Source: Flavobacteriales bacterium (lineage in GTDB: Bacteria; Bacteroidota; Bacteroidia; Flavobacteriales_D; Crocinitomicaceae). Taken from it: DNA of 41,071 nt. The stretch's first letter is position 1. Each line of letters starts with the position of its first letter. The notes under the pieces were generated by a model that ran no database searches, was not told where the DNA came from, and worked only from the letters and a program-made list of their open reading frames with translations. The translations under genes were made by a program, and so were the position numbers. Of this stretch, positions 1 through 41,071 are shown piece after piece. The DNA is taken from assembly GCA_009885545.1 (NCBI GenBank), contig VFKM01000148.1:1-41071 (forward strand), given 5' to 3'.

Positions 1-102
1 ATGTTCAAATGTGTTGTAATCGTCGTTGTAAATAATTAAATCCTTTTTATCAACCAATAACTCCAACACGTCTACATCAAATTCTTCTTCCGTTTTTGTC
101 AT
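1..102 (-). CDS. clpS: ATP-dependent Clp protease adaptor ClpS, 5' part only (runs off the window)
   Basis: Minus-strand ATG at 102 gives MTKTEEEFDVDVLELLVDKKDLIIYNDDYNTFEH; the YNDDxNTFxH core is the ClpS signature. Starts 1 nt after the stop of the upstream gene. Not in the ORF track. Confidence 0.85.
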   Translation of the reverse strand, partial: MTKTEEEFDVDVLELLVDKKDLIIYNDDYNTFEH

Positions 103-103
103 T

Positions 104-3100
104 TTATTTTTCTTCTAATTCAAGTTCAGTTTCTGTAACCAAAGTCCAAGTTAAACCAAATAAATCTATTTTGGCTTTTAATTCATCCATTTTATTATCA
201 GGAATTCGATATATTCTTAATTCAATTGATTCCTCAGTTTGAATAAATTCTCTTCTATAATTGTAACGCAACAACCAGTCGATGAAATCACCCGGTAATT
301 TTTTGCTACTAAACTTCACTGAAACAATAGACGATGGCTCATCATTAGCATCTAAAACGTATAGGGTATCAACATCATCCTTGAAATGATAAACTTGTGG
401 TAATTCATCTTTGGAATCTGCGATTGCCGATTTCACATGTTTGTCTATTTCATCATAATAGAAACTTCCATGGCTGTTGTAACGGTTCAAAACCTCACGA
501 GGGAATTCGTCAAATGTTTTCTTTGTAATAATTTGAACTCTTTCTAGTTTCTTTGTAACAACTTGCTCATCAGGGATGATAACTGTAGCAGATATGACTG
601 GGTCAACAACAGTCACTGGAGCAATCACCTTTCCTTCCAAAACACTGGCACCCTTTTCGTCCAACAATTTTTGAGCATCAGCCAATGTTATTCTTTCTCC
701 CTTGTAATAAGCCGTAATAAATGCATCTTGCACTCCTTTAGCAATTGCATCCAGTTTCTTAGGACGTGCATTGTCTATTGAAGTAAACATTCCAGTAGAA
801 TAACGGATTTGCCCATTCGGTAAACGCACTGTCATCAATGGAGTAATATTATGCACTGTATTTGCATTCACAGGTTTGTTGTAAACACCGATTTGAACTG
901 TAAAGAATAAACCTAAATATTTTTCTATCGGTTCAGCTTTCACTGCTCCTGGAGCTTTATTATATGTCAACTCATCCACTTTTATTTTCCTCAAAGTGTC
1001 TTCAAGACCCATAGAGATGGCAGTGTTTGTAGCCATTTCAAGAATTAGCTCATTTTCACCTTTTGCGACACATTCACCATTTGCTTCAAGTATTTTAGCC
1101 TCTGCCAATGAAATTCTTTTTCCATCGCAGTATGCTACAGCGAAAGCGTCTGCATATCCTAATCCTTTGATTTGATCTCTTACCTCTACAACTTTCTTAC
1201 TGTTATTGAAATAACCCGCCATGTATCTTGTAACACCATTATTCAATTTCTCTCCTGAAATCGGATTGAATTCTTTGAATAAATCTTGTGGAATTGGTTT
1301 AGCAAATGCACCAATTTGAACGCGATAAACTAATCCTGTAGGACTCTTAACATCAACTGGAATTGGTTTTGCTGCAGAATAAGTGTTTGTACCTTCAGCC
1401 TTAATATCTAAACCACTTGCAGGAAGTGGAACCAATGCAGCAAGAACAGCCAATCGTTTGATTGGTAAAATTCCTCTTTCAACAAGATTTTGCATTTTCA
1501 TCGCTTCTTCTGTATTCGCTGGCAAAGCTTCCTTTGCAATTTGTTGTTTTACTTTTAATTCACTTAGAAGCGTTTGTTTCTCCGCTTCCATTTGTTTGAT
1601 TTTTTCAACGTTCAATTGAAGTTTCGCTTGATTTTCTTCAGTTGGGCTGTCAATACTATTCTTAACCAATTCTTTTGTAATTGATTTTTCCAAGTTCAAT
1701 TGAGCATCTAAATTAGCAATTTGTTTTTCAACTTCCAATGCTGGTCTTGCCTTCTCTTCATAATTCTTATATTCTTCCGTTGCAGCTATTTCCTGTTCTT
1801 CAACAAAAGAAACACTATTTTTCATTGCATTAGGATCAGTTGTTGTTTCAATTTTTTCTTGTTGAGCAAGGCGCGCATCAATAGCTTCTAGCTGTTGCTG
1901 AACCAAAGTTCGTTGTTGAACTTTCTCTTTTCGTTCTTCATTTAAAGCAATTAATTCTTTTCCTTTTGCCTTAGAAATTTCATAATCCAATTCCTTGATT
2001 ATTCGGGTTAGTTCCCCAACTTGAATTGAAAAACGACGTTTCTTTTCTTCTAGCGTAATGTTTGATTCCAACGACGTAATCCCGTTTTCTTCTTCAAGTT
2101 GTTGTATTTTATTCTCAACAATTGCTTCTTTTAAAATATCATTCGCTTGTTTTTCCTTTTGTAAGGCGGTATTCAACAAGTAATTCTTTTCTTCTACACT
2201 TTTTGTTTCATTTGCTTCTTTTACCAAGGCTTCAACTTCTGTTGACAATGATTCTTGCTGTACAAGTGCCGCTTCAGAAGTTAATTTTGTTTCGTTATTT
2301 AATTGAGATCCTGCTTTCAGTTCATTTGTTTGCGTTTCGATGACTTTCTCTTTATTTGCAATTTCAGCGGTAATCAATTTGTTTTCTTGCGTCGTTTGCT
2401 CCTTTTGAACTTGAGTTAATTCTTTTTGAATAACTTGTTTTTCCTTTGGTGTTAATTCTGGATTCGTTAAATCACTTTGTAATTTGTTTTCTTTTTGATT
2501 CAATTCAGTCAACAAAGGGTCGTTGAATTCATTTCCTTCATTCGTTTCATCAGGGCCAGCAATTCTTTCCAATTCTCCGATAGAAATCTTCCATTGACGA
2601 CGTCTTTCTTGAACTTGCGTCAATTCTTCTTTCAACCAATTTACTTCCTCTTTCAATACTTCATTCTCAGCGTCATTTTTTAATTCGTTTGACTTCTCAG
2701 AAATTTGAGTTGAAAGCGCTTTTTCATAATTTGCAAGAATTGCATCTTGTTGTTTTAATTCCTCAATCGTCTTAAATTCATTAGTCATTGCGGCATTGTT
2801 CCCTTGCAATAAATCTTCTCTCAAATTATTTACAAATGCTGTTTGTTTGATTTCATTTTCAACAACATCAACATTTCCTGTTCTATAATTCTGCTCGTTT
2901 TCTTTGCTTTGAATCAATTCGTTTTTCAATACTTCATTCGCAGCAAGAATTTCTGGATTCTGCTTTTTCGCAAGGATCTTCTCATTGGCTGCAATTTGGG
3001 TTGCAATTCTTTCTTGATGAATGACTTCTCTTTCAGCTAAATCAGAATTTTTCGCATCCGAAGTTGAAGCTTTTAATTTTTCGATATCAGCAGAATAGTT

Positions 3101-6100
3101 TTCGTCAACTTTAGTAATGATTTCGGTTTCCTTAATTTGAGCATTCAATTCCGCATTTCGATCTGTTAATTCAGTTATAACAGCTTTTTGACTAACAATC
3201 AATTCTTGAACTGCTGCTAATTTCTGTTGAACTTTTTCGTCCGTTGGATTCTTGTCTAACAGTTTATTCAAACTCTTTTCTTCCAATTGAAGTTTTGTCA
3301 ACAACTCATTTTCCAATTTGATTTGCTCAGCAATTTTCTTATTCTCAACCATTCTAGAATTCGCCAATTCCTCTTTACGAGAAGTGTAATCTGGTAAAAC
3401 ATCGGCAATAATTTGTTCTTTGTCAAGTGTGTTATCAACAGATTCATTTGAATTGTTCAAGATATTTTTATTCTCAGCAATCAACTTTTCCGTTTCTAGC
3501 TGAATTGCTTCAAGAATTGCCAGTGCCTCTTTTAAGGAATTATCATTTGGTGATTGATTTAATCGTTCCTGAATATTGATTTTTTCAGTTGTCACTTTAT
3601 CATTGAAATCATTGTTCAACTTCAATAATTGCTCAGCTTTTTCTATGTTTGATAAATTACCATTTTCTTCTATACTTTCTTTTTGAGAAATGTAAGAAGG
3701 GTCTATTTCATCTATTTTATTCGATTTCGCTTGTGCAGTAACAGTCGATTCAGATGCTGCATTGTTTTTTTGTTCATTCAATCGTTCAATTGAGGATTGC
3801 AAATCAGATCGAATAGCTTCTAATTTCTTTCTTTCCTCTATTTTCACTTGATCCTCTGGATTGTTCATTAAGGCTTCTTCAATAGAAAACAATGCGTTAT
3901 TGACTTTCGCTAAAAGTGAAATTTCTTCATTCAAGAGTTTTTGAATTCTTTCAGATTCTTCAACATCCGATTTATTAATGTTCGTTATGTTGTCGAAGTA
4001 ATTAGGATCAATTTTATTAATTGTCGCTTCTTTCACTTCGTTACTCACACTTGCATTCACAGAATTTTGGTCAATTTGTTTTTGGCGATTCTCAATATTA
4101 TTTTCAAGTTCTTCACTAAGTGCATTTAATATTTGTTGCTCTTTTTTCAATTCAACAGAAGAAGGATTTTCCATCAATTGATTTTCTATATTTTCCAGTT
4201 GGTCGTATACTTTGCTCAATAATTGTCGATCCAATAATTGAATATTCTCAAGTTTTTCTAATGCCGTTTGATTGCTTTGCTCAATTGTATTTAATTCACT
4301 AAAATATTCTGAATTCAACTGATTAATAATTGCATCTTTCTCTTCTTTGGAAACAAATACAGCTGGTTCGTTAGAATTTAAAACAGCTTCATTTTGAACT
4401 ACTTTTTCTTTAATTTCTTTTTCGATTTGAGCTAAAACTGCTTGTTCTTTCAACAACGATTGATTTCCAGCATCTTTTTCTAATTGAGATTTAACAACTT
4501 GGTTCTTTTGCTGAATCTGGTTTAATAATGTCTTTTCTTCTTCCAGTAATTGTTGTGCTTTTTCCTTATCAGAAATTTCAGTTGAACTTTCAATTTCTTT
4601 TACATTTGATTCATATTCCTCAGAGATGTTATTGATCGCAGTTTGTTTTTCCTGTTCAGTGAAATTATCAATTGGCAATCCATTTTTAAGTGAAGCAATA
4701 TCACCATTGATAGCATTTATATTATTCTCTGTTTCCTTTTTTAATTCAGTTAAAACGATCATTTTGTTTTTGGCTTCAGCGTTGAAAGGATCATTGTCCA
4801 ATACTTTTTGAGCAATTACAATTTCAGCTTGAATTTTATCCAATAATTGCTGTTCTAACTTTAATTCTGAATTTTTCTTTTTCAAATCAGAATCGTTTCC
4901 TTTTGCAATACTTTCTCTTTTCGAACTATAATTAGGGTCTAGCTTATCACGAAGTAAATTCTTTTGTTCAATCAGACTTTCGGCTGATAATTCAACATTC
5001 GATTTACTTTCCATAATTTGAGCACGTTCTTCCATTCGTGATTCAATCAAGGATTTCAATTCTAATAACTTCGTCTTTTCTTCTTTTAGAGATTCATTAT
5101 TCGGTTGTTTCACCAATTGTTTGTCTAAAGCAACTATTTTAGCATCAATTGCCGTCATCAACTTTTGATCTTTTATCTGAAGTTGCGACATTTTCTCTTC
5201 CTGACTTAGTGAAGTATTCTCATTAATACTTACTACTTCTTTCGCATATCCAGGTTGAATTGTTTCAATTAATGCATTTGTTACTTCACTTGACGATTCA
5301 CTTGTTAACGAGTCAGGAATTTGCTTTTCTCTGTCTGCTATACTATTTTCCGTTGTTGCTTTTAATTCAACTAAAGCGGCTTTATTTTCTATTAAAGTTT
5401 CATTTGTTGGATCTAATTCTATCTTCTCTATGACTTTCTCTAATTCTTCTTCAATTTTCTCGATGAGCGATTTATCAATCTCATTGAGTGCTTTTGATTG
5501 TTCCTCATTCGTTAAATCAGTATTCGACTTCACCTCATCAATCTTCTGAGTATAAGTTGGATCTATTTGTGCAATAACTTCCTTACCACTTGGTGCTTCG
5601 TTGGTGTTGGTTAAAGCAAGTAATTCTGTATTTCTTTCAGTAATAGTTGATTGTGTTGTTGATTTAATTTCAGTCAAAGCTTCTTGCTTTCCGAGCAATG
5701 TTTTATCCGTTGGATTTTTTTTAAGTTGCGTGTTGACAGCTTTCAATTCTTTGTCAACAGTCATTAAGAATTTCTCGTCTTCCTGATTAAGTGCTTGTAA
5801 TTTCTCTTTCTCAGTCAGAGAATTATTCGTTGAAATCTGTTCCTTTCTAGTTTCAATCGTTGGGTCCAATTGAGCAGCAATCTCCTTCTCATTCAGCTTT
5901 TCGTTTGTGTTGGTTGAAGCAAGTAATTCTGTATTTCTTTGAGAAATAATTGCGTTGGTGTTTTCCTTAATCTGTGTTAATGATTTTAGTTTTTTCTGCT
6001 GTGTTTTATCGAAAGGACTTTCAGCTAAACCAGCAGAAACAACTTTTAATTCCTTATCAATGGCTGCAATTAATTTTTCATCTTCCTTGTTTAATTCTTC

Positions 6101-8899
6101 CAGTTTTTCAGAATCATTCAAGTTAACATTCGCTTCAATTGCCTTTCTCTCTTTATTGTAATCAGGCTGAATCGATTGAATGAGTTCATCCATATCATTA
6201 GACCCATCCTGCGACACAAGTGCTTCAACTTGTTTATCTCTATTGGCAATATTAATATCTAACGTTTCTTGGTATTTTAGAATTTCTTGTTTCTCTTTAT
6301 TTAAATTTTCATCAAACTTATTGTCAACAAGTAGTTTTTCAATTTCAGCTAATCGCTTATCTAGTAATTTATAGGTATTTCTGTCATTCTCTAAATGTTT
6401 GTAAACCTTATCTTCTTTGGATAGAACTGGATCATCTTGTATCCCTTTTGATGAGGCTGTATATTGCTCAAAAATATTATTCGCTTTCAACCCAGAAGTA
6501 ACGTTTATTCTTTCTTTCAAGGTTGGGTCTTTTTTCTCAAGTTCAAGTATTTGTTGGTTCACGTATGCGGTTAACGTGTTTGAATTAGTTTTTTCTGTTT
6601 CGGCTAACGCTGCACTTGCTTTTTCTTTACTAACAACGGCAATCGATCTATTAGAAATTGCATCCTGTAGAATTTGAATTTGTTTATTAACTAAGTACTT
6701 CTCTTGGCTTTTTTTATCAATTATATTTTGAATTTTATCCCGCTCCTCTTGAATTAGCACTATTTCAGCTTCTTTTTCTGCAATTTTTTGTTGAATTGCT
6801 GGAACCTCTTTGCTTTTAACCGAACCAATTGAGTTTTGAAGCGCTTGAATTTCAATCTCAAGTGTTTTAACATCCTTATTATAGCCATCAACCTTACCTT
6901 TCAATGAACTTATGTCATCGTCATATTTCACCACTTTTTCAACTAAATTTTGAACTAAATCTGTAGAATTATCTTTCAAAATAGTTTTTAATAAGTCTTT
7001 GTTTTCTACAATTAGTTGAACAGCCTCTTTTTCATTCCCTGCTTTAAACAACTCATCAAACTGTTTTGTAATTGCTGTCAGTTTTTGCTGATCAACGCCC
7101 AAACTAGATTTTGAAAGGACTTCTTTAATAGAGTCATTCAAATGCAGCAGGTCCTTCGAATATTTTTTGAGTTCATTTTGCTTGTTAATTAATGACTCTG
7201 CTTCTCTTAATAGAATGTATTTACTTTCTGTATCTTGCGTTTTGTTCGCTTCAGATACTTTTAATTTAATTTGTTCTTCAAGTGCTAAAAATTCGACTGC
7301 ATTTTCTACAACCAAATTATTGATATTATTCCCGATGCTATTAATTAAATTCGTGTTCTCAGATGCTTTTTTCATCTGTTGATTCAGTACATCAGAAACT
7401 TCTACCAGCAATAAATTACCCAATCCTAGCTCATCAAGAATTTCTTTATTGATTTTATCCTTTTGAACTTCATTCATGTCAAACTCATTAATATTGACAT
7501 TTAAATTCGAACGCATTTTTATCACTTCAGCTAAAACCGCTGCAGGGTCATCAACTTCTTCATCGAACAAATTCACAATCTTTACAACCTCTTTCCCTTC
7601 CTCCATTGTATGGATGATTTTTTGCTTTAGAGGTTTGAATTCTTTCATAAATGGAATGGAAACAACGAATTTATATTCTTGGTCACTTCCTTCAACTGTC
7701 ATGATATATTCATACTTTCCTCCCTTTGGGAAAGTGATCAAGTATACAGCTTTGTCATTTGAATTAAATTTCCCAATGATTTCACCATTCGCGTAATCTT
7801 TAATTTCAAAATTGATTCTTTTTATCTTAGGATCAATTTCCGAGAGAAAATTCCCTTTTACCACTGCTAATTGCAACGGCACCCTGTCAACATTCACTTT
7901 GTAAACAAATAATTTACCAGATTCACTCTGTCGTGCAGATGCAAAATAGGCGTCTTTGTTTAATGAATCTACGACATAAAACAGATCATCATCTGGAGAT
8001 GAAACAGCAAAATCCATATTTTCTGGTGGACCAAAAGAATTATTATCGACGTCAAACTTACTGCGGAATACATCGTATCCTCCCATCGAGTTGTGCCCTT
8101 TAGATGAAAAATACAAATAGTTTCCATCGGGGTGCATATATGGGAAATCTTCATCGAATTCAGTGTTTACATTACCTTGAATTGCTTGAGGCATACCCCA
8201 AGAACCATCAGGCAATCTCCTTCGAACATAAATATCTTTACCTGAATTACCATTGTCTCCATAACTTGAATAGTAAATTAATGAAGCATTTTTAGGAAAG
8301 TGAACTAACGGAATATGATTGTTTTTCTTATCTAATTTAGACTGGAAATCTGCTGTGACCAATAAATCCCCACCGATGTCTTTCAATTCGTATACACGAA
8401 AAAATTTATCTATTGTGATCTCTTTTTTCTCAGAAACAATTATATCCGTAATGGTAGTCATTAATCGCTTCCCATTTTGACACATTTGAATTGCCCTTTC
8501 CGTTTCTTCTACCTTATTACCTCCTGGACTTTTTTCTAAATAGAAATTATATTGTTTAATTGCCTCATTGAATTGGTAATTTAAATGCAATGCTTTACCT
8601 AGAAAATAATAAGCATCAGGCGAAGTGGCAGGGTCATTTACAGAAAAAGACAAGTATTTTATTGCTTCTTGCTTATTGTTTGAGTTAAACAAGAGGCAAG
8701 TCCCATATTTGTAATTATAAGATGCGTCTCTTGGTTGAAGGGATAGCAAACGTAAATACAAAGACGTGGCTTCTAGGTACTGTTCTAAATCGAACAGTTT
8801 ATCAGCTTGTGCCTTCATTTCTATCTCTGTTTGCGCCTTACTAAAAAAGGAGAAAAAGATAACAATCAAGAGTATTACTCTATGTTTTTTAATGCTCAC
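104..8899 (-). CDS. Giant (2931 aa) exported protein: signal peptide, TPR, PD40/WD40-like propeller, carboxypeptidase-regulatory-like segment, long repetitive helical region, two SPOR-like modules
   Basis: Signal peptide MSIKKHRVILLIVIFFSFFSKAQ; TPR-like N-terminus; PD40-like motifs (FDEDFPYMHPDGNYLYFSSKGHNSMGGYDVFRS); ~101-aa repeats beginning [DQ]PxY; YRVQIGAF and FFTVQIGVY SPOR-like starts near the C-terminus. Confidence 0.9.
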   Translation of the reverse strand: MSIKKHRVILLIVIFFSFFSKAQTEIEMKAQADKLFDLEQYLEATSLYLRLLSLQPRDASYNYKYGTCLLFNSNNKQEAIKYLSFSVNDPATSPDAYYFLGKALHLNYQFNEAIKQYNFYLEKSPGGNKVEETERAIQMCQNGKRLMTTITDIIVSEKKEITIDKFFRVYELKDIGGDLLVTADFQSKLDKKNNHIPLVHFPKNASLIYYSSYGDNGNSGKDIYVRRRLPDGSWGMPQAIQGNVNTEFDEDFPYMHPDGNYLYFSSKGHNSMGGYDVFRSKFDVDNNSFGPPENMDFAVSSPDDDLFYVVDSLNKDAYFASARQSESGKLFVYKVNVDRVPLQLAVVKGNFLSEIDPKIKRINFEIKDYANGEIIGKFNSNDKAVYLITFPKGGKYEYIMTVEGSDQEYKFVVSIPFMKEFKPLKQKIIHTMEEGKEVVKIVNLFDEEVDDPAAVLAEVIKMRSNLNVNINEFDMNEVQKDKINKEILDELGLGNLLLVEVSDVLNQQMKKASENTNLINSIGNNINNLVVENAVEFLALEEQIKLKVSEANKTQDTESKYILLREAESLINKQNELKKYSKDLLHLNDSIKEVLSKSSLGVDQQKLTAITKQFDELFKAGNEKEAVQLIVENKDLLKTILKDNSTDLVQNLVEKVVKYDDDISSLKGKVDGYNKDVKTLEIEIQALQNSIGSVKSKEVPAIQQKIAEKEAEIVLIQEERDKIQNIIDKKSQEKYLVNKQIQILQDAISNRSIAVVSKEKASAALAETEKTNSNTLTAYVNQQILELEKKDPTLKERINVTSGLKANNIFEQYTASSKGIQDDPVLSKEDKVYKHLENDRNTYKLLDKRLAEIEKLLVDNKFDENLNKEKQEILKYQETLDINIANRDKQVEALVSQDGSNDMDELIQSIQPDYNKERKAIEANVNLNDSEKLEELNKEDEKLIAAIDKELKVVSAGLAESPFDKTQQKKLKSLTQIKENTNAIISQRNTELLASTNTNEKLNEKEIAAQLDPTIETRKEQISTNNSLTEKEKLQALNQEDEKFLMTVDKELKAVNTQLKKNPTDKTLLGKQEALTEIKSTTQSTITERNTELLALTNTNEAPSGKEVIAQIDPTYTQKIDEVKSNTDLTNEEQSKALNEIDKSLIEKIEEELEKVIEKIELDPTNETLIENKAALVELKATTENSIADREKQIPDSLTSESSSEVTNALIETIQPGYAKEVVSINENTSLSQEEKMSQLQIKDQKLMTAIDAKIVALDKQLVKQPNNESLKEEKTKLLELKSLIESRMEERAQIMESKSNVELSAESLIEQKNLLRDKLDPNYSSKRESIAKGNDSDLKKKNSELKLEQQLLDKIQAEIVIAQKVLDNDPFNAEAKNKMIVLTELKKETENNINAINGDIASLKNGLPIDNFTEQEKQTAINNISEEYESNVKEIESSTEISDKEKAQQLLEEEKTLLNQIQQKNQVVKSQLEKDAGNQSLLKEQAVLAQIEKEIKEKVVQNEAVLNSNEPAVFVSKEEKDAIINQLNSEYFSELNTIEQSNQTALEKLENIQLLDRQLLSKVYDQLENIENQLMENPSSVELKKEQQILNALSEELENNIENRQKQIDQNSVNASVSNEVKEATINKIDPNYFDNITNINKSDVEESERIQKLLNEEISLLAKVNNALFSIEEALMNNPEDQVKIEERKKLEAIRSDLQSSIERLNEQKNNAASESTVTAQAKSNKIDEIDPSYISQKESIEENGNLSNIEKAEQLLKLNNDFNDKVTTEKINIQERLNQSPNDNSLKEALAILEAIQLETEKLIAENKNILNNSNESVDNTLDKEQIIADVLPDYTSRKEELANSRMVENKKIAEQIKLENELLTKLQLEEKSLNKLLDKNPTDEKVQQKLAAVQELIVSQKAVITELTDRNAELNAQIKETEIITKVDENYSADIEKLKASTSDAKNSDLAEREVIHQERIATQIAANEKILAKKQNPEILAANEVLKNELIQSKENEQNYRTGNVDVVENEIKQTAFVNNLREDLLQGNNAAMTNEFKTIEELKQQDAILANYEKALSTQISEKSNELKNDAENEVLKEEVNWLKEELTQVQERRRQWKISIGELERIAGPDETNEGNEFNDPLLTELNQKENKLQSDLTNPELTPKEKQVIQKELTQVQKEQTTQENKLITAEIANKEKVIETQTNELKAGSQLNNETKLTSEAALVQQESLSTEVEALVKEANETKSVEEKNYLLNTALQKEKQANDILKEAIVENKIQQLEEENGITSLESNITLEEKKRRFSIQVGELTRIIKELDYEISKAKGKELIALNEERKEKVQQRTLVQQQLEAIDARLAQQEKIETTTDPNAMKNSVSFVEEQEIAATEEYKNYEEKARPALEVEKQIANLDAQLNLEKSITKELVKNSIDSPTEENQAKLQLNVEKIKQMEAEKQTLLSELKVKQQIAKEALPANTEEAMKMQNLVERGILPIKRLAVLAALVPLPASGLDIKAEGTNTYSAAKPIPVDVKSPTGLVYRVQIGAFAKPIPQDLFKEFNPISGEKLNNGVTRYMAGYFNNSKKVVEVRDQIKGLGYADAFAVAYCDGKRISLAEAKILEANGECVAKGENELILEMATNTAISMGLEDTLRKIKVDELTYNKAPGAVKAEPIEKYLGLFFTVQIGVYNKPVNANTVHNITPLMTVRLPNGQIRYSTGMFTSIDNARPKKLDAIAKGVQDAFITAYYKGERITLADAQKLLDEKGASVLEGKVIAPVTVVDPVISATVIIPDEQVVTKKLERVQIITKKTFDEFPREVLNRYNSHGSFYYDEIDKHVKSAIADSKDELPQVYHFKDDVDTLYVLDANDEPSSIVSVKFSSKKLPGDFIDWLLRYNYRREFIQTEESIELRIYRIPDNKMDELKAKIDLFGLTWTLVTETELELEEK
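3107..6169 (-). repeat. Ten consecutive ~101-aa tandem protein repeats (an 11th starts at 3106; a degenerate one at 6529)
   Basis: First-codon positions of the aligned [DQ]PxY-type motif: 6169, 5866, 5563, 5257, 4939, 4624, 4315, 4009, 3703, 3397, 3106. Spacings: 303, 303, 306, 318, 315, 309, 306, 306, 306, 291 nt. Confidence 0.9.
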
Positions 8900-8945
8900 T
8901 TAAAATCTATACTGTACACTATTTAATAACAAAGGAATAGTACGT

Positions 8946-9566
8946 CTATTTTTTAAAAAGGTTCATCTTCGCCTCTTCTCCTTTCATTAGTCTAACGATG
9001 TTTTGTCTATGTGCAAAAATGACAAGAAAGCTTAATAAAATACTGAAGCTAAAAAGCCAATTAGAATCTTCTTCAATTACAAATCTAACGACAAGTGGGA
9101 AAGACAATGCTGCAACCATTGCTCCAAGAGAAACAAATTGAAACAAAATGAATACAATTAGAAAAAGTACAACACATATTAAAGCCGCTATGGGCTGTAA
9201 TCCAATTATTACACCTAAAGATGTTGCTACTCCTTTTCCTCCTTTAAATTGAGCAAAGATTGGAAATACATGGCCAATAACTGCTAAGATCGCAGCAATT
9301 ATTTGAATTTGAATAATAAGATCTTTTTCAATTGTTGAATTTAAAAAAATCATCGGTAAAAATGTGGCTAAAGCCCCTTTTGCTATATCGATTGATAGCA
9401 CAAAAATCCCTGGTTTTTTTCCTAATACCCGAAATGTATTAGTTGCCCCAGCATTCTTACTACCGTGCTCTCTTACATCAATATTATACCACGCTTTTCC
9501 AACCCAAACGGCAGAAGGAATTGACCCTAGTAAATATGCAATAATTGAAAAGATTAAATATTCCAT
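8946..9566 (-). CDS. plsY: Glycerol-3-phosphate acyltransferase PlsY
   Basis: GSIPSAVWVGK, DVREHGSKNAGATNTFRVLGKKPG and AQFKGGKGVATSLG motifs; polytopic membrane protein. Confidence 0.95.
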   Translation of the reverse strand: MEYLIFSIIAYLLGSIPSAVWVGKAWYNIDVREHGSKNAGATNTFRVLGKKPGIFVLSIDIAKGALATFLPMIFLNSTIEKDLIIQIQIIAAILAVIGHVFPIFAQFKGGKGVATSLGVIIGLQPIAALICVVLFLIVFILFQFVSLGAMVAALSFPLVVRFVIEEDSNWLFSFSILLSFLVIFAHRQNIVRLMKGEEAKMNLFKK

Positions 9567-12500
9567 TATTTTTCAAATAATTGTAAGAACCTACTCTTAT
9601 AAATTTGAGAAGTACTTGATTCAAATTTAAAATTCTTTGTTTTTCGCTTATCCTCTTTAATCGCATTAACAGCTGTATTAAAATCGACATCGTCAGAAAC
9701 GATTTTCATATCACCTTCTTTTTTGACCATAGAATAATCAAAATAATAATCTCGCCCACCAGGGATTGAAATTAAAAGCCCGAAGTGGTCTCCTCCACTT
9801 TCAGAATAAATCTGTTGAAAGAAAGCTTTCATAGGAACATATTTCATAATTGGTTTTTCAAACATGTTAACTAGTACAGCTGATTCCACACTTGATATTA
9901 TTCCTTTTTCTTGAGAAGAATATTTATCATAAGACGACAAACGTAATCCAGTGATTGTCATTGCCTTTTCTAATTGTTGTGGCAGTTTTTTAATTTCTCC
10001 TTTAATTGTGTAATCAGACTTTATTTTATCTGCAGTTTTTAAATCTGTCCATTCTACCAATGCCTCTTCAAAAGTTGTAGAACTAAAATCCATTGGTTCC
10101 AAACCTTCTACTACATTGATTCTAGTTGCTACATCTTCCATAGTACCTTTATCAAGAGCCATATTAAATCTAGTGGTAAGATTCATTGAAGTTTCTCCTG
10201 TTCCCTGATTATAGTTTACAACGCCCACAGCATCAACTGCAACGTCCCCATAATCCATTCCTAAATTCACGACACCCATTCCGTTGAGAGAACAACTTTC
10301 AGTATGAAGAGCCAAGAAATTTCCTTTTTCTGTTCTATTTAACAGCTTTTCTTTAGAAGCAATTTGGAATTCTTTAGCTGAATAATTATATTGTAAAAAA
10401 CCACTTGCAGTCATTACCACTGGGTCATTTACATCTGTTAATTGTGAAAGGAATGTTGGATATAATTTTATACTATCTGTGTCACGAGAATTACGCCAAA
10501 TGATACCAGCAGAAATTGCTTCTCCGTCCAAATTTTTCATTTTCGCAGAAACAGGAATTTGGATATTTTTCGGATCAATTGACGCGCTAAAACTCATCCA
10601 GGTTTTATCGAATTTCTCGCAGTTGTGGTGAATTCTTGTTGCACCTTCAAAATTGATTAAAGGGTTTGACGCTAAGATTGAAACTTTTCCGTAATAATCA
10701 AATTCCGGACTTAACTTAAATCCAGCATTATTATCAATCGCACCACTAGCAATTGTTTGATATGATGTGTCTAAGGTGATTTTCTTCATTTGAAAATAAG
10801 TCAAAACACTATCTTTATCATAATATGGATATTCTCCATTCCCTAGGTAGGCTCTTTTTGCTGTTATCTCAACATTTGCTTTTGTAAAGGTGTGGTATTT
10901 TGTAATGTAATTCGCAACAATTTTAGAATTTGTAAATGGTTCCATTTTTGCCTTCTTATGAATTACAACTTTCATACTATCAGGATATATTCTGGCATCG
11001 GCAACTTCAATAAATTCAACTTTTTCACAAAAAATAGTTCTTAATTTCAAATCATATTTTGCGACTGGTGCTCTAAATTGAAGGGAATCTTGATCTGGAT
11101 GAACTGAAAAGAAATTAGGTCCAACTAAATCCATGTCTGTGTCAATCGTAATATCTTTTTCGCCAGTTTTATCTAGTTGCAATTCAGCGTAATCCATGAA
11201 CCAGGAAAACTTATCCATTCTACAGATATATTGATTTACTGGGAAATTCACTTGAGAAGAACCTTTATTTGACTTAAATTCTCCCATTCTTTCTTTAAAC
11301 GAAATATGCGCTTCAACATTGTCTGCTTGAAAAGCTAGCGGGTCTTCACCAGCCTCTGCAAACGTATTTCTTAGAGAGAATCCAGAGGTATCAGCGTCAA
11401 TATCCCACCTTTTAAAATTATAATCATCAGAAACAGTTGTAGCAGTTTTAAATGTAATTAAACCATTCCCTCTCATTCCCTTTGGAGTTACAATTGCTTG
11501 GCCTCTTAATTTTGCTTCAGCTTTAAAGAAAAGCAAATCACTTTTGGGTGTTGATTGAGCGCGTAAAAAATTCTTTTTTGGAACATACGTAATAAACGCT
11601 TCTTCAGATTCAACGTCTGGAAATTGCACATCCACTTCAATCGGTTTATTAGAAAATTGGGCTAAACCAATTGTTGAATCTGGCAAGAAATTAAGCGCTT
11701 TAGATGTAGATGTTGAATGAACAAAGTTTATGACACCCGCACCTTGTAATCCATTGAATGAAAGTACAATTTTGTTTTCATATTTTGCTCCTGGGCCATA
11801 AAAATCAAACCCTCCAGGAGGTGCTTGAGTCGCAAATCCAAAAGAATAATCCGCCATAATTTTTAAGTCTTCCGTAATTTTAGGAAAAATCCCAGCTGAA
11901 GTTAATTCTCCTTTAAAACGCATTGTTTTTTCACTAAAATCATCCAAGCTATCCATTTCAAATGGCGCAACAGTATAAAAGAACCGAGTACTATCATAAA
12001 CGCCTCTGAATACAGATTTATCATTATAGTAGACAAAAGTAGGTTTGGTTGATTTTATTTTAGGATATCCTACTATTGTTTTATTCTTACCTGATCGATT
12101 TGTTGGATCATCAACAAAAATTTCACCTTTTATCCCAGTAATATTACTAACCATTGGAATAGGTTTTGTTCCATCTGCTTGTTGCAATGGTCTTACTCTA
12201 AAGATTGATTCACCTGATTTTAATATATTGAATTTGTTATCACGGTAATTGAAATTTGCAGAGTACGTATTCATTTCAAGTTTACCTATGTTTAACCAAC
12301 CACTAAACTCGAAATTTCTATTTTCTTTTAAGATAACCCTACTTTCATCTGGAAAAACTGTAGTGTTCTGTAAATCTGATATTTTCACCCTATCTACAGC
12401 GTTCAAATCAATTTCCAACGTCCCAAGATTCATTTTACCGAAATAGGTCATCAATCTTCGATCTTCAGATTGTTTTTTATATAATTCCTTGAGTGTTCCT

Positions 12501-14188
12501 AGATTTGGATCTTCTTTGATTTGCTCATCTGTATAGCCTTTCAACTCTTTTGGTCTTAAATCGGATGTAAAGAGTAAGTTATCATAATCTTTTTTCCCTG
12601 CTTTACCTTGAACAAAATTATCAAGTTTAGGATTTACAGTAATCAACTTAGTTTCTAAATCGTAATTAATGAATCCCATACTAGATAATTCAATTAACAA
12701 TGGTTTAACCTGCTCAAGTGTTTTTCCTAACGCTGTTGCAGCCTTACCATCATTGATTATATATTCATCATATTTATAACAATATCTTGAAATTGCTGCT
12801 AATGGATGAACTGTTTCTAAGCCTTGTAACCTGTCGTATAATCGTTCATCAAAATAACCTTTGGATTCAAAATTTGCAACTCTCTGTTCTTGTGACGTTC
12901 CAAAATCAAACGTGTAATAAATATCTTGTTCGTCTACTTTCCAAGTGATTTTTGGGACATAAATATCCACCATATGATAAGAATCAAGAAAAGGAGACAT
13001 TCCATTTCCTGTATTTGTTCGAACCAATTCAACTATCTTTTTTTCAAGATCAAACCGAAGATTCAATCCACTGTGCGTTATTGAGTCTCCTGTATTTAGA
13101 TACAACGCAGTTGCTGCATTATTACTAGAAATTTTAGTTGGCGAGACAAAAATGTATTGAGCACTTACCTTAATAAAAACAGTGCTATTTCTATAAATTA
13201 AAATTTTTGCAGGATCTACAGGGGTGCCAATTCCAACAAAGCTTGCACCCTGCATTGAAAACCCACCATCATAATCAACATTTTCTTTAATATTCTTTAT
13301 TCTCAACCTCTTTTCATACGATAAAAATTGAGGAAAAACTTTATCTTCTTCACGATTTATAGTAAATGCCTTGTCAGTCAATTGACCTAATATAGGCTTA
13401 GCAAAATATTTAGAAGTTAAAGCAACTGAATCTGCAGAAAGGTTAGGCGTTTTAAGTGAAACGTCGTATTTTTTTAAGGTTCCAAATGTTTCAGATTTTG
13501 GTAAACCAACTTTCTCCCACGTAATGGTTCCTCCAAGTCCATCCCATTTTTTTAAAACTGGATCGTATGTCCCACTTGTTTTAAAAACAACCAAACTATC
13601 AATATATGGTTGATCCTTTTTTGTTTTCATATCACGGTTTTCCACGCGACAAATTAAGTTACCATTTGAACATTTAATAAAAGGCTTATCTGTAAATTCA
13701 AATGAATATTCACCCCCCTCATAAAACCATTTAAAATTAGAGGACTCTGCTATTTTTCTTTCTGAAAAAAATCCTGCAGATAAGTCAATAAAATCTTCAA
13801 ATTTCTTAACGTTTGTTTTATCCAATAATTTTTCAACAGTGCCATGCCAAGCTTGAAAACTAGCATTTGATTGTTTGGCATTTACTAATGAATATACAGA
13901 AAAAACATATTGATAAATTTCAGGAAAAGGACTCATTTTTTTTGTTTCCATCAAATTGCAAGTCTCTACCATTTTAGTAAAATAAGCATCGGAAAAAAGT
14001 GATGTCTGAAGTAACATTGTCGGTAAAGTTTTCTTTGCAAAATCATGAAATTCTCCCTTACCATAATCTGTTAATGATTTTTGAAATTCTTTGGTGAATT
14101 TTTCTCTATCATTCGAAAAAGTTTGAGAAAAAGAATAGAATGAACATATCATCCCACATAATAAAAGAACCCTTTTTACTACCATCAT
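9566..14188 (-). CDS. Large (1540 aa) exported beta-rich protein of unknown function
   Basis: Signal peptide MMVVKRVLLLCGMICSFYSFSQ; long beta-prone sequence; stop overlaps the plsY start (TAATG). Confidence 0.85.
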   Translation of the reverse strand: MMVVKRVLLLCGMICSFYSFSQTFSNDREKFTKEFQKSLTDYGKGEFHDFAKKTLPTMLLQTSLFSDAYFTKMVETCNLMETKKMSPFPEIYQYVFSVYSLVNAKQSNASFQAWHGTVEKLLDKTNVKKFEDFIDLSAGFFSERKIAESSNFKWFYEGGEYSFEFTDKPFIKCSNGNLICRVENRDMKTKKDQPYIDSLVVFKTSGTYDPVLKKWDGLGGTITWEKVGLPKSETFGTLKKYDVSLKTPNLSADSVALTSKYFAKPILGQLTDKAFTINREEDKVFPQFLSYEKRLRIKNIKENVDYDGGFSMQGASFVGIGTPVDPAKILIYRNSTVFIKVSAQYIFVSPTKISSNNAATALYLNTGDSITHSGLNLRFDLEKKIVELVRTNTGNGMSPFLDSYHMVDIYVPKITWKVDEQDIYYTFDFGTSQEQRVANFESKGYFDERLYDRLQGLETVHPLAAISRYCYKYDEYIINDGKAATALGKTLEQVKPLLIELSSMGFINYDLETKLITVNPKLDNFVQGKAGKKDYDNLLFTSDLRPKELKGYTDEQIKEDPNLGTLKELYKKQSEDRRLMTYFGKMNLGTLEIDLNAVDRVKISDLQNTTVFPDESRVILKENRNFEFSGWLNIGKLEMNTYSANFNYRDNKFNILKSGESIFRVRPLQQADGTKPIPMVSNITGIKGEIFVDDPTNRSGKNKTIVGYPKIKSTKPTFVYYNDKSVFRGVYDSTRFFYTVAPFEMDSLDDFSEKTMRFKGELTSAGIFPKITEDLKIMADYSFGFATQAPPGGFDFYGPGAKYENKIVLSFNGLQGAGVINFVHSTSTSKALNFLPDSTIGLAQFSNKPIEVDVQFPDVESEEAFITYVPKKNFLRAQSTPKSDLLFFKAEAKLRGQAIVTPKGMRGNGLITFKTATTVSDDYNFKRWDIDADTSGFSLRNTFAEAGEDPLAFQADNVEAHISFKERMGEFKSNKGSSQVNFPVNQYICRMDKFSWFMDYAELQLDKTGEKDITIDTDMDLVGPNFFSVHPDQDSLQFRAPVAKYDLKLRTIFCEKVEFIEVADARIYPDSMKVVIHKKAKMEPFTNSKIVANYITKYHTFTKANVEITAKRAYLGNGEYPYYDKDSVLTYFQMKKITLDTSYQTIASGAIDNNAGFKLSPEFDYYGKVSILASNPLINFEGATRIHHNCEKFDKTWMSFSASIDPKNIQIPVSAKMKNLDGEAISAGIIWRNSRDTDSIKLYPTFLSQLTDVNDPVVMTASGFLQYNYSAKEFQIASKEKLLNRTEKGNFLALHTESCSLNGMGVVNLGMDYGDVAVDAVGVVNYNQGTGETSMNLTTRFNMALDKGTMEDVATRINVVEGLEPMDFSSTTFEEALVEWTDLKTADKIKSDYTIKGEIKKLPQQLEKAMTITGLRLSSYDKYSSQEKGIISSVESAVLVNMFEKPIMKYVPMKAFFQQIYSESGGDHFGLLISIPGGRDYYFDYSMVKKEGDMKIVSDDVDFNTAVNAIKEDKRKTKNFKFESSTSQIYKSRFLQLFEK

Positions 14189-14193
14189 ATTAT

Positions 14194-14201
14194 CAAATTT
14201 A
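14194..14201 (-). promoter_or_regulatory. Bacteroidota -7 element (TAAATTTG) for the 1540-aa gene
   Basis: Exact TAnnTTTG on the minus strand, 5 nt before the ATG at 14188; uses the TAA stop of prmA. A TTG lies about 22 nt upstream. Confidence 0.5.
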
Positions 14202-15035
14202 TTTTTTTAATTCTATAGCTGCCCAATTATCTTTATTCAATATCCTGTATTTACTTAGACCTAATGATTCAGCAATTGTTACTAATTCATCTACGTCTGA
14301 ATCAAAAAATCCACTCAATAAAAGTGTTCCATTTTGATTTAACATTTTAGCATAAGCTGGTAAATGAGCTTTCAAGACATTTTTGTTAATGTTGGCAAGA
14401 ATCAAACCAAAAGATTGACCTTCGACCATTTCTATATTTCCACAAATTGCTTCAATTTTGGAACAGTTGTTTCTCTCCGAGTTTTCTATAGTATTCTCTA
14501 CTGACCAATCCTCGATATCAACAGCTACAATTTTATCAGCTCCTAATTTCTCTGCTACAATAGCTAAAACACCTGTTCCAGTGCCCATGTCCAAAACCTC
14601 TGATGGCATTGAATCTAGTTCAAACAGCGCCTTTGACATCATCCAAGTAGTCTGATGATGACCCGTTCCGAAAGACATTTTTGGTTGAATTTCAACCAAC
14701 ATTCCTTCTAGGCTTTCTTTTTCATGAAATGGTGCATGAATAGTTAAATATTTTTCTACTTCTACAACTTGAAAGTCCGCTTCCCAAAGTGCATTCCAGT
14801 TTTGTTGTGGAATAATTTTCGCTTCCCATTGAGCTACAAAATCAGCTGTATCGTTTTTTAATATCGTGTTATTTATTGGATCAAAATTATTGACCAATGT
14901 AACTTGACCAAAAGCTTGAATTCCCGTTTCTGTTTCAACAAAACTTTCATAGCCATTTTCCGCTAATTCGGTCAATAGAATTTCCGACCAAGGATCTTTG
15001 GGTACAATGTTTACAGTTAATTCTAAATAATCCAT
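14199..15035 (-). CDS. prmA: Ribosomal protein L11 methyltransferase PrmA
   Basis: KMSFGTGHHQTTWMM and VLDMGTGTGVLAIVAEKLGA SAM-methyltransferase motifs; LILANINKNVL. Confidence 0.95.
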   Translation of the reverse strand: MDYLELTVNIVPKDPWSEILLTELAENGYESFVETETGIQAFGQVTLVNNFDPINNTILKNDTADFVAQWEAKIIPQQNWNALWEADFQVVEVEKYLTIHAPFHEKESLEGMLVEIQPKMSFGTGHHQTTWMMSKALFELDSMPSEVLDMGTGTGVLAIVAEKLGADKIVAVDIEDWSVENTIENSERNNCSKIEAICGNIEMVEGQSFGLILANINKNVLKAHLPAYAKMLNQNGTLLLSGFFDSDVDELVTIAESLGLSKYRILNKDNWAAIELKK

Positions 15036-15784
15036 TAAAACGATTTTACTATTGAAATGAATGTTTCGGTCTTTAAAGATGCGCCACCAATGAGGCCACC
15101 GTCTACATTTGGACAGGCAAATAACTCATTTGCATTAGATGCGTTACAACTTCCACCGTATAAAATTGAAATCGAATTTGCTATCTCTTGGTTATAACAT
15201 TCAGCAACCCACATTCGAATAGCGCAATGCATTTCTTCAGCTTGCTCAATCGTTGCAGTTTTACCTGTTCCAATCGCCCATATAGGCTCATAAGCAATAA
15301 TACATTTTTGAATTTCCGAATTCGAAAGGTGAAACAAACTATCAATAAGTTGTTGTTTAACGTACAACGATTGTGTGTTCCCTTCTCGAATACTCAAAGG
15401 TTCACCACAACAAAACACAACTCCAATTTCATGTTCAATTGCCGAGTCAACTTTTAGTTTAATCAGCTCATTTGACTCTTGAAAAATTTCACGTCGCTCG
15501 CTGTGACCAATTAAAGCATGGGTAGCTCCACAATTCTTAATTTGAGAAATAGAAACTTCTCCAGTAAAAGCACCGCTTTCTTTTGGGTAAAAATTTTGAA
15601 CACCAACTTTTAAATGACTTTTTATCTTATCTATTTCCACTAAAAATAAAGTTGGTGGAAAAATCAATAGTTCCACATCCAATATATCTTTGGCTTCTGC
15701 AGCGATATCCTCAACAAGTTGAATAGCATCATTTAATTGCAAATTCATTTTCCAATTGCCTGCAACAATTTTTTTTCTAATCAT
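15035..15784 (-). CDS. tpiA: Triosephosphate isomerase
   Basis: MIRKKIVAGNWKMN, ALIGHSERRE, IIAYEPIWAIGTGKTA, ILYGGSCNASNANEL, GLIGGASL. Confidence 0.98.
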   Translation of the reverse strand: MIRKKIVAGNWKMNLQLNDAIQLVEDIAAEAKDILDVELLIFPPTLFLVEIDKIKSHLKVGVQNFYPKESGAFTGEVSISQIKNCGATHALIGHSERREIFQESNELIKLKVDSAIEHEIGVVFCCGEPLSIREGNTQSLYVKQQLIDSLFHLSNSEIQKCIIAYEPIWAIGTGKTATIEQAEEMHCAIRMWVAECYNQEIANSISILYGGSCNASNANELFACPNVDGGLIGGASLKTETFISIVKSF

Positions 15785-17538
15785 TTTAACATTCCATTAT
15801 TTTTCAACCATTCAACAGTTGGAATTGAGCGGTGTGGATATTTTGCCATTACAATTCCTTTTTTAATAATAAGTAAGGAAGGATTTGAACGAGATACTGA
15901 CTTCAAACCGGTTCCATCATTTAACAATACAGGGACATCGAATTTATTTACTTTGCGGAAAGAATTGATTTCGTTTCTACTCGCATTTGTTATCATCACA
16001 AATGAAATATCCTTTGATTTACAATAAGAGTAGATTGCTTTCATACGGTTAATTTCGTTCCAATTGGCCGTTGTCAAATTTTGCGCATTTACAATAACAA
16101 CAAAATTTTCTCTGACAATTTCCTTTTTAAATGAAAGGGTTGTTTCACTTGGATTATTTCTTGATTTTAATGAAACAAAAGAAAGATTAAGTTCACTTTT
16201 GGTTAAATCTTTGACCCTTATGAACGGATCAAATTGATCTGAAATTGTTGGATCAACTGAAGCAATTATAACTTTTACTTGTTGGTCAACAACAGCATAT
16301 TTTTTCTCATCCCACAATTTAGCATTCGATTCAGAAGTATATTCCTGCTGAGTATATGATTTTTTAACGCCTGTTTTTTTATTTTTTACAACATATAAAA
16401 CTTCTTTCACTCCATCTTTCCCATCATTCATCTGCCACAATAAATTTTTCCCTTCTGCGAAAGGACTAAAATCTTTTAGGGGTGCATACAGTAATACATA
16501 TCCAATAAAGATTGAGCTCAAAACAATTAAGAACAAGGAACTTCCAAAATGATTGCCTAAAAAATATCCTCCTCGATTACGGACCCAGAGAGAACCAATT
16601 ATGGAAATGAGCGCAAAAACAATTGGGAAATACCAACCAAAAACTACTGAAAGACCAGATACAAATAATAGAGTGACAATGATAAATTTAATGTTTTGTT
16701 TTTTCGTATTTGGAATGATTATTCGTTGACTTATAAAAATCCAAAATACTAAATACAGAAGAACGATATCCTTCCAAAGTGATTCAGAAGGAGTTAAAGA
16801 ACGCCCAATTGAACCTTTCAGTGCATCGCCAAAACAGCCACAATCAGAAACGCATTGCGGATGTTTCCATTCTTCAACTACAATTTCATTTGCCGTTTTT
16901 GAAACAATTTTAATTCTCTTATTTAACTTAGAGTCTTTGAGTTTGATTTGTGCAATTGAGCTTTCAGTTTGATACGTATCTCTATCTAGAAAAGAATCCT
17001 TTGAATTACAACTCGCCGTATGCGAAGTTAAAAACGTAAAGAACAACATCATCAACGCTAACAAATAGGAAACTAGTTTTATTTTTCCACCGATGATAAC
17101 TAAAACCCCCAGAATAATCTCTATGATACAAATAAAGATGGATAAGGTTAATGCCGAATCGACTAAAAATTCTAAGGAAAAACCAGACATACCAAATAAT
17201 TCCTTGATGCGATAAGCTAATGCCCCGTCTTCAAAATATTCTTCCAATTTATAGGCAAAACCAATTGGGTCATTTGCTTTAACTAAACCTGAAACAATAA
17301 ATAAACTTCCAACAATTGCTCGTGCAACATTGGCAATCATTAAACGACCTTGAAAAACAAAAATACCTGCAGCACTTAAAGCTAGGATAATGTATCCCAA
17401 AAAATTAAATAAAAGAAAATAATCCTGAAACGCAGCATGAGATCCTATTACAACCAATGAGAGACCACATAAATTAAATATCACAAACAGGACATTAAAT
17501 ACCATTGACCTTCCTTGAACTGTTGCTTTTTGTTTCAT
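15781..17538 (-). CDS. BT_3928-family DoxX/MauE-like membrane protein with a C-terminal thioredoxin-like segment
   Basis: Multi-TM N-terminus (VSGLVKANDPIGFAYKLEEYFEDGAL); CVSDCGCFGDALKGSIGRSLTPSESLWKDIVLL; C-terminal segment FVVIVNAQNL...FDVPVLLNDGTGLKSVSRSNPSLLIIKKG. Confidence 0.85.
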   Translation of the reverse strand: MKQKATVQGRSMVFNVLFVIFNLCGLSLVVIGSHAAFQDYFLLFNFLGYIILALSAAGIFVFQGRLMIANVARAIVGSLFIVSGLVKANDPIGFAYKLEEYFEDGALAYRIKELFGMSGFSLEFLVDSALTLSIFICIIEIILGVLVIIGGKIKLVSYLLALMMLFFTFLTSHTASCNSKDSFLDRDTYQTESSIAQIKLKDSKLNKRIKIVSKTANEIVVEEWKHPQCVSDCGCFGDALKGSIGRSLTPSESLWKDIVLLYLVFWIFISQRIIIPNTKKQNIKFIIVTLLFVSGLSVVFGWYFPIVFALISIIGSLWVRNRGGYFLGNHFGSSLFLIVLSSIFIGYVLLYAPLKDFSPFAEGKNLLWQMNDGKDGVKEVLYVVKNKKTGVKKSYTQQEYTSESNAKLWDEKKYAVVDQQVKVIIASVDPTISDQFDPFIRVKDLTKSELNLSFVSLKSRNNPSETTLSFKKEIVRENFVVIVNAQNLTTANWNEINRMKAIYSYCKSKDISFVMITNASRNEINSFRKVNKFDVPVLLNDGTGLKSVSRSNPSLLIIKKGIVMAKYPHRSIPTVEWLKNNGMLK

Positions 17539-17545
17539 AATTACT

Positions 17546-18088
17546 TTAATTTTTATTATTCATATGAATCAATGCAAATACAGCGTAATTGAGCATATCG
17601 AAAAAATTCGCATCAATTCCTTCGCTAATCAAAGTAGTTCCTTTATTGTCTTCAATTTGTTTTACTCTTAAAATTTTCATTAATATCAAATCAGTCAATG
17701 AGCTTACCCTCATATCTCTCCATGCTTCGCCATAATCATGGTTTTTCTTTGCCATTAATTCTTGAGCTTCTTTGACGTATTTTGAATATAATGTATTCGC
17801 TAATTCTTCGGAAAGTTCTAGATCTTTTAATTCTTCCTCCTTAATTTGAATTATTGCCATGACACAATAATTAATTATTGCAACAAATTCTCCCTCAATA
17901 TCTTCGCCAACTTTATTCTGTCCAGTCTCCTGGATCGTACGTATTCGTTGAGCTTTTATAAAAATTTGATCTGTCAAAGAGCTTGGTCTCAATATTCTCC
18001 AAGCAGTTCCGTAATCTTTTGTTTTTTTTGAGAAAATATCTCTACAAACATTGATTACATTTGTATATTCTAAATTCGTTTGATTCAT
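17546..18088 (-). CDS. DUF1599 protein with two internal repeats
   Basis: Repeats KDYGTAWRILRPSSLTDQIFIKAQRIRTIQE and HDYGEAWRDMRVSSLTDLILMKILRVKQIED. Confidence 0.9.
   Translation of the reverse strand: MNQTNLEYTNVINVCRDIFSKKTKDYGTAWRILRPSSLTDQIFIKAQRIRTIQETGQNKVGEDIEGEFVAIINYCVMAIIQIKEEELKDLELSEELANTLYSKYVKEAQELMAKKNHDYGEAWRDMRVSSLTDLILMKILRVKQIEDNKGTTLISEGIDANFFDMLNYAVFALIHMNNKN
18056..18063 (+). promoter_or_regulatory. -7 element TACATTTG, putative folP promoter
   Basis: Exact TAnnTTTG; the ORF-track TTG start (18061) is the TTG of this element. It lies inside the DUF1599 5' coding region. Confidence 0.45.
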
Positions 18089-18099
18089 TATTTATATCA

Positions 18100-18954
18100 A
18101 TGGGCTTTTCAAAGGTTGAAGATACACATTTTCCAAAAAACAATTACCTAAGGGTTAAGGATAAATTAATTGACTTAAGTTTCCCTAAAATAATGGGGAT
18201 TGTTAACGTCACCCCTGATTCATTTTATTCGAGCAGTAGAAAAACAAGTGAGAAAGCACTTCTACAGACTGTAAATCAAATGATTGAAGACGGGGCTGAT
18301 CTAATAGATTTAGGTGGATACTCAACAAAACCTGGGGCGGAATTTGTTTCTGAAGAAGAAGAATTAAATAGAATTTCGAACCCAATATCATTGATAAAAA
18401 AAGAATTTCCAGCTATTCCTTTAACCCTTGATACGTTCAGAGGAAAAATTGCAAAACATGGAATTGAACTAGGTGTTGATATTATTAACGATATCAGTGG
18501 ATTTCAATATGATCTTGACTTACTCGATGTTATTTCAGAAACAAAAACGCCTTATATTTTAATGCATGTTAATTCTGATCTCAATCAAATGCATCATACA
18601 ATTCAACATGAAAATCTCTTTAGAGAAATGATTTATTATTTTTCTGATAAGTTGTTGCAATTAAAAAATAGGGGGATTGTAGATGTAATAATTGATCCTG
18701 GATTTGGTTTCAGTAAGACATTAGAACAAAATCATTCCATACTTCATAATTTAGAACTTTTTCACATTTTAGAACGCCCAATTTTAGTCGGTTTGTCAAG
18801 AAAATCAATGATTTATAACAAATTAAATATTTCAATTGACGATTCTTTAAATGGTACTTCCATACTAAATACAAAAGCTATTCTCAAAGGTGCATCCATC
18901 ATAAGAGTGCATGATGTAAAGGAGGCAAAACAAATAATTGAGTTAATTCACTAA
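18100..18954 (+). CDS. folP: Dihydropteroate synthase (start moved from 18061 to 18100)
   Basis: KIMGIVNVTPDSFY, DGADLIDLGGYSTKPGAE, PLTLDTFRGKIA, IINDISGF, IIDPGFGFSKTLEQN, LVGLSRKS. Confidence 0.95.
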   Translation: MGFSKVEDTHFPKNNYLRVKDKLIDLSFPKIMGIVNVTPDSFYSSSRKTSEKALLQTVNQMIEDGADLIDLGGYSTKPGAEFVSEEEELNRISNPISLIKKEFPAIPLTLDTFRGKIAKHGIELGVDIINDISGFQYDLDLLDVISETKTPYILMHVNSDLNQMHHTIQHENLFREMIYYFSDKLLQLKNRGIVDVIIDPGFGFSKTLEQNHSILHNLELFHILERPILVGLSRKSMIYNKLNISIDDSLNGTSILNTKAILKGASIIRVHDVKEAKQIIELIH

Positions 18955-19032
18955 CCTTTTTCTGTTTCTTGCGTATTGCTTATTGAAAAGAATTTTTTAC
19001 ATTGAAGATTCAATACAATAAAAACTACTTAT

Positions 19033-20151
19033 ATGAGGTTAATATTTACGTCACTCTTTATTGTTTTTACGTCCAATTTTGTTTTTGCCCAACCTATTGC
19101 AATAATTTCTCCTTCGACAACAACAGTATGTGCGGGTCAATCCATAATTTTTAATAGTGCAAGCACGGGAACAAACCTTAACACTTGGACTTGGTCATTT
19201 GGTAGTGGATTACCTGGGACAGCAAATACCACCGGCCCTCATAGTGTCACATTTCCTTTTGTAGGTTCGTTTAATGTCTGGCTTCAAGTAGAAGATGATT
19301 TTGGTATAGATGATACCACAATACTGATTACTGTCGTTGCTTGTAGTTCTCCTACAGCTGCTTTTGCAATTTCGGATAACGCTATCTGCGAAAACGACTG
19401 TATTACTTACGATAATAACTCAACAACCTCAGGTCCAACTACTTATTTATGGACATTTAGTGGTGGATCACCTGCAACGTCTACAGCATATACACCAACC
19501 TCAATTTGCTATAGCACCTCGGGTACTTATACAACTTCGCTTTTAGTAACAAATTCCTTTGGGAATAATACATATTCACAAAACATTACTGTTCTAGTAC
19601 CTCCAACGATAGTTGCTACCGGTAGTAATTCAGTTGCAGTTGAACCTGGAACGCTTATACAAGTTACTGCTGCTTCTTCACCAGGAGTTATTACGTGGAC
19701 TGCAAATCCATCCAGTCAATTATCAAATTTGGTTTGCGATCCACCTGATTGCTCGGGAGCAAATATAACTGCTGTTTTAACAACAATTTACACAGCAACT
19801 ATAACGACAGATGAGACTTGTACATCAACAGATACGCTAAAAATCACAATTAGCTCTCCAGTAGGTGGATTCACGGTTGGTGTTCCAAATATGTTCTCAC
19901 CTGATGGAAATCCAGACAATGCTATTCTTTATGTTCGAAGTTTTAATGACGTTTTGATATCAACTATGACTTTCAGAGTATTCAATAGATATGGTCAAAT
20001 AGTTTTTGAATCTACTGATCCATCAATCGGATGGGATGGACGTTTTAAAGATAAGGAAGAAAACGCTGGAGTTTTTGTTTACACACTTGATTATGAGCTT
20101 GTTGATGGAACATCTGGTTCAACAAGTGGTAATGTAACATTAGTAAGATAA
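19033..20151 (+). CDS. Secreted PKD-domain protein with a type-B (gliding-motility-associated) T9SS C-terminal domain
   Basis: Signal peptide; PKD-like segments (NTWTWSFGSG, TYLWTFSGGSP); C-terminus VPNMFSPDGNPDNAILYVRSF...FRVFNRYGQIVFESTDPSIGWDGRFKDKEENAGVFVYTLDYEL. Confidence 0.9.
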   Translation: MRLIFTSLFIVFTSNFVFAQPIAIISPSTTTVCAGQSIIFNSASTGTNLNTWTWSFGSGLPGTANTTGPHSVTFPFVGSFNVWLQVEDDFGIDDTTILITVVACSSPTAAFAISDNAICENDCITYDNNSTTSGPTTYLWTFSGGSPATSTAYTPTSICYSTSGTYTTSLLVTNSFGNNTYSQNITVLVPPTIVATGSNSVAVEPGTLIQVTAASSPGVITWTANPSSQLSNLVCDPPDCSGANITAVLTTIYTATITTDETCTSTDTLKITISSPVGGFTVGVPNMFSPDGNPDNAILYVRSFNDVLISTMTFRVFNRYGQIVFESTDPSIGWDGRFKDKEENAGVFVYTLDYELVDGTSGSTSGNVTLVR

Positions 20152-20156
20152 GAATT

Positions 20157-21188
20157 ATGAGAAATAAAATTACATATACGCTTTTATTGACTGCCATTTG
20201 CTCGTTAAATGCTTTTACTCAACAGGACAAACATTTAAGTATGTGGAATGAAAACACATCACAAATTAATCCAGCAGCAGTTGGAATTATGGACGAGAAT
20301 CTTCGTTTCTTAACTAATTTCAGAATACAATGGCTTCCTATTACGGGAAAGGCTTTTAGAACGAATACATTCTCATTTGATACAAAAATTATAACGAGTA
20401 AAATTTCAGATAGCCACTTAGGAATCGGAATAAATTTTTATAATGATCAAACAGGAGATTCTAAATTCATGACCAACAGTTTTTCTGTGCCTATTGGATA
20501 TAACATAGAAATAGACAGAAAAAATTCTTTCTCTCTTGGTATTTCTCCAGGATATATTTCTCAAACATTAATCGGAGGAAACCAAACATGGAACAACCAA
20601 TGGAATGGCTTTAAGTTCGATCAAACTATCGTTAACCCAGAAACGTATAATCAAAAAAATGCGGGTTTTGATATTGGCGCTGGTGTGCAATACAAAGTTG
20701 CTTTTGATGCTACCTCACACATTACTGCTGGGATATCAATGAATCATATAAATCAAAAACAGGATGAGATGTTTAAACAATTTAACTTTCATTTAAGTGC
20801 AACAAAATTTGATTCATATAGACGTTTTGGTTTTTCACCGCAAGTTTTAGTTTCCTTGATGGGCCCAAATAATAATATATTGATAGGTTCATCTTTCGAT
20901 CATGAACTTTTTGAAAGTTCTCAGCGTACGGATTACGTGCAACGCTCATTTATTTCTTACGGATTTTTCATGAGGTGGAGGGATGCACTGATAATTACAG
21001 CTTCATTCAAAACTAAAGGATTTAAATTCGGTTTGGGTTATGATTTAAATTTATCGAAATTAAGTTCTGCTACTAGGTCTTCAGGAGCAATTGAACTTTT
21101 CTTAAAATATTCGATTGTTTCAGATCCAAATGCAAAAATTGGTGATAGAAAATTATTCCGTTGGAAAGGCGGAGGCGGAGGATTGTAA
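20157..21188 (+). CDS. PorP/SprF-family type IX secretion system membrane protein
   Basis: QQDKHLSMWNENTSQINPAAVGIMDENLRFLTNFRIQW N-terminus; beta-barrel pattern; 5 nt after the CTD-bearing gene. Confidence 0.92.
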   Translation: MRNKITYTLLLTAICSLNAFTQQDKHLSMWNENTSQINPAAVGIMDENLRFLTNFRIQWLPITGKAFRTNTFSFDTKIITSKISDSHLGIGINFYNDQTGDSKFMTNSFSVPIGYNIEIDRKNSFSLGISPGYISQTLIGGNQTWNNQWNGFKFDQTIVNPETYNQKNAGFDIGAGVQYKVAFDATSHITAGISMNHINQKQDEMFKQFNFHLSATKFDSYRRFGFSPQVLVSLMGPNNNILIGSSFDHELFESSQRTDYVQRSFISYGFFMRWRDALIITASFKTKGFKFGLGYDLNLSKLSSATRSSGAIELFLKYSIVSDPNAKIGDRKLFRWKGGGGGL

Positions 21189-21205
21189 ATTCACCTGAAA
21201 ATACT

Positions 21206-21245
21206 GAGGGTAGTTCATTAACTAAATGTTCTACCCTCTTTTTTT
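21206..21245 (+). terminator. Rho-independent terminator of the porP/sprF transcript
   Basis: GAGGGTAG (21206-21213) pairs perfectly with CTACCCTC (21231-21238), with an inner CATT/AATG pairing and a following T7 run. Confidence 0.85.
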
Positions 21246-22147
21246 GCTATCATTTTCCCTCCTTGGATTCCACCTGTATGAACGAACAAAATAGAACAAT
21301 CTTGAACATTCATTTTTTCTATCCAATCAAATAAAGCGAATAAGGTTTTACCAGTATAGACTGGATCAAGTGGAACATTCGTTTTGGAATAAAACTCTTC
21401 CATAAAGACAAGAAGTTCATTTGTGTACTTTCCGTATCCACCAAAATGATAATCTGACAATACCTCTACTCTATTCAATATTTCATTTGAAAAAGAATCC
21501 TCAAACCCAGAATGATTATATAAGTTTTTCATTTCACCAATGGAATCAAATCCTTTTAAAACAGGGACAACATTTAACATTGACTTTTCTGGTAATGAAA
21601 GTAAGATACCTGCACTTGTGGTTGTCGTTCCCTGAGCAACAAAGACATAATCAAAATCATTTGTCGTTTCTAAAAGAATCTGTTGACAGCCAATCAAACC
21701 GTAATAATTACTTCCACCTTCTGGAATAATATGATAATTAGAATATTCATATGACACTTCCTCTTGAAAAAATTTTTCATTTCTTAAAGAATATTTATCT
21801 CTGGAAATAAAAACCAATTGCATCCCCATTGTTTCACAGTTCTTCAAGGTATCATTGGATGAACTATTTAATTCTTCTCCCCTTACTATACCAATAGATT
21901 TTATTCCAATTTTCTGACACGCAGCAGCTGTTGCCAACAAATGATTTGAAAATGCTCCACCAAATGTTAATATCCCTTCATTTTTCATTTGAATAGCATA
22001 GTCAACATTGTATTTCAATTTTCTCCATTTATTGCCAGAAACATTTTCATCAATAAGATCGTCTCTTTTAATATATAATTTGATTGAACGTTCATTCAAA
22101 GATTCTATCTCAACTTTTTGTATGATGGATTTTTCTATATTGAACAT
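21218..22147 (-). CDS. PLP-dependent ACC deaminase / D-cysteine desulfhydrase-like protein
   Basis: LYIKRDDLIDENVSGNKWRKLKYN, LTFGGAFSNHLLATAAACQKIGI, VFVAQGTTTTSAG, LFVHTGGIQGG. Confidence 0.9.
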   Translation of the reverse strand: MFNIEKSIIQKVEIESLNERSIKLYIKRDDLIDENVSGNKWRKLKYNVDYAIQMKNEGILTFGGAFSNHLLATAAACQKIGIKSIGIVRGEELNSSSNDTLKNCETMGMQLVFISRDKYSLRNEKFFQEEVSYEYSNYHIIPEGGSNYYGLIGCQQILLETTNDFDYVFVAQGTTTTSAGILLSLPEKSMLNVVPVLKGFDSIGEMKNLYNHSGFEDSFSNEILNRVEVLSDYHFGGYGKYTNELLVFMEEFYSKTNVPLDPVYTGKTLFALFDWIEKMNVQDCSILFVHTGGIQGGKMIAKKEGRTFS

Positions 22148-22206
22148 TGACTAGTGTGCGATTTTTTTAACAAATGATGTTTGATGGAAGTTATGTTTTG
22201 AAATGG

Positions 22207-22214
22207 TATTTTTG
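22207..22214 (+). promoter_or_regulatory. -7 element TATTTTTG upstream of the DUF5522 gene
   Basis: Exact TAnnTTTG 4 nt before the ATG at 22219; a TTTG lies at 22180-22183. Confidence 0.35.
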
Positions 22215-22218
22215 TTCT

Positions 22219-22410
22219 ATGGAAAATGATATGTCAGGTTTTTCAAAAAAAAATCAATTAGCAGAGGATGATTATTACTTAAGTCCTGAAGGTTATATTG
22301 TTTTCACTGAAAAATATCATCTTAAAAGAGGTCATTGTTGCAAAAGTGGATGTAAACACTGTCCTTATGGGTTTGATATAAAAACCGGAGAGATTAAACA
22401 AAATCAATGA
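22219..22410 (+). CDS. DUF5522 small cysteine-rich protein (start moved from 22174)
   Basis: YYLSPEGYIVFTEKYHLKRGHCCKSGCKHCPYGF. The true start is probably 22219 or 22231. Confidence 0.85.
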   Translation: MENDMSGFSKKNQLAEDDYYLSPEGYIVFTEKYHLKRGHCCKSGCKHCPYGFDIKTGEIKQNQ

Positions 22411-22946
22411 ACACCATTCTCTGGGTACTTCCCTTTGAATTGTCCCATAATCCCTTTGATATAAACAATATCGGCATCAACGTCGCCTGTTGGATAATAA
22501 ATACTATGAAAACCTCCAATTTTCTTTTCATAGTCCATATAACAAATATAGATTGGCACTTTTGCTTTTACAGCAATGTAATAAAATCCCTTTTTCCAAT
22601 TCGGATTGTAGCTCCTTGTTCCTTCAGGGGTGAAAACCATAAATAATTTTTCATGTTCATTAAAAAGTTTAACAGCCATATCAGTAATATTGTTGTTTTT
22701 CTTTCTGTCCACAGGAATTCCTCCGATTGCCTTTAAAAACCATCCTAATGGAGGAAAAAACAAATCATTCTTTATTAATATTTTTGGTTTGATTCCGTAC
22801 ATTACAAATGCCATTCTACCAATAACAAAATCCCAGTTAGATGTATGAGGACCTACAACAATTACACATTTTTCAACTCCTTCTGGAGATCGTTGATCAA
22901 TTTTCCAACCGGATAATTTCAAAAGAAGACGCACTAAATATTTCAT
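22404..22946 (-). CDS. 1-acyl-sn-glycerol-3-phosphate acyltransferase-like protein (start moved from 22952)
   Basis: VVGPHTSNWDFVIGR (HxxxxD-like), GGIPVDRKK, FTPEGTRSYNPNWKKGFYYIA. Confidence 0.85.
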   Translation of the reverse strand: MKYLVRLLLKLSGWKIDQRSPEGVEKCVIVVGPHTSNWDFVIGRMAFVMYGIKPKILIKNDLFFPPLGWFLKAIGGIPVDRKKNNNITDMAVKLFNEHEKLFMVFTPEGTRSYNPNWKKGFYYIAVKAKVPIYICYMDYEKKIGGFHSIYYPTGDVDADIVYIKGIMGQFKGKYPENGVH

Positions 22947-22949
22947 ACG

Positions 22950-22957
22950 CAAAGTTA
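22950..22957 (-). promoter_or_regulatory. -7 element TAACTTTG for the acyltransferase gene
   Basis: Exact TAnnTTTG, 3 nt before the ATG at 22946; the ORF-track TTG start is part of it. Confidence 0.45.
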
Positions 22958-22988
22958 AGTATTAAACAAATACCTTTACTTTTACACC

Positions 22989-24353
22989 ATGTATTTTAGA
23001 AAGAGCTTTTTTCAATTTTTATCAATTACTATTCTACTTATTTTCACGTGGCTTTTTCTATTTTTCAATCAAGCAATTTTAGCTAAAAACTCCAACAATA
23101 ATCTCCTTCACGTGCCGAATAACGCAAGTTTTGCCATACGTATAGATGGGAGAGAACTTGTAGAAAAAACTATTTTTTCCATTTTCTTGGAATCAAAAGA
23201 CGAAGTTGTAATTTCCTTATTACAAGAATTAATTTCTAAAAAATCCACTAATAAAGGTCAATTCAAGAATTATGGTATTGACTATTTATCTGATATAGTA
23301 ATTTTTGAAATCCCTTATAAAAGGAATTCCATTCAAGGAATTCTTGTAAATATTAATAACGAGCATCTTTTTTCTAAAAACTTGAAAAACTCTAAAAATG
23401 TTTATGCTTGTTCAAAAGATGTAGGTGTGATTTTTAATTATTTAAGCTTTAAAAATCAAATTTCTATTTCAGAATTAAAAAAGATTGCAAACAATATCGT
23501 AAAAACTAGCACTGATAATTCAATTAAACATTTCATCACCAATCATAGTTCAGGAAAATTTATTGAGACTTTTTCTCAAAAAAGCAACTTTGATCAATCA
23601 GCTTATTTTGAAAAATCCAATATTCTATTTGAATTACACGAAAACAGTTTGATGTTGTCCGGTAAACTAAGTGCAAATTCAAGTAGTTCTAAAATTAAAC
23701 CCTTAAATAAAATTGTTAAACCCAAAGGATTCCATTTTTCGAGTACTATTATTCCAACAATTCTTGTGGATTCTCTTAATGGATGGCTAAATCAATTTTC
23801 GATTAAAACCCCTTTAATAAGTAGTATTTCATTCAATTTAATAGAAACAAAAATAATTAATCACTCATCGGGTTTCTTTGTGATTCCCCAAATCGAATTA
23901 TTCCTTGAATTTGAAGAAAATTTCTCAATTCAAGAATTTCTATCATCATCAGAGTTAATGGCATATTTAGACTATTCCTTGCAGGATGCCTCTATTAGTT
24001 TTCAAGACGAAAAATTATATTTCAAACAATTAACATCAAATTCAATTTACATTGGAATTAATGAAAACCCGATTTTCAAAGCCGTTGATGCAAATGAAAC
24101 AGTCAAAATACAAGGAGATTTAAAAGCGTTAACGTCAATCAAAGGAGGCGGGATGATGACAGCATTTCTAGAAATGATTCCTATTTATGGTGCAAGTAAA
24201 AACTTGGCAAAACATACAGAGTCATTGGACTTAATTCTTGTCAAAACCGATGCCATTACTATTGATTTGAAAGGCGAATTAAAATTCAAAAAAGATCATT
24301 ATCCAATGAATGAATTGATAAAATTCCTACTCGTTGGCCAATTGTTGGATTAG
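22989..24353 (+). CDS. Hypothetical membrane-anchored or exported protein, 454 aa
   Basis: N-terminal hydrophobic segment FLSITILLIFTWLFLFFNQAILA; intact ORF; no family recognised with confidence. Confidence 0.75.
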   Translation: MYFRKSFFQFLSITILLIFTWLFLFFNQAILAKNSNNNLLHVPNNASFAIRIDGRELVEKTIFSIFLESKDEVVISLLQELISKKSTNKGQFKNYGIDYLSDIVIFEIPYKRNSIQGILVNINNEHLFSKNLKNSKNVYACSKDVGVIFNYLSFKNQISISELKKIANNIVKTSTDNSIKHFITNHSSGKFIETFSQKSNFDQSAYFEKSNILFELHENSLMLSGKLSANSSSSKIKPLNKIVKPKGFHFSSTIIPTILVDSLNGWLNQFSIKTPLISSISFNLIETKIINHSSGFFVIPQIELFLEFEENFSIQEFLSSSELMAYLDYSLQDASISFQDEKLYFKQLTSNSIYIGINENPIFKAVDANETVKIQGDLKALTSIKGGGMMTAFLEMIPIYGASKNLAKHTESLDLILVKTDAITIDLKGELKFKKDHYPMNELIKFLLVGQLLD

Positions 24354-25112
24354 TTCATTCAAATATTTCGGAGCATATTTCAATCGCGAACCATACCAAG
24401 AAAACATTTCACCATCTACAATCAAAACTTTAGAAGTCGGATATTTCTTTTTCATTTCAAGTACATCCTCTTCTTTAAACGGATAGGGTTCAGAGCTTAA
24501 GAAAATTAAATCTGGTTGATTGACAACATCATCTTCCAATTCGGGATAACGATTTTCAACACAAAAATTATCAAATCCTATTTCTTGTATTATTGCATCT
24601 ATGAAAGTAGCTTTACCCGCTACGTAATATGGTTTTTTCCAAATGAAATAGAGTACGCTTTTAATTGAAATTGGAAGAATTATTTTTGAGAATTCTCGTT
24701 TAATGTCTGCCACAATTTGGTTTGCAACGATTATTGAATTAGTTATATCTCCAAGTTGTTCGATCATTTCATACGATTCATCCAAGGTTGAAATATCACT
24801 CATCCAAACAGGCGCTATCTCTTTTAATAATTCAATGTCTTCTTTTGTGTTTTCCTCTTTGTTTCCAATTATTAAATCAGGTTTCAAAGAACGAATGGCA
24901 TCGATATTAAGTTGTTTTGTCCCACCTACTCTCGTCTTATTATTAAACCATCTTTCAGGATGAATACAAAACTTGGTTATTCCAACAACCTTTTCATCCA
25001 ACCCTAAATCACATAAAAGTTCAGTTTGAGATGGAACTAAAGAAACAATCCGACTTGGAAATTCTTCCAGTCGGATTGTATTATTCATTTGATCTGTAAA
25101 ATATTTTGCCAT
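24327..25112 (-). CDS. Helical-backbone metal receptor / BtuF-like periplasmic-binding fold protein
   Basis: RIVSLVPSQTELLCDLGLDEKVVGITKFCIHPERW, AIRSLKPDLIIGNKEENTKEDIELL; no signal peptide visible. Confidence 0.85.
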   Translation of the reverse strand: MAKYFTDQMNNTIRLEEFPSRIVSLVPSQTELLCDLGLDEKVVGITKFCIHPERWFNNKTRVGGTKQLNIDAIRSLKPDLIIGNKEENTKEDIELLKEIAPVWMSDISTLDESYEMIEQLGDITNSIIVANQIVADIKREFSKIILPISIKSVLYFIWKKPYYVAGKATFIDAIIQEIGFDNFCVENRYPELEDDVVNQPDLIFLSSEPYPFKEEDVLEMKKKYPTSKVLIVDGEMFSWYGSRLKYAPKYLNELIQQLANE

Positions 25113-26473
25113 TAAGACATTGCCGAGATGATATCGTAACGTGTTACAATATGATGTCCACCTTCTGGCATTTCTACCAATACAGCTGGTGTATTTTTAT
25201 TTATCAATTTACACAATTCGTCTAAATGAGTTGCAGCTTTCACAATTGGAAAAGCAGCATTCATGATTGTTGAAATAGGTGCATTTCTTAATTCTGGATT
25301 TTCGACTAACAATTGGTAAACGTCACTATCATCTATTGACCCAACAAATTTTCCATCCTTCATAACAGGAATTTGAGAAATTGAAAATTTACGCATTGCA
25401 GCAATGGCATGTGAAACCAATTCTTCAGCATATAGTGTTACTAATGGTGTATTTCTGTGTTGTGCGACTAATTCACCTGCTGTTTTAAATTCTTCATCTA
25501 AAAACCCTCGTTCACGCATCCAATCATCGTTGAACATTTTTCCAACATACCTACTTCCATGGTCATGGAATAAAACAACTACAACATCATCGGCCGTTAG
25601 TTGGTCTTTTAATTGAAGTAATCCTTTGATAGCAGATCCAGCAGAATTACCAACAAAAATCCCTTCTTCACGTGCAATTTTGCGTGTGTAAACAGCAGCA
25701 TCTTTATCGGTTACTTTTTCAAATAAATCAATCACATCAAAATCAACATTTTCAGGTAAGATATCTTCACCAATTCCTTCTGTGATATAAGGATAAATCT
25801 CATTTTCATCAAAGATTCCAGTTTCCTTGTATTTCTTAAAAACCGAACCATATGTATCTATTCCCCAAATTTTAATGTTCGGATTTTTTTCTTTTAAATA
25901 TTTCCCGACTCCAGAGATTGTTCCTCCAGTTCCAACACCAACAACGAAATGGGTGATTTTACCACCAGTTTGCTCCCAAATTTCAGGCCCAGTAGACTCA
26001 TAATGAGCGGTTCTATTCGATAAATTGTCATATTGATTAGCATACCACGAATTAGGTGTTTCTTCTGCCAATCTTCTTGAAACTGAATAATATGAACGAG
26101 GATCAGTTGGCTCAACAGCGGTTGGACAAACTACTACCTCTGCTCCTACTGCTCTTAAAATATCCATTTTTTCTTTGGATTGTTTGTCATTCAATACACA
26201 AATCAATTTATATCCTTTGATAATGCATCCTAAAGCTAAACCCATTCCGGTATTCCCAGAAGTCCCTTCAATAATCGTTCCTCCAGGCTTTAACAAACCT
26301 GCTTTCTCAGCATCTTCAATCATTTTGATCGCCATTCTATCCTTTACTGAATTTCCAGGATTTGTAGTCTCTACTTTTGCTAAAACTGTTGCTTTAATAT
26401 CTTTCGTTACTACGTTTAACTTTACAAGAGGCGTGTTTCCAATTGTTTCAAGAATATTATTATAAAATTTCAT
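25112..26473 (-). CDS. Cystathionine beta-synthase-type PLP enzyme with C-terminal CBS domain pair
   Basis: ETIGNTPLVKLN, TTNPGNSVKDRMA, EGTSGNTGMGLAL, GVGTGGTISGVGKYLKEKNP; CBS domains ISQIPVMKDGKFVGSIDDSDVYQLL. Confidence 0.93.
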   Translation of the reverse strand: MKFYNNILETIGNTPLVKLNVVTKDIKATVLAKVETTNPGNSVKDRMAIKMIEDAEKAGLLKPGGTIIEGTSGNTGMGLALGCIIKGYKLICVLNDKQSKEKMDILRAVGAEVVVCPTAVEPTDPRSYYSVSRRLAEETPNSWYANQYDNLSNRTAHYESTGPEIWEQTGGKITHFVVGVGTGGTISGVGKYLKEKNPNIKIWGIDTYGSVFKKYKETGIFDENEIYPYITEGIGEDILPENVDFDVIDLFEKVTDKDAAVYTRKIAREEGIFVGNSAGSAIKGLLQLKDQLTADDVVVVLFHDHGSRYVGKMFNDDWMRERGFLDEEFKTAGELVAQHRNTPLVTLYAEELVSHAIAAMRKFSISQIPVMKDGKFVGSIDDSDVYQLLVENPELRNAPISTIMNAAFPIVKAATHLDELCKLINKNTPAVLVEMPEGGHHIVTRYDIISAMS

Positions 26474-26593
26474 TGTATATTTTTTGCGTAAAGATAAGGA
26501 ACCAAAATTCTAATCACGAATAATAGGATTCCCAAAATAATAATTAATTTCGGTATGATTTCTGTAAACCTCTTTTGACATTAAAACTATCCT

Positions 26594-27634
26594 ATGAAAC
26601 TATTACTTTCATCATCATCAATTTTCACATTATTATTACTAATAAATTCTTGTGCCGGTACACTTAACATGCGAGTTGAAGTAAAGCGACCTGCATTAAT
26701 TACAATTTCACAAGATATTCAGTCCATTGCTGTCTTGAATAGGTCGCTACCTTTTGGTAATCCATCAATAGAAAGCACTATTACATTAGAAAAACCAGCT
26801 CAAGACAAAGAACTTTCTGAAAATTGCTTAAGAGGTTTAGTAGATCTATTAAACACGAGTAACCGCTTTAAAGTTAAAAGGTGTGACAATGTAATGTTTG
26901 CCTCAGACCCAAAAAGTTTAACTTTTGGCAAGCCGATGGACTGGGACGTTGTAGAAAAATTATGCACTGAATACGAGGTCGATGCTTTAATCGTTTTGGA
27001 ATATTTCGACACAGATTTTAGTGTGTTAAATCCAGGAGCAACAGCAGCAAATGCAATTGGAAATGTTATAAATGGTAATCAAGCTGAAGTAAAAGTTACA
27101 GGAACAGCAAAATCGTTTTGTGGATACCGTGTTTATTATCCAAAAACGAAATCAATTTTGTACGAAGATAACTTTGATTACAAAAAAACTTGGTCGCAAA
27201 GTTCAACGAATCCTATTGAAGCAGTAGCGAAATTGATAAAGAAAAATGACGCTTTATATGATGTAAGCTATGAAACGGGACAAGAATTTGCGATGAACAT
27301 AATTCCTTTGTTTTACTGGGAAAATCGTGATATGTACAAAGGTAAAAAGGGAGATATGGAACGTGGACAAAGACAAGCAATAGCGAAAGACTGGGAAGGT
27401 GCTTTAAAAACGTGGACTGAAGTATATGAAATGAACTACAAATCAAAAATTAAGGCAAAAGCTGCGTTTAATGCTGCACTGGCTTGCGAAGTTCTTGGGA
27501 ATTTAACCGACGCACAAATGTGGGTTCAAAGAGCTTACATAGAAGATGGGAAAGACGAAGCAAAAATTTATTCTGATATCATTGATTTCCGTTTACGTGA
27601 ACAAGCTAAATTAAAAGAACAAACAGGAGAATAG
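26594..27634 (+). CDS. DUF6340-like lipoprotein
   Basis: Lipobox LLLINSCAG; C-terminal TPR-like segment (WEGALKTWTEVYEMNYKSKIKAKAAFNAALACEVLGNL). Confidence 0.75.
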   Translation: MKLLLSSSSIFTLLLLINSCAGTLNMRVEVKRPALITISQDIQSIAVLNRSLPFGNPSIESTITLEKPAQDKELSENCLRGLVDLLNTSNRFKVKRCDNVMFASDPKSLTFGKPMDWDVVEKLCTEYEVDALIVLEYFDTDFSVLNPGATAANAIGNVINGNQAEVKVTGTAKSFCGYRVYYPKTKSILYEDNFDYKKTWSQSSTNPIEAVAKLIKKNDALYDVSYETGQEFAMNIIPLFYWENRDMYKGKKGDMERGQRQAIAKDWEGALKTWTEVYEMNYKSKIKAKAAFNAALACEVLGNLTDAQMWVQRAYIEDGKDEAKIYSDIIDFRLREQAKLKEQTGE

Positions 27635-27635
27635 C

Positions 27636-28391
27636 TTAATTCTTTTTGAAAAATTTAACTGATACAATCGGTAGAATAAAAATCATTAAAGTCAGTACAG
27701 AAATGAACAAATCAAACTCTTCTGATTCAATCCATTTGTAATTCGGATTGAAGTGAACCAACATTGAGAAGCATAATTTCAATCCTAAAATACCAATAAC
27801 AATAAAGGCTGATTTCTCAAGAAAAGCGTATTTTTCCATTAAAACTACAAATGATTTGGCAACATACCTCATCGCTAGAATTCCAATAAAAACTCCTATA
27901 CAAATAACAAAGTAGTTTTTAGACATTGAAACAACCGCAAAAATATTGTCAATTGAAAATACAATGTCCATAAATTCTACTGCCAAAACAGTCGACCAAA
28001 AAACGCCAATAAGACCAACTGTAGAACGATAAATTATACTTTTTTTAGTGTCTGAAACGGTTTCTTTTGCTTCAACTGCCGCACTTTTACTAAAGAAACT
28101 GAAACACATCCAAATTAAATACAACCCTCCAAGTGGTTTTAACCACCATATTTCTAAGATAGATTCTACTAAAACCAATGCTATACCTCTAAATAAATAC
28201 GCTCCAATTATTCCATAACGCAATGCTTTGGATTGTTGTTCTTTGGGTAAATCTTTAACCATTGTGGCTAAGACAGCAGCGTTGTCAAATGAGAGGATTA
28301 CCTCCAATAATAGTATGCTCAAAATTAAAAAAACAGCATTCAATGGCTTTGTCGCAAGCATTGTGACTAAATCATTCCATTGTTCTATCAT
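27636..28391 (-). CDS. TerC-family integral membrane protein
   Basis: EVILSFDNAAVLATMVKDLP and AVEFMDIVFSIDNIFAVVSMS paired TerC motifs. Confidence 0.92.
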   Translation of the reverse strand: MIEQWNDLVTMLATKPLNAVFLILSILLLEVILSFDNAAVLATMVKDLPKEQQSKALRYGIIGAYLFRGIALVLVESILEIWWLKPLGGLYLIWMCFSFFSKSAAVEAKETVSDTKKSIIYRSTVGLIGVFWSTVLAVEFMDIVFSIDNIFAVVSMSKNYFVICIGVFIGILAMRYVAKSFVVLMEKYAFLEKSAFIVIGILGLKLCFSMLVHFNPNYKWIESEEFDLFISVLTLMIFILPIVSVKFFKKN

Positions 28392-28467
28392 CTTTATTCA
28401 GCTATTTTTAAGATTGTAAAGATAGTTTTTTTGAGTTTTAAATCGACCAATTATTCTTTAAATTCAG

Positions 28468-28475
28468 TAGTTTTG
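28468..28475 (+). promoter_or_regulatory. -7 element TAGTTTTG for uvrB
   Basis: Exact TAnnTTTG 17 nt before the uvrB ATG (28493 region); no clear -33 TTG at normal spacing. Confidence 0.4.
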
Positions 28476-28491
28476 TTAGAAAGACAAACCC

Positions 28492-30522
28492 ATGGATTTT
28501 CAACTTGTTTCAGACTTTCAACCTACCGGTGATCAGCCAGAAGCAATTCGACAATTAGTAGAAGGTTTAAAAGCCGAACTACCTTATCAAACACTTCTCG
28601 GTGTAACTGGTAGTGGGAAAACATTCACAATTGCTAATGTCGTTGAACAAATCAATCGACCAACCTTAATATTATCTCATAATAAAACGTTAGCTGCTCA
28701 ATTATATGGTGAATTCAAACAGTTTTTTCCCGAAAATTCTGTTGAATATTTTGTTTCTTACTATGATTATTATCAACCAGAGGCGTACATGCCGGTTACA
28801 GGAACATATATTGAAAAAGATCTTCAAATTAATGATGAAATTGAAAAACTGAGACTTTCAGCTTCTTCAGCTTTATTATCTGGAAGAAGAGATGTGATTG
28901 TGATTGCTTCTGTTTCTTGTATTTATGGTATTGGAAATCCAAATGAATTTGCAAACAGTATTATTAGCTTAAAAGTTGGTGAAAAAGTGTCTCGAAACAA
29001 ATTCCTTTTCAAATTAGTCGAAAATTTATATTCTCGGGCCAACGCAGAATTCAAGCGAGGAATGTTTCGTGTGAAAGGTGACACTGTTGACATTCATTTG
29101 GCATATGCCGATTATGCGATTAGAATAGAATTTTGGGGTGATGATATTGAAGCTATTTCTTCAATAGATCCAATTTCAAATACTAAAATAGAGTCCTTTC
29201 AAGATATCAATATTTATCCAGCGAATATCTTTGTCTCAAGTCCAGAAACAACTCGAAAGGCAGTTGATATGATTGGTGAAGACATGTTAATTCAAGTTGA
29301 AAACTTCAGAAAAGAAGGTAAAATTGAAGAAGCAAAACGTTTGGAAGAAAGAGTCAATTATGACTTAGAAATGATCCGCGAATTGGGTTATTGTTCTGGA
29401 ATTGAAAACTATTCACGGTATTTTGATCAACGTCAACCTGGAGAAAGACCGTTCTGTCTATTGGACTATTTTCCTGATGATTTTTTGATGGTTATAGATG
29501 AGAGTCATGTTACCATTCCTCAAGTAAGAGCTATGTATGGAGGAGATAGAGCACGCAAAATCAATTTGGTAGATTATGGTTTCCGATTACAAGCAGCTGT
29601 TGATAATCGTCCTCTAAAATTTGATGAATTTGAATCAATGGTTGAACAAATAATTTACGTTTCTGCAACTCCTGCTGATTATGAAATGGAGAAATCCGAA
29701 GGAATTGTTGTGGAACAAGTAATACGTCCAACTGGTCTGTTAGACCCTATAATTGATGTTCGACCAAGTTTAAACCAAATTGACAATTTGATTGAAGAAA
29801 TTCACATTCGAATAGATCGAGATGAAAGAACCTTGGTTACAACACTTACCAAAAGAATGGCTGAAGAACTTCAAAAATATTTAGATAAATTAGGAATCTT
29901 ATGCCGATATATTCATAGTGAAGTTGACACAATTGAAAGAGTTGAGATACTACGACAATTGCGTTTAGGAACTTTTCATGTATTAATTGGTGTGAATTTA
30001 TTACGCGAAGGACTTGACTTACCAGAAGTTTCGTTAGTGGCAATTTTAGATGCAGATAAAGAAGGTTTTCTGCGTAATGAGCGTTCACTCGTTCAAACAA
30101 CAGGAAGGGCAGCACGTAATGTGAATGGAATGGTTATCATGTATGCTGATAAAATGACCAAATCTATGCAAAGAACAATTGATGAAACTGCTCGGAGAAG
30201 AACGCTACAGATAAAGTACAATGAAGACAATGGCCTTGTTCCAACTGCTTTAAATAAATCCAAGGAAAAAATCATGGATTCAACCTCAGTCGCTGATGGT
30301 AATCCAAATAAACGTCAAGTTAATTACGAATATCCAGAAGCAATTCCTTTAGCCGCGGATCCTGTTGTAGCATTTATGTCAATTGAACAATTAGAAAAAG
30401 CAGCAATTTTCACTCGTAAAGAAATGGAAAAAGCAGCTAAAGATTTAGACTTTATTGAAGCAGCAAGATTAAGAGATGAATTGTACGCTTTAGAATTGAG
30501 AAAGAAAGAGAAGATGAAGTGA
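28492..30522 (+). CDS. uvrB: Excinuclease ABC subunit UvrB
   Basis: FQPTGDQPEAIRQL, LLGVTGSGKTFTIANV, YYDYYQPEAYMPVTGTYIEKD, GVNLLREGLDLPEVSLVAILDADKEGFLRN, C-terminal UVR motif. Confidence 0.99.
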   Translation: MDFQLVSDFQPTGDQPEAIRQLVEGLKAELPYQTLLGVTGSGKTFTIANVVEQINRPTLILSHNKTLAAQLYGEFKQFFPENSVEYFVSYYDYYQPEAYMPVTGTYIEKDLQINDEIEKLRLSASSALLSGRRDVIVIASVSCIYGIGNPNEFANSIISLKVGEKVSRNKFLFKLVENLYSRANAEFKRGMFRVKGDTVDIHLAYADYAIRIEFWGDDIEAISSIDPISNTKIESFQDINIYPANIFVSSPETTRKAVDMIGEDMLIQVENFRKEGKIEEAKRLEERVNYDLEMIRELGYCSGIENYSRYFDQRQPGERPFCLLDYFPDDFLMVIDESHVTIPQVRAMYGGDRARKINLVDYGFRLQAAVDNRPLKFDEFESMVEQIIYVSATPADYEMEKSEGIVVEQVIRPTGLLDPIIDVRPSLNQIDNLIEEIHIRIDRDERTLVTTLTKRMAEELQKYLDKLGILCRYIHSEVDTIERVEILRQLRLGTFHVLIGVNLLREGLDLPEVSLVAILDADKEGFLRNERSLVQTTGRAARNVNGMVIMYADKMTKSMQRTIDETARRRTLQIKYNEDNGLVPTALNKSKEKIMDSTSVADGNPNKRQVNYEYPEAIPLAADPVVAFMSIEQLEKAAIFTRKEMEKAAKDLDFIEAARLRDELYALELRKKEKMK

Positions 30523-30563
30523 GGATTTTGACGCAATGAGTTTATAGTTGATGAGAGAAAAGC

Positions 30564-30594
30564 GAGCGACAGTGTAAAAGTTCTACTATCGCTC
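30564..30594. terminator. Putative bidirectional terminator between uvrB and the vWA gene
   Basis: GAGCGAcAGT...ACTaTCGCTC imperfect stem between convergent genes. Confidence 0.5.
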
Positions 30595-30602
30595 TATTTC
30601 TA

Positions 30603-31718
30603 TCAAAGTTGAACAAACTTTCCTCCTGTCATTTTAAATTTCAAGCCATTCAACTTTATTGTTTTTCCTTCACCAATTTTTGCTACGTCTATTAAATCTT
30701 CTTCCATTGTGTGTAAAGAACCTCCAGTTGCATATGCGATATCCAAATACAAGGTATTCATTCTATCTGTTACACCACAAACAATGATTTTAATTGGAAT
30801 TTTCTGACTTTTTAGATAACTCAAAAGTTCCATATCACAAGGGTTCTCCCAATTATCTGCAATAAGCACAACATTCTGTTTATTTTCAGGATATTTTTTA
30901 ATTGCGTAGCAAATTGCTTCCAAGTTATTTTCAATATGGTCGCCTTTTTCCATTGCTTCTAAAGCCATCTCTATAACCTTTTTAGAATTCCCTGATTCAA
31001 TACTCCACATTCCCGTTTGGTCATTAACAACAGTTTGATTTGTACTATGATAATCATTGTCATTAAAAAACACGATTTGTTTGAATGTTTTTATTGTTTG
31101 ATTACTTTTTATCCATAACAATATTTGTGAGGTGTATGGAGCCATACTTCCCGTAACATCGCAGACCACGAGCATATCTTTCCATGTACTATTGCGACTT
31201 ACAACTTTTAATATTGTAGAATCTTCTGGAGCCTTTTTTCCATCGATAATATCCGTAATACTCGTGTTTTCTGATTGATATGTAGGCATTGGTCTATAAT
31301 AGACAACAAAACCATGGAAATAATTATGGATATTACCTGTTTGTTCAACTCCTGTTTGTTTAACCAATTGCCATTTAATAATTGTACTATTAAATGCTTT
31401 GGGCAAATTCATGTGTAACTCTAAAATTCGCATTCGATTTAATTCTGTAAAATCCTCGCCTACCGGATAATCGGAATAAACCAAATCAATACCAACAATT
31501 GTTTGATCACTTAATTTTTGAATAACATCTAGATTATTTATTTCATATTCTCCGGGATCCATTGTGATTTTCACATTTGAAAAACCATTATTTTCAGGTG
31601 CATATTTCGCGACGACAATTGTGTCTTTGAAACGAATATTGACCTTAACATTTACTTGAGCTGTGACAGACCCTTTAATCAAAAGAATCAATATCAAAAT
31701 GGAGAGTGAAGATTTCAT
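30603..31718 (-). CDS. Secreted von Willebrand factor A-like protein (start moved from 31757)
   Basis: MKSSLSILILILLIKGSVTAQ signal peptide at 31718; MIDAS-like DVTGSMAPY. Confidence 0.8.
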   Translation of the reverse strand: MKSSLSILILILLIKGSVTAQVNVKVNIRFKDTIVVAKYAPENNGFSNVKITMDPGEYEINNLDVIQKLSDQTIVGIDLVYSDYPVGEDFTELNRMRILELHMNLPKAFNSTIIKWQLVKQTGVEQTGNIHNYFHGFVVYYRPMPTYQSENTSITDIIDGKKAPEDSTILKVVSRNSTWKDMLVVCDVTGSMAPYTSQILLWIKSNQTIKTFKQIVFFNDNDYHSTNQTVVNDQTGMWSIESGNSKKVIEMALEAMEKGDHIENNLEAICYAIKKYPENKQNVVLIADNWENPCDMELLSYLKSQKIPIKIIVCGVTDRMNTLYLDIAYATGGSLHTMEEDLIDVAKIGEGKTIKLNGLKFKMTGGKFVQL

Positions 31719-31753
31719 ACTGCTATAATAACTTTCAATCGAAAGGTAACAAA

Positions 31754-34381
31754 TCAAAACCGCAGAATCATCTTCAAATTAAATCTTCGTTGTGTTAAAT
31801 AATTTGGAATTGCATAATATTTACCCTCAACATCCTGAATCCATTGCTTGGATAAAACATTGTTGATTCCTAGCAAATTAAATACTTCAAAAGATAGCAT
31901 AGCTGTTGTGAAATTTTTATTCCAAAATGATTTTTTATTTTTTTTCTTGTAAAGAAAATCGTAGGACAATCCTATATCTACCCTGAAATAAGACTTCATT
32001 CGTAAGGTATCTTTATAGCGATTTTTATCTGGCGGTCCATAAGGCAAAGAAGAACCATATTGCATTCCCATTTGTACACTGAAACTCTCAAAACCTGGCA
32101 TTCTATCTTGAACCAAAGCTCCAAAATTGATCATTTGTTCTGTCGGTCTAGGAACATAACCCGGATAAATTGTTGCACTATCAACAACTTCTTGATCTTC
32201 ACTATAGCCAAAGATTATTCTTTCTCCAGCAGCGTTATAAAATTCTTCGTAAGAATCATTCAAAATATCTTCTTTGGTAGAAAGAAAACCAACTTTGAAA
32301 AAGGACTCTATCCCTTCAACAAATTCACCATGTATATTTAAGTCTAGCCCATAAGCGTATGCGATTGCATTATTTTCTGCATAATAACGCGTTCGTACAT
32401 TTTCAACTTCATATGGATTTACATCCCACAAATATTTGTAATAGGCTTCAGCTGTAAATTTAAACGGCACTTCCCTATTCCACAAATTGAAATAGACATC
32501 AGATCCAGCCACTAAATGAAATGACTTTTGCGACTTTACATTCAAATTTAACTGTCCGTCGAACGTTCTAAATTCTCGATAAAATGGTGGCTGGTAGTAC
32601 ATGCCAGATGCAAGTCTGACAGTCATATCACGGCGTGTGATTTTGCCTCTATTCAACATATAAACTCTCGGGTAATAAATCACAGAAGCACGTGGTGTAA
32701 TAAACAATTCATTATTTACATCCGTGTATCCTGCACGAGTACCTATGTTAAAGGCCAATCGAGAATTTGACTCTAAAATGGTATCACTTACAATACGTGT
32801 TTCTTTCTTTTTGTTGATTTTAATTTTATCTTCAAGTGTTATAACTAAATCTCTTTTTGTTTTCGACCAAATAGAATTTAATTGTAAAAAGCCTGTAATA
32901 CGGTTTGATTGTAAATTCAATTTACTTTTTATCGTTTCAAACAATTCAACTTCATTGTCATTGCTTTGAGGTAAACTATATCCTGCAGAATCTATCATTC
33001 GCCATTCACTCAAAATATCATTGAACTGATCATACTGAAAACTTACTCCCCAGTTAACGACTTTACTCCGAAATTTTGTTCGTTCATCATTTACAAATTT
33101 ACTTTTGATGGTAAACTCACCATTGTGATAAACATTAAAAATCGTAGCATTTAATTTATTTCTGGCGTGATTCAAAAAAGTTCCAATTCCAAGAACAGCA
33201 ATTGAATCTCCAAACGTTTCCTTAGACGGATCTGTTTCCAATTCATTGATGTAATATTGTCCTTGAATGTCAAAATATTCACGCTCAACTGTATTAAAAA
33301 CAGTTGCATAAAAATCTAAATTTGTTTTTTTGTTTGCTTTAATTTTGATTGATGTTCCACCCATCATAGTTTGAAACTTCGTTTGTTCTTGACCGTCGAA
33401 GTAGATTTTAAACGAATATGCTTCATTTGCTGTTCCGAAATCGGTTTCAGAAGTTTGGGGTGTGAAACGGTAATTATTACTTGAAAAATGTCCTAATACT
33501 GACCAAGTAATCTTTTCAGTTAATGCGTAATTCGTCAAAAATTGTGCATCCCAAAAAACAGGATTGTACGCACCTTTGGTAGGCAGCGAATTCAATAGAT
33601 AACCATTTGAGCGATATCTTGCGCCAATTAAATAATTAAATCGTGTCGTAGGATTGTGTTCAACGTGTGATTCCACCCCTAATAATGACACCATTGTAGA
33701 AGCTCTTAATTTTGTGGGTGTTTTGTAATCAATATCTAAAACAGAACTTAACTTATCCCCATATTGCGCATTGAATCCTCCGCCAGAAAAACGGATGTTT
33801 TGAACGAGTGCAGAATTTATAAAACTCATACCTTCTTGTTGTCCACTTCGTGTTAAAAAAGGCCGATAAACTAGGAATCCATTTACATACACTAAATTTT
33901 CATCATAATTCCCTCCCCTAACGTTATAATTGGATGTCAGCTCATTACTAGAAGTTGCGGCTGTGGTATAAACTAAATACCTTTCAACTCCACCCATAGG
34001 TATTGCTTGAACGTCGACCAAAGGTAATTTTTGAATTTCAAAGGGATCAATTCTTTCAGCACGAATAATTACTGCATTCTCAAGAATGAATGGGAATTTG
34101 ACATCTTGAAGATATTGAATTTGTTTTTCTGTAACTATATAAGCAATTGTTTCCGAAAATTCAGCAATTATAAAAGTAAGTTTTAACGTGTCCAAAGGTT
34201 TTGAATAGATCTCAAAAACTCCTTTATTGTTGGTGTAAAAAGGATTTAATGAATCTTGATTTAAGTAACCCTTCACCTGATCTAAACCATTGCTTCTTTT
34301 ATCAATACAACGTCCAACAACCTTCACTTCTTGAGAAAAGCATACTAGATTTATAAAAAGAAAAATGAAGAGTAAACGCAT
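31754..34381 (-). CDS. TonB-dependent receptor with N-terminal carboxypeptidase-regulatory-like domain
   Basis: Signal peptide; CRD-like N-terminus; plug features SSNELTSNYNVRGGNYDENLVYVNGFLVYRP; barrel ending RRFNLKMILRF. Confidence 0.92.
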   Translation of the reverse strand: MRLLFIFLFINLVCFSQEVKVVGRCIDKRSNGLDQVKGYLNQDSLNPFYTNNKGVFEIYSKPLDTLKLTFIIAEFSETIAYIVTEKQIQYLQDVKFPFILENAVIIRAERIDPFEIQKLPLVDVQAIPMGGVERYLVYTTAATSSNELTSNYNVRGGNYDENLVYVNGFLVYRPFLTRSGQQEGMSFINSALVQNIRFSGGGFNAQYGDKLSSVLDIDYKTPTKLRASTMVSLLGVESHVEHNPTTRFNYLIGARYRSNGYLLNSLPTKGAYNPVFWDAQFLTNYALTEKITWSVLGHFSSNNYRFTPQTSETDFGTANEAYSFKIYFDGQEQTKFQTMMGGTSIKIKANKKTNLDFYATVFNTVEREYFDIQGQYYINELETDPSKETFGDSIAVLGIGTFLNHARNKLNATIFNVYHNGEFTIKSKFVNDERTKFRSKVVNWGVSFQYDQFNDILSEWRMIDSAGYSLPQSNDNEVELFETIKSKLNLQSNRITGFLQLNSIWSKTKRDLVITLEDKIKINKKKETRIVSDTILESNSRLAFNIGTRAGYTDVNNELFITPRASVIYYPRVYMLNRGKITRRDMTVRLASGMYYQPPFYREFRTFDGQLNLNVKSQKSFHLVAGSDVYFNLWNREVPFKFTAEAYYKYLWDVNPYEVENVRTRYYAENNAIAYAYGLDLNIHGEFVEGIESFFKVGFLSTKEDILNDSYEEFYNAAGERIIFGYSEDQEVVDSATIYPGYVPRPTEQMINFGALVQDRMPGFESFSVQMGMQYGSSLPYGPPDKNRYKDTLRMKSYFRVDIGLSYDFLYKKKNKKSFWNKNFTTAMLSFEVFNLLGINNVLSKQWIQDVEGKYYAIPNYLTQRRFNLKMILRF

Positions 34382-34385
34382 AAAA

Positions 34386-34393
34386 CAAATGTA
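34386..34393 (-). promoter_or_regulatory. -7 element TACATTTG for the TonB-dependent receptor gene
   Basis: Exact TAnnTTTG, 4 nt before the ATG at 34381. Confidence 0.45.
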
Positions 34394-34426
34394 GTACTAG
34401 AAACGCAATGAGATTGAAATTATTTC

Positions 34427-36013
34427 TTATTCTCGAATAATAATAAAATCTGGATCCATTGGATCGATTATACTATGAAGATATGCAATTTTGGGAGTCA
34501 CTTTTCCGTCAGAACAAAGTGAAAACAAATTCAACGATCGTTCTTGCATTCCACCATTTGGAAAAAGTTTATCATAAATCTGATCAATTGTTTTCATAGC
34601 ATTATCATGGCGTTGTTTTACTGTTTTAACTAATTTATCCTTAATTGAATCCAATTGCTTATTCATTTTAACCATTTCTGCTTGTGCGTATTGTTCTAGA
34701 TTGACATCAACTTTTACAACCTTTTCATAAATACTATATTTCAATTCTTTCACTCTTTCATCAAGCTCCAAAAAATCTACCTCATCTCCGGCAAATTCCT
34801 GTAAATAATGTTTCTTAACTTTTGAAATATCTTTAAAAAGATCCTCTAAGACAAGAGACACTTTCTCTATTTTTTTCGACATTACGGAATCAATCCATAA
34901 AATAGAAGTTCGAACTTGAATCATTGGATAAGGCAAATTGATAGCGTCAAAAACTCCTTTCAATTGTAACCAATAGGAAATTTCGCCTATTCCACCGACG
35001 TAACACAAATTGGGTAAAATTGTTTCTTGATAAACGGGCCTTAAAATTACATTCGGGGAAAATCGTTCTGGAAATTCATTTACCTCTTGTAATAAATCTG
35101 CTAACGAAAGAGCTCCTTTACCTTCTATGAAAAAACCGTCTTCAACATGCAGAATTCTCTCACGTGATTGATTCGCCAAATAAAACAGATTGATTTCACG
35201 TCCGTTGACTTGTAACTTAAAACCTTCTTTAATGATTTGCTCGTTTGTTTTATGAAGTGCCTTAAATGAGAATTGAGTCGTCAATTCTTTTTCAATTACT
35301 GGTATAAATGCTCTTTTCAACTTCGCATTATCGCCGTCAATAATGATTAAGCCGTAAGCATCAAACAAGCGATGAATCAATTTGAAATTTGCATCACTTA
35401 AATTTTGGCCATCATATTCTTCTAAAATCGATGCTACTTCACTTTCATCTTGATTTTCAAAAAAGGAGGCAATCTCTGCTTTAACCGAATCCAAACCTGT
35501 TAAATCAAATCGTCCAACTGCGCCTTTTTGATCTGATTCCCATTTTAAATTTTTAGAAAAAATCTCTACAGACTGAATTTCTTCAAAATCATGGTCTTCA
35601 GATGCCATCCAAAAAACAGGAACAAAATTATTTTCAGGATATTCTTTTTTCAACTCTTCAGCCAATCGTATAACATGTATTATTTTGTAAATCAAATACA
35701 TTGGTCCTGCTGCAATTGAAAGCTGGTGTCCTGTTGTTATTGTATAAGTGTTTTCATTTTGAATAAATTGAATATTGCTTTTCACCTTCGGCGAATGAGT
35801 ATACTGCTCATATTTACTCTGCACTTCATTTAATAGTATTCTGCGGTTCTCAAGAGAAAACGATGCTTTCTTTTGTAAAATTTGCCTTTCAAAATTCTTT
35901 ACCGAAAATGGTAAATTGATAAAGGACAATAATTGTTCTTGGCTATAAGCTAATTGATTTTCTTGATCAGTAAATAGCTCTGTTAATTGTCTATGAAAAT
36001 TGAATTTTTGCAT
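34427..36013 (-). CDS. bshC: Bacillithiol biosynthesis cysteine-adding enzyme BshC (start moved from 36049)
   Basis: YTITTGHQLSIAAGPMYLIYKIIHVIRLAEELKKEYPENNFVPVFWMASEDHDFEEIQSV; LCYVGGIGEISYWLQLKGVF. Confidence 0.95.
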   Translation of the reverse strand: MQKFNFHRQLTELFTDQENQLAYSQEQLLSFINLPFSVKNFERQILQKKASFSLENRRILLNEVQSKYEQYTHSPKVKSNIQFIQNENTYTITTGHQLSIAAGPMYLIYKIIHVIRLAEELKKEYPENNFVPVFWMASEDHDFEEIQSVEIFSKNLKWESDQKGAVGRFDLTGLDSVKAEIASFFENQDESEVASILEEYDGQNLSDANFKLIHRLFDAYGLIIIDGDNAKLKRAFIPVIEKELTTQFSFKALHKTNEQIIKEGFKLQVNGREINLFYLANQSRERILHVEDGFFIEGKGALSLADLLQEVNEFPERFSPNVILRPVYQETILPNLCYVGGIGEISYWLQLKGVFDAINLPYPMIQVRTSILWIDSVMSKKIEKVSLVLEDLFKDISKVKKHYLQEFAGDEVDFLELDERVKELKYSIYEKVVKVDVNLEQYAQAEMVKMNKQLDSIKDKLVKTVKQRHDNAMKTIDQIYDKLFPNGGMQERSLNLFSLCSDGKVTPKIAYLHSIIDPMDPDFIIIRE

Positions 36014-36016
36014 GTA

Positions 36017-36045
36017 CAAATTTAAGGAAGGATTCTTTATTTCAA
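36017..36045 (-). promoter_or_regulatory. bshC promoter: TTG-N18-TAAATTTG
   Basis: -33-like TTG (36043-36045) and exact -7 element (36017-36024), 3 nt before the ATG at 36013. Confidence 0.6.
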
Positions 36046-36065
36046 GCAAATTAAAAGAGAGAATG

Positions 36066-36073
36066 TATCTTTG
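36066..36073 (+). promoter_or_regulatory. -7 element TATCTTTG for the cyclophilin gene
   Basis: Exact TAnnTTTG, 17 nt before the ATG at 36091. Confidence 0.45.
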
Positions 36074-36090
36074 TCAAAAATTATCAAAAA

Positions 36091-36543
36091 ATGGAAGCAC
36101 TAATTAAAACAAATAAAGGAACAATGAAGGTTTCTTTATATACAGAAGATGCACCGATTGCGGCGGCTAACTTTGCTAAATTAGCAAAACAAGGATTTTA
36201 CAACGGGTTGAAATGGCACCGTGTAATTCCAAATTTTGTGATTCAAGGTGGTTGCCCTAACTCACGTGATGGTGAAAAAGGAATGGCTGGAACTGGCGGG
36301 CCAGGTTACAAAATTGATTGTGAATTGAAAGGTGGAAATCAATACCATGACCGTGGTGTTCTTTCAATGGCGCATTCAGGAAGAAATACTGGTGGATCTC
36401 AATTTTTCGTATGTCATTCAAGAGAAAACACAGCTCATTTAGATGGAAACCATACGTGTTTCGGTAAAGTGATTGAAGGAGTAGATTTTGTTGATGATAT
36501 TCGTGAAGGAGACGCTATCGAATCAATTGAAATAATAGATTAA
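36091..36543 (+). CDS. Cyclophilin-type peptidyl-prolyl cis-trans isomerase
   Basis: FYNGLKWHRVIPNFVIQGGCP, GVLSMAHSGRNTGGSQFFVCH, HTCFGKVIEGVDFVDDI. Confidence 0.97.
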   Translation: MEALIKTNKGTMKVSLYTEDAPIAAANFAKLAKQGFYNGLKWHRVIPNFVIQGGCPNSRDGEKGMAGTGGPGYKIDCELKGGNQYHDRGVLSMAHSGRNTGGSQFFVCHSRENTAHLDGNHTCFGKVIEGVDFVDDIREGDAIESIEIID

Positions 36544-36546
36544 TTT

Positions 36547-36585
36547 AAATCCCGCCCCTCGACAAGTTCTGGGAGCGGGATTTTT
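36547..36585. terminator. Bidirectional terminator between the cyclophilin and small lipoprotein genes
   Basis: AAATCCCGC...GCGGGATTT stem with an extra CCC/GGG pairing across a bulge, then a T run; the genes are convergent. Confidence 0.85.
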
Positions 36586-36589
36586 AAAT

Positions 36590-36895
36590 TTATTTTGAAT
36601 TTTTTACATATGTATCATGTAAAGCTTTCATGTCTGGACACTTTTCTTCCAAAGATTTTCCCATTTGAGCGTCAAACGGATCAACTTCTCCTACAACATC
36701 TAAAGCACATAATGAAAAATCTAAATCTTTCATATCGATTTTAAAACTTGATGTGTCAGCATCACTCTCAGCAATCTTTTTGCTCATGCAATCACAAATG
36801 GTTTGAGCTGATTTATCAAACTCTTCTTTTCCTGGACCACCGCAAGATGCGACAATAAGTGCAACTGCAGCCAATCCTAACATTTTTCTTTTCAT
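36590..36895 (-). CDS. Small lipoprotein of unknown function
   Basis: MKRKMLGLAAVALIVASCGG lipobox; 101 aa. Confidence 0.75.
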   Translation of the reverse strand: MKRKMLGLAAVALIVASCGGPGKEEFDKSAQTICDCMSKKIAESDADTSSFKIDMKDLDFSLCALDVVGEVDPFDAQMGKSLEEKCPDMKALHDTYVKNSK

Positions 36896-37031
36896 ATTGT
36901 AAATTTAATATAGGTTACCTAAAAATAAAGAAAAATCTTTAAATGAACATTAGAATTGTGCTTTATTTTTCATCAAAATATTTAGTTTTTAACAATGTGA
37001 TATTTTACGTGGAAAAATGATTCCTATACAT

Positions 37032-37039
37032 TAACTTTG
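37032..37039 (+). promoter_or_regulatory. -7 element TAACTTTG for dnaX
   Basis: Exact TAnnTTTG, 6 nt before the ATG at 37046; the ORF-track TTG start is inside it. Confidence 0.45.
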
Positions 37040-37045
37040 TTTTTT

Positions 37046-38161
37046 ATGAGTGATTTTGTTGTTTCAGCTAGAAAATATAGACCTCAAACCTTTGATACGG
37101 TTGTGGGACAAAAATCTATTACTTCTACTTTAAAAAATGCTATTAAAACAGGTCATTTAGCACAATCATTTCTTTTTTGTGGTTCAAGAGGTGTTGGTAA
37201 AACAACTACAGCTAGAATTCTAGCAAAAACTATCAACTGTTTTAACAGATCTGAATCAATTGAAGCATGCGACCAATGTGATTCTTGCCTTTCATTTAAC
37301 GAAGGTGCTTCACTTAATGTTTATGAATTAGATGCCGCTTCGAATAATGGAATTGAGGATATTAGAAATCTAATTGACCAAGTTCGTATCGCTCCACAAT
37401 TGGGAGAATATAAAATCTATATAATTGATGAGGTTCACATGCTTTCAAATGCTGCTTTCAATGGTTTTTTAAAAACACTTGAAGAGCCACCAAAACATGC
37501 GATTTTCATTCTTGCCACGACTGAAAAACACAAAATAATTCCTACCATACTTTCTCGTTGTCAAATTTTTGATTTTAGTAGAATCAAAGTAAAGGATATT
37601 GCTGATCATTTAGCATATATTGCCTCTCAAGAAGCAATAACAGCAGATGCAGAATCATTACATTTAATTGCGCAAAAAGCCGAAGGAGCATTGCGTGATG
37701 CTTTATCAATTTTTGATCAAATTGTAACGTTCACTGGAAGTAATTTAACCTATAAGAGTGTTATTGAAAACCTTAACATTCTGGATTACGATTATTATTT
37801 CAGAATAGTTGAAAGTGCACAAAAAGAAGATATTCCGTCATCCTTATTGCTTCTAAACGATATATACGAGAAAGGTTTTGATGGTCACAATTTCATAGTT
37901 GGTTTGGCTGATCATTACAGAAATTTATTGGTTTGCAAAGATATTCGAACAGCACCATTATTGGAAGTTGGTGAAGCAATTGAGCAACGTTATATCGACC
38001 AATCGAAAGAAGTTGATGGTAATTTAATATTACGAGCATTGGCAGTTTTGAGCAAGTCAGATGTCGAATATAAATCATCCAAAAACCAACGCTTACTGGT
38101 TGAAATGGCTTTAATGCAATTGTGTTCTTTAGTACAAGAGCAAGAAAAAAAAAATGCCTGA
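37046..38161 (+). CDS. dnaX: DNA polymerase III gamma/tau, 0-frame (gamma-like) product ending after the A10 run
   Basis: SARKYRPQTFDTVVGQ, FLFCGSRGVGKTTTARILAKTINC, IYIIDEVHMLSNAAFNGFLKTLEEPP, FILATTEKHKIIPTILSRCQ. Start moved from 37037. Confidence 0.97.
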   Translation: MSDFVVSARKYRPQTFDTVVGQKSITSTLKNAIKTGHLAQSFLFCGSRGVGKTTTARILAKTINCFNRSESIEACDQCDSCLSFNEGASLNVYELDAASNNGIEDIRNLIDQVRIAPQLGEYKIYIIDEVHMLSNAAFNGFLKTLEEPPKHAIFILATTEKHKIIPTILSRCQIFDFSRIKVKDIADHLAYIASQEAITADAESLHLIAQKAEGALRDALSIFDQIVTFTGSNLTYKSVIENLNILDYDYYFRIVESAQKEDIPSSLLLLNDIYEKGFDGHNFIVGLADHYRNLLVCKDIRTAPLLEVGEAIEQRYIDQSKEVDGNLILRALAVLSKSDVEYKSSKNQRLLVEMALMQLCSLVQEQEKKNA

Positions 38162-38772
38162 CGGATCCCGTTGATTTAATTCCTTTTCCAAATCAAAACT
38201 TAAGAGACAAGGTGTCGTCTGTTCCAAAACCGATTGCTCCACCTGTCCGACAAGTACCAATAATTGCGGAACCAGAAAAAAAACTTACAACAATATCATC
38301 GGCTGAAATTAAAACCACTTCTCTTTCTATTAAAAAGATGATGGAAAAGAAAGAAGATGAAAAGTCTGGTATTAATCAATTACAAGAAAACCTTCCAAGA
38401 AATCCTTTCACGTTCGATCAAGTTAAAAGACATTGGAGATCTTTTGCTTTTGAAATGAAAGAACGAGGTTTAGAAACTTTCTACAACGCAATGGTAAAGC
38501 GTGAACCGATCCAAAAAGAAGAAACACATTTTGTAATGAATGTTGATAATCAAACGCAAGTGGATATGATTACGCCGCACTTATTGGAATTAGTAGGATA
38601 CTTTAGAAAAGAATTAAAAAATTATTCAATTGACATTAGTTTCGAGCTCAATGACAACCCTGAACACGAAGTGAAATTTTTATCAGGCAAGGATAAATTT
38701 GCTGCTATGGCTAGAAAAAATCCAAGCATGAATATCTTGAAAAACACGTTTAATTTGGATATTGAGTTTTAA
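38152..38772 (+). CDS. dnaX: DNA polymerase III tau C-terminal region in the -1 frame (ORF-track 38122 start is not independent)
   Basis: Continues the dnaX protein after the A10 run (...EQEKKKCLTDPVDLIPF...); ends NPSMNILKNTFNLDIEF like Bacteroidota DnaX C-termini. Confidence 0.85.
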   Translation, partial: KCLTDPVDLIPFPNQNLRDKVSSVPKPIAPPVRQVPIIAEPEKKLTTISSAEIKTTSLSIKKMMEKKEDEKSGINQLQENLPRNPFTFDQVKRHWRSFAFEMKERGLETFYNAMVKREPIQKEETHFVMNVDNQTQVDMITPHLLELVGYFRKELKNYSIDISFELNDNPEHEVKFLSGKDKFAAMARKNPSMNILKNTFNLDIEF

Positions 38773-38850
38773 AGAGTGAGGAGTTTATAATTGAAAGTTG
38801 ATAGTTGATTGAAATTAGATGGACAAACAAAAATAGATTTCATTTTTTTG

Positions 38851-38912
38851 ACCACAAAGACACAAAGAGCGCAAAGAATTTAGCCGTTATGTGAACTATG
38901 TTTCTATGTGGT
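38851..38912. repeat. Imperfect inverted-repeat element, ACCACAAAGACACAAAG / CTATGTTTCTATGTGGT
   Basis: 38851-38867 pairs with 38896-38912 at 14 of 17 positions; intergenic; resembles dispersed flavobacterial ACCACAAAG-type elements. Confidence 0.7.
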
Positions 38913-38951
38913 TTCAATAAACTAAGAATGTTCATTTTTTTCTCTTTCTCT

Positions 38952-41027
38952 TCAAAACTGCACTCTCAACTGCACGGTAATATCAGTTTTTTTCGAACCT
39001 GTAATTTCCTCTGCACCTGAGCCGATTGAAGAACGGTTGTTATAAATAGAAACACCGTAACGCACCCATAAATCACAATGACGTAAGAAGGAATAACGAA
39101 TCATTGCGTATGCCCTACTTCCTTGATAATAATAAGAAGGAACAGCAAATACATAAAGAGCATTATTTTCGTAGGAATAAATTCGCGTATCATAACTATC
39201 TGTATCAAATAGTACATATCTCAATGCAAGATCAAAAGGTAATTTCTTTGGTTTAAACAATATGTCCTGACTGATGATTAATCCCTGTTCAGGCATATTG
39301 CTTTTTCGATTGATTGTAACGTATTCAATTCTACTTTTGATGGTAAAAAACTCACTTACGGCATAAGAAATATTCAAACGGTAATTGCGTTGAACAACAT
39401 CTTCAATTGCTGTAACAGTTCCATCAGAATCACGGCTATTTTTTTGTCTCAATTGCTCACGGTATCGTCCATATATTTCCAATTGCTTATTAGGTTTATA
39501 TGAAGGTTGAATCATAAATTCATGTCCAGTAGATGGTGCGTCAACTTGGTATTTCATCCAAGGAAATTTGAATAAATCAACATAACTGTTGACGGTCCAA
39601 GCTGAAGATAATTTCAATTTTAATCCAGCATAAATTCCACTTTCATTTTGGGTATTACTTCCTTCTGAGAACCCTGTATTATACAATGTTTGATATCCTC
39701 TTTGGTAATTTCGGTATAGGATGCTAAATGATGCTCTCGAGTCTAAAGAAAATAAAACACCGTGTAAATTTGCCCATGAACCATTGTAGGAAGAGCGAGA
39801 TGTTTCACCGAAGAAATTAAAATTCTTGATTACCCAGCTGTAATCTGCACTCAAGGAAAACATGTTTTTACCTCTAAAATCAAATTGATTGTATGGCTGA
39901 ATTGACTTGCTATAATCTTTATCATAACCTTGAAAAATTCCAGCGACACCAAATTGAAAGTTTCTGTTTCTATAGCGTAAATTAGATCCAAGGATTTTTT
40001 CTGTCAATGCATTTTTCTTTGCAATTTCAGAATTCGTTCGATGTAATCCTGTTAAATTAATGCTTGTAACAAATTCCAAATCATCAAATAAAGAATCAGA
40101 TAATAAGGACGCATCTACTTTTTTCACCGAGGCAAAAGATGTCAAAGAAAAAGCCTTGTATCCAATATCAATAGCAGCTCCACGCATAAATCGTGTTTCA
40201 TCAACCGAAGTATAAGGTTTCAGTGGATTAGCAGTTTTTTTAATATTTGTGACATCCGCCGTTTTACCAAAAGCATATCCCGACCATAAATTCAATCCTT
40301 GACCAATTTGAATTTGATAATCACCAAGTGCAACAGCTCTAATGTATTTTCCTCCTTTGAAAAAGGCATGAACAGAGTAAAAATCGAATCCATTTTTTTG
40401 TGCACCTTTAAAAAATTGCTCGCCAGCGTCCTTATCACCAGTGATCCCGATACTTATATTGGTTCGATAACTATAGCGCAAACGAGTGTAATAATGGTCT
40501 GAATTCCCATAATAATAAGAGTTACTGTTTTGCTGAATTGAATCAGGAACATTGGCATAACCACTTTTTGCTTCTGGAGTTGTTTGATAACGCAAGAATG
40601 CTTCATAATTCCCTTGATTCAATGCTTCTTTCCAAGAAACATGAAGGTTATCTAATTTATCATCCACTCGGATAAAAGGTAAAATCAATTGAATTGTTTG
40701 TAAATCCCAATATTCAAGACTTTGAAGCTCATAAACAGAAATTAATTTTCCGAACAATTTTATATGCAACAATAAATCATTGATTTGGACTGACGACAAT
40801 AAATTTAATTCTTCTAATTCTTCTGCCGCTGCGCCATTTAAGTTTAAAGGATGATCAAAATAATAATTCAACTGTTCAACAACATTGGTTAAATCGATTT
40901 CTTCAGTTTCTAATTGCTCTGCGATGAATTCTATTCGTTGTTGAATGATTTCACTCTTCTCTTGTGAAAATCCTTGAAAGCTTATAAATAAGCAACTTAA
41001 TATGATGATATGTCGAAAACGGATCAA
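38952..41027 (-). CDS. Helix-hairpin-helix protein with C-terminal outer-membrane beta-barrel-like region
   Basis: Signal peptide MIRFRHIIILSCLFISFQGFSQ (TTG start, in-frame TAA just upstream); HhH-like LNLNGAAAEELEELNLLSSVQINDLLLHIKLFGKLISVYELQSL; barrel ending KTDITVQLRVQF. Confidence 0.85.
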   Translation of the reverse strand: MIRFRHIIILSCLFISFQGFSQEKSEIIQQRIEFIAEQLETEEIDLTNVVEQLNYYFDHPLNLNGAAAEELEELNLLSSVQINDLLLHIKLFGKLISVYELQSLEYWDLQTIQLILPFIRVDDKLDNLHVSWKEALNQGNYEAFLRYQTTPEAKSGYANVPDSIQQNSNSYYYGNSDHYYTRLRYSYRTNISIGITGDKDAGEQFFKGAQKNGFDFYSVHAFFKGGKYIRAVALGDYQIQIGQGLNLWSGYAFGKTADVTNIKKTANPLKPYTSVDETRFMRGAAIDIGYKAFSLTSFASVKKVDASLLSDSLFDDLEFVTSINLTGLHRTNSEIAKKNALTEKILGSNLRYRNRNFQFGVAGIFQGYDKDYSKSIQPYNQFDFRGKNMFSLSADYSWVIKNFNFFGETSRSSYNGSWANLHGVLFSLDSRASFSILYRNYQRGYQTLYNTGFSEGSNTQNESGIYAGLKLKLSSAWTVNSYVDLFKFPWMKYQVDAPSTGHEFMIQPSYKPNKQLEIYGRYREQLRQKNSRDSDGTVTAIEDVVQRNYRLNISYAVSEFFTIKSRIEYVTINRKSNMPEQGLIISQDILFKPKKLPFDLALRYVLFDTDSYDTRIYSYENNALYVFAVPSYYYQGSRAYAMIRYSFLRHCDLWVRYGVSIYNNRSSIGSGAEEITGSKKTDITVQLRVQF

Positions 41028-41030
41028 ATT

Positions 41031-41071
41031 TTATTTCCCTTGATACGTCAATGAAAAATGAGGTGACCAAC
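41031..41071 (-). CDS. Possible 3' end of an upstream gene (…WSPHFSLTYQGK*)
   Basis: Open frame to the window edge ending in TAA 3 nt before the HhH gene; only about 13 residues visible. Confidence 0.3.
   Translation of the reverse strand, partial: WSPHFSLTYQGK

Follow-up and report, generated by a model that had tools for sequence, protein, structure and literature searches.

At one end of the window, by which we mean the whole 41,071-nucleotide stretch of DNA that was analysed, lies a gene for a giant protein of 2931 amino acids (Table 1). The open reading frame was intact, with its stop codon at 104-106, and its 3' end adjoined the contig edge. Orthologues from the same genus were 2833 and 3033 aa long and shared 73-76% identity over their longest aligned parts. 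An earlier sequence-only reading had reported the frame without giving its strand; the intact frame and the presence of orthologues confirmed it, and it lies on the minus strand. An assembly or chance artefact was ruled out, as similarly built homologues were present in many independent genomes. The domain order of the protein was a signal peptide, a TPR domain, a PD40 propeller, a CRD-like sandwich, about 2040 helical residues, two SPOR modules and an alpha/beta domain.

Table 1. Features of the giant-protein gene and its neighbours, with the basis of each assignment
Feature	Position	Strand	Basis or remark
Giant-protein gene	104..8899	-	2931 aa, GTG start at 8899
Signal peptide, residues 1-22	8834..8899	-	Predicted: sequence; Q23 invariance; Q-rule
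TPR domain, residues 25-146	8462..8827	-	Pfam (weak), family profile vs PDB, AF2/Foldseek
PD40 beta-propeller, residues ~150-341	7877..8452	-	Pfam PD40; partial NCBIfam PorE/CHU_0125 matches; AF2
CRD-like beta-sandwich, residues 345-443	7571..7867	-	AF2 only
Long helical hairpins, residues 447-803	6491..7561	-	AF2
13 three-helix modules of ~101 aa, residues 807-2104, last 2 weak	2588..6481	-	Autocorrelation, repeat HMM with shuffled control, AF2
Second helical stretch and linker, residues 2105-2490	1430..2587	-	AF2
SPOR module 1, residues 2523-2606; putative glycan-contact Gln2528, Arg2558	1082..1333	-	Profile, Pfam, AF2; contacts by analogy (PMC6895207)
SPOR module 2, residues 2664-2753; putative glycan-contact Gln2669, Arg2699	641..910	-	Profile, Pfam, AF2; contacts by analogy (PMC6895207)
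C-terminal alpha/beta domain, residues 2787-2922	134..541	-	AF2, family alignment, profile comparison
plsY, conserved neighbour	8946..9566	-	Pfam/NCBIfam, synteny
1540-aa orphan exported protein, conserved neighbour	9566..14188	-	Domain scans, synteny, class sample
prmA and tpiA, upstream end of conserved block	14199..15784	-	Pfam/NCBIfam, synteny
M48 peptidase, example at locus L169	13508-14308	+
M48 peptidase, example at locus L107	11613-12455	+

The arrangement tpiA-prmA-[1540-aa protein]-plsY-giant was kept through the taxonomic order, with plsY sometimes missing. The 1540-aa orphan gave no convincing Pfam, NCBIfam or PDB match. It was present in 172 of the 198 genomes sampled from class Bacteroidia, mostly at about 1450-1550 aa, and as a class-wide protein it deserves a study of its own. 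Orphan and giant were neighbours in 37 of the 99 genomes with the giant, a set that includes many fragmented drafts. An M48 family peptidase was encoded beside or close to the giant on its downstream side in some 19 loci from other families. The conserved block contained no T9SS genes. Elsewhere in the window, outside this block and on the other strand, a PKD/CHU_C type IX cargo gene followed by PorP/SprF was observed (19033-21188, +), a usual pair in the phylum. Three long ORFs (384, 875 and 691 aa) at 30603-34381 (-) and 38952-41027 (-) had no Pfam match at E 1e-5.

The signal peptide and the residues that follow it read ...FFSKAQT, with Gln23 as the likely mature N-terminus. Gln23 was taken as the predicted mature start because it was invariant in the family alignment and fits the Bacteroidetes Q-rule, by which Gln is expected directly after the cleavage site (PMC10653852). 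Inspection of the sequence revealed no Cys after the signal peptide, and therefore no lipobox or lipoprotein signal. Pfam and NCBIfam scans of the giant gave no match to type IX secretion-signal families, and a protein with no such match should remain periplasmic. By its sequence, the giant is predicted to be a soluble periplasmic protein without a lipid anchor.

The N-terminal head was supported by several lines of evidence of differing strength. The Pfam TPR_16 match was weak (E 5e-4, below cut-off); the family profile matched many solved TPR structures, and Foldseek on the AF2 head model returned TPR matches at E about 0.002. The PD40 match at residues 243-278 exceeded the Pfam cut-off. The AF2 model of residues 1-1120 (mean pLDDT 82, pTM 0.48) placed TPR helices at 25-146, propeller-like strands up to residue 341, a beta-sandwich at 345-443 and helices only thereafter. 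There was no Pfam match to CRD in the giant, and the CRD-like assignment was drawn solely from the AF2 sandwich; with that qualification, the TPR, PD40 propeller and CRD order of the PorE and CHU_0125 type was present. The signal peptide, TPR, PD40 and CRD-like N-terminus proposed from the sequence alone held up, and domain searches found similarity to all three of TPR, PD40 and SPOR.

The helical region extended from about residue 447 to 2490 (AF2), and its autocorrelation peaked at 101-102 residues. A repeat profile seeded on three units of the giant's own ~101-aa period found 13 modules between residues 807 and 2104, 9-15 in seven same-genus homologues and 16 in one longer relative; no modules were found by this profile in shuffled copies. 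In the AF2 model, each module comprised three helices, one short and kinked and two some 32 residues long, and low-confidence linkers separated the modules. More distant families kept a long helical middle of variable length, without a clear 101-aa period. The modules resemble spectrin-type repeats in being tandem three-helix units of ~100 aa, a likeness in size and helix number only that implies no homology; in contrast to spectrin, they are joined by low-confidence linkers and not by one continuous helix. The sequence-only reading had put the helical sequence at more than 1800 aa, which the model extends to about 2040, and had argued against a single extended helix in favour of probable fold-back, which the ~100-aa three-helix modules of the AF2 model support. 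By a rough estimate from helix lengths, the helical part at full extension may exceed the width of the periplasm, and such an excess would make a simple radial tether unlikely.

The SPOR modules were missed by a Pfam scan of the full-length protein; when the tail region was scanned alone, it scored 22.2 bits against a cut-off of 21 (PF05036). SPOR was matched by all 16 family members in the tail alignment (Pfam, best 1.5e-7), and the only PDB match of the tail profile was the CwlC SPOR domain 1x60, at E 0.004. The AF2 model of residues 1830-2931 (mean pLDDT 83, pTM 0.41) was helical as far as about residue 2490, after which came two SPOR-like modules of sheet and helix and then a further domain of alpha/beta type. 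Set against the b-a-b-b-a-b fold of SPOR, the pattern b-bb-a-b occurred twice in the tail, with the sheet and second helix present and the first SPOR helix absent in both modules. Foldseek on this C-terminal model gave nothing below E 0.1. As the pTM values of both models (0.48 and 0.41) were low, the models do not fix the relative placement of the giant's parts. The glycan-contact Gln (RlpA Q270, FtsN Q251; PMC6895207) was kept in 32 of 32 modules examined, and the position equivalent to RlpA R309 and FtsN R285, the basic contact (PMC6895207), was basic in all 32 (29 R, 3 K). The giant shares the SPOR beta-sheet and the conserved Gln and basic contact positions with FtsN, DamX, DedD, RlpA and CwlC (PMC6895207), from which it differs in having two modules without the first helix, a periplasmic chain of ~2500 aa and no visible membrane anchor. 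Peptide-stripped glycan, the ligand of SPOR domains, is enriched at septa, and the SPOR proteins known so far have roles in division or morphogenesis (PMC6895207). The sequence thus makes the SPOR pair a likely peptidoglycan anchor of the giant, and its fold and conserved contact positions suggest that the tail would grip denuded glycan. Both the two C-terminal SPOR-like modules and their likely role as anchor had been proposed earlier, and both held up, the modules by Pfam, the CwlC profile match and AF2. The C-terminal domain at 2787-2922, absent from that earlier list of domains, was family-specific, conserved in Crocinitomicaceae relatives, and carried a conserved FPRDVLNRYN...FYYDE motif. 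A third SPOR at this position was rejected, as hhalign found no SPOR similarity; a third SPOR does occur in other families.

The giant was matched in all 40 relatives, and giant frames were present throughout the order, with Fluviicola, Brumimicrobium and Taishania among the named relatives; these names suggest a Fluviicola-like member of the Crocinitomicaceae as the source of the window. In the class sample, the head was found in 99 of 198 Bacteroidia genomes (head profile, E below 1e-100). The head-bearing frames of at least 1400 aa numbered 78 (1488-2931 aa, median 2049), and the remaining matches are probably shorter relatives or frames cut by contig ends. The head was not found outside the class in the phylum sample, where the best match reached 8e-42 over the PD40 part only. 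Relatives spanned 1488-3621 aa in total length, and both of their ends were conserved. Two families of relatives (1183-1676 aa) had the head and no convincing SPOR, which indicated that the head can work without a SPOR tail. A relative of 604 aa (L170) combined a TPR-PD40-like head with just one SPOR-like end. It is plausible that the ancestor was compact and that the helical spacer was added later. Proteins of 477-479 aa with a TPR-PD40 head near that of the giant and a short helical tail were also observed (L171, 2643-4076, +; L172, 2710-4149, +), the former in a genome with no SprA or GldJ match. Proteins of about 760 aa at two further loci (L173, 1328-3604, +; L174, 1170-3455, +) had an apparent outer-membrane barrel, a low-complexity linker and a C-terminal SPOR pair of the giant's type, a further example of SPOR in the place expected for OmpA. 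No curated family specific to the giant was found, and no named or studied counterpart (a protein with both SPOR and PD40, or a SPOR protein of gliding or T9SS) appeared in the literature searched, most subscription journals and preprints lying outside its coverage. This agreed with the earlier statement that no named system is known with this architecture, yet the protein is common in the class. The giant is real and widely conserved, within the reach of the searches it has neither a name nor a characterisation, and it is a variant among the TPR-PD40-CRD envelope proteins.

The relation of the giant to PorE was partial. PorE (PG1058) of the Porphyromonas gingivalis T9SS has TPR, PD40 and CRD followed by a peptidoglycan-binding C-terminal module (PMC7192894), and the giant has the same domains in the same order before a putative wall-binding module. 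PorE, however, is a lipoprotein with a length of about 670 aa and OmpA_C at its end. The giant lacks a lipobox, its propeller region is shorter by some 75 aa, and it has ~2000 helical residues and a SPOR tail where PorE has OmpA_C. NCBIfam PorE scored 77 bits against a cut-off of 600, with the match limited to residues 205-349, and no C-terminal OmpA domain was matched in the giant. The best-scoring curated family for the head was CHU_0125 (NF053607, 89.6 bits, cut-off 620). CHU_0125, a TPR-PD40-OmpA 'Pal' of 656 aa with a role in outer-membrane integrity (PMC5891637), shares the head type with the giant and differs in its OmpA tail and lack of repeats. Both PorE and CHU_0125 associate with the outer membrane (PMC7192894, PMC5891637). 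Without CHU_0125 this membrane is destabilised: deleting the gene in Cytophaga hutchinsonii led to an about six-fold rise in vesicle release and to greater sensitivity to harmful compounds (PMC5891637). The genome that carries the giant also holds a 715-aa PorE-like frame that carries PD40 and OmpA domains and matches the whole of the NCBIfam PorE model (430 bits over 3-648, short of the 600-bit cut-off). Several more of its OmpA-tailed proteins have heads of this type. When the heads were placed in one tree, a branch with 98/96 support separated all SPOR-tailed proteins and their short relatives from these OmpA-tailed ones; some OmpA branches were long and inner placements therefore unsure. 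The sequence-only reading had proposed a PorE-like protein whose peptidoglycan anchor was replaced. The architecture and the SPOR anchor stood, but a PorE with its anchor swapped in place was rejected, as a full-length PorE-like protein is retained, the SPOR-tailed heads fall in a clade apart and there is no lipobox.

We tentatively read the giant as a soluble periplasmic scaffold, with its SPOR tail on the wall and its head docking envelope proteins, likeliest at newly processed wall during division, and we give this reading somewhat less than an even chance. By this mechanism, Sec would export the protein and signal peptidase I would free Gln23, as the sequence suggests. The C-terminal SPOR pair would hold peptide-stripped glycan strands of peptidoglycan, and the TPR-propeller-CRD head would dock outer-membrane or periplasmic partners, as is thought for the heads of PorE and CHU_0125. 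The chain of three-helix modules would separate the two ends, and its length would alter by module gain or loss, as the repeats and length variation observed suggest. SPOR ligands are concentrated at sites of amidase action, mainly septa, so the likeliest task would be to keep newly processed wall aligned with the outer membrane or its assembly factors in division. We infer the glycan binding, the docking, the septal place and the role itself from these features. Across class Bacteroidia the two ends of the giant are conserved while its middle varies freely, which favours a scaffold. The same genome encodes an Amidase_3-SPOR protein, which could make denuded glycan. The invariant glycan-contact positions, the conserved gene block with plsY and the orphan, and CHU_0125 as the best curated match of the head also speak for this reading. 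If SPOR of this type were a general wall anchor in the class, that would be in keeping with the SPOR pairs on the ~760-aa barrel-like proteins. Counting against the reading are the missing first SPOR helix, a Pfam score only just over the cut-off, the relatives that have a head and no convincing SPOR, and the length that the helical part may reach.

The variation in module number (9-16 in long forms) and in length between conserved ends could also be read as that of a general, non-septal spacer or ruler between outer membrane and wall, a Bacteroidia counterpart of the Lpp, Pal and OmpA tethers whose reach is set by repeat number. The same SPOR tail type on probable outer-membrane barrels fits such a spacer. 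We consider a spacer unlikely, as the giant has no lipid anchor or barrel of its own, the low-confidence linkers in AF2 fit a flexible chain better than a ruler, and canonical SPOR ligands are enriched at the septum and not wall-wide (PMC6895207). An accessory part in T9SS or gliding, in which the PorE-like head would dock T9SS outer-membrane parts and the SPOR tail would fix them to the wall, seems similarly improbable. Among curated families, the head is nearest to CHU_0125 and the T9SS protein PorE; SprA is in nearly all giant-bearing genomes, and two related loci (L116, L122) have a PKD protein and a PorP-like protein one gene from the giant. However, a head present in only half of the sample is not that of a required T9SS part when SprA (191 of 198) and GldJ-like matches (193 of 198) are near universal; the giant's genome keeps its separate PorE-like protein, the conserved neighbours are not T9SS genes, and the genome of the close 477-aa relative (L171) has no match to SprA or GldJ. 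Co-occurrence itself was uninformative on a T9SS or motility role because both markers are near universal in the sample.

The conserved neighbourhood offers another reading, in which the giant is the wall-bound subunit of a complex with the adjacent 1540-aa exported protein, an unnamed envelope-biogenesis pair. The two genes adjoin in over a third of giant-bearing genomes (37/99), their synteny runs through the order even where the intervening plsY is missing, and no giant-bearing genome was found among the listed genomes without the orphan, a co-occurrence that carries no correction for phylogeny. We regard such a pair as quite unlikely, as the orphan occurs in many genomes without the giant (172 against 99 of 198) and the synteny extends to prmA and tpiA, for which no functional link is evident. 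A bolder proposal, to which we attach only low probability, joins the pair to the septal scaffold as a class-wide Bacteroidia envelope machine, in which the SPOR-anchored giant and the orphan would couple outer-membrane assembly to septal wall processing, replacing or acting beside Tol-Pal.

The head of a periplasmic protein of 1500-3600 aa occurs in about half of sampled Bacteroidia, yet no curated family and no study of it were found. One type of head, TPR-PD40-CRD, is paired with either OmpA or SPOR as wall anchor, and with a spacer whose repeat number differs. The giant thus bears on the linkage between outer membrane and wall in Bacteroidia, and it offers a testable pair of neighbouring genes.
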